64,000 nt of DNA, from NCBI RefSeq assembly GCF_004331735.1, contig NZ_SJSO01000009.1, forward strand, positions 124,001 through 188,000, given 5' to 3'. The stretch comes from Pedobacter psychrodurus (lineage in GTDB: Bacteria; Bacteroidota; Bacteroidia; Sphingobacteriales; Sphingobacteriaceae). The notes beneath the pieces were generated by a model. It had not been told where the DNA came from, made no database searches, and saw only the letters and a list, made by a program, of their open reading frames with translations. This document shows positions 1 to 64,000 of the stretch, piece after piece. Position 1 is the first letter of the stretch. Each line of letters opens with the position of its first letter. The translations under genes were made by a program, and so were the position numbers.

Positions 1-125
1 TAAAAGTTTTTTCCTTAATTATACCAAATAGCTTTTTTATTATATCAACCTATGAAGCCCTTATACAAAAGCTAATATGAAGGGTAAGCCTGCCAAAATA
101 TATTAGGTCATCCAACTTTAAAATC

Positions 126-203
126 TTAGTATCAAATAGACATCATGCATACATTTAGTATATTTATATACTTTAATATCGTAACTTAGTATAATAATAT
201 ACA
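126..203. promoter_or_regulatory. Paired palindromic operator candidate upstream of folE operon
   Basis: Two palindromes lie just before folE: AGTATA-TTTA-TATACT at 157-172 and AGTATA-ATAA-TATACA at 188-203 (one mismatch). Their centres are 31 bp apart, about three helical turns. A weaker half site, TTAGTAT, sits at 126-132, and TTAGTAT itself recurs at 155 and 186. MarR-family proteins usually bind AT-rich palindromes of about this size, and a MarR gene lies inside the downstream operon, so autoregulation is a reasonable inference. No experimental support is visible. Confidence 0.5.
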
Positions 204-220
204 AAAACAAATAAATAAAT

Positions 221-868
221 ATGCCAGAAGAGAACCTAGCAGATTACGAAATCGAACCAGAGCGTTATAGAACGCCTTTAAGAGCAAATGCGTTTGAGAT
301 TGATGATGACACTAAGATTGCGCTTATATCAGAACACTTTACCAGCATACTAAATATCCTTGGGCTTGATCTAAGAGATGATAGCCTTAAAGGAACACCG
401 GACAGGATTGCTAAAATGTATGTTAAAGAAATATTTAGTGGTTTAAACCCGTCAAACAAACCTGTTGCAACCCTTTTTGAAAACCATTACCGCTATAGTG
501 AGATGCTGGTTGAGAAAAACATATCCGTTTTCAGTAATTGCGAGCATCACTTTGTCCCCATTACCGGGAAAGCACATGTAGCCTACATCAGCAAGGGAAA
601 AGTGATAGGCCTGTCCAAGCTCAACCGTATCGTACAGTACTATTCGAGGAGGCCACAGGTACAGGAAAGACTGACCGTTCAGATCGCCGAGGAGATCAAA
701 CGGGTTATGGAAACTGATGATGTAGCGGTCATGATTGATGCTAACCACCATTGTGTATCCTCACGCGGAATCCAGGACACTGGCAGCTCGACTATAAGTA
801 CATCCTTCAGTGGAAAATTTAAGGATACTGCTACTAGAAACGAATTTTTAAGATATATAGGACAATGA
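221..868 (+). CDS. folE: GTP cyclohydrolase I
   Basis: This 215-residue protein is predicted to convert GTP to 7,8-dihydroneopterin triphosphate, the first step to folate and tetrahydropterin cofactors, in the cytoplasm. The zinc/catalytic residues of the family are present: Cys107 and His109/110 in SNCEHHFVP, and Cys178 in HHCVSSRGI. The length matches bacterial type I enzymes. The ATG at 221 is the first start after an AT-rich leader with two palindromes. It is the first gene of a tight operon, and its stop overlaps the next start in an ATGA arrangement. The setting beside an SDR and flavin enzymes rather than fol genes suggests a dedicated pterin supply. The enzyme call is firm; the special role is inference. 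Confidence 0.95.
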   Translation: MPEENLADYEIEPERYRTPLRANAFEIDDDTKIALISEHFTSILNILGLDLRDDSLKGTPDRIAKMYVKEIFSGLNPSNKPVATLFENHYRYSEMLVEKNISVFSNCEHHFVPITGKAHVAYISKGKVIGLSKLNRIVQYYSRRPQVQERLTVQIAEEIKRVMETDDVAVMIDANHHCVSSRGIQDTGSSTISTSFSGKFKDTATRNEFLRYIGQ

Positions 869-1584
869 GATTCAAGGATAAAAACATTCTTATCATCGGG
901 GGGAGTTCGGGTATCGGCTTCGACCTGGTAAAGTTATTGGACAGGGAGGGCGTAAATGTTTATACCGTATCCAGAACTAGATCAGATAGCTGGCCAGCGT
1001 CGGTTCGCTACCAAGCTACCGATGTGCTGGACAACATGAGTCCCCTTTCTTCCTTTCTACCCGATGAGCTCCACGGACTGGTATACTGCGTTGGCAGTAT
1101 CAACCTTAAGCCCTTTTCAAGGATAAGCGAAAAAGACCTGATAGAAGACTTCAGGCTGAATGTTGTAGGTGCAGCCCTATCTGTACAAATTGCGTTAAAA
1201 TCATTAAAAAATGTTCATTCAGCTTCAGTTGTATTCATTAGCTCGGTAGCAGCCAGAACAGGAATGGGTTTCCACTCCAGCATTGCTGCCGCTAAAGCCG
1301 CACTTGAGGGACTTGCAATATCGCTGGCTGCAGAGCTGAGCGCAGGCGGAATTAGGGTAAATGTAGTTTCTCCATCCCTGACTAATACGCCACTTTCCTC
1401 CAAACTGCTTAATACACCAGATAAAATGGAAGCTTCGGCGAAAAGACATCCCCTGGGAAAATACGGAGAGCCGGGAGATATAAGTGCCGCTATTGCATTC
1501 CTGCTTTCTGAAGACAGCGGCTGGATAACAGGGCAGGTTATAGCGGTAGATGGTGGCATGAGCAGCTTAAGGACAAACCTCTAA
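865..1584 (+). CDS. Atypical SDR family oxidoreductase
   Basis: A 239-residue Rossmann protein of the short-chain dehydrogenase/reductase family. The cofactor glycine motif GGSSGIG is at residues 12-18, the conserved Asn is at about 99, and the C-terminal GQVIAVDGGMSS region is typical. The catalytic site is unusual: Ser126/127 and Lys144 are present, but the Tyr of YxxxK is replaced by Ile140 (IAAAK), with His137 at K-7. It therefore may not use the standard Tyr-Lys mechanism. It overlaps folE by 4 bp and is followed 6 bp later by a flavin reductase, so translation is probably coupled. A pterin-reducing role fits the neighbourhood but is inference; the substrate is unknown. Confidence 0.88.
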   Translation: MRFKDKNILIIGGSSGIGFDLVKLLDREGVNVYTVSRTRSDSWPASVRYQATDVLDNMSPLSSFLPDELHGLVYCVGSINLKPFSRISEKDLIEDFRLNVVGAALSVQIALKSLKNVHSASVVFISSVAARTGMGFHSSIAAAKAALEGLAISLAAELSAGGIRVNVVSPSLTNTPLSSKLLNTPDKMEASAKRHPLGKYGEPGDISAAIAFLLSEDSGWITGQVIAVDGGMSSLRTNL

Positions 1585-1590
1585 CAGGAT

Positions 1591-2220
1591 ATGGATATCA
1601 CTCAACAAACAATACAACAGATGGACCATGCTCACCGGGCAACACTAATCAACTCGCTTCCGGGCTACAAATGTCTGCAACTGGTTGGCACTACCGGAAT
1701 AAACGGGCATAGCAATCTTGGCCTTTTCAATTCAGTAGTTCATTTGGGAGCCTCTCCTGCCTTGCTCGGGATGGTTTTCCGCCCAAAGTCAGCAGATCAC
1801 GACACCTTAAGCAACATCGAGCGTACAGGGTTCTATACCTTCAACAACGTAACTGGTTCTTTTTTGGAGCAGGCACACCAGACCAGCGCAAGGTACCCAA
1901 GCGGTTTTTCTGAATTTGTAGAATGCGGGTTAACGGAATTCTTTATAGCTGGGTTCGATGCGCCATTCGTTGCAGAATCCACCATCAGGATTGCACTGAC
2001 TTTGAAAGAAATCTTACCCATTAAAATTAATGGAACTACTCTGGTTATTGGCGAGATAAGTTATATCAGCATGAATGATGCACTAATTGCTACTGATGGT
2101 TATATCGACCACGGAAAGGCCGGTACTATTACCACCACAGGATTGGACAGCTATTTTGAAGCACAGCATATTGCAAGACTGAGCTATGCTAAGCCTGGTC
2201 TTCCCCTTAAGCGATTTTAA
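1591..2220 (+). CDS. Flavin reductase-like (FMN-binding) protein
   Basis: A 209-residue protein resembling the flavin-reductase-like domain family. It has an N-terminal beta-rich FMN-binding part (LLGMVFRPKSADHDTLSNI, then a YTFNNV segment) and a later substrate-facing half. Members typically bind FMN as split-barrel dimers and reduce free flavin with NAD(P)H, although some act on other substrates. It follows the SDR by 6 bp and precedes the FAD oxidoreductase, so reduced flavin might be supplied locally. No signal peptide is visible, so it is likely cytoplasmic. The family call is good; the electron donor and partner are not resolved. Confidence 0.82.
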   Translation: MDITQQTIQQMDHAHRATLINSLPGYKCLQLVGTTGINGHSNLGLFNSVVHLGASPALLGMVFRPKSADHDTLSNIERTGFYTFNNVTGSFLEQAHQTSARYPSGFSEFVECGLTEFFIAGFDAPFVAESTIRIALTLKEILPIKINGTTLVIGEISYISMNDALIATDGYIDHGKAGTITTTGLDSYFEAQHIARLSYAKPGLPLKRF

Positions 2221-2236
2221 AAATCCAAAAACAGTT

Positions 2237-3496
2237 ATGAAAGGAGAAAAATTCGATATTATCATAATTGGTGCTGGAATTGCAGGCCTTTCAGCTGCAA
2301 AGCTGCTAAAGCAGGTAGGCAAAAAGATCCTGGTGATCGAGGCATCAGACGTGCCTGGGGGCAGGATAAGAAGCGACTATAAGGATGGCTTTATTCTAGA
2401 CCACGGGTTTCAGGTACTGCTCACTGCTTATCCAGAGGCCAAAAAACTGTTGGATTACAAAAAACTTAACCTCAGGTCTTTTCTTCCAGGAGCAGAAATC
2501 CTCGATGAACAGGGAAGCCATAAAATCGGGGATCCGTTAAGGGAGCCTTTGATGCTGATCAGAACCCTTTTTTCCCCTATCGGGAGCCTTGGCGATAAGT
2601 TACGTCTACTGAAGTTAAAGTTAAGGCTTTCCTTTAGCACCGTTGAAGAAATATTCCAAAAAAAAGAAACTAGCACACTATCGTACTTAAACGACCTGGG
2701 CTTCAGCGAAAAATTCATAGCAAAATTCTTCAGGCCTTTCTTTTCTGGGATCTTTCTGGAAAACAAACTTGAGACATCCAGCAGGATGTTCGAATTCGTA
2801 TTTAAGATGCTTAGTGAAGGGGCTGCTGCCGTTCCTGCCCTCGGCATGGGCGAAATCAGCAGACAACTGGCCGGTTGCCTAAACCAAGATGAACTTCTTG
2901 TTGGTGAGAAAATCACAGATATAAAAAATGGAGTGGCGTTTGGAAACTCAGGGGCAGCATATGAAGCCGATAATATCATTATCGCCACGGGCACCCAAAA
3001 TCTTTCCCAAAGAAACCAGGATATGGATAAGCACCTGGTAAAAGACGCTTTAACAATGTATTTTTCAACCGAGGAAAGGACAGTACGCAGCAAACGGATA
3101 GCACTCAATGCCATCAGTGGACAGTTGATCTATAATATCGCTTTTATGGAACAAATTTCACCATCATACGCGCCTGAAGGGCAGTCACTGATTTCGGTAT
3201 CAGTAATAACAGCCAATATTCACGGAAAGGCTGACCTTGAAGAAGCGGTGAGAAATGAACTTCTGCAGTGGTACAAAGGAGCCGAACAATGGAAACTGTT
3301 GGCCACCTACGCTATCCCCCATGCCCTTCCTGATAATAGGACTGCCAGGAACGAAATGGATATGGAAATAATCCGAATAGATGAGAAATGCTACCTCTGC
3401 GGTGATTATCTGCTGAACGGATCGATAAACGGGGCAATAAAAAGTGCCTATCTAGTGGTAGCTGAAATACTTAAAACCGGACAGACGGCCGATTAG
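2237..3496 (+). CDS. NAD(P)/FAD-dependent amine-oxidase-like oxidoreductase
   Basis: About 419 residues from the ATG at 2237. A longer frame begins at 2186 inside the previous gene, but the dinucleotide-binding motif IIIIGAGIAGLSAAKLL sits naturally about 7 residues after the Met at 2237. The C-terminal CYLCGDYLLNGSINGAIKSA is the second FAD-contact region of the amine oxidase/protoporphyrinogen oxidase/carotenoid desaturase superfamily. The middle, with RPFFSGIFL, LETSSRMFEFVFKM and ALGMGEI, matches members I associate with bacterial photolyase-linked clusters. Its place two genes from a phytoene/squalene synthase makes an isoprenoid oxidation or desaturation role possible. The substrate is undetermined. 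Confidence 0.85.
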   Translation: MKGEKFDIIIIGAGIAGLSAAKLLKQVGKKILVIEASDVPGGRIRSDYKDGFILDHGFQVLLTAYPEAKKLLDYKKLNLRSFLPGAEILDEQGSHKIGDPLREPLMLIRTLFSPIGSLGDKLRLLKLKLRLSFSTVEEIFQKKETSTLSYLNDLGFSEKFIAKFFRPFFSGIFLENKLETSSRMFEFVFKMLSEGAAAVPALGMGEISRQLAGCLNQDELLVGEKITDIKNGVAFGNSGAAYEADNIIIATGTQNLSQRNQDMDKHLVKDALTMYFSTEERTVRSKRIALNAISGQLIYNIAFMEQISPSYAPEGQSLISVSVITANIHGKADLEEAVRNELLQWYKGAEQWKLLATYAIPHALPDNRTARNEMDMEIIRIDEKCYLCGDYLLNGSINGAIKSAYLVVAEILKTGQTAD

Positions 3497-3542
3497 ATAA
3501 CCAGAACACAAAATTCTAGTCAAAAACATAAACCATACCATC

Positions 3543-4154
3543 ATGATGTACAATCTTCTTAGTGAACTTATAGCACTTGTAAAAACCTACGAAAGCAGCA
3601 CTGACCTCCCAAAAGCGGATTTGGCTTCATTCATCAGCTGGCTTAATGACCGCAATGGAAACCGGGAGGCCAGCGCCCATGAGCCCGTTTGGGAAGGGAA
3701 AGCAAAGGGGCGTTCTGCAGATAGCGTGATCAATACCTCACTGGTCCATTTGTACCGTTATGCCAAATTCCATGCAAAAGCGGCTATAACAGGCTCCTCT
3801 TTTTCCACGCCCGATGATTTCATCTACCTGATCAGCCTGGCCTCTGGCGGCAGTATGAGCAAAACCGCTCTGATTAAACAAAATATCCATGAAAAAGCAA
3901 CAGGTACACTGATCGTAAACAGGTTGCAAAAAAAAGGTTTGGTAGAGCAGCACACCACCGATAACGATAAAAGAAGCAGGATTATTCATATTACACCAAA
4001 AGGCAGCCAGCAATTGAAAGAGCATATCGAAAACATCAAGATCGCTTCTGCTAACGTTACAGCGCCTCTTTCGGACCCAGAAAAAATGGCCCTGATCCGC
4101 CTACTGCTTAAGCTCGAAGATTTCCATCACGAAAAGTCATCTGGAAAACTGTAA
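3543..4154 (+). CDS. MarR family winged-helix regulator
   Basis: A 203-residue protein with a winged helix-turn-helix at about residues 95-185. The helices around MSKTALIKQNIHEKATGTLIVNRL and the wing TDNDKRSRIIHITPKG are typical of MarR. The N-terminus is longer than in classic MarR proteins (about 140-150 residues) and may hold an extra helical region. Two adjacent ATGs (3543, 3546) are possible starts. It lies 46 bp after the FAD oxidoreductase and 81 bp before the prenyl synthase, inside the same-strand cluster. It is the natural candidate to bind the palindromes upstream of folE; that link is inference. Confidence 0.9.
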   Translation: MMYNLLSELIALVKTYESSTDLPKADLASFISWLNDRNGNREASAHEPVWEGKAKGRSADSVINTSLVHLYRYAKFHAKAAITGSSFSTPDDFIYLISLASGGSMSKTALIKQNIHEKATGTLIVNRLQKKGLVEQHTTDNDKRSRIIHITPKGSQQLKEHIENIKIASANVTAPLSDPEKMALIRLLLKLEDFHHEKSSGKL

Positions 4155-4198
4155 CAACTGGCATAAAGTATATAACATTGCCACATTAAGATCTATCC

Positions 4199-4217
4199 GA
4201 GCCACAGTTGTGGTCTC
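4199..4217 (+). promoter_or_regulatory. Leader hairpin before phytoene/squalene synthase
   Basis: GAG-CCACA-gt-TGTGG-t-CTC can fold into a hairpin with one bulge, ending 18 nt before the synthase ATG. There is no U-tract after it, so it is not a standard terminator. AGTATA half sites like those before folE lie on both sides (4168 and 4223). It could affect translation or transcript stability; no known class was recognised. Confidence 0.35.
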
Positions 4218-4235
4218 TCACCAGTATAAAAAGTA

Positions 4236-5072
4236 ATGAAAGAAATCTTTGATAAAGTATCTGCGGAGTGCAGTAGAAACCTTACCAGAACATATAGCAC
4301 CAGTTTTTCACTGGGTATTAATTTTCTAGACAAAAAAATCCGGGGACCTATCTATGCCATTTATGGATTCGTAAGGCTCGCCGACGAGATCGTTGACAGC
4401 TTCCATGGATATGATAAGGCATCCCTGTTATCCAAGTTCAAAAGGGATTGTTTGGAAGCAATCGTGGACTCGATAAGCCTCAACCCTGTCCTCAATTCCT
4501 TCCAGGAGGTAGTCAAGAGGTATAGTATAGAGCTGGAACTCATCCATCTTTTCCTCAACAGCATGGAAATGGATCTACAAAGTGAAGTTTACTCGCCGGA
4601 AAAATATGAGCGTTATATCCTGGGGTCAGCTCAGGTTGTAGGCCTGATGTGCCTGCATGTTTTTACCGAAGGCGATAGTGCAAGTTATGAGCGGCTGAAA
4701 GGGTCGGCGATGAAATTGGGCTCAGCTTTCCAAAAAGTCAATTTTCTAAGGGACGTAAACGCAGACTTTCATCTCCTTGGCCGTACATACTTCCCAGGTG
4801 TTGACCTATCCTATTTTTCTGACGAAAAAAAGAGGGCGATCGAAGAGGACATCGCAGCGGAATTCGATGCCGCACTGGAAGGGATACGCGAGTTACCCAG
4901 ATCATCAAGAAATGGTGTTTATCTCGCTTATATCTATTATAGAAAACTTTTTGATAAAATCAGAAAAAAAACGGCAAACCAGGTAATGGCAGAGCGGATC
5001 AGGATCTCAAATGCCCATAAATTTACGCTGATGTTCAGCTCGCTTCTCCGCCAGCAAACCGGCAGAATATAA
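4236..5072 (+). CDS. Phytoene/squalene synthase family protein
   Basis: A 278-residue head-to-head prenyl synthase that would join two prenyl diphosphates (GGPP to phytoene, or FPP to a squalene precursor). Both Mg-binding aspartate motifs are visible: DEIVD at residues 50-54, and D173/D177 within NFLRDVNADFHLLGRTYFP. The length is typical of CrtB-type enzymes. No carotenoid desaturase or cyclase of the usual crtI/crtY type lies in the window; the only candidate redox partner is the FAD oxidoreductase upstream. It ends the operon and is followed by a strong hairpin. Whether it makes phytoene or a squalene-type product cannot be told from motifs. Confidence 0.9.
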   Translation: MKEIFDKVSAECSRNLTRTYSTSFSLGINFLDKKIRGPIYAIYGFVRLADEIVDSFHGYDKASLLSKFKRDCLEAIVDSISLNPVLNSFQEVVKRYSIELELIHLFLNSMEMDLQSEVYSPEKYERYILGSAQVVGLMCLHVFTEGDSASYERLKGSAMKLGSAFQKVNFLRDVNADFHLLGRTYFPGVDLSYFSDEKKRAIEEDIAAEFDAALEGIRELPRSSRNGVYLAYIYYRKLFDKIRKKTANQVMAERIRISNAHKFTLMFSSLLRQQTGRI

Positions 5073-5187
5073 ACAGCTACGCGCAAGGGGAAAAGCAACA
5101 TTACAAAAAGATAAAAAACACCCCTTACCTAGAGAAAAAATAGTTAAGCCTGATCTGCATTTAAAAAAATGAAAACAATAAAAAAAG

Positions 5188-5232
5188 AAAACTTTCAAAA
5201 TCTGTGCAGCTTGCAGTGATTTTGAAAGTTTT
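5188..5232. terminator. Bidirectional hairpin terminator after the folE-crtB-like operon
   Basis: A perfect 15-bp inverted repeat (5188-5202 with 5218-5232) flanks a 15-nt loop that itself contains TGCA/TGCA. The right arm ends GTTTTAAT and the left begins with AAAA, so it can terminate from either side. It lies 115 bp after the stop of the last operon gene. Confidence 0.75.
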
Positions 5233-5352
5233 AATCATTTTGCTACCTTTAAACCTAAGAATTTGCACTCAAAAAAATAAAGGTGAGTTTTTTAATGTCT
5301 TAAGGCAGACAACAAAATGTAAGCAACTGATTTGCAGCCATATAAATCGACA

Positions 5353-5374
5353 GGTTCGACTCCCTTCGGCTCCA
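5353..5374 (+). other. tRNA 3'-end-like fragment (T-arm and acceptor remnant)
   Basis: The 22-nt stretch contains a T-loop signature (GGTTCGACTCC) followed by CTTCGGCTCCA, as at a tRNA 3' end. The 5' half of a tRNA (D-arm, anticodon arm, matching 5' acceptor strand) was not found upstream. It directly abuts the RHS remnant. Such 3' tRNA pieces are left at integration sites of mobile elements, but no integrase lies nearby. It could also be chance. Confidence 0.4.
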
Positions 5375-5379
5375 CTGGA

Positions 5380-5990
5380 AGGGATTGGTTCCATTCCATC
5401 CGGATCAACAAACCTGATTGGATTATTGAAGGCATAATTATATGGAGAATGCCTCCTCATCTTATCTGCCAGTGGATCAATCACATTCCAACGCCCAATT
5501 ACCGGATCATAAAATCTCACGCCACAATCAAGCTGCCAAGCTCTTCTTGTAGTTCTTTGCCGTTATAGGTATACTTATTTACCCCTGCGCTAGCAGTATT
5601 CCTCATCCCAAAGGCATAATAATTATCTACCTGTAGAGTTTGCAATGCAAGGGTAGTTGGGTGCCTATTGAAAGTATAACGTACATTGCCCAGATGATCG
5701 GTTAAGTTATGCTCATAACTATAATTACCACCACTGTTCCTGGCTATCCCAGTTTCGGTATGGATGATATCGATCGAATTTCCATTGTACTCTATTCCAT
5801 CAATGTAATGCCTGATTGTCCCATTGCTAACTTTGCGGAGTTTTTCATCAGTCGCATCATATGTATATGTTATATTTACTGACCCGCTAACTCCGGTTAC
5901 CGGAAGGTTTTGACTGTTATAAGTCAGGGCAAAACCATTCCGCCCATCAAAGATTGAGTTCCCGTTAGGGTCATACTGATATTACTTGTT
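5380..5990 (-). pseudogene. RHS repeat-associated core domain remnant
   Basis: Minus-strand conceptual translation gives a run of RHS hallmarks in order: [57 protein letters not shown] and then [10 protein letters not shown]...DPDGMEP. The last part is in a different frame, so there is a frameshift near 5525-5540, and a stop precedes the first repeat near 5980. The large N-terminal part and any C-terminal toxin are missing. RHS proteins are large secreted or surface polymorphic-toxin scaffolds; this is only the terminal core. The sequence past DPDGMEP runs into tRNA-like DNA, indicating a recombination breakpoint. No immunity gene was recognised. Confidence 0.85.
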
Positions 5991-6149
5991 TCCATAATCA
6001 ACTCAAAGGGATAAAACAATTTTCGCTAAAGAAATTTATTATAATGTGATCTGCTCACCTATTAAAAGTTCATGACACTGAAATCTACATCATTCCTTAC
6101 TTAAAGTTAATATGGAGTTCATACTTAGCGACTAGTTTTGCTCGCAGTT

Positions 6150-6758
6150 ATGAATCTATCCTCTGACAGTAATTTATTCGAATTGATAAAAGCCAGCAAT
6201 CATTTGGCTTATACTTCAATTATAGATAAATACTGGGAAGAATTGTTCAGACATATCTACCCAAAGATCAAAAATTCGGAAGACGCTAAAGATATTGTTC
6301 AGGATATTTTCCTTAGCCTTTGGAAAAACCGCTTAAACATTTCACTTAATGAAAAAGATAGCCTTGCCCCCTATCTATTTAGGTCGGCCAAATATGCGGT
6401 GATCAATTATTTTTCCAGACCAGGGATAACTATTGCAGATGAGCAGAAATTATCGGCAGCTTTAAATGCACCTTCTGAAACAAAAACGGACGATAAGTTG
6501 CTAATAAATGAGCTCCAAAACTTACTTGAGCGTGAAGTTAACCAACTGCCTGAAAGGTTACAACTACCCTACCGCTTAAGCCGGGAACAGGATCTCTCTA
6601 TCAGGGAAATTGCAAAAAAACTTTCCCTGTCTGAACAGACTGTTAAAAACAATATCAGCGCAGCTTTAAGCGCAATACGTTTTAAGTTAGGAAAATACAA
6701 TTCTGAGGGGACAATTATTTATATCCTGGCATTTGCGGCCTTGCTTCACCACAAATAG
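6150..6758 (+). CDS. ECF RNA polymerase sigma factor
   Basis: A 202-residue sigma-70-family protein from ATG 6150; a TTG at 6138 is less likely. Region 2 is seen in DAKDIVQDIFLSLWKN and region 4 in LPYRLSREQDLSIREIAKKLSLSEQTVKNNISAALSAIR. A short hydrophobic tail (IIYILAFAALLHHK) is common in Bacteroidetes FecI-like sigmas. A FecR anti-sigma gene and an STN-containing SusC follow on the same strand, which is the classical signal-transducing uptake arrangement. It probably drives transcription of the downstream SusCD-phosphodiesterase genes when substrate binds the receptor. Confidence 0.92.
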   Translation: MNLSSDSNLFELIKASNHLAYTSIIDKYWEELFRHIYPKIKNSEDAKDIVQDIFLSLWKNRLNISLNEKDSLAPYLFRSAKYAVINYFSRPGITIADEQKLSAALNAPSETKTDDKLLINELQNLLEREVNQLPERLQLPYRLSREQDLSIREIAKKLSLSEQTVKNNISAALSAIRFKLGKYNSEGTIIYILAFAALLHHK

Positions 6759-6822
6759 TTAACGAAAGCTTAACACACGCTTAAAGTACCCCACTACCTT
6801 AGCTGTGATATCTATAGTAACG

Positions 6823-7797
6823 ATGTCACAACACAAAAATCAAAAAGCATTAAAATCGGTACTTAAAAAATATCTTGAGGAAAAAGCAAACCCACAAGAA
6901 GCCGAGGCTGTAGAAAACTGGTATGAAGAACTGGGCAAAGAATCTGATTCAACTCCATACCTGAACCATGCGGGTGCGATAAATAACTTAAGTAGGTTGA
7001 TCAAAAATAATATACTACAGCAAATCCTGGAACAAAGAAAAACCAAATTGCGGTCGCAGTATATAAAGTATGCAGCCATATTTCTTTTAATGATCAGCGC
7101 AGGGCTTATCATTTTCCAAAGTTATCATGCCAGCAGAATACCTCTAGCGGATATCACTTTTAAATCCAGCCATGAGGCTGCCAAGGAAATAACTTTAAAA
7201 GATGGTTCAATTATACTGCTAAATGTTGGAAGTGAATTAATTGTAGCCCAAGACTTTGGAAAATACGAACGAAATGTATCACTACAAGGTGAAGCATTTT
7301 TTAAAATAGCAAAAGATAAGCGAAAGCCTTTCATCATAAAATCTGGAATCCTCAAAACAACAGTTGTAGGCACCTCATTCAATATTAACGCATATCCTGA
7401 CCAAGATAGAATTAAAATTGCAGTCGCCAGTGGGAAAGTGAGGATCGCTAGAAAAACAGCAGCAGGAGAAGAAGTGCTGGCTATTGGCATGACCAAAGAC
7501 GCTAGTTTAACTTTTGATAAATCCACAGGAAGTGCAGCGCTTAAAACTGAAGATGCTGCACTGATATCTTCATGGAAAGACAATAAACTCTATATCGATA
7601 ATGCGACAATAAGTGAAATCGCAAAGCAGCTTGAGCGATACTATCACCTAAAAGTAGTCTACAACCCAAAAATCGATAAAGGTAAAAGATATACGATCCG
7701 CTTTAACCATGAACCAGCAAACAGGGTAATGGAAATCCTGTCCATACTTACGAAAACAAAATTCACCTACCAAACCAATCAAATCACCATAAAATAA
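6823..7797 (+). CDS. FecR family anti-sigma factor
   Basis: About 324 residues from ATG 6823; an upstream GTG at 6805 is an alternative. The protein has a short cytoplasmic N-terminus, one membrane segment (AAIFLLMISAGLIIF, near residue 85), a periplasmic FecR domain (DGSIILLNVGSELIV, GEAFFKIAKDKRKPFIIKS, VVGTSFNINAY) and a C-terminal DUF4974-like region (ISEIAKQLERYYHLKVVY). It would hold the upstream sigma factor inactive and relay a signal from the STN domain of the adjacent SusC. The gap to the sigma gene is 64 bp; the SusC follows after a two-hairpin leader. Confidence 0.93.
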   Translation: MSQHKNQKALKSVLKKYLEEKANPQEAEAVENWYEELGKESDSTPYLNHAGAINNLSRLIKNNILQQILEQRKTKLRSQYIKYAAIFLLMISAGLIIFQSYHASRIPLADITFKSSHEAAKEITLKDGSIILLNVGSELIVAQDFGKYERNVSLQGEAFFKIAKDKRKPFIIKSGILKTTVVGTSFNINAYPDQDRIKIAVASGKVRIARKTAAGEEVLAIGMTKDASLTFDKSTGSAALKTEDAALISSWKDNKLYIDNATISEIAKQLERYYHLKVVYNPKIDKGKRYTIRFNHEPANRVMEILSILTKTKFTYQTNQITIK

Positions 7798-7829
7798 GGA
7801 TTATGTAACAGGTATAAAAAACAAAAAAA

Positions 7830-7883
7830 GCCGAAAATGCGCTAACACTTTCGGCCAGTTATGAGCATTGAAGCAATGCTCAT
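7830..7883 (+). promoter_or_regulatory. Tandem hairpins between fecR and susC
   Basis: Two stem-loops lie in the 128-bp gap. The first is GCCGAAA/TTTCGGC (7830-7836 with 7849-7855). The second is a 10-bp perfect stem, ATGAGCATTG/CAATGCTCAT, with a 3-nt loop (7861-7883). Neither is followed by a long U-tract. They may separate low expression of sigma/fecR from high expression of susCD, by attenuation or mRNA stabilisation. Confidence 0.5.
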
Positions 7884-7925
7884 CATTTCCAATGATCGCT
7901 TAAAAACATTAAAAACTATTCAAAT

Positions 7926-10900
7926 ATGCAAAAATATTACCTGGGTTGCAAACACCCGTTATGGTCACTTTTTAATCTAAAAATGAAGCTAACAATAGCC
8001 CTGCTTTTTCTTTCAAATGCATTGCTCTTCGCGGGACCAACTGCCGGACAGTCTATGAATGATGTCAAAATAGATCTCTCAGCAAAAGATCTTTCTTTGA
8101 GAAAAGTACTGGATCTGATCGAGAAAAGAACTCCATTTGTAATTGGTTATGAAAATAACAGTTCAATCAACACAAAGACTTTCAACATTGAAGCAAGGGG
8201 AAAATCCGTAGCTGAAGTTCTCAGTCAATTAATGAAAAATTCGCCTGTTGAGATTCTCCAGATCAGCGATAAATACATCCTTATTAATACGAAAAAATTA
8301 CTTCCTCCAATGTATGTTTCGGGTACAATTACCGATAAACGCACGGGCGAGAGTTTGCCAGGGGTCAGTATCAGGGTAAAAGGTGGCGCTGCAATCACCC
8401 AGACGGATAGTAAAGGAAATTACAAATTAACGGTTCCATCGGATCAGGAAGATGTTGTGATTGAAGCCAGGTCAATTGGTTTCAAAACCCAGGAATTCAA
8501 AGTTTCAAGAAATTCTACAAACCTCACCATCAACATTTACTTGGAAGAAGACCTTTTAGGTTTAGACGAGATTGTTGTAACCGGACAGGGAATTGATGTG
8601 AGCAAAAGAAGGCTTTCTTCAAACGTGGTGAGCATTTCTGAGAAAGACATCAGGGATATCCCTGCTTCCAGGATAGACCAGCTATTGCAATCAAAATTAC
8701 CTAATGCGCAGATCAGGTTAACTGGTGGGCAGGCGGGGGCAACATCTATCATCCGCTCAAGAGGGGTTAATTCTGCCTTCATCAGCTCTACCCCTATTAT
8801 TTATGTGGATGGGGTTAGAATGGATAATTTGAATACCAGAGCTGCTTTAGGTGGTGGCAGTGCAACAGGTGCGGCAATTAGCTCTATTTCTGATATCCCG
8901 ATGGATAATATTGAAAAAATTGAGTTTGTTAACGGTGGTGCTGCCACAACATTATATGGCTCTGATGCTGCTAATGGGGTTATCCAAATCATTACAAAAA
9001 AAGGTGGTGCAGATAAAACGGACATCACTTTAGAAACCCAATTAGGCATTGAAACTCCAACAACAGATTTTCTTCATTTTAAACGTACTAAAGATTTATT
9101 GATGCAGAATGGACTTTACCAAAAGCATAATATTGCCTTGAATGGAGGTGATGGTAAGTTCGGATACAGCTTTTCGGGAGGTTACCAAAACAGTACAGGT
9201 ACGCAAATTTACGATCAGAACAGCAACAGGAGAATTGATCTGAGAACTGGTTTGAGAGCATCTTTAGGCACCAAGGTAACCTACGAAAGTTCATTCAGCT
9301 ACATTAACAACAAATACAAAAGAAGCCGGAACGGAAACCAGGGCGGCTATACTGGTTTATGGTTTGCAGAAAGTGGCGCATCTTCCATTACGGGGCCAAG
9401 ATTTAAAAGTGATCTCGATGCGATGAGCGATGATGAATTCGCTGCCATTACCGCCTTTGCAGATAAAGCGGAAGCATTGCAGGATAATGGAATCACCATT
9501 AACAGGTTCCAGACTTCACAGGTTTTCAAGTATCAGCCTTTAAAAAACCTGACTTTCAAGGCTACAGGGGGCGTTGATTACCGTGCCCAACGGCAAAACA
9601 TCATTACAACCAATGAATACCTTTCGCATACCACCAACACCTCGATTACCAATCAGGGAAGTATTGATAATTTTGACAGAAATTATCTTGGCTTGACCTT
9701 TGAATTTAATGGTCAATACGAGGCAAAAGTTGGTGATTTCTCTTTCATCACCACTGCAGGCGGCCAGCTTTTCAGAAATGAAGATCACCAGATCCAGTAC
9801 ACTGGAACAAACATCAGGGACGGAGCCCAAACCATTAATATTGCTGCTACCCGTACGGGCGATGAGTATTATTCAGCAGTAACCAGTTATGGTATGTATC
9901 TGCAGGAAAATGCTGGTTATAAAAACAAGTTGTTTCTGGATTTAGGTTTACGTGGTGATGGTAACTCAGCTTTTGGAAAAAATATTGGCATTCAGTACTA
10001 CCCAAAGGTTGGGCTTTCCTACATCCCAAGTGCAGAAAGCTATTTCCAGTCGATTTCAAAAGTTGTATCGTCTGCTAAAATCCGCGGAAACTATGGTATT
10101 GCTGGTAATTTCCCTACTCCTTTCGCTAACGAGCGTACAATCTCCTTTATTGGTTTTAACGGAGAGCAGGCCGCATCATTCGGCCAGGCCGGAAATAATG
10201 ACCTGAAGCCTGAGAAAACAACAACTATTGAAGCAGGTCTTGATCTTGGTTTCTTAAATGACCGGATTATCCTTTCAGCAGGATTCTACCATTCCATCAC
10301 GAAAGATGCATTATTTGTAGTTCCACCTGCCCCATCATCAGGACAGACCAGTCAGTTACAGAATACCGGAAAGATTTTAAACCGGGGGCTGGAATTCAAC
10401 ACGGTCTTGACCCCAATTAAAACGACCAATACCAGTCTTAGATTCAACCTGTCTGTGAATACGTTATACAACAAGGTGGTGAGTTCTGGCGGTGCTGCTC
10501 CATTTAACATCAACGGTTTCAGTGCAAGGACGGTGCAAACAGTTGTACAGGAAGGTTACCCAATTGGTTTTATCAGGGGGAATTATGGCGAATTTAATGC
10601 ACAGGGACTTCTGGTAAGTACCACTGCGCAGCAAAACCTGGGAACAACTGTACCAAATCTTTTTGGCAGTATGGGCATGAATTTCCAGTACAGATCATTC
10701 AATTTATTTGCTAATGCCGATTACCAGAAAGGTGCAAACGCCGTGTCATTTGACAGGCAATTCAGGTTTAATTATGGTACCTCGACAGAGGGAATTCCGC
10801 AAGCTGAAATTGATAAAAGCGGAAGAACCAGATGGCTGGATGTAACCAATATGTTCGTAGAAAAAACCGATTACATCAAGATCAGAACCATTGGGATAGG

Positions 10901-11120
10901 TTATAACTTTAAGCCAGCAGCTTGGAGCAAAACGGTCAAAAGCATCAATATTGGTTTTTCTGTTGTAAACCCACTCAACTTTGCCAGTTCAAGTTTTGAT
11001 CCGGAAACCACAATTAGCGGAAGTGCACAGGGTCAGAATGGGGCCACTACCGGTGGTATTTCTTATTCTACATATTCTGCTCCCAGACAGTTTGTAGGCT
11101 CACTAAGAATAAATTTTTAA
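7926..11120 (+). CDS. SusC/RagA-type TonB-dependent receptor with STN domain
   Basis: A 1064-residue outer-membrane transporter. After a signal peptide (MKLTIALLFLSNALLFAGP; an internal ATG at 7983 is an alternative start) come an STN domain (about 50-105), a carboxypeptidase-regulatory-like domain (VSGTITDKRTGESLPGVSI, about 130-205), the plug (LDEIVVTGQGIDVS onward, with IYVDGVRMD and YGSDAANGVIQIITKKG) and a beta-barrel ending in RQFVGSLRINF. The STN domain shows that it signals to the neighbouring FecR/sigma pair. It would import a substrate captured by the SusD lipoprotein encoded 10 bp downstream. The phosphodiesterase gene that follows suggests a phosphodiester or its product. Confidence 0.94.
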   Translation: MQKYYLGCKHPLWSLFNLKMKLTIALLFLSNALLFAGPTAGQSMNDVKIDLSAKDLSLRKVLDLIEKRTPFVIGYENNSSINTKTFNIEARGKSVAEVLSQLMKNSPVEILQISDKYILINTKKLLPPMYVSGTITDKRTGESLPGVSIRVKGGAAITQTDSKGNYKLTVPSDQEDVVIEARSIGFKTQEFKVSRNSTNLTINIYLEEDLLGLDEIVVTGQGIDVSKRRLSSNVVSISEKDIRDIPASRIDQLLQSKLPNAQIRLTGGQAGATSIIRSRGVNSAFISSTPIIYVDGVRMDNLNTRAALGGGSATGAAISSISDIPMDNIEKIEFVNGGAATTLYGSDAANGVIQIITKKGGADKTDITLETQLGIETPTTDFLHFKRTKDLLMQNGLYQKHNIALNGGDGKFGYSFSGGYQNSTGTQIYDQNSNRRIDLRTGLRASLGTKVTYESSFSYINNKYKRSRNGNQGGYTGLWFAESGASSITGPRFKSDLDAMSDDEFAAITAFADKAEALQDNGITINRFQTSQVFKYQPLKNLTFKATGGVDYRAQRQNIITTNEYLSHTTNTSITNQGSIDNFDRNYLGLTFEFNGQYEAKVGDFSFITTAGGQLFRNEDHQIQYTGTNIRDGAQTINIAATRTGDEYYSAVTSYGMYLQENAGYKNKLFLDLGLRGDGNSAFGKNIGIQYYPKVGLSYIPSAESYFQSISKVVSSAKIRGNYGIAGNFPTPFANERTISFIGFNGEQAASFGQAGNNDLKPEKTTTIEAGLDLGFLNDRIILSAGFYHSITKDALFVVPPAPSSGQTSQLQNTGKILNRGLEFNTVLTPIKTTNTSLRFNLSVNTLYNKVVSSGGAAPFNINGFSARTVQTVVQEGYPIGFIRGNYGEFNAQGLLVSTTAQQNLGTTVPNLFGSMGMNFQYRSFNLFANADYQKGANAVSFDRQFRFNYGTSTEGIPQAEIDKSGRTRWLDVTNMFVEKTDYIKIRTIGIGYNFKPAAWSKTVKSINIGFSVVNPLNFASSSFDPETTISGSAQGQNGATTGGISYSTYSAPRQFVGSLRINF

Positions 11121-11130
11121 AAATAAACAG

Positions 11131-12555
11131 ATGAAAACATATATAAAGAATATTTTTGCTGCAAGCATAACATGCATCCTGCTAGCGGGCTGCGCAAAAG
11201 ATAACCCCAACATTACCGATGAGGTTTATTTGACTACAACTAATGTTTCCACTACCTGGCTAACGGGATTAAAACGCCAAATGGCGCTAACAATGAACCA
11301 GGTCATCGTAAATACAGAGTTGGTATCAGATAATTATTTCAATAACAGGACGCTGAGCAATAAAGTATTTGATATTCCTCAGATTGATAATTTTGATCTG
11401 GACGTTAACAATATCCAGTCTGCAATTCAACGTTTAAGAGAAATGTCTGAATACGGCTTAACCACTGTGGTAAATGCGGATAAATCAACTACTGCTATAC
11501 AGAAAGCAGAAATGTATTTCATAAATGCTTATGCAAATGTGCTAAGTGGTGAATTGTTTACAGGCCTCCCAGGTGCCGCTAAAGGGGTCGTACTTTCCCC
11601 AGCGCAGCATTATGCTATAGCAATTACGGCCCTCGACCAGGCGATTGCATTACAAACCAATGCGAATGAAAGACTAGCTTATACCCTGTTAAAAGCCAGG
11701 GTATATTATGATCTGGGCGACGCAGTACAAGCTAGAACATTTGCAACAGCAGTGATGGCTACCCCATTGTTACTGAAGCAACAGGCTTTTGACGGACAAA
11801 ATGCAACTTCTAATGATTTCCAGACTTATCTTTTCTCATCAACGACGAATGAGTTTGCCCCACTTCCCCGCCTGGACTTCCTGGATCCGAAATATTATAA
11901 TACAGGAACAATTGCGCTGGATCAGAAGCCAGTAAGTTACCTTAAAGGTGAAGAAGCTTATCTAATTTTAGCAGAAATTCAGGTTTCCACCGGTGATTTA
12001 GCAGGAACTAAAACAACCCTAAAAAACCTTTTAACGGATGTTATTGCTAAAAGACCTGTAGTTTCTTTGAGCGATGTGAAGGAAACCAGGAACGGTGGTA
12101 ACCGAAACGATTATCCTTTAACGGCAGTTAAAGTAAAGTTTGATGAGACGGATGTTGAACGTTCAGGTTATGTACTAGACCGGAAAACAGCCAATATCAA
12201 TATTTCCACCGTTTCCGGTACGAAGGTTACCGCAACGGACATTGATGCGGCGACTACCCAGGACGCGCTATTGTATTTAGTTTATAGAATGAGACAGGAA
12301 ATTTTCATTTCTGAAGGCAGACGAATGAGCGATTTAGGCATCAAATTCCCTGTTTCTCAAACCGAACAATTGAATAATACTAATGTAAAACCCTCGGACT
12401 TGATTGCTCAAATCCCATCATTCATCCCGAAAAACCGGGGAATGGATGATTTCTCCAATAATGCGGTAAGCGGCGTGGTTACCATAAAATACGATATGAA
12501 CAAGGTCCTGATCAACAATAAAACAGCAAAAGAAATTTTTCCATTTATTAATTAA
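11131..12555 (+). CDS. SusD-like outer-membrane substrate-binding lipoprotein
   Basis: A 474-residue protein with a lipoprotein signal (CILLAGC, Cys at about residue 21). It is divergent from classic SusD but helical and TPR-like (AQHYAIAITALDQAIALQ, LLKARVYYDLGDAVQARTFA), with the late motif FISEGRRMSDLGIKFPVS corresponding to the usual RRxxLxRFG region. SusD partners form a lid on SusC and bind substrate. It starts 10 bp after susC and ends 7 bp before the phosphodiesterase gene, so all three are co-transcribed. Confidence 0.88.
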   Translation: MKTYIKNIFAASITCILLAGCAKDNPNITDEVYLTTTNVSTTWLTGLKRQMALTMNQVIVNTELVSDNYFNNRTLSNKVFDIPQIDNFDLDVNNIQSAIQRLREMSEYGLTTVVNADKSTTAIQKAEMYFINAYANVLSGELFTGLPGAAKGVVLSPAQHYAIAITALDQAIALQTNANERLAYTLLKARVYYDLGDAVQARTFATAVMATPLLLKQQAFDGQNATSNDFQTYLFSSTTNEFAPLPRLDFLDPKYYNTGTIALDQKPVSYLKGEEAYLILAEIQVSTGDLAGTKTTLKNLLTDVIAKRPVVSLSDVKETRNGGNRNDYPLTAVKVKFDETDVERSGYVLDRKTANINISTVSGTKVTATDIDAATTQDALLYLVYRMRQEIFISEGRRMSDLGIKFPVSQTEQLNNTNVKPSDLIAQIPSFIPKNRGMDDFSNNAVSGVVTIKYDMNKVLINNKTAKEIFPFIN

Positions 12556-12562
12556 TAAAGAG

Positions 12563-13906
12563 ATGAAAATGAATCGTTTAAAAAAAATAATAACCCTAAA
12601 TATCCTGGTAGCCTTTACCATCATCGCACAGGCACAAACGGCCAAATATGTTGTTCTGGTTAGTATCGACGGTTTTCGCCCGGATTTTTACCTGGACAAA
12701 AGCTGGCCGACCCCCAATTTACAGCAGTTGGTTGCCAGCGGGTCTTATGCCAAGGGTGTTCGCTGCATTTTCCCAAGCGTTACTTACCCCTCTCACACGA
12801 CTTTGATTACCGGTACCTTCCCTGCTAAACATGGCATTACTTACAACACTATGCCAAATGTTGAAAATAAGTATGAATGGACGACTGATGCAAAAAAAAT
12901 TAAGGCAGAAACACTTTGGCAGGCTGCAAGAAAAAAGGGACTAAAATCTGCCTCCGTTTCCTGGCCAATATCAGTCGGCGCGGAGATCGACTATAACCTA
13001 CCGGAAATCTGGTCAGAAACTAATATGGCCGATCGTAAAAGTGCAATCTCCGCACTCGCTACACCAAAAGGTTTACTGGAAGAGATGGAAAAGTATGCCA
13101 TTGGTGATGTTGATATGGAGGATTTAAACCTGAGCTCTTTGGCTATGGATGAAAACAACAGCCGCATGGCTGCCTACATCTTGCGAAAATATAAGCCAAA
13201 TCTGTTGAGCATACATATTGCAGGCGTTGATGGCGCAGAACATAAGGAAGGAAGATCCGGGGATGGGGTAAGCAAAGCCGTTGCCTCGGCTGATCATGCA
13301 GTGATGAATTTAATGGATGCCATTAAAAAAGCCGGCATACAAGACAGCACAACCATAATAATTACGGGTGATCACGGTTTTGTTAATGTTGAAAAAACAC
13401 TTTCGCCAAATGTTTGGTTAACCGAAATGGGTATTGATAGTAAAGTGGGGAAAGAAGAACCTGCGGCTAAGTTCCAATCTGCCGGTGGTTCCGCCTTTTT
13501 CCATCTTAAGAACAGTAAAGATTTAGCGCTACTTAAAAAAGTCCGCCAGAAACTAGCTGATTTGCCTGCTGAATATAAACTGATGTTCAGAATCGTAGAG
13601 CGTGATGAGCTCAATAAAATCGGAGCTGATCCACATGCCAGCTTTGCGCTGGCTGCAGCTAACGGGGTATATATTCAGGATGCTGCAACAGGCCCGGTTT
13701 CAGTTCCTAAAAAAGGAGGTGCCCACGGCTATTTTCCAGATAGTCCGGAAATACGTACCGGTTTTATTATCGCCGGAGCCGGAATAAAAAACGGTGTTGT
13801 CCTGGAATCTATTAACCTGGAAGATGTGGCACCGACTGTTGCCAGATTACTTAGCTTTTCCTTGATTAATTCTGATGGAAGAGCAGTAACACAATTTCTA
13901 AAATAA
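12563..13906 (+). CDS. Ectonucleotide pyrophosphatase/phosphodiesterase-like enzyme
   Basis: A 447-residue alkaline-phosphatase-superfamily enzyme with a Sec signal peptide ending near AQAQ. Metal and nucleophile motifs are visible: VVLVSIDGFRPDF (Asp), FPSVTYPSHTTLITG (nucleophile Thr), HIAGVDGAEH (Asp, His), ITGDHGF (Asp, His) and a late His in KKGGAHGYFP. Members hydrolyse nucleotide or lipid-headgroup phosphodiesters in the periplasm or at the surface. Its position 7 bp after SusD makes it the degradative partner of this uptake system. A rho-independent terminator follows. Nucleotides and phospholipid headgroups are both possible substrates. Confidence 0.92.
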   Translation: MKMNRLKKIITLNILVAFTIIAQAQTAKYVVLVSIDGFRPDFYLDKSWPTPNLQQLVASGSYAKGVRCIFPSVTYPSHTTLITGTFPAKHGITYNTMPNVENKYEWTTDAKKIKAETLWQAARKKGLKSASVSWPISVGAEIDYNLPEIWSETNMADRKSAISALATPKGLLEEMEKYAIGDVDMEDLNLSSLAMDENNSRMAAYILRKYKPNLLSIHIAGVDGAEHKEGRSGDGVSKAVASADHAVMNLMDAIKKAGIQDSTTIIITGDHGFVNVEKTLSPNVWLTEMGIDSKVGKEEPAAKFQSAGGSAFFHLKNSKDLALLKKVRQKLADLPAEYKLMFRIVERDELNKIGADPHASFALAAANGVYIQDAATGPVSVPKKGGAHGYFPDSPEIRTGFIIAGAGIKNGVVLESINLEDVAPTVARLLSFSLINSDGRAVTQFLK

Positions 13907-13926
13907 GCATGGACTTGGAACCTGTC

Positions 13927-13963
13927 AAAAGCCCCATTCATAATGATTGGGGCTTTTGTTTTT
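13927..13963 (+). terminator. Rho-independent terminator after phosphodiesterase operon
   Basis: The stem AAAAGCCCCA (13927-13936) pairs with TGGGGCTTTT (13948-13957) and is followed by GTTTTTT. It lies 20 bp after the phosphodiesterase stop codon. Confidence 0.9.
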
Positions 13964-14042
13964 TGAGATTAATCCTCCAACTGGAAAAACCACAACCTAT
14001 TGCCCCCTCTTCACCAGAAGCTAATTATTGATTACTTTTGCT

Positions 14043-14099
14043 AACCAGTTTGTTTCACGGCCTTCTGAAATAGGCGGAACGGAGTCAAACAAATTGGTT
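14043..14099. repeat. Imperfect 57-bp inverted repeat
   Basis: AACCAGTTTGTTTCAC at 14043-14058 is the near-complement of the stretch ending TCAAACAAATTGGTT at 14099 (about 14 of 16 positions), with a 23-nt spacer. It lies in the noncoding stretch 13964-14427, in which nothing else was recognised. It could be a small mobile-repeat relic or a structured RNA. Confidence 0.35.
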
Positions 14100-14427
14100 T
14101 ATCCACTAAAAAATAATCCACTACATAAGCAATGGATTTATGACCTACAACTTCATCCTTTTAAACTTTCCGCTATATAAAACAGTCGTTATTGGTCTTG
14201 ATTGATCGCTCAAACTTGTATTGGATAATCTGCCTTGAGTGTATATTTCAGTGAAAGTGAGCCCTTTGTTCCGAGCCAAACTAAACAAACACAAAATACT
14301 GGCAAACAGATAGTTAAATCCTTATATTCAACTCCATTTGACTCCACTGAAATCAGTTTTAGCGCACCAATGTATCCTGCGCGGCAAGGAGCACGTCCCA
14401 ATTCTTAAAAAAAATGAGCATTTTAGC

Positions 14428-15207
14428 ATGATAAAAAAACCAGACATGAAAGCAAAGCTTATCGTATTTCTTGCTACCCTTCTTCTAACCTCGGTAAAAA
14501 CCTTTGCAGGCTGGTACAATACCTATAACTATGCGGGATCCATCGGCAGATATCCGGTTACCTTATCGTTCCAGTTGAAAGAAGGCTATTTTGGAGAAGC
14601 TGCAAAAAAAAACTACAATGTTATCGGCGTTTACAAATACGATAAATTTAATAATCCCATAAGGCTAGAAGGAGTCTTTAACCAAAATACCCATGAGATT
14701 AAAATCTATGAATATGGGATTAACGATAAGGTTTATGCCACTTTTCACCTCGTTTTTTCACCTCAAAAACTCACAGGCATCTGGAACAGCGGTAAAAGCA
14801 GACTGAATGTAGCACTTCAACTTGTAAATAGATTAAGCGATCTATCTGATGAGGAGTTTGATAATATCGAAATCCTTCAGTTCCCATCTTTGGTTAATTA
14901 CTACTTTATTGGTGTTTATGCCAAAAAAAGCAAATCTACCGAAGCACACATGCGTGCATTAAAGATCATCAATAAAGAAAACGGCAAAATCATTCAAACG
15001 CTTAATTTTGATAACATCGAAACACCCACAGGTAATCTGATGACCATTATCTATGATAACATTACAACAGGCAAAGACAATAATTTTCTGATATCCAATC
15101 AGATCGGCAGAGTCGGCGGATACCTCACTGTGGGTTTTAACCGAAAAAACAAACGGTTTATCTTAAATCCGGAACCCGTTGCAGAAGGCGTAAACGGCAA
15201 TAAATAA
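14428..15207 (+). CDS. Hypothetical exported protein
   Basis: About 259 residues from ATG 14428; ATG 14446 gives a cleaner signal peptide (MKAKLIVFLATLLLTSVKTFAG), and an even longer frame begins at 14338. The mature part is rich in Tyr, Asn and beta-prone stretches (VTLSFQLKEGYFGEA, NPIRLEGVFNQNTHEIKIYEY, ATFHLVFSPQKLTGIW) with no catalytic motif I recognise. It stands alone between two SusCD loci with long noncoding flanks. It is probably a periplasmic protein of unknown function. Confidence 0.65.
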   Translation: MIKKPDMKAKLIVFLATLLLTSVKTFAGWYNTYNYAGSIGRYPVTLSFQLKEGYFGEAAKKNYNVIGVYKYDKFNNPIRLEGVFNQNTHEIKIYEYGINDKVYATFHLVFSPQKLTGIWNSGKSRLNVALQLVNRLSDLSDEEFDNIEILQFPSLVNYYFIGVYAKKSKSTEAHMRALKIINKENGKIIQTLNFDNIETPTGNLMTIIYDNITTGKDNNFLISNQIGRVGGYLTVGFNRKNKRFILNPEPVAEGVNGNK

Positions 15208-15380
15208 ACTGAATGTTTATGATCTTGGCTAGCGCTTGCCCTGGCTGAATTCCGTTTCTATGAATGCAGTTAATTGGTTTGAAATCAATTACAGTTACAG
15301 CTATAAAAAATCACCACTGGAAATTATGTTTTTTAATTAACTTCCAATGATGATTATAAATTACCTTTTTTAAGTCAAGT

Positions 15381-15600
15381 CTAATTGTGGAGGTTTTTAG
15401 CCCTGAGGTATTCGATAAGTTCTTTTGGACGGTCCGTTTGAATCAGGTTTGCTTTATGGTTAATCAGCCAGCCCCAGCTTTCATCCTTCTTATTTTCTTC
15501 CACCGCCATGTCATCATCATGTCCCCCATTTTGTTCTGGCCGAAAGTTGCCCTATCTTGTAACGGATCATTATGAAATTGGTACTTTACCATAAGGATTA
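15381..15600 (-). pseudogene. Glycerophosphodiester phosphodiesterase C-terminal remnant
   Basis: Minus-strand translation yields the family's C-terminal signature, SWGWLINHKANLIQTDRP and then LIEYLRAKNLHN before a TAG stop at 15381-15383. The preceding piece (MVKYQFHNDPLQDRATFGQ) is in another frame; the switch falls at a G-run near 15525, consistent with loss of one G. The N-terminal TIM-barrel with the catalytic residues is absent, and a stop precedes the piece. GDPD enzymes split glycerophosphodiesters into glycerol-3-phosphate and alcohols. It is a decayed member of the surrounding phosphodiester theme. No useful sequence was recognised in 15601-15950. Confidence 0.75.
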
Positions 15601-15954
15601 AATTGACCGGATTAAAAGACTATGATAAACCAATATTATTTTCAGCAAAATTACGGCAGCTATGTTAACTATATATTAAATTTAGCTGCATTTACATCAC
15701 CTGGTGCATCTTAGAAACTATAAGCTCCACCTTTATGAATGATTGTTCATGGCTTACTCTCCTTGGGATCACCAACGGTTTCAGTATTTTTTTCTGAAAA
15801 GAATTTATTGTTCTAACCTTGCCAGGACTAGTGAAGTTTATCGGTATCAGCCAAAATCGTGTTAAGTTAATTCTTAATTTATAGGCTATTTATCACCAAT
15901 ACTTAACATTATTTTTAAATAACCTTTCAATTCTTAATAATTTCATAATTCTAA

Positions 15955-15989
15955 TTGACAAAATCCCTAATCGGGTTAAGGCATCTTTG
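15955..15989 (+). promoter_or_regulatory. Candidate Bacteroidetes housekeeping promoter for susC
   Basis: TTG at 15955-15957 and CATCTTTG at 15982-15989 resemble the -33 TTG and -7 TAnnTTTG elements of Bacteroidetes primary-sigma promoters, with 24 bp between them (slightly long). This would give a leader of about 65 nt before the ATG at 16061. The receiving SusC lacks an STN domain, so ordinary sigma control is plausible. Confidence 0.4.
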
Positions 15990-16060
15990 TGGGAAATTCA
16001 CAGGGCATAGAACAATCGTTTGTTTCTGTGAATAATCCAAAAAACCATAACCAATCATTC

Positions 16061-19048
16061 ATGAAACAAAACTACGAAAAGACTTACTTGTCTTTGATTA
16101 GCAAATGGCAATGTCTCGTTGCAATTCTGCTTTTCTTTTCATTAAATGTTAACGCTCAGGGTAGTAAAACGGTAACGGGTAAAGTTGTCGATGAAACCAA
16201 TCAGCCATTACCAGGCGTAACAGTTAGAATAAAAGGCAGTAATTTAGGAACATCAACTGATACATATGGCGTTTATACCATTCAGGCAAAACCATCCGAT
16301 AGACTTACATTTTCTCTACTTGGAAGTTTAACCAAAGAAATTTCAGTTGATAATCAAAACAAAATTAATGTAACCCTGATGCCAGATAACCAAACGTTAA
16401 AAGATGTTGTGGTTATTGGTTACGGAACTGCTAACAAAAAAGATTTAACAGGTGCGGTAACTTCTGTAAAGTCAGAAGAATTTAATCAGGGCGTTTTGGT
16501 TAATCCAGCACAACTTTTACAAGGTAAAGTTGCGGGTTTAAACGTTACTAAAAGTGGCGATCCGAATGCTAAACCCTCTACTATTTTACGTGGTCCATCT
16601 ACTTTACGTGAAGGTGCTGCGCAAGAGCCGTTTTACGTTATCGATGGTGTTCCGGGAGCTTCAATTGATTTATTAGCGCCGGCTGATATAGAAAATATCG
16701 ACATTTTAAAAGATGCATCTTCAACTGCCATTTATGGTTCAAGAGCTGCAAACGGCGTAATTATTGTGACTACTAAACGTTCTAAAAGCGGCCAATCTCG
16801 CCTAAATTATAGCGGCTATGCTGCCGTGGAGAAAGTTTCTAAAAAATATGATATGCTTTCAGCTCCTGAGTTGAGACAATATCTTGCAGATAACAAGCAA
16901 ATTTTAAACCCTGTAGATGATGACGGTTCGGACACAAACTGGCAATCACTTTTGGAAAGAACAGGTTATTCTCAAAATCACAATCTTTCTTACGGCGGCG
17001 CTGGTCAAACATCAGATTATGGTGCAAGTGTAAATTATCTTGACAATAAAGGAATTCTTAAAAATACATCGCTAAAAAGAACAATTGTTCGTGCTTTCCT
17101 TAACGAGAAGTTTTTTAACGATAGGCTTAAACTGGGTTTAACCATAACCAACAGTAATTCAAAAAGTTCTGATGTATATCAATCACAAGCGCTTCCCAAT
17201 ATGCTTTTCTATTTGCCAACGGTAAATCCTTTTAATGCTGATGGTAGCTATAAAGAAAACTACAACCGTACCGGGAGTGGAACAAGAAATCCATTATCAA
17301 TTGTTGATAATAACGTAATCGATAACTTGAATAACAAAACGTTGATTAATGGTATGGCGCAGGTAAACATCATAGATGGATTAAAGTTTACAGCAAGTGT
17401 TTCTTCTCAAAGAGACCAGAATAATTACAGCACTTATCTGAACAGTCAATCGGGATTAGCCAGAGGCGTAAACGGACAAGCGCAAAAAATCGATGTTTTA
17501 AACAAAAGCCAGGTTTTGGAAGGTTATTTTAACTATGATAAAACTTTTGGAAAACATAGTTTAAAATTGCTTGGCGGTTATTCTTGGCAAGAAGATAGAA
17601 CCAATGATGGTTTTGGCGTAACTACACAAAACTTTTCAAATGATAATTTAGGTTATAACAATCTGTTTTTGTCTAATCCAAGTTTGCTCTCTCAAATCGC
17701 CTTTAACAATGCGCCTATATCTACTTTAAGGTTAATTTCATATTACGGCAGGGTTCAGTACAACTACAATGAGAAATATTTATTCCAGGCATCGTTAAGA
17801 GATGATGGCTCTTCTGCATTCGGAAAAAATAACCGTTGGGGTCTATTCCCTGCTGTTTCTGCTGGCTGGAGAATTATTAGCGAAGATTTTATGCAATCTG
17901 TTCCGGTTATTAGTGATTTAAAACTTCGTGCTGGTTATGGCGTTTCAGGTAATAGTTTAGGTTTCGATGCCTTCTCTTCATTATTGATTTATGGAACACT
18001 TCCTGGTAGCAATAAATTTTTAAACAACGGTTCTATCAGCAATGCAATTGGTCCGGTTAGAAACCCAAATCCAGATTTAAAATGGGAAAGTACAGCAACT
18101 ACCAACATAGGGTTAGATTTTGGTTTATTTAATGATAGGATTACAGGTTCGTTAGATTTTTACGTCAAACAAACTTCAGATTTGATTTACGATCGTTACG
18201 AAGTTTCTACAACGCAGTTTTTCTTACCAACCATTACAGCAAATGTTGGTAAAATTAAAAACACAGGTATAGAGTTTTCATTAAACGCTACTGTTTTCAA
18301 AACAGATAGTTTCAGGTGGACAACTTCGCCAAATATTGCGCACAATAAAAACGTTGTTGAAACCTTATCTGATGATTTCTATAAAATTGCAGCCATTCAA
18401 ACTGCTCAGCTTGGCGGTAAAGGCCAGTCGGGCAATTTCAGTCAGTTAATTCAGCCAGGTTATGCACTAGGTACTTTCAACCTTTGGAATTATGCAGGTA
18501 AAAATGCTGCAGGTGTAAGTACATATATCAATGCTGCTGGTCAAACTATTGCCACACAGCCTCTAACAACAGATGCAAAAATTGCGGGCAATGCCCAGCC
18601 TAAATTAATTTACGGATGGGTAAATAGTTTCAGCTACAAAAACTGGGATTTTAACTTTTTAGTTAGAGGAGTTTTGGGTAACAAGATTTTGAATGCCACA
18701 AAGGCATCTTTAAATAATCCTGCAGATGCAAAACTTCAGAATATTCCAACATTTACTTTGGGCGAATCTTTCAGCGACATTAATGCTTATCTGATTTCAG
18801 ATCGTTTTCTAGAAAGTGGTTCTTACCTGCGTTTGGATAACGCTACGCTTGGCTACACACTAAAACCTAAAACACCAGCTATCAAAGCCATTAGGTTATA
18901 TGTTACGGCAAATAACCTGTTTGTAATCACAAAATACAGTGGTTTAGACCCAGAAATCAACATCGGTGGACTAACGCCAGGAATTGATAACAACAATTAT
19001 TACCCAAAAACAAGAACCTTCAGTTTCGGTGTAAGTGCATCATTCTAA
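16061..19048 (+). CDS. SusC/RagA-type TonB-dependent receptor (no STN domain)
   Basis: 996 residues from ATG 16061; the frame extends to a GTG at 15989, but the signal peptide starts at MKQNYEKTYLSLISKWQCLV and ends near VNAQ. Then come a carboxypeptidase-regulatory-like domain (GKVVDETNQPLPGVTVRIKG), the plug (DVVVIGYGTANKKDLTGAV, with YVIDGVPG and YGSRAANGVIIVTTKR) and the barrel ending FSFGVSASF. The absence of an STN domain implies no sigma/FecR signalling, and none lies beside it. It heads a four-gene same-strand set with SusD, a PI-PLC-like enzyme and a PHP phosphoesterase. Confidence 0.94.
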   Translation: MKQNYEKTYLSLISKWQCLVAILLFFSLNVNAQGSKTVTGKVVDETNQPLPGVTVRIKGSNLGTSTDTYGVYTIQAKPSDRLTFSLLGSLTKEISVDNQNKINVTLMPDNQTLKDVVVIGYGTANKKDLTGAVTSVKSEEFNQGVLVNPAQLLQGKVAGLNVTKSGDPNAKPSTILRGPSTLREGAAQEPFYVIDGVPGASIDLLAPADIENIDILKDASSTAIYGSRAANGVIIVTTKRSKSGQSRLNYSGYAAVEKVSKKYDMLSAPELRQYLADNKQILNPVDDDGSDTNWQSLLERTGYSQNHNLSYGGAGQTSDYGASVNYLDNKGILKNTSLKRTIVRAFLNEKFFNDRLKLGLTITNSNSKSSDVYQSQALPNMLFYLPTVNPFNADGSYKENYNRTGSGTRNPLSIVDNNVIDNLNNKTLINGMAQVNIIDGLKFTASVSSQRDQNNYSTYLNSQSGLARGVNGQAQKIDVLNKSQVLEGYFNYDKTFGKHSLKLLGGYSWQEDRTNDGFGVTTQNFSNDNLGYNNLFLSNPSLLSQIAFNNAPISTLRLISYYGRVQYNYNEKYLFQASLRDDGSSAFGKNNRWGLFPAVSAGWRIISEDFMQSVPVISDLKLRAGYGVSGNSLGFDAFSSLLIYGTLPGSNKFLNNGSISNAIGPVRNPNPDLKWESTATTNIGLDFGLFNDRITGSLDFYVKQTSDLIYDRYEVSTTQFFLPTITANVGKIKNTGIEFSLNATVFKTDSFRWTTSPNIAHNKNVVETLSDDFYKIAAIQTAQLGGKGQSGNFSQLIQPGYALGTFNLWNYAGKNAAGVSTYINAAGQTIATQPLTTDAKIAGNAQPKLIYGWVNSFSYKNWDFNFLVRGVLGNKILNATKASLNNPADAKLQNIPTFTLGESFSDINAYLISDRFLESGSYLRLDNATLGYTLKPKTPAIKAIRLYVTANNLFVITKYSGLDPEINIGGLTPGIDNNNYYPKTRTFSFGVSASF

Positions 19049-19060
19049 AAAAAAATAAAG

Positions 19061-20650
19061 ATGAAAAAGATTATAATCCTGTTTAATATCCTTACTTGCC
19101 TGATGGTTTTAGCATCATGCAGTAAGCTCGATGTCGATGTAGAATCGCAATATGTTAAAGATAATTTTCCATACACCAATTCAGATTACGCGGCACTTTA
19201 TGGCACTATGTATTCTAACCTTTCTTCTCAATATGGTGTTCCATATTGGAGAATGCAAGAGCTTTCTACAGATGCCGCAATTATTCCCGCTCGCGATGGA
19301 AATTTTGATGATGGTGGTCAATACCGCCAGCTTCATTACCATACCTGGACAATTGATCATCCCAATGTGAGAGATATCTGGCAGTGGGGATTTGGTGGTA
19401 TCAATAACTGCAACCGCTTAATTAACCTAACCAATGAATCTTCAATTTCAGCTACACAAAAAAGTAGCAGTTTAGCTGAAGTAAAAGCAATGAGGGCCTT
19501 ATACTATTACTTTATGATGGATTTATACGGTAATGTACCAATTATCGATACTTTCCCGGTAAGTTCGCTTCCTGGAAACCAAACCAGAGATAAAGTTTTT
19601 GAATTTATTGAGAAGGAACTTTTAGCCGTTATCCCGCAATTACCCATAAAAGATAATAATAACCGTGTATTGGTTTATGGCCGACCAACCCAGGCAATGG
19701 CTTATGCTTTATTAGAGAAAATGTACTTAAATGCTGAGGTATATACTGGGAAGCCTAGATATGCAGATGCGGTAATTATGGCCGATAATATTCTGAAAAA
19801 CACCAACTACGCTTTAGATAACAAATATTCAGATATTTTTGATGTAAACAACGGCCCTCAGATTAATGAAACCATATTTGCTGTTCCTTACGATCAGCAG
19901 ATTCCAGGCAACCAGATCACAAGATTTGGTTTTTATCCTGCATTAGCAGCAGCGTATGGTATTAATGTGGGTTTTAGTATTGCAATGAGTACAACGCCAG
20001 AATATTATAACCGTTTTAATCTGAACAATGATATTCGTAACAGTTTCTGGTTAATCGGAAAACAATATGCGCCAGATGCCAATCGCAAACCTGATTTAAC
20101 TAAACCTGTACTTGTTGCAGGAACAACTACACAAATCGAAATCACTCCAGATCTGATTCTTAAACCAGGTAAGCCAATGGATTTGGGTAATACGGTTGCA
20201 GATCAGGCTAAAGGTGTTCGATCAGTGAAATACTGGCCAGATGTAAATGCAATTCAAGCCACACGTTTAAATGGCAACGATATGCCTGTTTTACGTTTAG
20301 CTGATGTAATGTTAATGAAAGCAGAAGCAATTTTAAGGGGTGCAGCCGCTACAACTGTTAATAGCGAATTACAAACACCACTGGTACTTGTAAATAAAAT
20401 AAGAGCCCGTGCTGGTGCTAGTTTAGCCAGTTCGGTAGATTTGAGCACTTTACTTGATGAAAGAGCCCGTGAATTTAGCTGGGAAGCGTGGAGAAGAAAT
20501 GACTTAATCCGTTTCGGACAATTTGAAACAGAGTATCCATTACCAAACGATGTACTTTTCATGAATAAGGATGTAACCAGAAGAATTTATCCTATTCCAG
20601 CAAACGAGTTAAAACTTAATGTAAACCTGAAACAAAACCCGGGGTATTAA
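19061..20650 (+). CDS. RagB/SusD family nutrient uptake lipoprotein
   Basis: A 529-residue protein with a lipoprotein signal (LTCLMVLASC, Cys at about 20). Typical SusD features are present: WQWGFGGINNCNRLI, AEVKAMRALYYYFMMDLYGNVPI, LADVMLMKAEAIL and the late EFSWEAWRRNDLIRFGQFE, ending with LNVNLKQNPGY. It would cap the SusC barrel encoded 12 bp upstream and bind the substrate. The next gene, a PI-PLC-like enzyme, begins 15 bp after its stop. Confidence 0.95.
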   Translation: MKKIIILFNILTCLMVLASCSKLDVDVESQYVKDNFPYTNSDYAALYGTMYSNLSSQYGVPYWRMQELSTDAAIIPARDGNFDDGGQYRQLHYHTWTIDHPNVRDIWQWGFGGINNCNRLINLTNESSISATQKSSSLAEVKAMRALYYYFMMDLYGNVPIIDTFPVSSLPGNQTRDKVFEFIEKELLAVIPQLPIKDNNNRVLVYGRPTQAMAYALLEKMYLNAEVYTGKPRYADAVIMADNILKNTNYALDNKYSDIFDVNNGPQINETIFAVPYDQQIPGNQITRFGFYPALAAAYGINVGFSIAMSTTPEYYNRFNLNNDIRNSFWLIGKQYAPDANRKPDLTKPVLVAGTTTQIEITPDLILKPGKPMDLGNTVADQAKGVRSVKYWPDVNAIQATRLNGNDMPVLRLADVMLMKAEAILRGAAATTVNSELQTPLVLVNKIRARAGASLASSVDLSTLLDERAREFSWEAWRRNDLIRFGQFETEYPLPNDVLFMNKDVTRRIYPIPANELKLNVNLKQNPGY

Positions 20651-20665
20651 CAATCAAAAAGGTGT

Positions 20666-21733
20666 ATGAGAATCATCAGTTGCATTAGCCTATTGCTGGT
20701 ATTGCCAGCAATAGCGTTCATTACGATTAAAGAAGATCCAACTATCAATCAGATTCAGGTTATTGGTTCGCACAACAGCTACAAACAGGCCATCGATCCG
20801 GCATTATTTAGCATATTCAAGAAAACAGATTCAGTATCTGCCAGTAAGATAGATTATGAACATATTTCTATACCAGCGCAGTTGAATTTGGGATTAAGAA
20901 ATCTGGAGATTGATGTTTACGCCGATTCTGCTGGTGGTCGTTACGCGCATCCAAAAGGTTTAGATTGGGCAAAGGATCAGCCTGCTTTTGATGCTGCTGG
21001 AGAAATGAAAAAACCTGGCTTTAAGGTTTTACACATCCCCGAACTCGATTTTAGAAGTTCTGTACCAACTTTTATAGAAGCTTTAAAAGTACTTCGTACC
21101 TGGTCAGAGGCTCATCCAGATCATACGCCGGTTTTTATTACGCTTGAGGCTAAAGATGATTCGATAAAAAGACCCGGATTTACATCGCCAGAATTATTTA
21201 CGCCAAAGGTTTTTGATAAATTGGATAATGTTATTTTAGAGAATTTAGGTAAAGAACATATCATTCTACCTGACGATGTAAGAGGTAAATACAGCTCCCT
21301 TGAAGACGCAGTTCTTCATCAGAATTGGCCGAAATTAAGCCAAGCTAAAGGTAAATTTATTTTTGTGCTGGATGCTACAGGTAAAAAAAGAGCTACCTAT
21401 ATTCAAAATCATCCATCGTTGAAAGGTCGTGTAATGTTTGCGAATTCTGATCCTAGTACGCTCGAAGCTGCCTTTATGATTAGAAATAATCCGCAGGATA
21501 AACAGATTCCTGAACTGGTTAAAAAAGGTTACATCATTAGAACAAGAGCCGATAACGATACGCAACAGGCCCGTAAAAATGACAAGAGTGATTTCGATGC
21601 AGCTTGTAATTCTGGCGCACAGGTTATTACAACAGATTATTATCAAAAAAGCACACATTTTAATTCCGAATACTTTGTCAGCTTTGCTGATGGCAAATAC
21701 TTCAGAGCTAATCCCTTATTTAAAACCAGATAG
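20666..21733 (+). CDS. Phosphatidylinositol-specific phospholipase C1-like protein
   Basis: A 355-residue exported protein with an N-terminal hydrophobic signal (SCISLLLVLPAIAF). The PI-PLC X-like active-site pattern is visible: IQVIGSHNSYK (first catalytic His), LRNLEIDVYADSAG (acidic metal ligands), FKVLHIPELDF (second His) and FITLEAKDD. Such enzymes cleave phosphoinositides or related glycerophosphodiesters. The bacterial family is poorly characterised, so the true substrate may differ. It sits directly after SusD, implying action on material at the cell surface. Read-through to the PHP gene 104 bp later is likely. Confidence 0.85.
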   Translation: MRIISCISLLLVLPAIAFITIKEDPTINQIQVIGSHNSYKQAIDPALFSIFKKTDSVSASKIDYEHISIPAQLNLGLRNLEIDVYADSAGGRYAHPKGLDWAKDQPAFDAAGEMKKPGFKVLHIPELDFRSSVPTFIEALKVLRTWSEAHPDHTPVFITLEAKDDSIKRPGFTSPELFTPKVFDKLDNVILENLGKEHIILPDDVRGKYSSLEDAVLHQNWPKLSQAKGKFIFVLDATGKKRATYIQNHPSLKGRVMFANSDPSTLEAAFMIRNNPQDKQIPELVKKGYIIRTRADNDTQQARKNDKSDFDAACNSGAQVITTDYYQKSTHFNSEYFVSFADGKYFRANPLFKTR

Positions 21734-21837
21734 CTCCCTTTGCAAGCAAAAGTGATGCTATTGCGAAATGGGCTGATGATTCGAAAAAAGCTAAGAATAT
21801 CATCAGGTGTTTTTTATTAAAGGACAAATTTTAAAAA

Positions 21838-23004
21838 ATGATTAAATATAAAATAGCAATTCCAACGATATTTATCGTTTTTCTTTTAAGCATATATACC
21901 TTAAAAGCTCAACAAGACAACACTAACCCTGTTATTCTTTCCAAAGGGTTTTGGTTAAAAGGCGATTTGCATGTGCATTCTCGGCATAGTACAGAATCAT
22001 CAAATAATTCAATAGCAAAAATCATTAATTTCTCTAAATCTGTTAAAATGGATTATGTGTGTATTACAGATCACGATAATCATGTAGACGGAGATGTGGA
22101 ACACCATACCTGGGCAGATCCAGAATTTAAATCAGACTCGCTTTTGCTATTGTATGGTGCAGAATGGACCACAACCAGAGGACATGGAAATGTATTTTCT
22201 GATAAACCGTATAATCATCAACGGTTATTTAATGTTCGCGACGAACGTGATGTTAATATTGGTAAAGTGAAGAAATCACTCGCTATTCACCTATCGGCAA
22301 ACCATCCAAGCGGAAAAGACAATTTTGGTTTTTCTTATGATTTGGTTCAATCGATTGAAGTTTGGAATTCGTCAGTCTGGCCAAAAAATGCAAATGCAAT
22401 TATGATTTGGGATGATATGCTTTCATCAGGAAGGATGATGACGGGAAGAGGAGGAAGCGATGCACATCACGGTGTGCCCACAGGATCTGAAAAGCCAGGT
22501 GCAAATACTTATCAGGCCGAATATAATTATGTTGGTACGCCAACAACATGGGTTTTTGCAAAGGAAAAAAGTTTAACTGCAATTGTTGATGCGCTAACCC
22601 ACGGAAAGGTTTCAGTGAGTTCAAATCCCTTTGCGCCAAGAGTAGAATTTTATGCTGATGCAAATGAAGATGGTAAATTTGAAATGATGATGGGGGATAA
22701 TGCAATTTCGAAAGGTAAACCCGTGAAATTTTTGGTTCAGTTAAGTGGTAATACTTTGCCAGATGTAGATTACACCATTACTATCATTAAAAACGGAAAG
22801 AAATTGGATACTTACCATGCTAAAGGCGAAACGCCCATGGTTCAATTTGAGGATGCACCAGAAACAAACGGTAGAACCTATTATCGGGTAACTATTGAAG
22901 GAATAAATACACCTTATCCACAAGTGCCAAAATCTATGGCTTTAAGTGAAAATATGGTTGGTTTATCAAATCCAATTTATTTTAACTTCGACCCAAAATT
23001 TTAG
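21838..23004 (+). CDS. Exported PHP-domain (CehA/McbA-like) phosphoesterase
   Basis: A 388-residue protein with a Sec signal (KIAIPTIFIVFLLSIYTLKAQ). The PHP metal-binding motifs are clear: WLKGDLHVHSRHSTES at the start, YVCITDHDNHVDGD, AIHLSANHPSG and GRGGSDAHHGVP. A C-terminal beta-rich domain (about 260-380) follows. CehA/McbA-type PHP proteins act as metal-dependent phosphoesterases or hydrolases; an exported form could release phosphate or process PI-PLC products. It ends the operon and a strong terminator follows 40 bp later. Confidence 0.88.
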   Translation: MIKYKIAIPTIFIVFLLSIYTLKAQQDNTNPVILSKGFWLKGDLHVHSRHSTESSNNSIAKIINFSKSVKMDYVCITDHDNHVDGDVEHHTWADPEFKSDSLLLLYGAEWTTTRGHGNVFSDKPYNHQRLFNVRDERDVNIGKVKKSLAIHLSANHPSGKDNFGFSYDLVQSIEVWNSSVWPKNANAIMIWDDMLSSGRMMTGRGGSDAHHGVPTGSEKPGANTYQAEYNYVGTPTTWVFAKEKSLTAIVDALTHGKVSVSSNPFAPRVEFYADANEDGKFEMMMGDNAISKGKPVKFLVQLSGNTLPDVDYTITIIKNGKKLDTYHAKGETPMVQFEDAPETNGRTYYRVTIEGINTPYPQVPKSMALSENMVGLSNPIYFNFDPKF

Positions 23005-23043
23005 ATTTTCTTTATAATTATTAAAAAGATAATTTAACACCTG

Positions 23044-23082
23044 TCAAAAGCAGGGATTTTTCAATCCCTGCTTTTGATTTCT
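23044..23082 (+). terminator. Rho-independent terminator after PI-PLC/PHP operon
   Basis: A perfect 15-bp stem (23044-23058 with 23063-23077) with a 4-nt loop is followed by a T-rich tail. Its sequence context CCTGTCAAAAGC also begins the terminator at 13921. It separates the plus-strand phosphoesterase operon from the minus-strand epimerase. Confidence 0.92.
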
Positions 23083-23197
23083 CCACCGGGATATATTAAA
23101 TGGGTTTATTTTTCTGCAAGCCACCGGGTGATACCTTCATGCTGCAGGACACTCAAAGATCATTTTTCTATCTGGCCGAAGCTTTAGCAAGAATTAA

Positions 23198-24388
23198 CTA
23201 TCCGATCCTCTTGATGAGTTCTATACAGGCCCTACTATTATGATAAGGGCATTTCCAAACACCAACCTTATCTTCGCCTGGCATTACTTCATCCTGTTCA
23301 CTTATACCCCAAAACCATTCTCCTTTTTGGTAATTGATGATTTTACGTTTCACGAATTCCCAATTTTTCATACTAATCTCGAGAAAACGCTCATCAGTTG
23401 ATACCTGCCATGCATTAAAAAAACCAACCATGGCCTCCGCCTGTACCCACCAGTGTTTTTCCCTTATAAAATGATTTTTAGAAGGTTCGTATTCGTACAA
23501 CAGACTTCCATCAGCATCAAGGCCGTCCTTAGCAACTTCAGCCATTTTAACTGAAATTAATTTTACAAGATCAATCAGGGCTTCATCATGAACAGCTTCG
23601 GCAGCTTCAAGCAAAAGCCAGGCGGCTTCTATGTCGTGTCCATAAGAAACAATATCTGATTTGGCTTCCCAGTTCTCATCAAAAAACAAAATCAGGCTCC
23701 CCGTTTCCTTATTGATTATCCGCGTTGTAAAGCAGTACACAAGCTCAATAATTTTATGCCTTAAGTGTTCATTTGGCCAGATCCGATAAAGCGCTGTGAA
23801 AGCCTCCAGAACATGGAGATGCGTATTCATCGTCTTTTTTTCATTCGCGTCCTTCTCGCTCAGCCTCAAATCATCCAAAGGATTCCATTCGCGGTTAAAG
23901 GCCTCGAAATATCCACCCCTTTCAATATCATAACTATGTTTGATTAGGTCATTGTATAGCTCCATAGCCTTTTCTTTTGCAAAAGGCTTCTTGCTTGCGC
24001 TAAAATACTCGCTAAAAGCATAAATGGTAAAGGCTATAGCATAAACCTGCTTTTTAGTATCAACAGGAGTACCCTTAGCACTGAGCAACCAATAAACACC
24101 CCCAAATTCTTTATCGATAAAATAGTTATTTATATATTGAAAGGCCCTATCTGCCATTTCCAGATATTCAGGATCTGCATTTAGATTGTAAGCAGCAGAG
24201 AACGACCATAGGATCCTTGCATTTAAAACACTCCCTTTTTGAGCAGAGTAATCAATATTGTTATTATTATCAATCTTACCTACAAAGCCCCCGTTAACTT
24301 CATCAACAGTAAAGCTCTTCCAATAGCTTAGAATATTTTCCAGTTCCAGGCTTAATTCTTCCCTATATTTTATTAAATCCGATCTCAA
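23198..24388 (-). CDS. AGE family epimerase (cellobiose/mannobiose 2-epimerase type)
   Basis: A 396-residue (alpha/alpha)6-barrel enzyme. Conserved pieces include NGGFVGKID near the start, QKGSVLNARILWSFSAAYN, the His-containing SYGHDIEAAWLLLEA, HWWVQAEAMVGFFNAW, and WKCPYHNSRACIEL with the second catalytic His. It epimerises the reducing-end sugar of beta-linked disaccharides. Its neighbour, only 7 bp upstream in its own direction, is a GH130 phosphorylase. This pair is the known mannobiose route (mannobiose to mannosylglucose, then phosphorolysis), so mannobiose 2-epimerase is my preferred call. It appears intact, unlike its partner. Confidence 0.9.
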   Translation of the reverse strand: MRSDLIKYREELSLELENILSYWKSFTVDEVNGGFVGKIDNNNNIDYSAQKGSVLNARILWSFSAAYNLNADPEYLEMADRAFQYINNYFIDKEFGGVYWLLSAKGTPVDTKKQVYAIAFTIYAFSEYFSASKKPFAKEKAMELYNDLIKHSYDIERGGYFEAFNREWNPLDDLRLSEKDANEKKTMNTHLHVLEAFTALYRIWPNEHLRHKIIELVYCFTTRIINKETGSLILFFDENWEAKSDIVSYGHDIEAAWLLLEAAEAVHDEALIDLVKLISVKMAEVAKDGLDADGSLLYEYEPSKNHFIREKHWWVQAEAMVGFFNAWQVSTDERFLEISMKNWEFVKRKIINYQKGEWFWGISEQDEVMPGEDKVGVWKCPYHNSRACIELIKRIG

Positions 24389-24395
24389 CTTATCC

Positions 24396-25385
24396 CTAAA
24401 TTACAGAACCCACTTTATTTTTTTCAATATTGCCCAAAATCCTATTAACCGTGGCAGCTGAGCGCAATCCATCTGCTGGTGTGTTCATTACATAATCTAC
24501 TAATATATCAAGTGTACTGGTTGCAACATGCATCCTTGTATCTGATGAGGCGTAATAGATAAACACTGTTCCCTGCTCATCTAAAATCCAGCCGTTGCTA
24601 AAAACCACGTTAGAAACATCCCCGATACGTTCTTCGCCTTCCGGAGCCAAAAAATAACCTGCAGGTTTATAGATCACCTTAGTCAGGTCATTAAGATCAG
24701 TCATAAACATGTATAACACATAGCGTAAACCTGCAGCTGTATTTCTCACCCCATGGGCCAAAAACAACCAGCCATGTTCTGTTTTGATCGGCTCTGGCCC
24801 CATTCCGTTTTTAGCCTCATAAACGGTGTGATAGTTTTTATTGTCTACAATCAGTTCCTTTTCAATAACTGCATTTTCAATTGAAGCACTTAATCCGAAC
24901 CCAATTCCGCCACCGGTCCCGCTTTCAATAAAGCCATCCTGCGGACGGGTATAAAAAGCATATTTTCCATCAACAAACTCTGGATGCAACACCACGTTAC
25001 GCTGTTGTGGTGATGGGGTTTTCAGGTCGGCCAAACGCTCCCAGGTCTTTAAATCTTTAGTACGGACAATTCCACATTGTGCAACCGCCATAGACTGGTC
25101 GTGTGCAGGCGCATTGGGATCTTTTCTTTCGGTACAGAACAGACCGTACATCCAACCATCTTCATGCGCAACAATACGCATATCGTAAACATTGGTATCA
25201 GGGGTATCTCCTTCGGGAAGCGTTACAGGTTCCTCCCAAAAATTAAAACCATCTATTCCGTTATCACTTTCCGCCACGGCAAAAAACGATTTCCTGTCGG
25301 TTCCCTCTACCCTTACAATTAAGATATACTTGTTGTTAAACTTGATCGCACCAGCGTTAAAAGTTGCATTTATACCGATCCGCCG
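24396..25385 (-). pseudogene. GH130 mannosylglucose phosphorylase, N-terminally truncated
   Basis: The minus-strand frame encodes most of a GH130 five-bladed propeller: [37 protein letters not shown], the catalytic-Asp motif [13 protein letters not shown] and [17 protein letters not shown]. In-frame homology continues upstream of the first usable start (25277) to about 25385. There a stop codon interrupts it, and the usual first 60 or so residues are missing. Family members cleave 4-O-beta-mannosyl-glucose with phosphate. The internal start at 25277 would leave 293 residues lacking the first blade, so the product is probably inactive. It sits 7 bp upstream of the epimerase gene. Confidence 0.78.
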
Positions 25386-25461
25386 GGGTATTAAATTATT
25401 TTATCTCGGAAGGGTATTCCCAGCGTCAAAACTAAACATTTAAACCAGAATGCAAAAAGAA

Positions 25462-25808
25462 CTACCGAAAATCCCTGAATTTGGAATCACTGATAACCCC
25501 AATCTCGTTTGTCCTCCAGAGGATAAAGCCCAATCTGCCGCAGCATTTTGCCACGAAATATTCTATATCAGCAGGAACATCATTTACGATACGGAAGCGG
25601 ATCTTGTATTTCTGGGTATAAATGATGCAGACCACCAGTTTATCGTCTGAAAATCCACTACCAAACAAAGACTTAAAATGCAGATAATCAGAAATATTGC
25701 ACACGCTGCCTCCATGTTGACAGTATGAAAAAATTTAGCGCGCTCTTCAAGAAAAGCAGCAAAGCCCTCCAGCACTTCACCATAAGTGTCCATTATCTTC
25801 TGTAACAA
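25462..25808 (-). pseudogene. Unrecognised reading frame split by a frameshift
   Basis: Two overlapping minus-strand frames look like one protein. The first (from 25808) begins MLQKIMDTYGEVLEGFAAFL; the second (to 25462) holds SLFGSGFSDDKLVVCIIYTQ and later ADIEYFVAKCCGRLG. A one-base shift near 25700 would join them into about 115 residues. I do not recognise the family. It may be a decayed gene or a sequencing error in an intact small gene. Noncoding DNA flanks it on both sides. Confidence 0.35.
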
Positions 25809-25993
25809 TATCCTTTCATTCCCAACATAAGCCCCGCAAAGTTAAAAATCAAGTACAGGGCTGGAAAAGAGCGTAAAAATCCACGTATTTAACCGCTTTA
25901 CGTTTAACGTACAATTTACAAGCAAATGTGTTTAATGACTAGGAATCGGGTGTAATAATCACGACCTTGTAAACCAACCTTTCATCCTAATCT

Positions 25994-27091
25994 ATGCATA
26001 ACAAAAGCGAACAGATCAGCGAACTCACCCAATTAAATGAGGATCTGGAGAACTATTTTGCCAATACCATCATCCCGCAGCTCTTCGTGGATGCACAGCT
26101 TACGTTAAGAAAATTCACACCGCCTGCAATGAAGCAGTTCACGTTAAAGAATGAGTATATCGGAAAGCCGATGGAGGAGATCAAGGAAAATTTCAGGTAT
26201 CCAACCATTATCGAGAACATCAAAAACGTGATTGCTACAGGAAAGATTCTGGAAAAAGAAATCCAGACCATCGATATGCGCTGGTTCCAGATGAACATCC
26301 TGCCCTACATTATCAGAAAGGAGAACAGGACGGATGGCGTGATCATCACTTTTGTGGATATTACCTCCCGGATCAGGGACCTGAAGGAGCAGGAAAGAAT
26401 GCTCGCAGAAAATGAGCTTTTACTAGATACTATTGCGCACGATATAAAAAACCCCATCCATGCACTTGGCCTAACAGTGCAGATGATCAAAAAACTTACT
26501 GAAGGAAACATGGAAAATTTCCCCTTCCTGATGGATAGTCTGGAGGTAAGCCTGCTGGACATGAAAAAAGTAGTGGAAGACCTTGTTGACTCGCACTGGC
26601 AACGCCAGCGCTACCAGGCGGCTGAGGAACTACTCGACTTCCAAAGCATCCTGGAAGACGTAAGGCTGACCTTGTCCCATCAGGTCCTGGAAACCGGGGC
26701 CGTCATTACACACAACATTAACGTTCCGGAAATTACCTTTGTTAGACGGAAGCTACGGAGCGTGCTGTACAACCTGTTGAGTAACGCCATCAAATATACC
26801 CCATCTGAAAGATCTCCTGAAATAAACGTGTGCACAGAGGAATGCAATGGATATATCGTAATCAGCGTTTCTGATAACGGTATCGGAATGAGCGCAGAAG
26901 AGCAGCAGCTAATCTTTAAAAAATTCCAACGCCTAAAAACCGACACTGAGGGATCGGGTGTAGGACTGTACCTGGTTAATACTATTGTTAGTTCTGCAGG
27001 CGGTAAAATCGAGATCGAGAGCGAAACCGGAAGCGGTTCGGTATTCAGGGTATATTTTAAGATCGACTATGAAGGCGACAGGAAACCGTAA
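25994..27091 (+). CDS. PAS-type sensor histidine kinase
   Basis: A 365-residue soluble kinase. A PAS-like domain (residues about 20-130, ending DGVIITFVDITSR) resembles those in CheB/CheR-linked kinases. The H-box is ETIAHDIKNPIHALGL-like (His in AHDIKNP, about residue 152), and the ATPase has N, G1 and G2 boxes (LLSNAIKYTPS, VSDNGIGMSAEE, GSGVGLYLVNTIVSSAGG). There is no membrane segment, so the signal is cytosolic. It is convergent with a receiver-only regulator at 27198, a possible partner. The stimulus is unknown. Confidence 0.92.
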   Translation: MHNKSEQISELTQLNEDLENYFANTIIPQLFVDAQLTLRKFTPPAMKQFTLKNEYIGKPMEEIKENFRYPTIIENIKNVIATGKILEKEIQTIDMRWFQMNILPYIIRKENRTDGVIITFVDITSRIRDLKEQERMLAENELLLDTIAHDIKNPIHALGLTVQMIKKLTEGNMENFPFLMDSLEVSLLDMKKVVEDLVDSHWQRQRYQAAEELLDFQSILEDVRLTLSHQVLETGAVITHNINVPEITFVRRKLRSVLYNLLSNAIKYTPSERSPEINVCTEECNGYIVISVSDNGIGMSAEEQQLIFKKFQRLKTDTEGSGVGLYLVNTIVSSAGGKIEIESETGSGSVFRVYFKIDYEGDRKP

Positions 27092-27197
27092 AAATACAGT
27101 ATGCGACAATTTCTTCCTCATTTTTCTTAATGTGATTTTATCGTTGCGGGATATGGGATTTTGCATACGATACAGTCCGAAGCTTGTAGATTCAATG

Positions 27198-27608
27198 TTA
27201 GTCCGGATCTCTCCTTGAAACGTTCTCATCTAGTATAGTTTCTCCAAGGTGTACCCGGGTAATGGATGCGCAGAGTTTTTGTATATCGCCATCTTTCAAA
27301 AGATAACCCTTTGCGCCAGCGCCGAACGCCTTTTCGGCAAATATATATTTATTATGCATGGTGAGGATTACGATATCCATATGGCTATAAAGAGACCGGA
27401 TCTTAACTGTAAGTTCGATCCCATCCATCCCCGGCATGTTGAGGTCAGCCAGAACGATATCAGGCCTGAGGCCATTGGCAAGCAGCCCGAGGGCAACGTT
27501 TCCATCTTCAGCGCTCCCTACAACCTTCACTCCATTTTCGCTTGCTAGTAGCATCGCCATGGTATTGCGTACTATTGCATTGTCTTCTACTAATAAAATA
27601 TTGATCAT
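27198..27608 (-). CDS. Receiver-only response regulator (NarL-type, no output domain)
   Basis: 136 residues with a full receiver: acidic pocket in LLVEDNAI, phospho-Asp in DIVLADLNMPGMDG, Thr in VILTMHNK and Lys in GYLLKDGD. NarL/FixJ regulators normally continue into a LuxR-type HTH, but this one stops after ETILDENVSRRDPD. No HTH is found in any frame of the next 100 bp. It may act as a single-domain phosphate carrier or be a truncated gene. It lies 159 bp upstream (minus strand) of nothing further; its 3' end faces the kinase at 25994. Confidence 0.85.
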   Translation of the reverse strand: MINILLVEDNAIVRNTMAMLLASENGVKVVGSAEDGNVALGLLANGLRPDIVLADLNMPGMDGIELTVKIRSLYSHMDIVILTMHNKYIFAEKAFGAGAKGYLLKDGDIQKLCASITRVHLGETILDENVSRRDPD

Positions 27609-27767
27609 AAAAAATATCGGGTTAACTTATTAGCGCGATACAGCACATTTACCCTTGACTATACTGCAGGTATTTAGTGAAGCGCTATTTCAGGACATAT
27701 TAATATCCAGATTATTTCACCATGTTGTATCTTCCTTAGGCACTCCCTATCTGCATGCTGTGAGGCC

Positions 27768-30700
27768 TTAAGCGCCATCAAATTCAATCGGTAACTTTAC
27801 TTCAATAACTGTGCCTTTACCGTCCACTGAATTTATATCCAGTTTGCCCTTTAACAGTTCTACCTTGTTCCTGATCGAAAGCAGGCCAATACCTGATTTA
27901 CTAGGCGTTGTTGCCGTCATTCCCTGTCCGTTGTCATGTACAGAAATCAGGATACTGCCACCATCCACCTTGACTTCTACCTCCGCACTGGTGGCCCTGG
28001 CATGCTTTACCACATTGATCATCAGCTCCTGAACGGTGCGGAAAACTGCCAGCTCAATGTAGTTATCAAGTTTGATATCGCCCAGTGTGATCTGGCAATC
28101 GAACCTGACGCCGTCCTGTAACTGGTCGCACACATCCTTGATCGCTGCGTCGAGGCCAAATTCGGCTAGAACCGTTGGCATGAGCTCATGAGATATACGC
28201 CGGATATCATTAATGGAATCGGACAATAATTTCTCAGTATATGCTTTAGACTCATTAAACCGATCAGGCTTCGCTGTAGCCATATCAACAGTGAGATGGT
28301 TAATGGCAAGCCTTGTGCCGTAGAGCAGCTGACCAACACCGTTATGTAAGCTCTCTGAAATCCGCCGCCGTTCCTCTTCCTGAGTTGAAAGGGTTATCCG
28401 GAATATTTCCTGCTGCTGCTGGTTTTCCATATCACGTAACTTTCGTTCAGCTTCCCGCATTGCTGTGATATCCATATCTACCCCCAGCATGCGAACCGGG
28501 TTACCTTCTTCATCACGGATCACAGTAGCCTTCAGGTGGACAGCCTTGATCATTCCTTCAATCATCAGCTCTATTGTCTCCTCAAAATCCTCATCACCGC
28601 TCCGTATATGCTCCACTATTTTTTCTGCGGTAGGGCGGCATTCTTTGCTAGCATAATGAAGATAAATATCAGGGCTAAGCTCCTTTCCTACCTCAAGGTT
28701 AAAAAGGTAGTACATGCGTTGCGAGCAGGTAAAGTTACCGTTCATCAGGTCATAGTCCCAGCTACCAATACCGGCCAGTTCTTCCGACTGTTGCAAAAGT
28801 GCAAATGCACGTAAACGTTTGTCTTCCAGTATTTTTCGCTCAGAGATATCCAGACTGGTGCTCACCAGCAAATCTTCCCCTTTAACGAACATGGTGGAAT
28901 ACCACATATCGACCCCTTCGTGGATATATTTTTGTTCTATCTGGACAGGCATACCTGTTTCAAAAGTTTTGACCATCAGATCAAAAATACCTAGCTGACC
29001 CTTGCCAGGAAACAGCCCGCTGAACAGTTTCCCAACCAGTCCCTTATGGCCATAGGCCAGTTCCATTTTTTTATTGGCACTTACAATATGAAAGTCTGTG
29101 ATCTTACCCTGTGCATCTGTTATCGGTGCAAAGACCGACATCCCGATCAGGGTAGTATCGTAAATGGTCTGCAGCAAGGCATAATTTTCTCTCAGCTCAC
29201 GTGTACGGTCAGCTACTTCCTTTTCAAGTGCTAAACGGTACTTTTCTTCCGAAATCCGCAATGCCTCTTCTGACTCTTTTCTTCCTGTAATGTCAAAAAA
29301 TGTGATAACCACGCCGTTGATTCTGTCTTCAGCAGTACGGTAGGGCAATAGCCTCATCATAAAGTAGCGGTTGTCACTCGTGGTGACTTCCCGCTCCACA
29401 ACGGTTAGTTTCTCAAGAACTGCCTCAGCATCCTGCAATAGGCCGCTGTACTGCAGCTTATTGGTAATATCTGTAACAGGACGTCCATAATCGCCTGTCT
29501 TTAGGTTGAAAATATCCTGTATGGCCGGTGTAAAAAGCCGGATGGCAAAACTGCGGTCGAGGAATATCGTACCAACATTGGCAGAATTGACGAGATTTTG
29601 GAGATTGTTGCTGGTCACGCCGGTCTCATCGATCTTAACCTTCAGTTCCTGGTTTACCGTGCGCAGCTCTTCGTTTATCGACTGGAGTTCTTCTTTACTG
29701 GTTTCGAGTTCTTCAGCTGCAGAACGGAGTTCTTCGTTCATGGCCTGTAGTTCTTCATTAGAAGCTTTGAGCTCTTCCGCCTGGTATTCGTGCTGTTCTA
29801 TCGAACTGCGGAGCTGGATCTTCAGCCTGATCAGTTCTTCTTCCAACTGCCTGGCCAATGACTCATCCGAGGCCATCTTAACGGTTGTACCTTCCTGAAA
29901 AGGCTCCTGGGCAGGCTTAAAAATAACGAGGATAAAGCCTTTCATGGTGTCACCGTCCTCCAAAACCGGACGAACCTGGATGTCGAGTGACAGCGGTTCT
30001 ACCTCACCAGATACTTTAATGTTGCGGGCTTCAACAACTGTTTTATTCTGTACCGCCTGATAAAGTGCAGAACGCAGTTCTAACCTGATCTCTGGCCGTA
30101 TAAGTTTAAGCAGGTTCTGGGTAGGCTCACCTCCGGAAAACTCAAAATACCTGCCTGCCTTTTCACTCATATGCACGATTTCGTATTCTGAGTTAATCAC
30201 TACAGAAGGTGGTGCATATTGCTCAAGCATTTTTTGGTGAAGGTCACCAAAAGAAATGCGCTGGGTCCAATTTTCCCTTTCATCCGGCTTTTGCAACGGA
30301 TCGTTCCTAAGAAAGTGGAACTGGGGTACCGACTCAGGTATAGGATAACTGCGGGAGCTAACTTCCCGCGCCTGAAAAATATGGTTGTCCCGGTTATAGA
30401 TGGAATAAAGGTCGCTGGCGCCATCCACCGATTCAGAGGTGCCAAGAAAAAGGTATCCTTTAGGCCTTAATGCAAAATGAAATGTTTCTGTTACCCGCTC
30501 CTGGGCAGTGCCGTTCAGGTAGATTAAAACATTCCGGCAGGCCACCAGGTCAAGTTTGGAAAAAGGCGGGTCCTTTAAAAAGTTATGGTGAGCAAAAAGG
30601 ACCATTTCCCGGATTTCCCTACGCACCCGGTAACCATCGCCGTCACGCGTAAAAAAACGCCGCAGGCGGTCCTGCGATACATCTGCAGCATCATTAAGGG

Positions 30701-31835
30701 TATATAACCCTTCCCTTGCGGTTGTTATGGCAGATTCATCAATGTCGGTAGCAAATATCTGTACCTTGGGCGCGTCAAATGTCCTAAGTGCGTGTTCTGC
30801 ACACAGCATGGCAAGCGAATAGGCTTCTTCCCCGGTAGCACAGCCAGCCACCCAGATCCGTACCTGGTCTTCAGATGTTTTGCCAGCAAAGATCCCGGGT
30901 ACCACATCCTGTTCAATGCATTCAAAGGCTTTACTATCCCGGAAGAAATTCGTCACCGAAATCAAAAGGTCTTTTAAAAGTGCATTTGTTTCGTCAGGAT
31001 TCCCGTGCAGAAACGCCGTATATGAAGGCAGGTCGGGAAGGTTGTGTACATTGATGCGCCGCTCTATGCGCCGCAACAGTGTTGGCCTTTTATAATTGGA
31101 AAAATCATGACCTGTTCGTACCCTGAGCTGCGTGAATATATCACGGAGTGCCTGTTGTTGCGGTTCCGGCCGTTTTTCTGGTTCTTCAATAATTTGTACT
31201 GTGCCCATGCTATCACGGTAGGCGATAATACGGGCCGGAATCTCGCCCACGTTCAGCACCTCATCAACCAGATCGGTAGCGATGGCATTACGGGGCATTT
31301 CGTTGAATTCAGCTTCACGGGGATTTTGCACATAGGTTGCCCCCCCACGCTCTTTGATCCGCTTAAGGCCCATAGAGCCATTAGCACCTGTGCCCGATAA
31401 GACTACGCTGATAGCCCTTGGTCCATGCTGGTCTGCCAGGGTCCTAAAAAAAATATCCACCGGTGCCCTGCGTTCCTCGATATGGATATTGGGCATAACG
31501 GCAATGGAGTCACCCTCAATTTTAAGGTGACGGTCGGGCGGAATAACGTAAATATGGTCAGGTTTGATAATTGTTTTAACGGTTACCTGTGATACAGGGA
31601 TCTGGGTTTCCTGCTGGAGCACGGCCGCCAACTGGCTATCATGATCGGGTGAGAGATGCAGGATGACAACATAGGCCATATTCGAACCTTCAGGCACGTT
31701 TCTGAAAAATTCCTGCATGGCTTGTATACCGCCGGCAGATGCCCCAATACCGACAATCAAAAAACCGTTTGCCTTTTGCTGCAATTGCGCGACCGGCGAT
31801 AATTTGCCTTTACGTTCCGCTACTTTTTTTTTCAT
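27768..31835 (-). CDS. CheB-CheR-PAS-histidine kinase fusion
   Basis: A 1355-residue multidomain protein. In order: CheB methylesterase (about 25-210; Ser33 in GASAGG, His60), CheR methyltransferase (about 225-490; SAM motif WVAGCATGEEAYSLAM and LVACRNVLIYL), a long coiled coil of NEELQ/EELR repeats (about 655-745), three PAS regions (about 755-1125), a HisKA_3-type dimerisation domain (SESLHNGVGQLLYG) and an HATPase (VVKHARAT, DNGQGM, GIGLLSI). The CheB catalytic Asp is replaced by Asn152 (GTGANGSMG), so esterase activity is doubtful. No chemotaxis genes lie nearby; a stress-sensing role is inference. A stand-alone CheB is encoded 74 bp upstream. Confidence 0.95.
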   Translation of the reverse strand: MKKKVAERKGKLSPVAQLQQKANGFLIVGIGASAGGIQAMQEFFRNVPEGSNMAYVVILHLSPDHDSQLAAVLQQETQIPVSQVTVKTIIKPDHIYVIPPDRHLKIEGDSIAVMPNIHIEERRAPVDIFFRTLADQHGPRAISVVLSGTGANGSMGLKRIKERGGATYVQNPREAEFNEMPRNAIATDLVDEVLNVGEIPARIIAYRDSMGTVQIIEEPEKRPEPQQQALRDIFTQLRVRTGHDFSNYKRPTLLRRIERRINVHNLPDLPSYTAFLHGNPDETNALLKDLLISVTNFFRDSKAFECIEQDVVPGIFAGKTSEDQVRIWVAGCATGEEAYSLAMLCAEHALRTFDAPKVQIFATDIDESAITTAREGLYTLNDAADVSQDRLRRFFTRDGDGYRVRREIREMVLFAHHNFLKDPPFSKLDLVACRNVLIYLNGTAQERVTETFHFALRPKGYLFLGTSESVDGASDLYSIYNRDNHIFQAREVSSRSYPIPESVPQFHFLRNDPLQKPDERENWTQRISFGDLHQKMLEQYAPPSVVINSEYEIVHMSEKAGRYFEFSGGEPTQNLLKLIRPEIRLELRSALYQAVQNKTVVEARNIKVSGEVEPLSLDIQVRPVLEDGDTMKGFILVIFKPAQEPFQEGTTVKMASDESLARQLEEELIRLKIQLRSSIEQHEYQAEELKASNEELQAMNEELRSAAEELETSKEELQSINEELRTVNQELKVKIDETGVTSNNLQNLVNSANVGTIFLDRSFAIRLFTPAIQDIFNLKTGDYGRPVTDITNKLQYSGLLQDAEAVLEKLTVVEREVTTSDNRYFMMRLLPYRTAEDRINGVVITFFDITGRKESEEALRISEEKYRLALEKEVADRTRELRENYALLQTIYDTTLIGMSVFAPITDAQGKITDFHIVSANKKMELAYGHKGLVGKLFSGLFPGKGQLGIFDLMVKTFETGMPVQIEQKYIHEGVDMWYSTMFVKGEDLLVSTSLDISERKILEDKRLRAFALLQQSEELAGIGSWDYDLMNGNFTCSQRMYYLFNLEVGKELSPDIYLHYASKECRPTAEKIVEHIRSGDEDFEETIELMIEGMIKAVHLKATVIRDEEGNPVRMLGVDMDITAMREAERKLRDMENQQQQEIFRITLSTQEEERRRISESLHNGVGQLLYGTRLAINHLTVDMATAKPDRFNESKAYTEKLLSDSINDIRRISHELMPTVLAEFGLDAAIKDVCDQLQDGVRFDCQITLGDIKLDNYIELAVFRTVQELMINVVKHARATSAEVEVKVDGGSILISVHDNGQGMTATTPSKSGIGLLSIRNKVELLKGKLDINSVDGKGTVIEVKLPIEFDGA

Positions 31836-31909
31836 AGATTGGGGAAGCGAATGCTTACCATATAAATAAATAGTCCTTAATAAATTGAATCCGAGCGAAC
31901 AAAGATGTT

Positions 31910-32941
31910 TTAACCTTCATTTTCCGCGTCTTCCACAAGCTTGATATTGCTCAGCAGTTCATGGCTGTGTACAGCTTTACGTACCAGATCAGACCGATCT
32001 CCTGCCTCTTTTGCTTTCTTAAAACAGACGGCAGCCAGCTTGGGCAGATTGGCCTCGGCATAATGATCTCCAATATGGTTCATCAGCAGGATACTTTCAT
32101 CCATGCTCCGGATCGCAATATACAGGCTGTCTTCAATCTTTTCTGTTACGCTGGCCATGAGTGTATCTGCAGAGTAGGCATGTCCGGTGTGACAGCGGAA
32201 ACGCGAGAGGTCACCGTCCATGATCTTTGACAGCACCCCGTGGCATTCCGGGCAGGTATATGGTGAGAGCACGCCGATATTCAAAGAACCTTGTTTCAGG
32301 GCATTTTCCTCGGCGGCAATATTAATTTCAATTTTTGTTTTCTCATCCTTCATAATCTCTGTATTTGTGGTAATCTCCTGTGAAGATAACCTGGTCAGCA
32401 GCGCCGCGATATCCGCAACCGGCACGCAATAATCAACATCTACTTCCCGCAGCGCATTCTCAGGCATAGAGGGTGCTTCCGCATCTGCAGGATCCTGCAC
32501 CACGGTAAGGCCGCCGCTAAATTTAATCCGCCATAGCCCTGCAGTTCCATCATCAAGGCCACCGGTAAGTACCACGCCGATTACCCGTGCCCCATAGGTA
32601 TATGCCGCAGAACGGAACAATGGGTCAACCGCGGGGCGGAACCTGTTTTCCTTGGGGCCATGGGTTACCCGCACGCGCCCTTCTTCAATAAGCAAATGAT
32701 GGTCAGGCGGCGCTACATATATGCGGTTGGGCAGAATAGGTTCTTTATCGTAGGCATTAGCGGCCTTAATCGACCCCAGTTTATTTAAAACCTCAGGCAA
32801 TATACCCCGTACAGTGGCACCCATGTGCCAGACAATAAAAATAGAAGCATCCAGGTCTGGAGGAAGATCCTTTACAATTTTTTTAAATGCTTCAAAACCT
32901 CCGGTAGATCCACCGATCACTATAATGTTCCTCTTTTCCAT
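31910..32941 (-). CDS. Stand-alone CheB-type methylesterase
   Basis: 343 residues from the ATG at 32941 (a TTG three codons earlier is less likely). The catalytic triad looks intact: Ser12 in GGSTGG, His39 in IVWHMG and Asp131 in TGGLDDGTAGL. There is no receiver domain. A C-terminal part has a Cys/His cluster (CPECHG, then RFRCHTGHAYSADTLM) that may bind zinc, followed by helices. It probably forms a unit with the adjacent CheB-CheR-kinase fusion, whose own CheB site is altered. The glutamyl-methyl target is unknown, since no chemoreceptor lies in the window. Confidence 0.92.
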   Translation of the reverse strand: MEKRNIIVIGGSTGGFEAFKKIVKDLPPDLDASIFIVWHMGATVRGILPEVLNKLGSIKAANAYDKEPILPNRIYVAPPDHHLLIEEGRVRVTHGPKENRFRPAVDPLFRSAAYTYGARVIGVVLTGGLDDGTAGLWRIKFSGGLTVVQDPADAEAPSMPENALREVDVDYCVPVADIAALLTRLSSQEITTNTEIMKDEKTKIEINIAAEENALKQGSLNIGVLSPYTCPECHGVLSKIMDGDLSRFRCHTGHAYSADTLMASVTEKIEDSLYIAIRSMDESILLMNHIGDHYAEANLPKLAAVCFKKAKEAGDRSDLVRKAVHSHELLSNIKLVEDAENEG

Positions 32942-33176
32942 AATGCACAATTATGCCTTTTTATTTACCGGGTAAGGTAAAGGTAGGTATTTATCTTTTG
33001 GATGGTTATATATTGTTGATTAATGCCAACACTTAAACTTTTGAACAACTTAATCTTACATTTGAACAGCTAAATGGCAACCCGTAATTCCTAAGAATAG
33101 CTTTATCTTGGGTATTCCTGACATCTGACTAACTAAAAAGTGTGGATTACCTGCGTATGGCCTAAAAAATAAATGG

Positions 33177-33359
33177 TTATTTGATTACCAATACGGTACC
33201 GTTGTTTTTTATCTTATAATAGTATTGATTTTCCCGGTCATAATGCAGCACCTCAACACTTTCTACAGTTCCAGACTTTCCGGTATTATCGGAAATCTGA
33301 TCGCCCACTTTAACCTTTTCAAGATCCTGTGTGGATGTGAGCGGCGTTACTTTTTTCAT
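33177..33359 (-). CDS. Small hypothetical protein (beta-rich)
   Basis: A 60-residue protein starting MKKVTPLTSTQDLEKVKVGD and ending NNGTVLVIK. The frame extends to 33524, but the upstream part is low quality and runs into a palindromic repeat. The DQISDNTGKSGTVESVEV segment resembles a KOW/SH3-like small barrel. It is highly charged and without a signal peptide. No function is assigned. It lies between the CheB gene and the palindromic repeat at 33541. Confidence 0.55.
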   Translation of the reverse strand: MKKVTPLTSTQDLEKVKVGDQISDNTGKSGTVESVEVLHYDRENQYYYKIKNNGTVLVIK

Positions 33360-33540
33360 AGTCTTGGTTTTAAACAAAACAAGATATTCCTTTAAAAGTT
33401 TTGACAGCAGAAGATCATACACTTTCAGTCTTTTTTTGATTGGCCGATTATTAATCTCTTTGGCCCTTATTGGTGTATTAGGTATTAAAATGCTACAGAT
33501 AAAGGAGGCTGTATCAAAAGACATATCTCTTAAGAAAGGT

Positions 33541-33621
33541 CGTCATTGCGAGGAACGAAGCAATCTTAAAGCGCACGCTAGTAGCGCTCATTATAAGATT
33601 GCTTCGTTCCTCGCAATGACG
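33541..33621. repeat. Palindromic dispersed repeat, copy 1
   Basis: A perfect 28-bp inverted repeat (33541-33568 with 33594-33621) with arms beginning CGTCATTGCGAGGAACGAAG. The 25-nt loop contains a secondary AGCGC/GCGCT stem. A second, degenerate copy is at 52231-52325. GGAGGCTGTATCAAAAG at 33504-33520 lies just before it, and a similar AGAGGCTGTAT precedes copy 2. This looks like a non-autonomous (REP/MITE-like) element. Confidence 0.9.
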
Positions 33622-33661
33622 ATTCCTCGCAGCCTATCACTGCAAAAAAAATATATGTCAT

Positions 33662-33937
33662 CTATATTGTATTATCAAAAGTCCTTAATCCAGTCTTTCT
33701 GAAATAACTAGACCGTTTCAACTGTATATCCCTGATGTCTGTGGATAATTTCAGTATGGCGATATCAACAGCCCTGAGTGAGCCATCACAGAAACAGATG
33801 TCGAAGGTTACAAGATCACCCCTACTAGGTATTGATATATTACTCTTCGGAGAGAATAAAATGCGCTCACCATTGGAATCACCAATGAGACCTACGCCAG
33901 CTTTCTTGTTATAGGAAAGGACTTTGCCTATTCTCAT
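33662..33937 (-). CDS. Small cold-shock-domain-like protein
   Basis: 91 residues starting MRIGKVLSYNKKAGVGLIGD, followed by GERILFSPKSNISI and GDLVTFDICFCDGSLRAVDI. The order of segments matches an OB-fold cold-shock domain (KVKxFxxxKGxGFI...DIFFHxS...GxxVxF), but the RNA-binding aromatic residues are largely missing. A possible -7 element, TAAATTTG on the minus strand, lies at 33960-33967, giving a leader of about 20 nt. The nucleic-acid-binding role is a guess from fold resemblance. Confidence 0.6.
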   Translation of the reverse strand: MRIGKVLSYNKKAGVGLIGDSNGERILFSPKSNISIPSRGDLVTFDICFCDGSLRAVDIAILKLSTDIRDIQLKRSSYFRKTGLRTFDNTI

Positions 33938-34295
33938 ATTTCTATTTTTATTGGGGAAGCAAATTTAGCCTTATTGATAAAAAGGAAGCGCTTACCATAA
34001 AAGTCAGGTAGTTTTTTGTAAAAAAAGGGTATATTTCCTATCCAAGAATAACAGCATACCGTTGTTAGCTGATTTTCACAGTCTTTAATCAGGGTAAATT
34101 TGAACAGGGCTTAGTCTTGAGGGTAACGGTCTATTAGAATGCTATAAATAGATTAATAAAGCGCAATTATCGTCGTATCTGGCATATTTCCACCCCTATC
34201 TTTAAATGTTTATCAAAAAAGTATCAGACAAGACAATGCCCAACAGTGGTAGCGGTTAAAACAGAAAAAGCAAATAAGGCCAAGGAGGCGGGGCG

Positions 34296-34326
34296 AAATA
34301 CCTGAATTATCGAAAAAATATACGCG
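34296..34326 (+). promoter_or_regulatory. Bipartite motif (copy A), candidate stress promoter
   Basis: AAATACCTGAATT at 34296-34308, then 9 nt, then ATATACGCG at 34318-34326. The end lies 100 nt before the regulator ATG at 34427. Copy B before the kinase gene at 38509 matches 21 of 22 motif positions. The rest of the 490-bp intergenic stretch 33938-34426 shows nothing else recognisable. Confidence 0.55.
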
Positions 34327-34426
34327 AATTGTACCTAAAACTTTGAATATTAAGGATGGTTTTGTATTTTGCTATTTAAAATGGGCCGTTACACCCAATA
34401 AACCGGGTCCTATAACCCTTTCCACT

Positions 34427-35107
34427 ATGAATTTACTGAATAATCCTGAAACAGGAAAGCCCTTGAGGATTATACTTGCAGAGGACCATCCTGTGGTCCG
34501 GAACGGGATCCGGATGCTCATTGATGCCCAACCGGATATGACTGTAGTTGCGGAAGCGGCAGATGGGGAGTCAGTGGTAAACCTATTGGCTGCCGGGATG
34601 TCGGCAGATATTGTGATTTCGGACATTAATATGCCGGTCATGGACGGATACGCCCTTTTTGCACACATTAAAGAATCATGTCTTCCGGTTAAGACAATTG
34701 TATTATCGATGCTGGATACGGAACAGCATATCGAAAAGGCATTTCAGGCAGGTTGTTCTGGCTACCTTACAAAGGCCGTCGAACCCGCGGAACTTATTTT
34801 TGCCCTCAGACAGGTAGCAACCGGAAAGAAATATCTTTGTTCCGATACAGTGGAAAAGATAGTCAAAAACCGGTCTTTTAAGACAGAAATGACAGGCGGA
34901 CCTGAAAAGCTTCCAGAATTTTCCGAGCGTGAACTCCAGGTTCTGGAGCTTTTATCGCAGGGAATGACTACACTAGAAATTGCAGATAAGGTATTTCTTA
35001 GTAAACGGACCGTAGAAGGCCATCGGCAGAGCTTAATGGATAAAACAGGATCAAGGAATACCGCTGTACTTATTAAGCTTGCGGTGGTTCATGGACTGGT
35101 TCATTGA
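34427..35107 (+). CDS. NarL/FixJ family response regulator
   Basis: 226 residues from ATG 34427; a TTG-started extension from 34343 is unlikely. The receiver has LAEDHPVVRNG, phospho-Asp in DIVISDINMPVMDG and the Lys in GYLTKAVEP. The LuxR-type HTH is clear in FSERELQVLELLSQGMTTLE and VFLSKRTVEGHRQSLMDKTG. It is a close paralogue of the regulator at 45455. It probably works with one of the nearby soluble PAS kinases; partner and regulon are unknown. Its promoter region carries bipartite motif copy A. Confidence 0.94.
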   Translation: MNLLNNPETGKPLRIILAEDHPVVRNGIRMLIDAQPDMTVVAEAADGESVVNLLAAGMSADIVISDINMPVMDGYALFAHIKESCLPVKTIVLSMLDTEQHIEKAFQAGCSGYLTKAVEPAELIFALRQVATGKKYLCSDTVEKIVKNRSFKTEMTGGPEKLPEFSERELQVLELLSQGMTTLEIADKVFLSKRTVEGHRQSLMDKTGSRNTAVLIKLAVVHGLVH

Positions 35108-35193
35108 AAGGTCAATAGGTAAAGATAATACACAAATTATCTGTAAGGGCGTACTTAAATTATCTACCACGTATTTACAGCAATTAAAAGGGT

Positions 35194-35209
35194 GCGAAAT
35201 ACCTGAATT
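35194..35209 (+). promoter_or_regulatory. Repeat of the motif-A half site
   Basis: GCGAAATACCTGAATT is an exact 16-nt copy of 34293-34308. It lies 67 nt before the receiver remnant at 35276. No ATATACGCG box follows at the expected distance, so it may be an inactive or half-site relic. Confidence 0.4.
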
Positions 35210-35275
35210 TGACAAGTATGATTTTGAGGGCAATAATTGTATTAAATTAGTACATAGAATCAAACTTGAAATCCC

Positions 35276-35425
35276 ATGTCTAAAATCCTGGTATTAGATG
35301 ATGATCTCAGTAATTCTGAGGTGATCCAATTGGTATTTACCCCAAATCCGGGCTGCCATTGGTAAATGTATATCTCTGGAAAATAATCCTGATTTCATGT
35401 TAATTAATGAGCCTGATATAGCTTA
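35276..35425 (+). pseudogene. Receiver-domain remnant
   Basis: The ATG at 35276 opens MSKILVLDDDLSNSEVIQLV, a typical receiver start with the acidic pocket. The frame then stops after about 29 codons. A later stretch in another frame (ENNPDFMLINEPDIA-like) would correspond to the phospho-Asp strand, now damaged. Most of the domain is deleted. It is a decayed response regulator next to an intact receiver-only gene on the opposite strand. Confidence 0.6.
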
Positions 35426-35430
35426 AAGGA

Positions 35431-35802
35431 TTAACCAGCATTTTGATCTAAAAGCCCATCGACCAATGCGAACACTTCATGGATATCGAATGGCTTATCG
35501 ATATGGCCATCGGCAAGTGTCTCCGAAGGGCTAAGAGTTTTGAAGGCATTCGAAGCAGTCATCAGTAGAACCTTAACCAAAGGAAAATCGGGATTTTTCT
35601 TGATCCATAGACAAACATCCGTCCCACTGAACCTGCCCATTACAATATCCATTAACACAACCCTGGGAGAAAAACTCCTTAATACGCTTTCGATATTTTG
35701 TGGATCTGGTAACAGTTTTACCTCGAAACCTTCACTTGTAAATATTAGCCCGAGCATTTCCAGGTTGGACCCATTGTCATCTATAATCAAAATCCTTTTC
35801 AT
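35431..35802 (-). CDS. Single-domain response regulator (CheY-like receiver)
   Basis: 123 residues: IIDDNGSN acidic pair, phospho-Asp in VVLMDIVMGRFSG, Thr in VLLMTASN and Lys in HIDKPFDIHE. The length is that of a complete stand-alone receiver. Such proteins pass phosphate or bind partners without touching DNA. It lies upstream, on the same strand orientation, of no output gene; the PAS kinase at 36102 is the nearest same-strand kinase (299 bp away, nothing recognised between). Confidence 0.9.
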   Translation of the reverse strand: MKRILIIDDNGSNLEMLGLIFTSEGFEVKLLPDPQNIESVLRSFSPRVVLMDIVMGRFSGTDVCLWIKKNPDFPLVKVLLMTASNAFKTLSPSETLADGHIDKPFDIHEVFALVDGLLDQNAG

Positions 35803-36101
35803 CCCTTCCTTAATAATGATGGCAAGTTAGTTAATAAGAGCAACAATACGGAAGAATTTAACTGATCAGGTATTGGTATCGGACCGAGAGATAATTACGC
35901 GAATTCAGTGACAAGGTACTTGGGGATTCAAGGGTATTATCCGCTAATAACAGGTCTACTATTTATAAAACGCCGCAGATTGGGATAGCCCATTGTACGC
36001 AGTAATACTTTGCTATATAACTGATAGCGACTAAATCTTGTTAACAACCAATCGTATCGATTTCTCTCAGCTGTTACCATAAACTTTCCCGAACAATAGA
36101 A

Positions 36102-37784
36102 TTAGTTGGCCAGGGGAACTGTAAACCAAAAAGTTGAGCCATTGCCTGCTTCGCTTTCTACCCAGATCTTTCCATTGTGGCGATTGATTATTTCAGCGCT
36201 TAGATACAGTCCGATTCCGAAACCGGCTATAGTCCCATTGTTTTCACCCCGATAATAGCGTTCAAAAAGCTTTACCTGTTCATTTCCTTCAACTCCGATG
36301 CCTTGATCCTGTATACTGACCATGGCAATATTTTTCTTGCGTACACAGGACATTAAAATTGTGCTGCCATTTGGTGAATATTTTGCTGCATTGCCAACGA
36401 GGTTATTTATTACCTGGGCAATCTTATCCCTGTCGGCAAAAACCATAACACTTTCCTTTCCGGAGAATTTGATGATGTGGGTACCAATCTGGTCGGCAAA
36501 TTCCAGTTCTAGTTCTGTACAAAGGCCTGCAAGATCAAATATTTCCCTATTAAGCTGGATCTTTGCAGATTCAAAGCGCGCGAGGTCCAAAAAGCCTTCG
36601 ATCATTTTTGACATTTTTCTCACTTGCATTATTACACGTGCCACAGGTCTTTGCAGGTTATCTGCGCCTGCTTTACTGATCTGCATTTCAAGAAACTGCA
36701 GATAGGCACTGATAGAGGTTAACGGTGTTTTAAGTTCATGGCTGACCATTCCGATAAAATCATTTTTACGTTCCTCATCCTTTTTTATATCCGACACATC
36801 CATTACCACTCCGGTAAAATCGGAAAATTCACCCGAAGGGTCGGCACGTAACCTACCAATAGCCCGTAGCCACCGTAGCTTATTGTCGTTCAGGCCAATT
36901 ACGGGATAGGTCACGTCATATTCTCCGTTATTGTAGATCGCATTTTCAAGTGTGGTAGATACATAGTCCCTGAAATCTTCCCGAATCTGGGTAATGGCCT
37001 GCTCAATAATAATTTTCTCGAAATGTCCCAGCCCAAAGAGTTCACGTAGCCTGGGTGTGGTAATAAAGTCTCGGCTCAGGGAGTGGATATGCCATATACC
37101 AAAATCGGCTGCTTCAACAGCAAGCCTTAGAGAAGTATCGCTTTCTTCCAACTGGTTAATGGTTTGCTTTAGATGTTCCTGAACAGCCATTAATTCTTCA
37201 TTGGCCTGAACAAGTTCTTCATTGGATGTGGTAAGTTCTTCATTTATTGCATACACGCTTTTTGAGAGTTTTAGTTTTTCTATTTCAGCAAACTTTCTGA
37301 CACTTGTCTCCACCACATAGGTCATTACCCCAAGCACCTGTCCCCCACGACCGATTATGGGACTATAAGAAAAATCAAAATAACAGGTTTCCGGAGATCC
37401 ATTACGGTTTAATATAAGTTCCCGGTCTGAATGCCTTACAGACTGACCTTCAAGAACGGTCTGGTAAAGAGGTCCTACCTGTTCCCAAACTTCAGGAAAA
37501 GAATCTCCAATAGGATTGCCCATGGCGACTGGATGTTTTGTTGAGCCAAGGATAGGTCTATAAGCATCGTTATAAAAAAGGAAAAGCTGCTTCCCCCAAC
37601 ATATGTGCATCGGAAATGGTGAAGCCAGAACAGTAGCAATCATGCTCTTCAACATCTCTGGCCAACTTTCTAAGGCACCCAATGGAGATCCTGACCAGTT
37701 CTTCATCCGGATCAGGCTGGCCATTTCACTGCTACCATTTACAAAACTGAACGCTCCTTGTGTTAAATTCTCATTACGCATCAT
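36102..37784 (-). CDS. PAS sensor histidine kinase
   Basis: 560 residues, soluble. N-terminal PAS-like region (about 15-165, WSGSPLGALESWPEMLKSMI motif common in Bacteroidetes kinases), a coiled-coil linker with NEELTTSNEELVQANEEL, a second PAS (about 215-330), HisKA with the phospho-His in GMVSHELKTPLTSISAYLQF, and the ATPase (LVGNAAKYSPNG, QDQGIGVEGN, GFGIGLYLSAEIINRHNG). It is a likely hybrid-free cytosolic sensor. The ATPase half resembles that of the kinase at 38509. The ligand is unknown. Confidence 0.94.
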   Translation of the reverse strand: MMRNENLTQGAFSFVNGSSEMASLIRMKNWSGSPLGALESWPEMLKSMIATVLASPFPMHICWGKQLFLFYNDAYRPILGSTKHPVAMGNPIGDSFPEVWEQVGPLYQTVLEGQSVRHSDRELILNRNGSPETCYFDFSYSPIIGRGGQVLGVMTYVVETSVRKFAEIEKLKLSKSVYAINEELTTSNEELVQANEELMAVQEHLKQTINQLEESDTSLRLAVEAADFGIWHIHSLSRDFITTPRLRELFGLGHFEKIIIEQAITQIREDFRDYVSTTLENAIYNNGEYDVTYPVIGLNDNKLRWLRAIGRLRADPSGEFSDFTGVVMDVSDIKKDEERKNDFIGMVSHELKTPLTSISAYLQFLEMQISKAGADNLQRPVARVIMQVRKMSKMIEGFLDLARFESAKIQLNREIFDLAGLCTELELEFADQIGTHIIKFSGKESVMVFADRDKIAQVINNLVGNAAKYSPNGSTILMSCVRKKNIAMVSIQDQGIGVEGNEQVKLFERYYRGENNGTIAGFGIGLYLSAEIINRHNGKIWVESEAGNGSTFWFTVPLAN

Positions 37785-38372
37785 GTATAAACCGTTCTAC
37801 ACCTTATTGTATCCTTTAATCCTAATAATCCATGCCATTTGATGCCCATCCTATAAACAACCTTTTAAACATCGTCAAAGTTTGCAAGATCTTCATATTT
37901 ATTAATGATCTGACCTGGCCAGGGTTTAAACGCAGATAAAAATCCATTTTTAGCTATTTAATAAATAAACCAGCTCCTGGTCAGAATCAGGCCGTGGTAG
38001 ACCGGATTATGAATAAGCCTGGTTTGAAACCGTGGGCTTAAAGTGCCCGCCGGATTATTGAACGGAACAGCGGAAGATTCAAACAAAAGCAGTGAAAATA
38101 TTTGATTTTACAAAATAGTAACCTTAACACCAACGCAGTTTCTAACAAGATCAGGTTATGTAGGCTGTGATCTGTCTGTTAAGAATGACAAGCATTTTTA
38201 ATTACTTTTTTGATCCTAATCAGTGAGCCGCACCTATTCCTTCTCAAAAGCAGCGATGCCCATAGGAATTAAAACTGAAATAGTTTTACCTTCGAACACC
38301 GTAAACACAATCCTTATCCCTTAACGATAGTTAATGCCGCCCTATTGTTCGTGGTAGTGTTATGTTCCGTAT
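37785..38372. other. Intergenic stretch, no gene recognised
   Basis: The divergent spacer between the two PAS kinases shows no convincing coding frame. A hairpin-capable TAAGCC...GGCTTA (38014-38040) with an inner GGTTT/AAACC is the only structured element seen. It may hold the kinase promoters. Confidence 0.5.
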
Positions 38373-38402
38373 AAATACGTGAATTTATAATACATATACG
38401 CG
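38373..38402 (+). promoter_or_regulatory. Bipartite motif (copy B), candidate stress promoter
   Basis: AAATACGTGAATT at 38373-38385, 8 nt, then ATATACGCG at 38394-38402. It ends 106 nt before the kinase ATG at 38509. It differs from copy A at one motif position and by one base of spacing. Confidence 0.55.
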
Positions 38403-38508
38403 TTAGTGAAGCAAATCATCAGGCTATTTTGTTTATTTGCAATTAGAACCTAAGAGAATAACCGATTATAAGAAAACAGACCATTAATATCCCTATTTTG
38501 TCTAAATC

Positions 38509-40062
38509 ATGAAAGATAACAATGAGATAGTCGCTTTGATAAAAGACCTGAAACGACGTGAATCAGATCTTAAACTCGACAATGAGCAGTTGCGCCACCT
38601 GAACCTGGCATTGACGATTGCCGAGGAAAAAAGTGCCATGCTCAATTCGATTATTGAATGCTCGGACGACGCTATTATTAGTAAAAACCTAGACAGTATT
38701 ATTACCAGCTGGAACGGCTCTGCTGAGCGGATTTTCGGTTATGTGGCAGATGAAATGATAGGAACCTCAATCCTTAAATTAATTCCGGCAGACCGCGAAC
38801 ATGAAGAGGCAGAAATTCTTGCCCAGCTAAGGCGTGGGGAAAGGATTGATCATTTCGAAACCAAAAGACAACGTAAAGACGGCACGCTGGTTGATGTATC
38901 GTTAACCATTTCACCAATCCTCGATTCTAACGGAGTGATTATAGGGGTATCTAAGATTGCCAGAGACATCACCGAACAGCGTACAGCAGAGGTAATGGGC
39001 AAAAGGCTCAGTGCCATCATAGAATCCTCAGACGATGCGATCATCAGTAAAGACCTAAACAGTATTATCACAAGCTGGAATAGTGCTGCCGCCCGGATGT
39101 TCGGCTATTCTGCTGATGAAATGATTGGAAATTCAATATTTAAGATCATCCCGCCCGACAGGGTAGATGAAGAGCCAAAAATCCTCTCCCAGTTAAAAAA
39201 AGGCTTGCGGGTTCATCATTTTGAGACTGTCCGCATGAGAAAAGATGGAACCCTGATCGATGTTTCACTGACCATATCCCCAATTAAAGATAGATCTGGA
39301 AAGGTTATAGGCCTGTCTAAGATTGCAAGAGATATTACCGAAAAAAAGCAGATCGAAAACAAAAAAGACGAATTTATTGGCCTGGTTAGCCATGAACTCA
39401 AGACTCCCCTAACCTCATTACGGTCTTACATACAGGTTGCACTGCATAAAGCAAAGCAGACGCAGAGCAGCTTTATCAGTCATGCACTTTCTAAAGCAGA
39501 AGTGCAGACCAAAAAAATGGAGAAAATGATTACCGATTTCCTCAACATTTCGAGGCTACAAGATGGTCGGATGACACTCGAACAGGCTAACTTTAACCTC
39601 AGCACGCTAATCCGGAGCTGTGCAGCAGATGCTGCCATCACCAGTTCAAAACACGACATGGTTTTTCAGGGTGAAGAAACTGCTTATGTTTATGCGGATG
39701 AGGAGAAAATATCACTGGTACTGACCAATCTGATCAGCAATGCACAGAAGTACTCCCCCAGGGGCAGCGAGATTACCATCCGTTGCGACAGAGAAGACGA
39801 ATTTTTCTCAGTCAGCATCCAGGACCAAGGGATAGGCATCGCAGAAGAAGACCAAAAAAACATGTTCCAGAAATTTTACCGGATCCGCACTGAAGAGACC
39901 AGATTAATTGCCGGTTTCGGAATAGGCCTACACCTGGTATCATCGATACTCGAACTGCACGGATCTGCGATCACCGTAAAAAGCAGACCAGGTGAAGGCT
40001 CAACTTTTAGCTTTAAACTCAATGCAGCAATAAGTGGGAGTATGGAAGATATAATTGTCTAA
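38509..40062 (+). CDS. Sensor histidine kinase with tandem duplicated PAS domains
   Basis: 517 residues, soluble. Two consecutive PAS domains (about 45-160 and 165-285) are near copies: both contain SDDAIIS, SIITSWN, FGYxADEMIG, RKDGTL and VSLTISPI, so they arose by recent duplication. HisKA follows with GLVSHELKTPLTSLRSYIQV, then the ATPase (LISNAQKYSPRG, QDQGIGIAEED, GFGIGLHLVSSILELHG). The sensing input is probably redox, light or a small ligand, but no cofactor-binding residue was identified. It carries the motif-B promoter candidate upstream. Confidence 0.95.
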   Translation: MKDNNEIVALIKDLKRRESDLKLDNEQLRHLNLALTIAEEKSAMLNSIIECSDDAIISKNLDSIITSWNGSAERIFGYVADEMIGTSILKLIPADREHEEAEILAQLRRGERIDHFETKRQRKDGTLVDVSLTISPILDSNGVIIGVSKIARDITEQRTAEVMGKRLSAIIESSDDAIISKDLNSIITSWNSAAARMFGYSADEMIGNSIFKIIPPDRVDEEPKILSQLKKGLRVHHFETVRMRKDGTLIDVSLTISPIKDRSGKVIGLSKIARDITEKKQIENKKDEFIGLVSHELKTPLTSLRSYIQVALHKAKQTQSSFISHALSKAEVQTKKMEKMITDFLNISRLQDGRMTLEQANFNLSTLIRSCAADAAITSSKHDMVFQGEETAYVYADEEKISLVLTNLISNAQKYSPRGSEITIRCDREDEFFSVSIQDQGIGIAEEDQKNMFQKFYRIRTEETRLIAGFGIGLHLVSSILELHGSAITVKSRPGEGSTFSFKLNAAISGSMEDIIV

Positions 40063-40460
40063 CCTACTTATATCGAACGCCCCGAGCTTATATTTAGCTG
40101 ACAATTATCAAGAGTTGAAGGAATAAGTAGGAGATCTATATCATCATGCTGTCCCGAATCTTCGATCAGCATCTTTCCCGCAATTAAAGAAACTTGGTTC
40201 CAGAGAAACTAATGTTTAGACACAAACGTCGTTGTTCCTGTTCTATACCCTATCGGGTGGACACATCTTTAGCGAAGCTTTAATATGCGATAACAACAAA
40301 GCCATTACCTCAAAAAAATAGTTGGCCTCTGGCGATCTGTTTAAAACAAAATGAGCCGGAACAATAGCAGTGAAATCCAACTTTGATAAATTCAAAACCG
40401 GAAAGACAAAACTTTTTCGTTCTCCAGCTTGTTTTATAGCAAAAATTAAAAAATAATACT
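40063..40460. other. Intergenic stretch, nothing recognised
   Basis: No coding frame, terminator or repeat was recognised between the kinase and the small membrane-protein gene. It presumably carries the latter's promoter. Confidence 0.4.
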
Positions 40461-40613
40461 ATGGGAAATTTACTTTATATTATCGCTGTTGTACTGGTTA
40501 TTATCTGGGCAATTAGTTTCTTGGGAGGCTTTTATACCGGTGGAATTATCCATGCCCTTCTGGTTATTGCAGTTATTGCAGTAGTGCTTAGGCTGATAAA
40601 GGGTGCAGCATAA
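40461..40613 (+). CDS. lmo0937 family small membrane protein
   Basis: A 50-residue protein, MGNLLYIIAVVLVIIWAISF followed by LGGFYTGGIIHALLVIAVIA and a short basic end. Two hydrophobic helices around a Gly-rich turn, and the length, match the lmo0937 family of small stress-associated membrane proteins found across Bacteroidetes and Firmicutes. The function is unknown. It lies between signalling genes, which fits a stress-regulon assignment. Confidence 0.85.
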   Translation: MGNLLYIIAVVLVIIWAISFLGGFYTGGIIHALLVIAVIAVVLRLIKGAA

Positions 40614-41184
40614 TCCGATATAAATCATCAGGCCTACATCTATTACACCACATTTATGAATAGGCCGGATAGGATTAAAACCGGCAAGCCATCTTGTTAT
40701 GCTTTGGGTTTACCGCACGAAGCTTAAACAGGATGGCTTTCAACATATTGGTTCTATTGGGCACAACAACAGGCCATCATCGAGGCTACTGTAGAAAGCT
40801 GTGCAATGCTTTTAAAAGCATCCCGAACAAATGGGGATATGAAATCAATGCCTACTGATCCCTTATACCCTGTACTTGGATTTTTATTTATAAGACATAT
40901 AAAAAAAAATATGGTTTACAGATTTTTTATTTTGTAAGCTCCATTTGCCAGCACAATTTTCCAGAAATATGCCGTGGTTAAATTTTGGAATGGCAAGTGA
41001 AGATTCGATTTTAGACATCAAGTCCTCCTTATTATGCTCTAGCCCACGGTATTTATCTGTGAACATATGTGGCAAAAGAGTATCTTTCCTGTTAATTCAA
41101 GTATAAATCCCTTATGATAAGCAAATCCTTAAGGCTAATTTTATAGCCATAGAATCAGATCTCGGGACGATTAGATTAACAGCT
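40614..41184. other. Intergenic stretch with weak hairpin, no clear gene
   Basis: An imperfect inverted repeat (GCCATCTTGTT near 40690 against AACAGGATGGC near 40737) may end the lmo0937 transcript. A 63-codon minus-strand frame at 40884-41075 shows no family resemblance and was not called. The stretch ends in a strong terminator without an obvious gene before it. Confidence 0.4.
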
Positions 41185-41212
41185 AGCCCTTCAGAAATGA
41201 AGGGCTTTTTTT
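41185..41212 (+). terminator. Orphan rho-independent terminator
   Basis: AGCCCTTCA (41185-41193), loop GAAA, TGAAGGGCT (41198-41206) and a T-run form a textbook plus-strand terminator with a GNRA-type tetraloop. The nearest recognised plus-strand gene ends 570 bp earlier, so an unannotated small RNA or a lost gene may precede it. Nothing was recognised in 41213-41525. Confidence 0.85.
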
Positions 41213-41525
41213 ATTTAAAATGTCTCTGACGACCAGAGAATGGGTTTTAGCCTATTTCCATATCATAACAAAGGGCCCTTTATGAACGCAGAAACCTTGG
41301 TATTAATGTTGATTGTCCTACAATCAGATAAACATAAGGATCTTTCTACAGACTAGCCTGCTCAAGATTTGGCATAGATAAACTCTCTTGTATGCAGCCA
41401 ACAATAGGATATTTGGAAATAAGAAAATGCGGCTTAACTCTAGATATATAATATATCTTCAATTACGGGTTCGTGTACTATCGTTTCCCATAAAACAAAA
41501 GTGCCTCCTTTAAGGTTTTGTTAAC

Positions 41526-41801
41526 ATGACAGCATTTAATATCGATATCAGCCATGGCGGAGATGCCATTACCCTCACTATTATCCCAAAAGACGATTAT
41601 TTTAAGATTGCCTATGCCGAAGGAATACTCGGGGCGATTAAAAAAGAAGGTGCAGATTGGATTTTGATGGAACCAGATGAGATCGCACCGGGCGAGCTCG
41701 CCCCTTTTGAAAATAAATTAACTCCTGAAGGTAAGCGCATTGTGCTTGGCGCAGCGGAGGTTAACCAGATTGCGGGCGAAATCGAAAACCATTTAAAATA
41801 A
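41526..41801 (+). CDS. Conserved-looking small hypothetical protein
   Basis: 91 residues starting MTAFNIDISHGGDAITLTII. Acidic, with an alternating beta pattern (TIIPKDDYFKIAYAEGILGA) and a helical end (GAAEVNQIAGEIENHLK). There is no signal peptide and no recognised domain. It lies in the stress-type gene neighbourhood. The composition and clean frame support it being real. Confidence 0.6.
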   Translation: MTAFNIDISHGGDAITLTIIPKDDYFKIAYAEGILGAIKKEGADWILMEPDEIAPGELAPFENKLTPEGKRIVLGAAEVNQIAGEIENHLK

Positions 41802-41860
41802 AATAACAGGTGGACAGATGATCTGCGGATCTGGAACAGTGTCTACCCGGATATCACGAA

Positions 41861-42049
41861 TTAACTATCCGCATCAGTTCCAGGAGGAATATCACTCTTT
41901 TCGGGATCTTTTGCTAAACTGTCCGACTTTTCAAAATTCCCGTTTTCATCATAGGCTTTATCCGCATCGCTGCCCTCGATTTCTTCATTGGGGATTATGC
42001 CTGTTTTACCTTTTTCTTCTTTTTCGCGCTGTTTTCCATATCGGTTATT
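41861..42049 (-). pseudogene. Small acidic protein gene without an in-frame start
   Basis: The minus-strand frame ending at TAA 41861-41863 reads KTGIIPNEEIEGSDADKAYD then ENGNFEKSDSLAKDPEKSDI, clearly protein-like and similar in character to small hydrophilic stress proteins. No ATG, GTG or TTG occurs in frame before a stop near 42050. An ATG in another frame at about 42037 begins MENSAKKKKK and would join after a one-base shift in an A-run. It is either a frameshifted gene or a sequencing error. It lies downstream of the glycosylase gene on the same strand. Confidence 0.5.
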
Positions 42050-42112
42050 TTCTTAAGCCATCTGCTGTATAATTGGCTATCATGGATGAATTTTTATTGC
42101 TAAAGTCAAAGA

Positions 42113-42886
42113 TTATTCGAATAGTTCCTGTCCTTTGGTATAATAAGTTTTTCTTCCTCCAATCTTTTCCGACAGGATTTCTTCTCCCTTTGGTCCTTTT
42201 TTGATGGAAGCGCCATGTATCTTCATAAAATCCCTGAGTTCACCCTTTAATTCATTGCCATTTTCTTTGTCTATCTTTTCAATGGCGGTATGGAGTACCT
42301 TAGAAATACTTTTATAAAGTTCCCTGGCATGCTGTTCAGGTATAGCTTTGGCAATGGAAAAAGGCGAAATACCCGAATGGTAAAGGATCTCATCAGAATA
42401 GGAATTGCCAATTCCCGTGATGGATTTTTGATCCATCAGCAGGGTTTTGATTAAGGTACGTTTTCCGGAAAGCAGCTTCAGAAACTCCTTTTCCGTAATT
42501 TCTAGCGCATCAGGTACCGCAACAGGATTAGGGTTCAATGTGGGAGTGGCCTGTTTCTGCATATCGATAACAGCAAATCCCTCTCCCCCTTCAAAATGAA
42601 AGCCGATGATCTGGAAACGCGAAGGTTCATCATTTTCAATTGCAGAAAGCTCACCGCGGAGCATCAGGTGAAGGCCCAAAATTTGATTACCCGAAAAATA
42701 AAGCTGGAGCGTTTTCCCCACTCTTTTTACGTGCAAGAGCTCCCTGCCTTCAAGTGCAGTTCTTAGTTCCTTGGCCGGCACATTAATCTTTTTGGCAACA
42801 CTAATCTCCAGCGTTGCCAATGTTTTGCCTTTATATCTCCGCTCAAGGATTTGGGCAAATACGGTTAGGTCTGGTAACTCTGCCAT
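42113..42886 (-). CDS. Fpg/Nei family DNA glycosylase-like protein with altered N-terminus
   Basis: 257 residues with the overall Fpg/Nei layout: N-terminal MAELPDLTVFAQIL, beta-sandwich, and a helix-two-turn-helix with LLMDQKSITGIGNSYSDEIL. Two features differ from canonical Fpg. The catalytic N-terminal Pro is Ala2 (MAELPD instead of MPELPE), and the C-terminal zinc finger has lost its cysteines (GASIKKGPKGEEI...GGRKTYYTKG), as in zincless relatives. Schiff-base chemistry is therefore uncertain. It is 2 bp from the DUF3606 gene on the same strand, implying an operon in a stress-gene setting. Confidence 0.85.
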   Translation of the reverse strand: MAELPDLTVFAQILERRYKGKTLATLEISVAKKINVPAKELRTALEGRELLHVKRVGKTLQLYFSGNQILGLHLMLRGELSAIENDEPSRFQIIGFHFEGGEGFAVIDMQKQATPTLNPNPVAVPDALEITEKEFLKLLSGKRTLIKTLLMDQKSITGIGNSYSDEILYHSGISPFSIAKAIPEQHARELYKSISKVLHTAIEKIDKENGNELKGELRDFMKIHGASIKKGPKGEEILSEKIGGRKTYYTKGQELFE

Positions 42887-42888
42887 AA

Positions 42889-43170
42889 TTAAACGCTTAA
42901 ATATTTCCTAATGTCTGAGACTTTATTGCTTACAAGGATAATGGTGGCCTTTAATTCTCCGGAACTGATCTGTAATTCATTGGCCCAATACTCCAACTCC
43001 GAAGGGTCATTGGCATTGATAGTTCCAGAATCTGGACCAAAATTCTGTGGTTCCAATGTATCATTATCACTTTCAATATTGTGGAACACTTTAGCAGCAT
43101 CCTTTTTTGGCTCTGGGGCATTTATCTTATGGCTTTCATGGCCACTTGGATATAGATCATCATTTTCCAT
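42889..43170 (-). CDS. DUF3606 domain protein
   Basis: 93 residues. The C-terminal half matches DUF3606 (INANDPSELEYWANELQISS followed by GELKATIILVSNKVSDIRKYL), a small helical domain of unknown function common near stress genes. The N-terminal half (KINAPEPKKDAAKVFHNIES) is acidic and probably disordered. It precedes the Fpg-like gene by 2 bp and is divergent from the TPR-like gene. Confidence 0.8.
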   Translation of the reverse strand: MENDDLYPSGHESHKINAPEPKKDAAKVFHNIESDNDTLEPQNFGPDSGTINANDPSELEYWANELQISSGELKATIILVSNKVSDIRKYLSV

Positions 43171-43303
43171 ATTCAGCTTTATCTATATAATCCTTATTTA
43201 GGCTATATTGTTTTGCTTATCGGTAGCAGCACGCTGTTATAATTGTGTAAGATTCAAACATCCCATTGGCATAAGTGTTATTCTTGCTGTAATCCAATTG
43301 ATA

Positions 43304-43717
43304 ATGATGAATAGCAAAAAGATCCGGGAAGCCAAATATTTTGAGTTGGGAAGGCAGGCCGAAAGAGATGGTTTGCTTAAAGAAGCGGTTAAGCAATACC
43401 TGCTATTGCTCAAGAACAAGCCTGCCCATATTGATGCCAATAACCGTTTGATGATGGCTTACCGGAAACTGCATGAATATTCGAAAGAAATTGAACTCAT
43501 TAAAAAAGCGGTCAATGCCCTTGAACAGGAAACGGAAAGACAGCAACAGCGTTATATAGATGAACATCCTGAAAAGGCAAGTGATACCAGAGCACTCGCC
43601 ATGAGCCTTGGATTGCTTGGTAAAAAGGGTCTTCCTTTGATTGAAAACGAAGTAGTTGCGAGGTGGCAAAAAAGACTGCAGATCGTGCAAAAAAAGCTAG
43701 AACGTATTAAACATTAA
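43304..43717 (+). CDS. TPR-like helical protein
   Basis: 137 residues from ATG 43304 (or 43307); an upstream extension to 43208 looks noncoding. AKYFELGRQAERDGLLKEAV and KQYLLLLKNKPAHIDANNRL look like tetratricopeptide helices, followed by a charged helical end. It is probably a small scaffold protein in the cytoplasm. Its stop overlaps by 4 bp that of the convergent DUF72 gene. No specific role is assigned. Confidence 0.7.
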   Translation: MMNSKKIREAKYFELGRQAERDGLLKEAVKQYLLLLKNKPAHIDANNRLMMAYRKLHEYSKEIELIKKAVNALEQETERQQQRYIDEHPEKASDTRALAMSLGLLGKKGLPLIENEVVARWQKRLQIVQKKLERIKH

Positions 43718-44475
43718 ACGATATCCGCTACAAAACGCTTGAGGGTTTTTAGATTACCAATAGCATCTCCCATGGTATTGTTAAAATAAACAAAAACCTC
43801 CTTTTCCGCCGATAGCCATTCGGCAATATAACCTGCGTATTCAGCAAGCACATCTTCAGGATAACTACCCCGATAATTGCCACCTGGTCCATGAAACCTC
43901 AGGTAACGAAAATTGCTATCGGTATCATCAAGAGGGCTCGCTGCTGTACCTTTATCATGAGTAACAATACCAAGTCCATTTTCATCCAATAGCTCCATTA
44001 CTTCTTCTACATATAATGATGTGTGCCGGAACTCCAGTGCAATCTTCCAGGCGTTTTCGGAATCATGTTCATGCAGGCAAGACATTAATCGGGAAAGCTG
44101 GGGGAAATTGGCAATCCTCACGCTCGGCGGAAACTGGACCAAAATACAACCCTTCTTATGCCCGGCATTGGCAATTACCTCCATAAACCTGGCAATATCT
44201 GCAGGGTCAAATCCCAACTGTGGAGCATGGGTGATGCCTTTGAAAAGTTTAAAAGTAAAGCGGAAATCTTCCGGAACCTCTTCACTCCACTTTTTTACAG
44301 TGGAGGCGAGCGGAATCTTATAAAATGAGCTGTTGATTTCGATACTATTCATTAATGAACCGTAATAACATAACCTTGAACGCTCCTTAAACGCATCGGG
44401 ATAATGCATTTTATTTGGCACAGGCAACAACAGGCCGCTGGTACCGGAATAATAACCTTTGATATTTTGTTTCAT
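43714..44475 (-). CDS. DUF72 domain protein
   Basis: About 253 residues from ATG 44475; the frame extends to 44580, but MKQNIKGYYSGTSGLLLP is the expected family start. DUF72 TIM-barrel signatures are seen: SLMNSIEINSSFYKIP, WSEEVPEDFRFTFKLFKGIT, LVQFPPSV, ALEFRHTSLY, FRYLRFHGPGG and VFVYFNNTMGDAIGNL. The biochemical role of the family is unknown. It sits among stress-type genes. Confidence 0.9.
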   Translation of the reverse strand: MKQNIKGYYSGTSGLLLPVPNKMHYPDAFKERSRLCYYGSLMNSIEINSSFYKIPLASTVKKWSEEVPEDFRFTFKLFKGITHAPQLGFDPADIARFMEVIANAGHKKGCILVQFPPSVRIANFPQLSRLMSCLHEHDSENAWKIALEFRHTSLYVEEVMELLDENGLGIVTHDKGTAASPLDDTDSNFRYLRFHGPGGNYRGSYPEDVLAEYAGYIAEWLSAEKEVFVYFNNTMGDAIGNLKTLKRFVADIV

Positions 44476-44708
44476 TGTTTTACTAGCAACAACATTAGAG
44501 ACTAAATTGTTGGGCATAATATATACCAGTTTATCATTTAGGCAACATATTGTGCATTTAAGAACAAGCGTTTTGACCAACTAAGATTGAAGGCAGGTAA
44601 AAATACAGCGGTTGCGGAATCTACCTATAGGGCTCAATTTGAATGCTAACGGATGCCACCGCTGGTATAGCTTTTGTACTTTATCATTAAACGCTAAAAC
44701 AGAGCCTT

Positions 44709-45215
44709 ATGACACAGAAAGAATTCAGCGAGACCATTAACTTTCACGCGTCGTCTTTGAGATTGCACGCGCTTAATTTTACGAGGGATACAGAAGATGC
44801 CAATGACCTGCTACAGGATACGTTGCTCAAGGCAACCCGTTTTTTCTCCAAGTTTGAAGATGGTACCAATATTAAGGGATGGCTGTTCGTGATCATGAAG
44901 AACACCTTTATTAATAGTTATCGAAAAAATCTAAAAACCAGAGACCTTACTGTACAGGAAGAAGAGATTACCTCGGCAAACCTGTATTTTAGCGCAACAA
45001 CAAATGCCTCAGAAGGCAATTTCGCGCTACAAGACATTAACCGTGCACTTGCATTGCTTCCTGAAAAATATTCAGCCCCTTTTATCCGCTACTTTGAAGG
45101 GTATAAATATCATGAAATAGCCGAAGAAATGCAACTTCCGCTAGGAACGGTTAAAACTTATATTCATGAGGCCAGAATCCTCTTAAAAAGATACCTCAAG
45201 CAGTACCAAGCATAA
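44709..45215 (+). CDS. ECF RNA polymerase sigma factor (stand-alone)
   Basis: 168 residues. Region 2 is in TRDTEDANDLLQDTLLKATR and GWLFVIMKNTFINSYRK; region 4 is in LLPEKYSAPFIRYFEGYKYH followed by EIAEEMQLPLGTVKTYIHEA. No FecR or other anti-sigma gene lies beside it, unlike the SusCD-linked sigmas. It is a candidate to recognise the bipartite motif near 34296, 38373 and 47083, but that is inference. A terminator follows directly. Confidence 0.92.
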   Translation: MTQKEFSETINFHASSLRLHALNFTRDTEDANDLLQDTLLKATRFFSKFEDGTNIKGWLFVIMKNTFINSYRKNLKTRDLTVQEEEITSANLYFSATTNASEGNFALQDINRALALLPEKYSAPFIRYFEGYKYHEIAEEMQLPLGTVKTYIHEARILLKRYLKQYQA

Positions 45216-45220
45216 TTCAA

Positions 45221-45259
45221 AAGAGGATAGCAATTACAAAACTGCTATCCTCTTTTTTA
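45221..45259 (+). terminator. Rho-independent terminator after ECF sigma gene
   Basis: AAGAGGATAGCA (45221-45232) pairs with TGCTATCCTCTT (45243-45254) and is followed by a T-run. It begins 5 bp after the sigma stop codon. Confidence 0.93.
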
Positions 45260-45341
45260 TACACTATCACTAAAACACCTCCTCCTATCTAAATCGTCAC
45301 TTGTGGAAAATACTTGTTTTTCTGAGCGAAGTACCCAAAAA

Positions 45342-45421
45342 TTAATTTTTCGGAAGTTCAATAAAGAAAGTTGTGCCTGTGCCTTCTTCGCGAACAAACC
45401 AGATCCTTCCGCCGTTCATAA
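45342..45421 (-). pseudogene. Histidine kinase C-terminal tail remnant
   Basis: Minus-strand translation MNGGRIWFVREEGTGTTFFI then ELPKN-stop is the typical end of an HATPase domain (HGGxIWVxSEEGxGSTFxFxLP). Only about 25 codons remain. It lies just downstream of the response regulator at 45455 on the same strand, suggesting that a partner kinase was deleted. Confidence 0.7.
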
Positions 45422-45454
45422 TATAAATTTTTTAATTGCCAACCATATCCTACA

Positions 45455-46102
45455 TTAGTTTAGAATTCCATTAGTGTAGGCAAAACGCATCAGGACAGCC
45501 GTATTTTTGGCACCTGTTTTATCGATCAAGCTCTGACGGTGCCCTTCAACAGTTCTGCGAGAAATAAAAAGCTTATCTGCGATCTCTGCATTGGTAAGAC
45601 CCTGCCCGATAAGCTGAAGAATTTCGATCTCTCTTGAAGAGAATTCAGAACTTAGCATCCCCAGTCTTGATGAAAGGGCAGTATCAATCATCTTATCGAC
45701 CAACCTGATTGAAAGTCCCGAGCAAACATAGCGCTCACCTGCAAAAATTTTGGAAACTGCGAAAAACAGTTCATTAGAATTTACCGACTTGGTGAGAAAA
45801 CCCATTGCCCCTGCGCCCATGGCCTGATATAGATGTGATTCGTCTTCAAGCATCGAAATAATCAATACAGGAACCTTTGGATACTTTTCCCTAAGTGCGC
45901 TGATCATTGTAATCCCATCCATAACGGGCATCCCAATGTCAGAAACTACAAGATCGGCTTGACATCCCTGATCCAGCGCATTGAGTACTTCCTGTCCATT
46001 ACCTGCAGCAAAAACAATTTTATATTCGTTGGTGGATTCCAGAAGCATTGTAAGTCCGGTCCTGATGACCTCATGATCCTCTGCTAAAATAATATTCTTC
46101 AT
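45455..46102 (-). CDS. NarL/FixJ family response regulator
   Basis: 215 residues. The receiver has LAEDHEVIRTG, phospho-Asp in DLVVSDIGMPVMDG and Lys in GFLTKSVNS. The LuxR-type HTH is in FSSREIEILQLIGQGLTNAE and LFISRRTVEGHRQSLIDKTG. It is closely related to the regulator at 34427, especially in the recognition helix, so the two may share DNA targets. A kinase tail downstream indicates a lost partner. Confidence 0.94.
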   Translation of the reverse strand: MKNIILAEDHEVIRTGLTMLLESTNEYKIVFAAGNGQEVLNALDQGCQADLVVSDIGMPVMDGITMISALREKYPKVPVLIISMLEDESHLYQAMGAGAMGFLTKSVNSNELFFAVSKIFAGERYVCSGLSIRLVDKMIDTALSSRLGMLSSEFSSREIEILQLIGQGLTNAEIADKLFISRRTVEGHRQSLIDKTGAKNTAVLMRFAYTNGILN

Positions 46103-46239
46103 TATGATTTTACCTCATCAAGACAAGCCTTATGGTTGTCGCAAGAGTTATTTATTTAAACAACATTTCGCATTCCATAAAGTTTTAATTCATCTTAACT
46201 AATCTTACATTGATTAAGAATCAGAGGAGCATTCAAAAC

Positions 46240-46269
46240 AAAAAAGACCAGACATATGTACCTGGTCTT
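46240..46269 (-). terminator. Terminator for the minus-strand hypothetical gene
   Basis: AAGACCAG (46244-46251) pairs with CTGGTCTT (46262-46269). On the minus strand the stem is followed by a run of T (the A-run at 46240-46245). It lies 19 bp past the tail frame that ends at 46288. Confidence 0.7.
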
Positions 46270-46364
46270 ATCAGCCTAAAGTGGGTATTATAATTCCTTT
46301 GTATAATCGTTCCATTGGGCAATGCCTTCAGGTTCTGCAGACTTTACCTCAGTGCTCTTTTCTT

Positions 46365-46997
46365 CTACAGGTCCAACCTAGTCTGCTTCAAAATCCCAGA
46401 AACCAAAAGATGCCATTGCGCAAAGGACATGCCAATGGTACTTCCACCATTCACCACTAGGTTCCTGGTCTTGTCTAATAGGTTTTGGTCCTGTGTGTTC
46501 GGCACTTCATTCCGTCCATGCACTTCAACGCTAAGTACGTTAGCTCTACGGAAAACAATAAATGTAGATGTGGCCCTATCGGTAAAAAAATGGGCTATCT
46601 TTCCTCCAAAAATACCTGGAACCCTACTGGGCCTCGCTACAAACAGGGTAAAGTCGATGTCCGAACCATCATCGGCATATTTCTCTAACTGTTCAATATA
46701 TACCCAATCAAAACCTTTTCCAGCAGCTGTTCCCGGACCGGGTATGTCTATTCTAATATAATCACCCTCAAGAGCGGCTCTATTAAGTGGAGATCCGTTC
46801 TGGTCAAACAGTTTAAAGCAGCTGGCTTCAATAGTAGAAATCCTATACCACTCGTTAACGTCCAACAGGTGCTGAACTACCTTTTGATATGTAGCCTTAG
46901 CTTCAACAGTCGAAACTAGTATCTTTTCTTCTTCAGCATCGGTTTGCTGACCGATCTGCTGGGTGGGTATCAGTTCCTGTTTTTCCATTGTAACCAT
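46365..46997 (-). CDS. Hypothetical protein with possible frameshifted C-terminus
   Basis: 210 residues starting MVTMEKQELIPTQQIGQQTD; an internal Met at codon 4 is an alternative. Segments such as VEAKATYQKVVQHLLDVNEW, GDYIRIDIPGPGTAAGKG and FIVFRRANVLSVEVHGRNEV are protein-like, but I do not recognise a family. Near 46415 a second frame gives MASFGFWDFEAD, a TAG, and then GPVEEKSTEVKSAEPEGIAQ and WNDYTKEL to a stop at 46288. This suggests that the true C-terminus lies in another frame. It is divergent from the DUF892 gene. Confidence 0.65.
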   Translation of the reverse strand: MVTMEKQELIPTQQIGQQTDAEEEKILVSTVEAKATYQKVVQHLLDVNEWYRISTIEASCFKLFDQNGSPLNRAALEGDYIRIDIPGPGTAAGKGFDWVYIEQLEKYADDGSDIDFTLFVARPSRVPGIFGGKIAHFFTDRATSTFIVFRRANVLSVEVHGRNEVPNTQDQNLLDKTRNLVVNGGSTIGMSFAQWHLLVSGILKQTRLDL

Positions 46998-47055
46998 TTA
47001 CTGAAAAATCCTCTTAGTCACAAAATTGTTTTGCCTTTTTATATATAAGCTTAAA

Positions 47056-47113
47056 ATAGGTAGCCAGTACCCATGCGGTGATAACTACCTATCATGCCCA
47101 CGGGGAATACGCG
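47056..47113 (+). promoter_or_regulatory. Inverted repeat and weak bipartite motif upstream of the DUF892 gene
   Basis: ATAGGTAG (47056-47063) and CTACCTAT (47085-47092) form an 8-bp perfect inverted repeat with a 21-nt spacer. AACTACCT at 47083-47090 and AATACGCG at 47106-47113 resemble the two boxes of motif copies A and B with the same 22-bp box spacing as copy A. The end is 77 nt before the ATG at 47191. Confidence 0.4.
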
Positions 47114-47190
47114 TTTTGCATAATTTCCTAAACCATTAGCCATATGTACAGTTTTTTATAATAAAGAAAATTATAAATAAAATAAAGCAT

Positions 47191-47769
47191 ATGGCAACTA
47201 AAACAAAATCAGCTTCAGCTAAGGCTGGCACCAAAACAACAAATAAAACAGCGGGGAATACAACAGGAAAAATTGAATCATCTGAATTCCACGAGTTTTT
47301 TATTGATGAGTTAAAGGATATTTATTGGGCAGAAAAACATTTGGTAAAAGCACTTCCCAAAATGAAAAAGGCAGCAACCAGTCCCAAGCTCGCTGCAGCC
47401 TTTGAAAAACATACGCAGGAAACCCAGCTCCATATAGATACTTTGGAACAGGTTTTTGGGTTACTGGATGAGAAACCTGCAGCAAAAAAATGCGATGCAA
47501 TGGCAGGATTACTGGAAGAAGCAAATGGTATTATAGAAGATACCGATACTGGCACCATGATCCGCGATGCCGGATTGATCGTTGCTGCTCAAAAGGTAGA
47601 GCATTACGAGATTGCCACCTATGGAACCTTAAAAGTATTCGCAGAAAATATGGACCGTTCGGATGTAGCTGAGCTACTAGGACAAACCCTGGAGAATGAA
47701 AAAGCAACAGACATAGCCCTGACCGAAATTGCTGTCGGTGCTGTTAATGCTGAAGCCGCTTCAGAGTAG
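47191..47769 (+). CDS. DUF892 / YciE-type ferritin-like protein
   Basis: 192 residues. A Lys/Thr/Ala-rich N-terminal tail of about 30 residues precedes a four-helix ferritin-like domain with family motifs FFIDELKDIYWAEKHLVKAL, AFEKHTQETQLHIDTLEQVF and DAGLIVAAQKVEHYEIATYG. YciE/YciF-type proteins are stress induced and may bind a dimetal site through Glu/His residues. The basic tail could bind DNA, as in Dps proteins (inference). It is monocistronic with its own terminator. Confidence 0.92.
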   Translation: MATKTKSASAKAGTKTTNKTAGNTTGKIESSEFHEFFIDELKDIYWAEKHLVKALPKMKKAATSPKLAAAFEKHTQETQLHIDTLEQVFGLLDEKPAAKKCDAMAGLLEEANGIIEDTDTGTMIRDAGLIVAAQKVEHYEIATYGTLKVFAENMDRSDVAELLGQTLENEKATDIALTEIAVGAVNAEAASE

Positions 47770-47796
47770 GCTGTTTTAACTAAAAAACTCAATTGG

Positions 47797-47835
47797 ATGC
47801 CCCCAAAAAGTTAAACACTTTCTGGGGCATTTTTA
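47797..47835 (+). terminator. Rho-independent terminator after DUF892 gene
   Basis: ATGCCCC (47797-47803) pairs with GGGGCAT (47824-47830), followed by TTTTTAT. It begins 27 bp after the stop codon. Confidence 0.88.
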
Positions 47836-48096
47836 TGATAAATAACCACAGTTTAGGGCTTAAACTTAACGGTGTTGAACAAATTTCTACAGGTGCGCAT
47901 CAAAATATTTCAGTTTGCTTAGCTGCGCAACTAATTTGCTGAATATACCAAGACTTATTAAAATCAAATAGACATACAAACTAGCCAACAAACCGTGCTA
48001 AAATTAAGTATCACCACGTTAACGGTTCGTTTTACCACACTAAATACAAAAAAATGAAAATAAAAGCCTAGAATTAAGTAATTGGTTACTAAGCAA

Positions 48097-49545
48097 ATGA
48101 TGTATGAACTTATAAGCTTCAGGGAAACAATTTTAGATGCCCTTACCGCAGGAACAGCATATAAACGGCCGCGTAAGGAACTACAAGGTGAAATCTTAAA
48201 GGAAAGTAAACGAATACTCAGCTCCATTCAGCATAATATTACTCAAATAGCGCCTGATAGATTAAGGGTTTATTTAACACAACACCAAAGAGGGTTGATC
48301 CAATTAATGGAGGAGTTAGAAACTATAGTGAATGGGGATAATCATAATGCTGGTCAAAAAAACAAAACTGAAGAAATTAGTAGCATATCAAATCTGCTTA
48401 ACCAGATGGTATTGGACCTTCAGCATTATTTCCCATACTATTTCGACTATCATAGCCCTGTCTCCGTAATTACTCAGAAACAACTATTATTAGTTATTGC
48501 GGAAAATTCCAGCCAGATCTTAAAAAACCTCGAAGGACTGCATACTGATAATGAAACCATCGAGATCTTTACGCATATCTTTGAACAACTAAATAGCGGT
48601 ATAGGCCGTTTCACTTTCGAACAGGCCGGATATCTCCATGATTTTTTCGAATCGCTTAAAATAGAGTTAAAGAAATTTGCGGCTCCTTTACAAATGCCAG
48701 GGATTATCCTACTCCTCACCTCCTTAAATTTCAATCATCCATCTTTTTATCACTCCTGCTGCAACCATTTTAATCAAGAACTTCAAAAGTGCGAAAGCAT
48801 TAGCGAACAAAATAGATTAATCCATTTCTTTAAAAAGCTAATTGGGCAGGTCTTTAAAACTATAAGCATATCATATAACAGGAATTTGCCCAATATTGAT
48901 GAATCACTGCTGAGGTACATTGAAAGCGAGATCAGCTACCTCAAATCAATTGATACCATAGCCGAAGACCTGAGTTCTGGTGGTATTTTGGATAGCAATT
49001 TTAACCCACATTTCTTGTTCAATACCTTAACCTACATATATAACAGTACGCATAAGAGCGAACCTCGAGCTGCAGAAGCGGTGCGATATCTTTCAAAACT
49101 GATGCGTTACGCATTGGAATGCGAACATGGTCCGGAAATTATGCCGCTAGAAGCAGAGATCCGCCAAGTCGAAAACCTTCTCCAGCTTAGCAGAATAAAG
49201 CAGCCTGACTTATTTATAGATTTTAGTTATGACCAGAAAATCGAATCAACCGAGGTAATTCCATTACTTTTACTTAGCCTAACCGAAAATATGGTTAAAC
49301 ACGGTAACCTCAGCCAACCAGAAGATCCTGGAAAAATTAGGGTAAAGTTGCAGGCAGCGCAGTTTAGTATTCAAACCAGTAATCTGATTAACACAGGCCT
49401 GAACGATACAGGTTTCCATACCGGCCTTGAAAACATCCGCCAAAGACTGCTTCATACCTATGCAGACAGGGCAGCGATCTCCTCCGGACTGAAAGGTAAT
49501 TATTTTGAAGTGCTAATTACAATTAACTTACCAGAAGCTCGTTAG
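48097..49545 (+). CDS. LytS/YehU-type sensor histidine kinase
   Basis: About 482 residues from ATG 48097 (or 48100); a TTG start at 48082 is less likely. The C-terminal part has the His_kinase (PF06580) motif NFNPHFLFNTLTYIYNST, then AVRYLSKLMRYALECE and the ATPase region LLSLTENMVKHGNLS and HTGLENIRQRLLHTYAD. The long N-terminal half (about 1-290) is soluble and helical, unlike the membrane sensors usual for this class. No LytTR regulator lies nearby, so the partner is elsewhere. The signal is unknown. Confidence 0.92.
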   Translation: MMYELISFRETILDALTAGTAYKRPRKELQGEILKESKRILSSIQHNITQIAPDRLRVYLTQHQRGLIQLMEELETIVNGDNHNAGQKNKTEEISSISNLLNQMVLDLQHYFPYYFDYHSPVSVITQKQLLLVIAENSSQILKNLEGLHTDNETIEIFTHIFEQLNSGIGRFTFEQAGYLHDFFESLKIELKKFAAPLQMPGIILLLTSLNFNHPSFYHSCCNHFNQELQKCESISEQNRLIHFFKKLIGQVFKTISISYNRNLPNIDESLLRYIESEISYLKSIDTIAEDLSSGGILDSNFNPHFLFNTLTYIYNSTHKSEPRAAEAVRYLSKLMRYALECEHGPEIMPLEAEIRQVENLLQLSRIKQPDLFIDFSYDQKIESTEVIPLLLLSLTENMVKHGNLSQPEDPGKIRVKLQAAQFSIQTSNLINTGLNDTGFHTGLENIRQRLLHTYADRAAISSGLKGNYFEVLITINLPEAR

Positions 49546-49888
49546 TTCGTATACCGTGCTAAGCACCTAAATACTGACTCATATCTGGATTTTAATTAGC
49601 TTTATTATGGTTGGATTACACATTGGTACATCTTTATACATTAATACCACTTAATATTTCAATCTTTAAATTTAGTATTATGGCCTTATCAATGAAAAAT
49701 TCCCAGCGAAAGGCCATCATTCTACCATTTCCAGTAACAACTTCGCTTCATTCGTGGCTTATAAACCTGCCTCCAAAATTAAACGGCAAATTAGATAAAC
49801 CAGTTCTATTGGTTCTTTCTCAATTTGGTGGTTAGGTCAGCGCAGGGCCTAATCTCTGTTGAGCAATCCGAAGCTTGCTGTGCCATAC
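49546..49888. other. Intergenic stretch, doubtful frames only
   Basis: Short frames occur here (for example ATG 49680 to 49835), but none resembles a known family and their composition is weak. No terminator was recognised. Confidence 0.4.
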
Positions 49889-50062
49889 ATGCGTATTTTT
49901 ATGGTCTTCGTTTCGCTAATCCTGTTTTTCATAGGCTCATTACTCTGGGCAGGGTACCTGAATGTGTTTTGTGAAGAATATATTGAAATTAGAGGTATGC
50001 CTAAAGCCAAGGCGTGGACTATCCCTCTAATGCTGCAAATGCTATTTCGTGATAAAGATTAA
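49889..50062 (+). CDS. Small hypothetical membrane protein
   Basis: 57 residues from ATG 49889 (a TTG start at 49859 adds ten). One hydrophobic helix (FMVFVSLILFFIGSLLWAGY) is followed by an acidic then basic tail. No homologue is recognised. It could be a real small membrane protein, but the evidence is only frame quality. Confidence 0.4.
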   Translation: MRIFMVFVSLILFFIGSLLWAGYLNVFCEEYIEIRGMPKAKAWTIPLMLQMLFRDKD

Positions 50063-50314
50063 TGTAACAAAGTTTCGGAACGGAAAATAAATATAGCGAT
50101 TAATACTGTAAAGAACAGGCGAATCAAACGTTTGCGCAGTCTTTTTTCTCCTACATAAATGTATTTATGAATATATTGTATTAACGTTTAAATAGATCTA
50201 TACCAGTTTATTAGGTTTAAACTGGCAAACTATACATTACAATAACTAATTATCACCATAACCCATTATTGGAACATGGCTACCTATAACCAAATACTTA
50301 CTAAAATCTAAAAA

Positions 50315-52138
50315 ATGAAAAGAAAATTATTACTCTTAACCGTTTCGGCAATTGTAGGCCTTTCGGCATGTAAAAAAACGGCTGTATTACAAGAGGAAGT
50401 TGTAAACAGCAAAAAAACGATGAGTGGTGTCAGTGTACAATCCCTCACTCAAACCAATATTTTTAATGTCACCGAAAAAATCATTGCATCAATTGAAAGG
50501 GACCGCTTAAAAAATGGATACTATTTAACGGATTTTACAGCAACCGGTTTATACATGGCTCCGGGGGCTACGTTAGATATTACCGTAGAACAAACCGCTG
50601 GCACCCGCTTACCCAAATTATTAATTGGCACATATTCTAGATATGGCACATGGAACACCCAACCCACATCTGTACAGCTAACTGCAGGCACCAATACAAT
50701 TAGCAATGCTGTAGGGGGCTTATTATGGATCAGGTACACCAATTCAATGACCGGATCAACCGCTAAAGTAACTTTTAATAGTGGCCACCAATATGCGCCT
50801 TATTACAAAGTTGGTGTAACTACAAATTCAGATTGGATTAATCAATTACAAACCTATACCACTCCTGATGTTGTTTTAGAGGGTACAAATTGTTTTATCG
50901 TAGTATCAAGAACTAAGGCAATACAATACCAATCAGAAGATCAAAGCGCTATATTGAACAAGATTACGCAAGTTATTGCACTAGAAGATGATTTGAACGG
51001 CTTAGACAACTCATTGCCTGCCCATGCGAAAAATGTGCATACCTATCTTTTAACACAGCATGAAGATCCAGCCTATTATTTTTTCGCTTATGATTACCGC
51101 ACAGCTTATATCACTTCAGATGTTAATGCCATTTTAACATTAAGTGCAGTGGGTACCAATGGTTGGGGTTTATGGCATGAACTGGGCCACCAGCACCAAA
51201 TGATGTGGCGTTGGGGTGCTTTGGGTGAGGTTACGGTGAATCTTTACAGCTTATATGTGCAACGTACGCTTACTCCATCTATTAACAGGTTGGTAAATGA
51301 TGGCGTTTGGCCAAAAGCTTTTACCTATTTAGGAAAACCTGCCGGAACCAAAGATTATAACGGATCAGCAAGTTATGCCAATCCTTTAACCGATCTGTTT
51401 ATCAGGCTTTGCATGTTCCAACAATTAACTTTGGCTTATGGCGATAACTTTTATAGAACCCTGGCCAAAAATATGCGTGTTGAAAATCCAACGTTAGCTA
51501 ATGACGATGCCAGGTTGCGTTATTTCATGCTGAAGGCTTGTAGTATATCGGGCAAAGACTTAAGTAACTTCTTTCAGAAATGGGGATTGAATTTATCTAC
51601 TTCAGCAGCTACTACTCAAATATATGCTGATATGGCCGCTTTGGGTTTACCTGCACCAAACACAGACCCCTCTACCCTGCAAGATAATGTTGCACCTTTA
51701 ACAGAATTAAGTAAAACTGGATGGAGCATCAATTCTTTCAGCTCTGAAGAAACCAGCGGCGAAGGGGCTATCAATGGCAGGGCTGCTACTTTAATTGATG
51801 GTAGCCACAGTACATTCTGGCACTCACGTTGGACCACCTCTGCAACAAGTTATCCGCACCAGGTTGTTATTGATCTAGGGTCTTCAAAATCGGCAAATGG
51901 CTTAAGTTTAGTGCAAAGAAGCGGATTGAGCCGGGCGATTAAAAACTTTCAGGTTTTAACAAGTACCGATAATATAAATTTCACCTCAGTAAACAATTAT
52001 GTAGCTCAAAACGCTGCCGGAGTGCAATATTTTGCATTTGGGAGTACCAAAACCCTAAGGTACCTTAAAGTAATTGCCACCTCTGCACAAGATGGTTTGC
52101 AGTTTGCATCTCTAGCAGAGCTAGGTTTATACAATTAA
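50315..52138 (+). CDS. M60 family metallopeptidase lipoprotein with F5/8C domain
   Basis: 607 residues. A lipoprotein signal (VGLSACKKT, Cys at about 19) is followed by a beta-rich N-terminal region and the M60 gluzincin domain with zinc motif LWHELGHQHQ and a downstream Glu in LGEVTVNLYS. The C-terminal about 130 residues form a discoidin/F5/8C-type carbohydrate-binding module (ATLIDGSHSTFWHSRW, PHQVVIDLGSSKSANGLSLV). M60 enzymes typically cleave glycosylated (mucin-like) proteins. It is probably surface-exposed and acts alone; no SusCD pair adjoins it. Confidence 0.92.
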   Translation: MKRKLLLLTVSAIVGLSACKKTAVLQEEVVNSKKTMSGVSVQSLTQTNIFNVTEKIIASIERDRLKNGYYLTDFTATGLYMAPGATLDITVEQTAGTRLPKLLIGTYSRYGTWNTQPTSVQLTAGTNTISNAVGGLLWIRYTNSMTGSTAKVTFNSGHQYAPYYKVGVTTNSDWINQLQTYTTPDVVLEGTNCFIVVSRTKAIQYQSEDQSAILNKITQVIALEDDLNGLDNSLPAHAKNVHTYLLTQHEDPAYYFFAYDYRTAYITSDVNAILTLSAVGTNGWGLWHELGHQHQMMWRWGALGEVTVNLYSLYVQRTLTPSINRLVNDGVWPKAFTYLGKPAGTKDYNGSASYANPLTDLFIRLCMFQQLTLAYGDNFYRTLAKNMRVENPTLANDDARLRYFMLKACSISGKDLSNFFQKWGLNLSTSAATTQIYADMAALGLPAPNTDPSTLQDNVAPLTELSKTGWSINSFSSEETSGEGAINGRAATLIDGSHSTFWHSRWTTSATSYPHQVVIDLGSSKSANGLSLVQRSGLSRAIKNFQVLTSTDNINFTSVNNYVAQNAAGVQYFAFGSTKTLRYLKVIATSAQDGLQFASLAELGLYN

Positions 52139-52230
52139 CAACTTCGTAAAAAGAGGCTGTATAATATAGAATTGTCGTTATGAGAACTAAGCATTAAAAA
52201 TATAATGAAGTAGGACAGCTTTTAAGAAAT

Positions 52231-52325
52231 CGGCATTGCGAAGCCAATTTTTCATTGGATGAAGCAATCTTAATGCGCTCGCTGGTAGCGATAGTTGTAA
52301 GATTGCTTCGATCCTCGCAATGACG
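52231..52325. repeat. Palindromic dispersed repeat, copy 2 (degenerate)
   Basis: The right arm at 52298-52325 differs by one base from the right arm of copy 1 at 33594. The left arm is broken by an insertion carrying its own CCAAT/ATTGG hairpin between CGGCATTGCGA (52231-52241) and GAAGCAATCTTA (52261-52272). AGAGGCTGTAT at 52152-52162 lies upstream, as near copy 1. Confidence 0.85.
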
Positions 52326-52334
52326 ATTTTCTAC

Positions 52335-52357
52335 AAACCGAATAAAAATCGGTTTTT
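52335..52357. terminator. Hairpin terminator between convergent genes
   Basis: AAACCGA (52335-52341) pairs with TCGGTTT (52349-52355), followed by T residues. It sits 5 bp from the end of the minus-strand gene at 52363 and could also end the peptidase transcript. Confidence 0.65.
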
Positions 52358-52362
52358 GTGGC

Positions 52363-52599
52363 TTATAGGTTATTTACTTCAAAGCCACGATAACTAAGCA
52401 TTTCGGCATTATGCGAAACAATTAGGCGAAGTTTTAATCTTTCTATAATTTCTCTGGCTTGAGCAATGTTCCTTTGCATATCGCTTATTCCCCTGATTTC
52501 GATCCCACCTGACATTAGTTTAAATTTGCTGGGCTCAAACTTATCAATAAACTGCTGTAGATCTGGGCTAACCTTTACCTGGTTGTTTTGCATAATCAA
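52363..52599 (-). CDS. Small hypothetical protein
   Basis: 78 residues (76 if the second Met is used) starting MIMQNNQVKVSPDLQQFIDK. Mixed alpha/beta, with IAQAREIIERLKLRLIVSHN forming an amphipathic helix. There is no signal peptide and no recognised domain. It ends just beside a hairpin and the palindromic repeat. The frame and composition suggest a real gene. Confidence 0.55.
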   Translation of the reverse strand: MIMQNNQVKVSPDLQQFIDKFEPSKFKLMSGGIEIRGISDMQRNIAQAREIIERLKLRLIVSHNAEMLSYRGFEVNNL

Positions 52600-52849
52600 T
52601 TATTAATTCTTTTGCCACAAAGCAAGACAAAGCGTTTTAACTTATCAGCGCTTTCATATTAACTTATTAAGAAATGTTAAGAAAAGACTTTTATCATATC
52701 ATCATTCTCCCAGTCCTAATCATTGAGGTTTTATAGCGCGCATGCAGATCTTGTTATTAAATCTTAAGTCGAACAGCATGACACAAACATGATATTCGCT
52801 TAACTTTCAAATGACATACAGCTCATAGTTTTGTGTTAAAGAACTTGAT

Positions 52850-53533
52850 ATGCGTACGATAAAAAGATTGACCAAACTCAATTATTATTTCTTTACCGCG
52901 ATATCAGTACTGCTGTTGTTGCTTATTTTTAATTTTAGTTTTTCTAAAACAGATGGCTTTCTCATTTTTAACCAGTTTCATCCGGAGTGGTTGGATGTTT
53001 TTTTTAAGTACATCACTAATCTTGGAGATGGTTTAATCAGTATTCTGGCCGCAATAATCTTGCTCACCCTACGGAAAAAGAAAAAAGCAATGACTGTGGC
53101 TCTTTCTTATATTTACTCGGGGCTGCTCATCCAAATCGCAAAAAGGGTATTCCACATGCCCCGTCCAAAATATTTTTTCGAGCAGACTTTATTTCAATAT
53201 AGCCATTTTGTTGAAGGGGTAAGCATGCACGACCAAAATTCTTTTCCATCAGGTCATACCGCATCCGCTTTTGCATTAGCCACAGTATTAGTTTTGGTTT
53301 TCAAGAAAAAGAAAATCTCAGCTTATTGTTTATTTTTCGCTTTTCTGATCGGTTATTCTCGCATATACCTGGCCCAACATTTTCTTATCGATGTAATTTT
53401 TGGCGCTATAACCGGTATAATCTGTGCAATGGTGAGTTATCATCAAGTATACGATCTTAAACTTTTCAGACCGACCAAGGTAACCAAAAGATATAAACAG
53501 CTTAAAATTGCCAGTCAGGCCAATCCAGTTTAA
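52850..53533 (+). CDS. PAP2 family membrane phosphatase
   Basis: 227 residues with about five or six membrane segments. The three phosphatase motifs are present: KRVFHMPRP, FPSGHTASAF and GYSRIYLAQHFLIDV. It would remove phosphate from lipid phosphates (phosphatidic acid, undecaprenyl-PP or lipid A) at the inner membrane. The next gene, a GT39-type transferase, starts at the base after its stop, so the two are translationally linked. Lipid A or polyprenyl phosphate remodelling is a sensible joint role. Confidence 0.92.
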   Translation: MRTIKRLTKLNYYFFTAISVLLLLLIFNFSFSKTDGFLIFNQFHPEWLDVFFKYITNLGDGLISILAAIILLTLRKKKKAMTVALSYIYSGLLIQIAKRVFHMPRPKYFFEQTLFQYSHFVEGVSMHDQNSFPSGHTASAFALATVLVLVFKKKKISAYCLFFAFLIGYSRIYLAQHFLIDVIFGAITGIICAMVSYHQVYDLKLFRPTKVTKRYKQLKIASQANPV

Positions 53534-55063
53534 GTGAAAGAAATTCCAGTTAAACTTTGGTTTTTTATAATGGCAATGACTATAATCAAACTGGTTATAG
53601 CCTCAACAATAGCCCTTGGAAACGATGAGGTATATTACTGGACCTATGCCTTAAATTTAGAGTGGAATTATTTTGATCATCCTCCTTTTGTGGCGTGGTT
53701 AATCAGAACAACAACAGCAAATTTATACATCCACAACGAATTGGCTGTTCGGCTCGGTGCCATAATATCATCTACAATAGGTACAATAATCGTATATAAA
53801 ATAGGTAAACTACTCCTTAATGCCCGCGTAGGCTGGTTTGCCGTTTTACTTTATTCTTCATCTTTTTATTGCAGCATTATCGCTGGGACATTTATTTTGC
53901 CTGATAGTCCTCAAATGGTTTTCTGGCTATGGAGCATCTTTTTATTACTTAAAATTACTAAATCTATTCATCTGAGATTACCCACATTAAGTCTCTGGTG
54001 CTGGTTCGGTGTGGCAACAGGTATTTGTATGATGTGTAAAATACATGGTATCTACCTATGGGTGGCCGTTGTATTGTTCGCTCTGTTTAGCAATAGAAAA
54101 TTCATGGTGCAAAAAGGCATGTATGTTTCCATGTTAATTAGTTTGATTATTGTATCTCCTTTTATCATCTGGAACATCCAGCATCATTTCATTACTTATA
54201 CTTATCATAGTAATCGGGTTAGCCTGTTCCATGCTGGTATAAATCCATTGGCTTTCGCCAGAGAAATTAGCGGGCAAATATTTTACAACAATCCTATTAT
54301 TTTTTTTCTGGCATGGATTACAGTTTTTAGTTTAGCCAAAACAAAACACCATCATCTTAAAAGCGAAATACAACTGCTATTGTATTGTGCGCTCCCACTT
54401 ATTGCTACGCTAATTATCCTCTCCATTTTTAGAGATACCTTGCCACATTGGTCTGGCCCAGCCTATACCTGTTTAATATTTCTTTCTGCATTGAAACTAG
54501 AATCTTTTACATTATCAAAAGTAAAAACCATTATTAGTGTTAGCATGCTGTTTTTCTTATTCGTTGTATGTACAGGCCTTGTCGCAATTAATTTTTATAA
54601 GGGCTCATTTTCGCCGCAAAAAGATCCAATGCATTTTGGTGCGAGTGACCCCACCTTAGATTTATACGGCTGGAAAGAAACTGGAAGGATAATTGATTCT
54701 ATTTATCGATTGGATAAATCATCACAAAGGGACAAAACAGTCCATACCATTGTGATTACAAAGTGGTTTCCTGCTGCTCATTTAGATTTTTATGTCTGCG
54801 CCAGAACGGGTTTACATACGTATGGCATAGGGGAAATATTCGATCTACACCAGTATTATTGGTCTAACCAAACCAAACAGCAATTAACTGCTGGAGACAA
54901 TGTATATTATATTATTCCTTCTAATCTTTACGATGAAAACAGTTTAAACTTGATCAAATCTCAATTTAAAGATTGCAAACCACCAATTATTACACCTATT
55001 TTCAGAAACGGAGTGATTTGCAAAAATATCCTATTATTTAAGCTAAATGGTTACAAAGAATAG
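53534..55063 (+). CDS. GT39/ArnT-like polyprenyl-phosphate glycosyltransferase
   Basis: 509 residues starting with GTG immediately after the PAP2 stop. A multi-pass membrane protein with the GT39 catalytic region ALGNDEVYYWTYALNLEWNY followed by FDHPPFVAWLIR and a later HFGASDPTLDLYGW in the periplasmic part. Such enzymes move a sugar from a polyprenyl phosphate donor to lipid A, protein or another glycan. The pairing with PAP2 suggests an envelope-lipid target. The acceptor is unknown. Confidence 0.9.
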   Translation: MKEIPVKLWFFIMAMTIIKLVIASTIALGNDEVYYWTYALNLEWNYFDHPPFVAWLIRTTTANLYIHNELAVRLGAIISSTIGTIIVYKIGKLLLNARVGWFAVLLYSSSFYCSIIAGTFILPDSPQMVFWLWSIFLLLKITKSIHLRLPTLSLWCWFGVATGICMMCKIHGIYLWVAVVLFALFSNRKFMVQKGMYVSMLISLIIVSPFIIWNIQHHFITYTYHSNRVSLFHAGINPLAFAREISGQIFYNNPIIFFLAWITVFSLAKTKHHHLKSEIQLLLYCALPLIATLIILSIFRDTLPHWSGPAYTCLIFLSALKLESFTLSKVKTIISVSMLFFLFVVCTGLVAINFYKGSFSPQKDPMHFGASDPTLDLYGWKETGRIIDSIYRLDKSSQRDKTVHTIVITKWFPAAHLDFYVCARTGLHTYGIGEIFDLHQYYWSNQTKQQLTAGDNVYYIIPSNLYDENSLNLIKSQFKDCKPPIITPIFRNGVICKNILLFKLNGYKE

Positions 55064-55226
55064 TTCAATCGTTATTATAGCCTATCAAATTATATTTAAA
55101 GCTAAATTAAATTAAGGGTGTAGAATATCGTGTATTTAATTGCACTTGAACTGAAAATGCAATAAATTAGCATAGCAATCAAAGCCGATCCATTTGGCTA
55201 ATAGCGAACCTCTTCCTAAAACATAG

Positions 55227-56180
55227 ATGATGCCCAATAATAAAGTATATCCGCTAAGCGTACTGTTCCTAACACTTTTGTTCAGTTCTCTATCTTCAAT
55301 AGCACAAATTATACTCAAGGATAAAAAATATCGTGTAGATACTAAAATATTCTCCCAAACTGATTCAGCAACACTAAAGTTAGACATTTATTACAGTGGT
55401 AAAATAACAGAAACCAAGCCAACACTGCTTTTTGTATTTGGTGGAGGCTTTGTTATGGGCCGCAGAGATAGCAAATTATTTGATCAATACTTTAACACTT
55501 TAATAGGACATGGTTTTAAAGTGGTTTCGGTTGACTATAGACTAGGCCTTAAAGGAAAGAAATTTCCTAGTCCATTTAATACTTCTAATTTAAAAGCAGC
55601 TATTGATACCGCTACGACAGATGTTTTCGACGCAACAGCTTATCTGATTAAAAATGCAAAAGAACTCGGTATTGATACGGCTATGATCATCCTATCGGGA
55701 TCAAGTGCGGGCGCTATTACGGCGCTACATGCTGATTATAACAAGCGGAATGCGACAGCATTATCGGCTAAGCTTCCACAGCATTTTCAATACAAAGGTG
55801 TAATTTCTTTTGCCGGAGCAATATTAAGTTATCATGGTGCACCAAAATATGCCATGCCACCAGCACCTACAATGCTTTTCCACGGCACAGCCGATAAACT
55901 TGTACCCTATAATAAAGTGAGATTGCTTAACAGGGGCTTTTTTGGCTCCAAGTATCTTGCACGCACCTTCAGAAAAAACGGATATCCGTATTACTTTCAG
56001 CATGTGCAAGATATGGGGCACGAAATAGCTGGCTCGCCAATGGTCGAAAACCTGCCTGATATTTTGTGGTTTATAGAAAATTACATCATTAAACAAAAGC
56101 GCTACTTTATGGAAGTAGACTTTAAAGATGTCGACAAAAAACCTACCTTCAGCATACCACCTGCTTTAAAAAAGAGATAA
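55227..56180 (+). CDS. Alpha/beta hydrolase (carboxylesterase-like), exported
   Basis: 317 residues with a signal peptide (VLFLTLLFSSLSSIAQ). The hydrolase features are: oxyanion segment FVFGGGFVMG, nucleophile ILSGSSAGAI (GxSxG), Asp in FHGTADKLVPY and His in DMGHEIAGSP. The fold resembles esterases that act on acylated sugars or short-chain esters. It is convergent with the phosphodiesterase lipoprotein (21 bp apart). It is not obviously part of the neighbouring SusCD operon. Confidence 0.87.
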   Translation: MMPNNKVYPLSVLFLTLLFSSLSSIAQIILKDKKYRVDTKIFSQTDSATLKLDIYYSGKITETKPTLLFVFGGGFVMGRRDSKLFDQYFNTLIGHGFKVVSVDYRLGLKGKKFPSPFNTSNLKAAIDTATTDVFDATAYLIKNAKELGIDTAMIILSGSSAGAITALHADYNKRNATALSAKLPQHFQYKGVISFAGAILSYHGAPKYAMPPAPTMLFHGTADKLVPYNKVRLLNRGFFGSKYLARTFRKNGYPYYFQHVQDMGHEIAGSPMVENLPDILWFIENYIIKQKRYFMEVDFKDVDKKPTFSIPPALKKR

Positions 56181-56201
56181 CATAAATGGTATATAGTTCT
56201 G

Positions 56202-57017
56202 CTATTTTTTTAGTTCGAGCACAGCAACGATCGGTAAATGATCTGAGGCATAACGCTCAGGAATAACCTCGTGGGAAACAACTTTAAAAGGATTCCCGGT
56301 TTTAAAACCAATATGATCGATTGTTTTCCGTGGGTTGATTACAGGAATGGTAAAACCACAATCGTTACAGGTTCTGGTAAAATTCGAATCGAATATTTTA
56401 ATGCTTTCTGAACTTGGATCAGCATTCAAATCACCGGCAACAATTAGTGGCAAGCTTTCTTTTGCTGTTAACCGATTGATCTCTTTAGCCTGAAGAATAC
56501 GGTTATCTTCTGGACGTTGCGCATCAAGATGGGTGGAAGCGAAACGGATAAAAACTCCTTTTGCAATTTCTGCAGTCGCAATGGCCAAAACCCTTTGTTC
56601 TGCCTTGGCATCGTTATTTTTTGGTAACATAAAAGTCTGTTGACCTGATAAAGGAAAACGTGATAAAATGGCTACCCCATAGTCGCCCCCATCGTGGTCT
56701 ATCGCCTTGCCAAAATAAAAATTCATCTTTAATTTGGTAGCCAGCAAAACGGCTTGGTTAATACTGCCCGATCTTTTGGTATTCACATCTACTTCTTGTA
56801 AGGCCACAAGATCAGGTTTTTGTTGTGCTATTGCTTTGGCAATCGCATCAACATCTATAAGACCTTCTTTCTCTTTTGATGGCGGGTTACAATGATGAAG
56901 GTTATAAGACATTATGCGCAGTACATTACTGCGCTTTGATTCAGCTTGTTTACTGATCTTAGGCGAACAAGCACCTAAAAGGCAAATACTTAGTATTAAA
57001 AAAGGGTATAATTTCAT
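56202..57017 (-). CDS. Endonuclease/exonuclease/phosphatase family lipoprotein
   Basis: About 271 residues from ATG 57017 (MKLYPFLILSICLLGACSPK, lipobox LLGAC); a longer frame to 57131 runs through the MITE-like element. EEP-fold motifs are visible: LRIMSYNLHHC (Asn), LVALQEVDVNT (Glu), FASTHLDAQRP (His, Asp), VAGDLNADPSS (Asp, Asn) and YASDHLPIVA (Asp, His). The family includes DNases, sphingomyelinase-like and inositol phosphatase-like enzymes. Encoded just after a SusCD pair on the same strand, it is the third phosphoester-cleaving enzyme in such a place in this window. Confidence 0.9.
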   Translation of the reverse strand: MKLYPFLILSICLLGACSPKISKQAESKRSNVLRIMSYNLHHCNPPSKEKEGLIDVDAIAKAIAQQKPDLVALQEVDVNTKRSGSINQAVLLATKLKMNFYFGKAIDHDGGDYGVAILSRFPLSGQQTFMLPKNNDAKAEQRVLAIATAEIAKGVFIRFASTHLDAQRPEDNRILQAKEINRLTAKESLPLIVAGDLNADPSSESIKIFDSNFTRTCNDCGFTIPVINPRKTIDHIGFKTGNPFKVVSHEVIPERYASDHLPIVAVLELKK

Positions 57018-57038
57018 ATCGGTTAAATTAATAATAAA

Positions 57039-57148
57039 AAGAGGCTGTATTATAAAGTTAATTTCGGTTCGAATGTGCCTACGTTTAACTTCCCGATCAA
57101 TCTGGATAGGCCAAAGATGACAGGTATACATTATTGATACAGCCTCTT
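57039..57148. mobile_element. 110-bp MITE-like element with terminal inverted repeats
   Basis: AAGAGGCTGTAT (57039-57050) and ATACAGCCTCTT (57137-57148) are perfect 12-bp terminal inverted repeats around about 86 bp without a gene. The same AGAGGCTGTAT end is seen at 52152 and, as GGAGGCTGTATCAAAAG, at 33504. It sits between the SusD stop (57156) and the phosphodiesterase start (57017). No clear target duplication was identified. Confidence 0.75.
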
Positions 57149-57155
57149 AAATTAG

Positions 57156-58862
57156 CTACCAGCCTGGGTTTTGCCCCAGTACCGGATTGCGTTGTAATTG
57201 TGTAATTGGAATTGGCCAAAGATAATTTTTAGGAGCAACAAATTTTCTACCTGTGTTTACCACAAAATACCCGTTGGCATCTGTTGCAATAGTAGCCACA
57301 TATTGCTGGTTAAAGCTTTCAACCAAACTTTTCTTCATACCCTTTACATCCTGAGCCAATAAATCGCCCTGTTTCCAGCGGAGTATGTCGTAATAGCGCT
57401 GTCCTTCAAGTGCCAGCTCCACCCTTCTTTCGCGTCTGATTTCGGTTCTTAAATCCAATCCAGCCGCGGCAAGTTCGGTAATTACCATTCGCTTCATCCC
57501 TACACGGTCGCGCAACTTATTAATGGTATTATCAATATCACTTTGGGTAAGTGTACCTTGCTCCAACCTTGCCTCTGCAAAAGTAAGCAGTACTTCGGCA
57601 TAACGGATATGATGGATATCGTTCGAATCCTGACTTACAGTACCCACAGCAGCAACTTCTACGTATTTACTAAAGTAAAATCCAGTCCCTGTTATACAAC
57701 CCTTTTTATCAGCGTTCCACTTAGGCGTGTTAAATATCGGATTTGTAGTGGCATCGGCATCGCCATCATCTTGTCCGCCCCAAGCCCAACCAGGTGTTAA
57801 TATGGTTTGGTTCATACGTGGATCTCTGTTTTTAAAGATATCGGCATAAGCGCTTTCGCTATACAATGGCGATTTATCTATTGGAAGCCCATCTGTACAT
57901 AAATAACTATCAACCAACGATTTCGTTGGCGAGTAGCGGCTCGTTTGATCGGGCACCTGAATTTCGCGACTGGTGTTGTGCACACTTACCCCGGCCACAT
58001 TTGGTCTTGCTAAAATGGTTTCTTTGTTAGCACCTGCGGCTAATTTTCCTTTATAGGTAAAAAGGTCATTATAACATTTAGCTGTACCTCCAGCTGTATA
58101 TAGCTGATATATATTCAGATCCATTACCGACTTGGCGGCGGCCTCTGCAATGCTCCATTTTTCGAAAAAGAGTGCTACCCTGGCTTTCCAGGCAAATGCG
58201 GCACCTTTGGTAATGCGACCAAGATCTGCAGAAGTATAAGTAGTTGGAAGACCAGCTGCTGCTGCATCTAAATCGGCAAAAACAAATTCGAGCACTTCTG
58301 CCCTTTTATTACGCGGACCAAATACTTCTTCATCGCCAATATCAAGTGTTTTAGAAATTAACGGTACATCGCCGAAAAGGAAGATCAGATAAGTGTACAT
58401 AAAAGCCCTTAAAAACCTTACTTCGCCTGCGTACTGCGCTAAGGCAGTTGCACTAATATTAGTGGCCTTGGTGTAATTTTCGAGAAAATGGTTACACCGC
58501 CTTATGGCAGCATATAAATTTACCCATTCGGAGTTTAATGTACCAGAGGTAAAATCATAATTTCCTGCAGAAATGGCCTGATATTCTGAATTAGGTGGAT
58601 AAATGGTATTGTCGCCCATGTTTTCCATGGAGATGGTATTATTGTTTCTTAAATTGCTATAACAGGCATTTACGGCCAGTTTTAATTGTTCTTCTGTTTT
58701 CCAGAAACTGATATCGGTTGCCGAATCTAGCGGTTCACGATCAAGAAATCCTTTTTTACAACTAGCTAAGAAAAAGGAAGGAATCAGCGCCACGCCGCCC
58801 AGCAGACCCGTTGCTTTTAAAAATGATCTACGGCTATTTATATATTGATTTTGATTTTTCAT
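57156..58862 (-). CDS. SusD-like protein with Tat-type lipoprotein signal
   Basis: 568 residues. The N-terminus has a twin-arginine motif (NSRRSFLKATGLLGG) followed by a hydrophobic stretch and lipobox FFLASC, unusual for SusD proteins, which normally use Sec. The rest is typical: EREPLDSATDIS-like start, RFLRAFMYTYLIFLFGDVPL, HIRYAEVLLTFAEARLEQG, RRERRVELALEGQRYYDILR and the end LQRNPVLGQNPGW. It follows SusC by 7 bp. Folding before export through Tat could mean a bound cofactor or metal (inference). Confidence 0.93.
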   Translation of the reverse strand: MKNQNQYINSRRSFLKATGLLGGVALIPSFFLASCKKGFLDREPLDSATDISFWKTEEQLKLAVNACYSNLRNNNTISMENMGDNTIYPPNSEYQAISAGNYDFTSGTLNSEWVNLYAAIRRCNHFLENYTKATNISATALAQYAGEVRFLRAFMYTYLIFLFGDVPLISKTLDIGDEEVFGPRNKRAEVLEFVFADLDAAAAGLPTTYTSADLGRITKGAAFAWKARVALFFEKWSIAEAAAKSVMDLNIYQLYTAGGTAKCYNDLFTYKGKLAAGANKETILARPNVAGVSVHNTSREIQVPDQTSRYSPTKSLVDSYLCTDGLPIDKSPLYSESAYADIFKNRDPRMNQTILTPGWAWGGQDDGDADATTNPIFNTPKWNADKKGCITGTGFYFSKYVEVAAVGTVSQDSNDIHHIRYAEVLLTFAEARLEQGTLTQSDIDNTINKLRDRVGMKRMVITELAAAGLDLRTEIRRERRVELALEGQRYYDILRWKQGDLLAQDVKGMKKSLVESFNQQYVATIATDANGYFVVNTGRKFVAPKNYLWPIPITQLQRNPVLGQNPGW

Positions 58863-58869
58863 GGGTGGT

Positions 58870-61800
58870 TTATTTTAACTTAATTGAAAGACCGAAAATG
58901 AACGTTTTAACCTGAGGATATAATCCGCCGCTGGTTGCCTGCGATTCGGGATCGTAAGCATAAAAGAAGTTGGTATCGGTAAACAGGTTATCGGCCGAAG
59001 CGTAAACCCTTAGCCTATCTATGTGGATCTTTTGCAAGAAATTTCCGGGGATAGTATAACCCAACTGTAGGTTTTTTACCCTTAAATAAGCTGCATCCTG
59101 CAACCAATAATCGGCCAATCTTCCGGTGTTACGGGTATCTTTATATACAAAACGTGGGTATGAACCTCCAGTGTTTTGTGGCGTCCATCTATCCAGGTGC
59201 ACTTCTTGAGGAAATGCAGCATCGGCATTATAAGCATGTAAACCCACTCCGGTAATGTAGCCATTTGCCATGCCTACACCTTGTAAAAATACACTCAGAT
59301 CAAAATTATGATAAGCAGCATCTAACCTGAAAGAATAATTATACCGTGGATAAGCATCACCGATTACCTCACGGTCTAAATCGGCACTAATCAGACCGTC
59401 GCCATTCAAATCACGGTACTTAAGGTCACCAGGTGCTACTTTACCCGCATCTGCAGCAAAAATTGGGAACTTTGGTATGTATTTCCCTGCAGCATCTTTG
59501 GTAAAATCAGTCTCCTGAGCTAATCCATCTGTCCGGTAACCATAAAAAGCATCAAGCGGTTGGCCTACCTGACGGATTCGATCGCCAATGGTTGGGGGAA
59601 CACCGCCCAAATCGGTAACGGTATTTTTGATATCAAAAAACTGCCCGGTTATACCATATTTAAAGTTTCCGATCTTATCGTTCCAACCCAGGCTCAATTC
59701 ATATCCTTTGTTTGATATGGCACCTGCATTCTGATCAGGAACGGTAAGGCCTATTACGTCAGGCTGTGGCACTTTAAGTTGAATATCTACCGTTTTTTTG
59801 TTAAAGATATCTCCGGTAAAAGTAAGTCGGTTGTTAAAAAAGGCCAAATCCATACCCACATTGAGCATCGTGGCCTTTTCCCATCGTAACAATGGATTAG
59901 AGAGTATAGTTTGTGCAAAACCAGTAGTCAGGATATTACCAATTGGCATAGTACCTACACTGGTTAATACTTTAATATATGGATACCATTCAGAATAAGC
60001 TGGTCCATCTGCTCCGTACTGGTTACCCAATGAGCCGTAAGAAGCGCGGATTTTACCATCACTAAACCAGGCTCGGCTATTGTCTTTTATAAAGCTTTCT
60101 TCACTAAATCTCCAACCTGCAGAAACTGAAGGGAACACACCCCATTTTTTCCCAGGTGCATATCGCGAAGATCCATCATAACGCATATTAAACTCTACCA
60201 GGTATTTTCCGGCATAATCGTAGTTAACCCTCGAAAAAAGTGATTGTAAAGCATATTGATAGGCATCTCCTGTTGCTGTAGGATTCAGTGAGCCAATATT
60301 CAGTACGGGTACATCATCGCTAACCAAATTGGTTTTAGCAGCCGCAAAAGCATCAAAACGGTAAGTTTCTTGCTGATAACCGCCAAGCAGTTTAATATGA
60401 TGTTCGTCTAAATTAAGGGTATAATCTGCCTGCATCGATAAATTTTGCAAGGTGGTAGTGGTGGCCACTTCCCTTAGCGAATTGTTCGGGCTGGTGGTGT
60501 AAATAATGGCATTGGTAGTTGGATTGAAATAATCGATCCTCCTATTAAATGTTCTTCTTTTTTGAGAACTGGCAATTAAACCATATTGCGATTTGAGATC
60601 CAAACCTTTAAGCAAATGCAATGTACCGGTAATGTTGGAGGTAAATTCTTTAGAGAAAAAATTATTGAAACCACCATCGGTAGCAATAGCTAAGGGATTA
60701 CTAGATCCACCGCCATAACCCCAGGTACCGGTAGTAAACCGTACAGGTGTTAATGGTGAACTGGTAAATGCCGTATAAATAGCACCTCCACCACCTTCAG
60801 TATCGGCAGCAGGCTGGTTTTGGTTACGGTCTAAATAGCCCAAATTCACATCAACATCTAATAAAGAAAGTAGCTTTAAAGCCGAAAGCTTTACCCTGGC
60901 ATTGTTTTTTGCAAACTGATATTGATCTCCGGCAATAAGGCCATCCTGGTTTTCTCTTCCGTAAGAAAAATAATAATTAAAATCGCTGCTTCCTCCCTGT
61001 ACGTTAATACTATGGTTCTGTTGAGGAGCATAATCTTTAATTAATGCATTTGTCCAGTTGGTGTTGGCAAAATAATTGGGATCAGACCCGTTACGTGCTA
61101 CCTCAATTTGGGCATCGGTATACGATTTTGGAAGGCCTGCATTTACCTGTGCTTCGCCAAGCAGTGTCATATATTCAACCGAACCCAACATTTTTGGCAA
61201 ACGTATTGGTGTTTGAAAACCATAATAACCGTTATACGAAATAACGGCCTTCTGATTAAACTTACCTTTTTTTGTGGTAACCAAAATTACGCCGTTCGCA
61301 GCCCTAGAGCCATATATTGATGAAGACGCTGCATCTTTAAGCACGGTTACGCTTTCTATATCATCAGGATTAATCCAGTTCATATCACCTGGTACACCAT
61401 CAATCAGCACAAAAGGATTTGGATTATTGGTTGTTCCTGTTCCTCTTATCCTTAAGGCTGAATGTGTAGCACCTGGTTGCCCGCTACCGCCTACAGTGGT
61501 AAGTCCGGTAATGGTACCTTGTAAACCTGTAGAAACTGCTGTAATAGGCCTGTCTGCCAAAACCTTGGCATCGACCTGCGATATGGCTCCCGTTACATTT
61601 GCTTTGCGTTGCGTTCCATAACCAACTATAACCACATCATTCAGTCCAACGGTTGATGGTTTTAAACTGATGGTATAAGTTGTTTGATTTCCAATAGTGA
61701 AGCTGTAATCTTCATAACCTACCATCCGTACTTTTATTTTATCGCCGGCAAAAGCGACAATACTAAATCGGCCCATATCATCAGATGACACAGCTTTTTT

Positions 61801-62241
61801 AGAACTTTCATTCACAATACTTGCTCCAGGTACGCCTACTCCGATTTCATCCGTAATGGTTCCCTTAATATCAAGTTTTTGCGGTGGAGCCTTTTTGGTA
61901 ATTACAATGGTGTGTTGTTCAATAGCATAGCTAAGCGGCAGATTTTCAAGACTTTTGTCCATTACCTGCTGTATGGTCATATCTTTTACCGTTACATTGA
62001 AAGTTCCGGCCTCACCGATCATTTCGTTGTTGTATAAAAAATCATATCCACTCTGCTTTTTAATTTCCTGAAAAATCTCTTTCAATGAAGCTCCTTTTAG
62101 CGAGAAGTTTATTTTCTGCGCATAAAGGGATGCCCTTACCTGGACGCAGAATATTAATAATACGGCAATCGTTAGTCGCATCACTTTAAGTGGTCGAAAC
62201 ATGGAAATCAGCCTGGTTCTTTTTAAATAAAAAAAATTCAT
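58870..62241 (-). CDS. SusC/RagA-type TonB-dependent receptor with STN domain
   Basis: 1123 residues. Signal region (MRLTIAVLLIFCVQVRASLYAQ), STN domain (about 45-110, INFSLKGASLKEIFQEIKKQ), carboxypeptidase-regulatory-like domain (IKGTITDEIGVGVPGASIV), plug (NDVVIVGYGTQRKANVTGAI, with FVLIDGVPGDM and YGSRAANGVILVTTKKG) and the barrel ending KTFIFGLSIKLK. The STN domain matches the adjacent FecR and divergent sigma gene. It transports the ligand of the SusD encoded 7 bp downstream. Confidence 0.95.
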   Translation of the reverse strand: MNFFYLKRTRLISMFRPLKVMRLTIAVLLIFCVQVRASLYAQKINFSLKGASLKEIFQEIKKQSGYDFLYNNEMIGEAGTFNVTVKDMTIQQVMDKSLENLPLSYAIEQHTIVITKKAPPQKLDIKGTITDEIGVGVPGASIVNESSKKAVSSDDMGRFSIVAFAGDKIKVRMVGYEDYSFTIGNQTTYTISLKPSTVGLNDVVIVGYGTQRKANVTGAISQVDAKVLADRPITAVSTGLQGTITGLTTVGGSGQPGATHSALRIRGTGTTNNPNPFVLIDGVPGDMNWINPDDIESVTVLKDAASSSIYGSRAANGVILVTTKKGKFNQKAVISYNGYYGFQTPIRLPKMLGSVEYMTLLGEAQVNAGLPKSYTDAQIEVARNGSDPNYFANTNWTNALIKDYAPQQNHSINVQGGSSDFNYYFSYGRENQDGLIAGDQYQFAKNNARVKLSALKLLSLLDVDVNLGYLDRNQNQPAADTEGGGGAIYTAFTSSPLTPVRFTTGTWGYGGGSSNPLAIATDGGFNNFFSKEFTSNITGTLHLLKGLDLKSQYGLIASSQKRRTFNRRIDYFNPTTNAIIYTTSPNNSLREVATTTTLQNLSMQADYTLNLDEHHIKLLGGYQQETYRFDAFAAAKTNLVSDDVPVLNIGSLNPTATGDAYQYALQSLFSRVNYDYAGKYLVEFNMRYDGSSRYAPGKKWGVFPSVSAGWRFSEESFIKDNSRAWFSDGKIRASYGSLGNQYGADGPAYSEWYPYIKVLTSVGTMPIGNILTTGFAQTILSNPLLRWEKATMLNVGMDLAFFNNRLTFTGDIFNKKTVDIQLKVPQPDVIGLTVPDQNAGAISNKGYELSLGWNDKIGNFKYGITGQFFDIKNTVTDLGGVPPTIGDRIRQVGQPLDAFYGYRTDGLAQETDFTKDAAGKYIPKFPIFAADAGKVAPGDLKYRDLNGDGLISADLDREVIGDAYPRYNYSFRLDAAYHNFDLSVFLQGVGMANGYITGVGLHAYNADAAFPQEVHLDRWTPQNTGGSYPRFVYKDTRNTGRLADYWLQDAAYLRVKNLQLGYTIPGNFLQKIHIDRLRVYASADNLFTDTNFFYAYDPESQATSGGLYPQVKTFIFGLSIKLK

Positions 62242-62296
62242 TTTGTATGGTTTGTTTAGTGGGTGGTTAATCCGTTTTGTTGTTTAGGGCAAAAAT

Positions 62297-63415
62297 TTAG
62301 TTGATAACTGTTACCCTCCTTTCTGCAATGTTGAATTTTACCGTTCCTGTAAGACTGAGTACTTTTAGTACTTCAGAAATATCTTTAAACTTAGAAATCG
62401 AACCTGTATATGATAATTTGTTATTATGGGTATTGTATACAATGTCTATGTCATACCACCTTGAAATTTTGCGCATTACAGATGATAAATTTTCTTCATT
62501 AAACACGAAATAACCATTCTTCCAAGCCATGGTCTGCTCTATATCTGCTTTGTTCACCGTAAACCTATTCTCATATAAAACCCCTTCTTCACCAGGTTTA
62601 AGATAGGTTATGGATGAAGCTGATGTGAGCATCACTTTTCCTTCCAATAGCGTTGTTTTGATAAATGCTTCGTCTTTATAAGCCATAATATTAAAGTGTG
62701 TACCGAGTACCTTTAGCTTCATATCCTGTGCTTTTACATAAAAAGGCATTTGTTTATTCTTTGCTACCTCAAAATAGGCCTCACCATCGAGCTCTACCTC
62801 ACGACTGTTGCCTGTAAACCGCGTTGGAAATCGGATGGAACTTGCGGCGTTTAACCAAACTTTAGAACCATCAGGAAGCACCAAGGCATATTGCCCCCCT
62901 CTTGGAATCGATACCGTATTAAGGGCCACTTCTTGTGATGCTTCAGAAATAACATCGTAAGCCAATGTCCCATCAGCGGTTTTATTGATGGTGGTACCAC
63001 TTTCGGAAGCTATTTGTCCTTGAGCAGCAGTATTGAGTACAATTTGTTGTCCATTACCAAGTGTAAGTATGGCCTTATCGGAACCAGGTTTGATCATTTT
63101 TGCATGGTTTAACACAAGCGCATTCTTGTTGCTTTTATGGTTACTATTGAAGTAAAAAACAGCTGATACAATAAAAATCAATATTGCAGCTGCTGCGGCT
63201 ATCTTCGTCCACAGCGCCAATGGTTTTATACGCTTGCGTTCACCAGCCGTTTCCATGATCTGCAAGAATATGCGTTCGGCCTGCTCGCCACCCGGCTTTG
63301 TGCTTTCAATCAGTTCAAAATCATCTTCGTAAGCATTTAAACTTTCTATTTCTTCTGGTGTACACTTTCCCTGAAGTGATTTTTGATAGAGAATAATATA
63401 TTCTTGTTTTGTCAT
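62297..63415 (-). CDS. FecR family anti-sigma factor
   Basis: 372 residues: cytoplasmic N-terminus (TKQEYIILYQKSLQGKCTPE), one membrane segment (IAAAAAILIFIVSAVFYF, near residue 90), the FecR domain (SIPRGGQYALVLPDGSKVWL, EVELDGEAYFEVAKNKQMPF, VLGTHFNIMAY) and a C-terminal DUF4974-like region (NLSSVMRKISRWYDIDIVYN). It lies 55 bp upstream of susC on the same strand and is divergent from its sigma factor. It would transmit the SusC signal and control the divergent sigma factor. Confidence 0.95.
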   Translation of the reverse strand: MTKQEYIILYQKSLQGKCTPEEIESLNAYEDDFELIESTKPGGEQAERIFLQIMETAGERKRIKPLALWTKIAAAAAILIFIVSAVFYFNSNHKSNKNALVLNHAKMIKPGSDKAILTLGNGQQIVLNTAAQGQIASESGTTINKTADGTLAYDVISEASQEVALNTVSIPRGGQYALVLPDGSKVWLNAASSIRFPTRFTGNSREVELDGEAYFEVAKNKQMPFYVKAQDMKLKVLGTHFNIMAYKDEAFIKTTLLEGKVMLTSASSITYLKPGEEGVLYENRFTVNKADIEQTMAWKNGYFVFNEENLSSVMRKISRWYDIDIVYNTHNNKLSYTGSISKFKDISEVLKVLSLTGTVKFNIAERRVTVIN

Positions 63416-63576
63416 GTAAAGCGCTTTTCATTATAGAGCCACAACTCAGCACACACACACTTATTTTTTTTAAAAAAATATTTAACAAGCCTAACAAGAT
63501 TCAGAATTAAGGTATCGTTCGAAATATTTATATTAGCTTAACAAATTCTTTATCTAGATCAATGAACTTTGCATAA

Positions 63577-64000
63577 ATGAAACCTATCCATCTAGAGGCA
63601 GACGAGCGCGAATTATGGGAGGCCATTAAATTCGGGAATCAAAAAGCATTTAAAATATTATTTGATCGGTACTTCCCGTCATTGATAGCTACTGCTTCGC
63701 ATTATTTGCAAGATGAAAATGAGTGCGAAAACATTGTACAGGATATTTTTCTCAATATATGGATCAAAAGAGAAGTGCTCGAGATCAGGGATTTTAAAAG
63801 TTACCTTAAAGCTGCAGCAAGGTATCATGTGTATAAGGTGATCAGGAGTAAAAAATTAGCAGGAAGTGTAATTTTTACAGACGAAAACCTGGAAAACGAA
63901 TCGGCATATGCCATTAATAATGGAGAGGAATGGCTCAATGTATCGGCGCTAAAAACACAGATTAGCGGATATTTACGGTTGTTACCTAAACGTTGCAGAG
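63577..64000 (+). CDS. ECF RNA polymerase sigma factor, partial (runs off the window)
   Basis: The ATG at 63577 opens a frame uninterrupted to the window end (141 codons seen). It reads MKPIHLEADERELWEAIKFG and includes region 2, DENECENIVQDIFLNIWIKR, then RLLPKRCR as the start of region 4. This matches Bacteroidetes SusCD-linked ECF sigmas. It is divergent from fecR across 161 bp, which should hold both promoters. The end is outside the window. Confidence 0.88.
   Translation, partial: MKPIHLEADERELWEAIKFGNQKAFKILFDRYFPSLIATASHYLQDENECENIVQDIFLNIWIKREVLEIRDFKSYLKAAARYHVYKVIRSKKLAGSVIFTDENLENESAYAINNGEEWLNVSALKTQISGYLRLLPKRCR

Follow-up and report, generated by a model that had tools for sequence, protein, structure and literature searches.

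The two unrelated SusCD gene clusters described here, in the window of 64,000 nucleotides from the soil bacterium Pedobacter psychrodurus, are probably phosphate-ester uptake systems of the outer membrane, built on a SusCD pair, a type of transporter that usually serves sugars. System 1 (6138-13906) encodes a FecI sigma factor, a FecR anti-sigma factor, SusC, SusD and an NPP phosphodiesterase, and system 2 (16061-23004) encodes SusC, SusD, a Ca-type PI-PLC (PF16670) and a CehA-type PHP hydrolase. The transport architecture is common to classical polysaccharide utilisation loci, but neither operon of the window contains a glycoside hydrolase or other CAZyme, and both have phosphodiesterases or monoesterases beside SusCD in their place, which is the arrangement of a phosphate utilisation system (PUS). 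An earlier note on this DNA had named the transporter and enzyme genes of both systems, and all of them were found at the positions it gave.

We propose that in both systems the SusD lid would catch a molecule bearing a phosphate ester, the TonB-driven SusC barrel would bring it in, and the predicted exported hydrolase encoded right behind SusD would cleave the phosphodiester, presumably in the periplasm. We consider this explanation as a whole, with the steps given below for each system, to be likely.

System 1

The following features were annotated in system 1.

6138..6758, + strand: FecI-like ECF sigma factor (PF08281, PF04542; likely start ATG 6150)
6805..7797, + strand: FecR-like anti-sigma factor (PF04773 and PF16344; position conserved)
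7926..11120, + strand: SusC1, TonB-dependent transporter (TIGR04056, 400 bits)
11131..12555, + strand: SusD1, divergent SusD-fold lipoprotein (lipobox Cys21 invariant; fold comparison)
12563..13906, + strand: NPP-type phosphodiesterase, predicted exported (PF01663, E 1e-52)

The FecI/FecR pair (6138-7797) is part of system 1 and had been overlooked in the earlier note. In almost every SusCD1 locus the FecI-like gene comes immediately 5' of FecR and SusC. SusC1 carries an N-terminal extension (residues 1-143) resembling STN and FecR_C domains, with matches that lie below the Pfam cut-offs (PF16344, E 6e-4; PF07660 STN, E 0.0036, 17.5 bits against a cut-off of 28.4) next to clear FecI and FecR genes. 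Together with FecI-FecR, this extension would detect cargo in the barrel and switch on the cassette, and the NPP would hydrolyse the imported diester.

SusD1 has no Pfam or NCBIfam match, and the SusD families (PF07980, PF14322, PF12771) gave none even at E 5. When its AlphaFold2 model (pTM 0.82) was compared with PDB folds, each of the 48 best matches was a SusD-type protein or a related lipoprotein that binds glycans at the cell surface (prob 1.00, best E 8e-6, TM about 0.5). The position of the gene straight after SusC holds in 30 loci. From its modelled fold, its lipoprotein signal and this position, SusD1 is assigned to the SusD superfamily. That the SusD Pfam models miss this protein, which made a fold comparison necessary, is a point absent from the earlier note.

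The NPP gene begins 7 bp past the SusD1 stop, as had been noted before. The encoded protein belongs to the NPP family as it contains the nucleophile threonine and the two-metal-ligand motifs (SIDG, SVTYPSHT, GVDGAEH, GDHGF and GAHGY). Its closest solved structure is the Xanthomonas NPP (2gsn), which it resembles in fold family, nucleophile and metal-ligand motifs; unlike that enzyme, the window NPP sits inside a SusCD cassette.

The cassette was read in 30 genomes, and the slot behind SusD1 is occupied by a phosphohydrolase in 29 of them (13 NPP, 11 calcineurin-like enzymes of the MetallophosN/C type and five HD-like proteins). This phosphohydrolase is nearly always the sole enzyme of the cassette and lies about 10 bp from SusD. 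The HD-like proteins are weakly assigned (NCBIfam E 2e-4), and their model (pLDDT 61) was too poor for a structure search. The enzyme label changes three times in total on the SusD1 tree, with NPP being paraphyletic, and the tree calls for an ancestral NPP that was replaced about twice, each time by a phosphohydrolase. Judged from gene order and phylogeny, system 1 is a conserved cassette of five genes in which the slot for the enzyme was refilled twice with unrelated phosphate-ester hydrolases. The linkage to phosphate esters thus outlasts the swap of the enzyme, which supports the dedication of system 1 to these compounds. The replaceable slot is also a natural experiment. Any substrate on which the NPP, the calcineurin-like enzyme and the HD-like protein all act should be what SusCD1 carries, so the question of its ligand can be approached with one SusD and purified forms of the three enzymes.

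A different reading of system 1, which we consider somewhat unlikely, is that it carries another nutrient, such as a phosphorylated or nucleotide-linked cofactor, a sugar nucleotide or a siderophore-like compound, and that the phosphohydrolase merely trims this cargo with no role in phosphorus scavenging. Control by the cargo through FecI-FecR, with no evident control by Pi, fits this reading. Signalling of the FecI-FecR and STN type is classical for ferric citrate and is used by glycan systems too, and glycan loci often have FecI-FecR control like that of system 1. The three folds of the slot enzymes are compatible with trimming, and the closest solved structures are nucleotide-type NPPs (2gsn, ENPP3), not the choline-type ENPP6. 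However, FecI-FecR also occurs in PUSI-type loci and in a PUSII-like operon, and the published counterparts of these are induced by low Pi (PMC8115612).

System 2

The following features were annotated in system 2.

15903..15992, + strand: conserved promoter-region block with TTAACATT and TTTAACAATT-like elements and a ATCTTTGTGG (-7-like) element
16061..19048, + strand: SusC2 (TIGR04056, 748 bits; TIGR04057)
19061..20650, + strand: SusD2 (PF07980 and PF14322; in the clade of PI-PLC-linked SusDs)
20666..21733, + strand: PI-PLC-C1, Ca2+-dependent-type phosphoinositide phospholipase C, predicted exported (PF16670, E 1e-126)
21736..21807, + strand: phoA relic (codons about 18-40, fused to a stretch similar to what comes after phoA in Bi126)
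21838..23004, + strand: CehA/McbA-type PHP metallohydrolase, predicted exported (PF02811; NF038032, E 5e-39)

The SusC2 reading frame opens at GTG 15989, and ATG 16061 is preferred as the likely start, giving 995 aa as in relatives. SusC2 is 96% identical to its counterpart in Pedobacter sp. Bi126, and the PHP protein is 89% identical to the gene at the same place in that strain. The PI-PLC matches Streptomyces PI-PLC1 (3h4w, E 2e-11), while a sequence search found no solved relative of the PHP protein. PHP-family enzymes can be phosphodiesterases, as far as two published accounts indicate (PMC11656708, PMC5460133). In the proposed route, the PI-PLC would cleave a phosphoinositide-type diester, for example glycerophosphoinositol or a related headgroup, and the PHP enzyme, with PhoA or a PF00149 enzyme in relatives, would take off the remaining phosphate to give Pi and a polyol.

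Linkage was surveyed at 80 PI-PLC loci in named relatives from several families. The order SusC-SusD-PI-PLC is intact with short gaps in 57 of them, in genera that range from Pedobacter and Mucilaginibacter to Chitinophaga and Hymenobacter. A SusD gene lies immediately 5' of the PI-PLC gene in 59 loci, 56 of these at 50% identity or more, and the other 21 loci of the same close group have no recognised SusD beside PI-PLC. The more distant PF16670 proteins (33-48% identity) show no SusCD linkage at all. With 76 SusD_3 genes in 6.09 Mb, about 1.5% of genes are estimated to have a SusD immediately 5' of them, compared with 59 of the 80 PI-PLC loci, so the linkage is more than chance. The PI-PLC-linked SusDs, represented by 14 rows from Sphingobacteriaceae, Chitinophagaceae, Hymenobacteraceae, Spirosomataceae and PUSI-type genomes, form one clade (SH-aLRT 100) against 43 other SusDs of the window genome. 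This tree overturned a previous one with few controls, which had suggested separate lineages for PUSI-type SusD and SusD2.

The accessory enzymes PHP, PhoA, PF00149 (found in Mucilaginibacter relatives) and GH92 are interchangeable among the relatives of system 2. The presence of a GH92 alpha-mannosidase inside the operon in eight relatives means that the cargo may carry mannose. The proposed dedication of the SusCD pairs to phosphate esters is supported for both, but the addition 'rather than polysaccharides', with no glycan at all, is too strong for system 2 in view of these GH92 genes. System 2 might even be a system for sugar-bearing phosphoinositides (GPI-anchor remnants, glycosyl-inositol-phosphates), in which the PI-PLC would remove the lipid or glycerol part, a mannosidase and phosphatases would finish the degradation, and the Pedobacter of the window would keep a reduced version. 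The GH92 gene (PF07971, E 1e-145) follows PI-PLC at a distance of 9-30 bp in Chitinophaga and Mucilaginibacter. It occurs in Pedobacter and Hymenobacter loci as well, eight loci having an enzyme at least 69% identical to that of L116, and glycans are the normal cargo of SusC. We nevertheless consider this unlikely, given that GH92 is absent from the operon of the window and its nearest relatives and from the surroundings of most other PI-PLC loci, and that a Flavobacterium johnsoniae system without a described CAZyme responds to Pi (PMC8115612).

A relic of phoA, absent from the earlier note, sits between the PI-PLC and PHP genes. Aligned with the Bi126 PhoA, PFASKSDAIAKWADDSKKAKNII scored 64, compared with 42 for the best of 500 shuffles, and the window strain has by this evidence lost the phoA of the operon.

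A mosaic origin of the PI-PLC had been suspected from the identities to other Pedobacter (SusD2 about 92%, PI-PLC about 72%) and was dropped. On the PI-PLC tree the window and Bi126 stay among the other Pedobacter, and in every pair compared PI-PLC is the faster-evolving gene. Gene replacement need not be invoked, and the tree points to vertical inheritance within Pedobacter.

The promoter block was defined from an alignment of 10 Pedobacter upstream regions. TTAACAAT occurs in 23 of 58 susC2 upstream regions compared with two of 128 controls, and in the window the second element occurs in a variant form. The block could not be tied to PhoB, a Pho box or a Pi regulon; the PF12849 match chosen as a pstS control could not be clearly recognised as pstS.

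Relation to known phosphate utilisation systems

The phosphate utilisation system I of F. johnsoniae (PUSI, PusCD1, Fjoh_4168-4173) consists of SusCD and a PF16670 enzyme, is induced by low Pi and has no described CAZyme (PMC8115612). System 2 is, by gene content and SusD phylogeny, of the PUSI kind and so is not novel as a kind; the enzyme combination, which had been thought distinctive, is that of this published type. Of the two window systems only system 2 has a PF16670 PI-PLC adjoining SusCD together with a SusD of the same lineage. It resembles PUSI in having a SusCD pair, the PI-PLC and a second predicted exported phosphoesterase, although the latter is a PHP enzyme in place of the PF00149/CpdA-type phosphodiesterase. 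Loci called PUSI-type by gene content and order (L185, L188) have FecI-FecR as well as a CpdA-like metallophosphoesterase, in part divergent from SusCD. System 2 lacks FecI-FecR, and its PHP gene, joined by PhoA in relatives, shares one operon with SusCD. The SusDs of these loci share the well-supported clade with SusD2 but fall in another sub-clade, with about 27% SusD and about 33% SusC identity, and system 2 is best described from its sequences as PUSI-type in a distinct SusD sub-clade. In PUSII (PusCD2, Fjoh_3249-3251), SusCD is followed by a phosphatase as in the window systems, but its PhoA-GDPD_2 fusion is found in neither of them (PMC8115612).

Genomic context

Two features between the systems belong to neither.

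14338..15207, + strand: ORF with no family match
15384..15530, - strand: 3' relic of a DUF4996/GDPD-type gene (PF16387 positions 75-102 of 102, E 2e-10, broken frame)

A GH130 gene and an epimerase gene follow the operons in convergent orientation and belong to neither. Elsewhere the genome contains a PUSII-like FecI-FecR-SusC-SusD-PhoA/GDPD_2 operon (C16, L209) and a SusC-SusD-PF00149-PF01663 operon. The proximity of the two systems, to which attention had been drawn, has no evident functional meaning: SusCD1 is present in none of the 80 PI-PLC loci, the systems adjoin only in the window genome, and a functional adjacency was rejected.

The genome has no fewer than 76 SusD genes and matches PF01663 14 times, so some chance pairs are to be expected, and the SusCD pairs could in principle be ordinary glycan transporters with phosphoesterases as accidental neighbours. 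This is highly improbable, as the SusCD-phosphodiesterase linkage, whose lack of conservation would by the earlier note have refuted its proposal, is kept across families in 57/80 (system 2) and 29/30 (system 1) loci, and both slot replacements are phosphohydrolases.

Implications

Beyond uptake of phosphate esters by both clusters, a more specific joint reading can be drawn, which we regard as quite unlikely. The PI-PLC-linked SusCD clade, present in several Bacteroidota families, would be dedicated to importing glycosylated phosphoinositides (GPI-anchor or glycosyl-inositol-phosphate fragments of fungi, plants or protists), and GH92, PI-PLC, PHP and phosphatases would be interchangeable parts of a single degradation line. 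SusCD1 would be a cargo-sensing importer of a single phosphodiester, and two changes to unrelated folds would have taken place in its hydrolase slot.

A SusCD pair tends to be taken, almost automatically, as the mark of a polysaccharide system. Here, two separate SusD families appear to have stayed linked to phosphate-ester hydrolysis through long spans of evolution. One of them escapes the SusD models of Pfam, so annotation probably misses part of the organic-phosphorus capture by Bacteroidota of soil and plants.

Gene content of the two clusters

Two SusCD clusters with phosphoesterases were found on the plus strand, spanning 6138 to 23004, in keeping with the earlier note. No glycoside hydrolase lies within either operon, as had also been claimed; a GH130 phosphorylase gene and an adjoining AGE-type epimerase gene come afterwards on the opposite strand.

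Genes of system 1, system 2 and the region downstream
6138-6758, plus, FecI (system 1)
6805-7797, plus, FecR (system 1)
7926-11120, plus, SusC1 (system 1)
11131-12555, plus, SusD1 (system 1)
12563-13906, plus, NPP phosphodiesterase (system 1)
ORF opening at 15989, ATG at 16061 preferred, plus, SusC2 (system 2)
19061-20650, plus, SusD2 (system 2)
20666-21733, plus, PI-PLC-C1 (system 2)
21838-23004, plus, exported CehA/McbA-type PHP hydrolase (system 2)
23198-24388, minus, AGE-type epimerase
24396-25400, minus, GH130 phosphorylase

The N-terminal homology of the GH130 gene seems to run on upstream beyond an in-frame stop, and this gene appears to be a pseudogene or to contain a sequencing error. 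A further decayed phosphodiesterase-type gene lies between the two systems, at 15384-15530 on the minus strand: a DUF4996 (PF16387) gene of which a broken 3' end is left, this domain being met with GDPD-type phosphodiesterases. The adjacency of the two systems is real in the window, but the neighbourhood is not conserved in relatives.

The system 1 cassette

No SusD match was found for SusD1 in Pfam or NCBIfam and its identity was therefore checked by fold. The AlphaFold2 model (pTM 0.82) has SusD-type proteins as its top PDB matches (best E 8e-6, TM about 0.5) and the lipobox cysteine is kept in the orthologues, which makes SusD1 a divergent SusD family. Relatives turned up in 28 of 401 sampled genomes of the order and in 17 of 146 within the genus, and the rest of the class added three strong cases. 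One homologue (L183 in genome G487, 7859-9275) is split into two frames with an intact NPP behind it.

Gene order was read at 30 loci. FecI and FecR precede SusC1-SusD1 in nearly all of them (L047 and L184 show no evident pair), and the gene after SusD1 is one hydrolase, usually about 10 bp downstream. This slot holds an NPP at thirteen loci, a MetallophosN-MetallophosC calcineurin-like phosphoesterase at eleven and an HD-like protein at five. The sole exception is L184 (G482, 5838-12182), a distant SusCD1-like pair (SusD 35% identical) followed by a Porin_10 gene and no hydrolase. On the SusD1 tree the four slot states are explained by three label changes; the calcineurin-like and HD-like loci each form one clade and NPP is paraphyletic, so NPP is the likely ancestral enzyme, with about two later replacements, both by other phosphohydrolases. 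In our judgement, the best evidence that SusCD1 would carry a phosphate ester is that both unrelated replacements are phosphohydrolases. The weak point of this argument is the HD assignment: one member matches the NCBIfam phosphohydrolase PRK10119 at E 2e-4, Pfam HD is under the cut-off and the model is poor. The system 1 NPP contains the nucleophile and metal-binding motifs and is closer to nucleotide-type NPPs than to ENPP6, a hint to the substrate and no more. A partial literature search found no published description of this cassette, the six PusCDs (SusCD pairs of phosphate utilisation systems) of PMC8115612 not being compared individually.

The system 2 triad and its accessories

Conservation of system 2 was scored over 80 named PI-PLC loci. 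A SusD2 homologue lies directly upstream of PI-PLC on the same strand in 59 of them (in 56 of these with at least 50% identity), and the complete SusC-SusD-PI-PLC order is present in 57, from Pedobacter, Mucilaginibacter, Chitinophaga, Hymenobacter and others. By our own estimate, from 76 SusD_3 genes in the 6.09 Mb genome and one gene per ~1.2 kb, chance adjacency of SusD and PI-PLC would be ~1.5%. SusCD was not found beside more distant PF16670 proteins (33-48% identity), so that, judging from gene order, the linkage is confined to a single group of PI-PLCs. The remaining genes vary among PHP, PhoA (PF00245), PF00149 and GH92 alpha-mannosidase; system 2 is thus a conserved triad with interchangeable accessories. 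GH92 occurs behind SusCD-PI-PLC at eight loci from at least four genera, directly after PI-PLC in seven (L116, L113, L114, L125, L144, L152 and L157) and farther away in L172. In several of these, GH92 has behind it a protein that matches no family and is about 175-190 aa long. The earlier exclusion of polysaccharides goes too far for system 2, for which GH92 in relatives makes a glycosylated phosphoinositide a possible cargo.

In Pedobacter sp. Bi126, the closest named relative as to system 2, and in the majority of other close Pedobacter, phoA follows the PI-PLC gene and precedes that of PHP. The window retains only a relic of it, PFASKSDAIAKWADDSKKAKNII, which aligns to Bi126 PhoA with a score of 64 while 500 shuffles reach at most 42. 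The sequence directly after the relic is similar to that downstream of phoA in Bi126. Taken together, these alignments indicate that phoA was lost from system 2 in this strain.

Relation to published phosphate utilisation systems

The Flavobacterium phosphate utilisation systems (PUS) described by Lidbury and colleagues are SusCD pairs beside phosphoesterases and are induced by low Pi; PUSI consists of PusCD1 (Fjoh_4168/9) and two phosphodiesterases (Fjoh_4172/3), one being a PF16670 PI-PLC (PMC8115612). Two of our loci (L185 and L188) match PUSI in content and order, with SusD, SusC, FecR and FecI followed by PI-PLC and a metallophosphoesterase-like gene. A quick-method tree (567 columns) set 14 PI-PLC-linked SusDs, including the PUSI type, against 43 others from the Pedobacter genome, and a branch with SH-aLRT 100 separated all 14 from the rest. 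This places system 2 within a wider PI-PLC-linked SusD lineage, and its gene content puts it in the PUS kind. Both PUSI and system 2 combine SusCD with a PF16670 PI-PLC, whereas system 2 belongs to another SusD sub-clade, lacks FecI-FecR and has other accessory enzymes. Since SusCD with PI-PLC was already known (PMC8115612), system 2 is less distinctive than first thought.

Elsewhere in the same genome (G000), a phosphatase-linked operon (L209, C16:70000-86000) is PUSII-like, with FecI-FecR-SusC-SusD-PhoA/GDPD_2 and PF00149, and another operon (L057) has the order SusC-SusD-PF00149-PF01663. Three paralogous operons (L203, L204 and L205 on contigs C4, C13 and C17) each comprise two SusCD pairs and several lipoproteins, and each encodes a PF01663 protein roughly 570-590 aa in length.

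Proposed mechanism and regulation

SusD and SusC would import a phosphate-ester-bearing cargo, the diester would be cut by the hydrolase encoded behind SusD and exported via its signal sequence, and Pi would be freed by a further phosphatase. The cargo of system 2 is likely to be a phosphoinositide headgroup such as glycerophosphoinositol; family relatives of the PHP enzyme are known phosphodiesterases (PMC11656708, PMC5460133). System 1 may be induced by its cargo, as FecI-FecR suggests along with an N-terminal extension on SusC1 that is STN-like by a match under the cut-off. Before susC2 there is a conserved promoter block in which TTAACATT and TTTAACAATT-like elements lie ahead of a ATCTTTGTGG element. 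TTAACAAT was found in 23 of 58 susC2 upstream regions as against 2 of 128 controls, these upstream sequences being related to one another, and no tie of the block to PhoB was established.

The phosphate-ester reading of both systems is supported by conservation in other genomes, with the full triad at 57/80 loci and a phosphohydrolase in the system 1 slot at 29/30. As far as we have checked, the novel points are the SusD family invisible to Pfam together with its cassette, whose single hydrolase has been replaced, the grouping of PI-PLC-linked SusDs in one clade, and this strain's loss of phoA.
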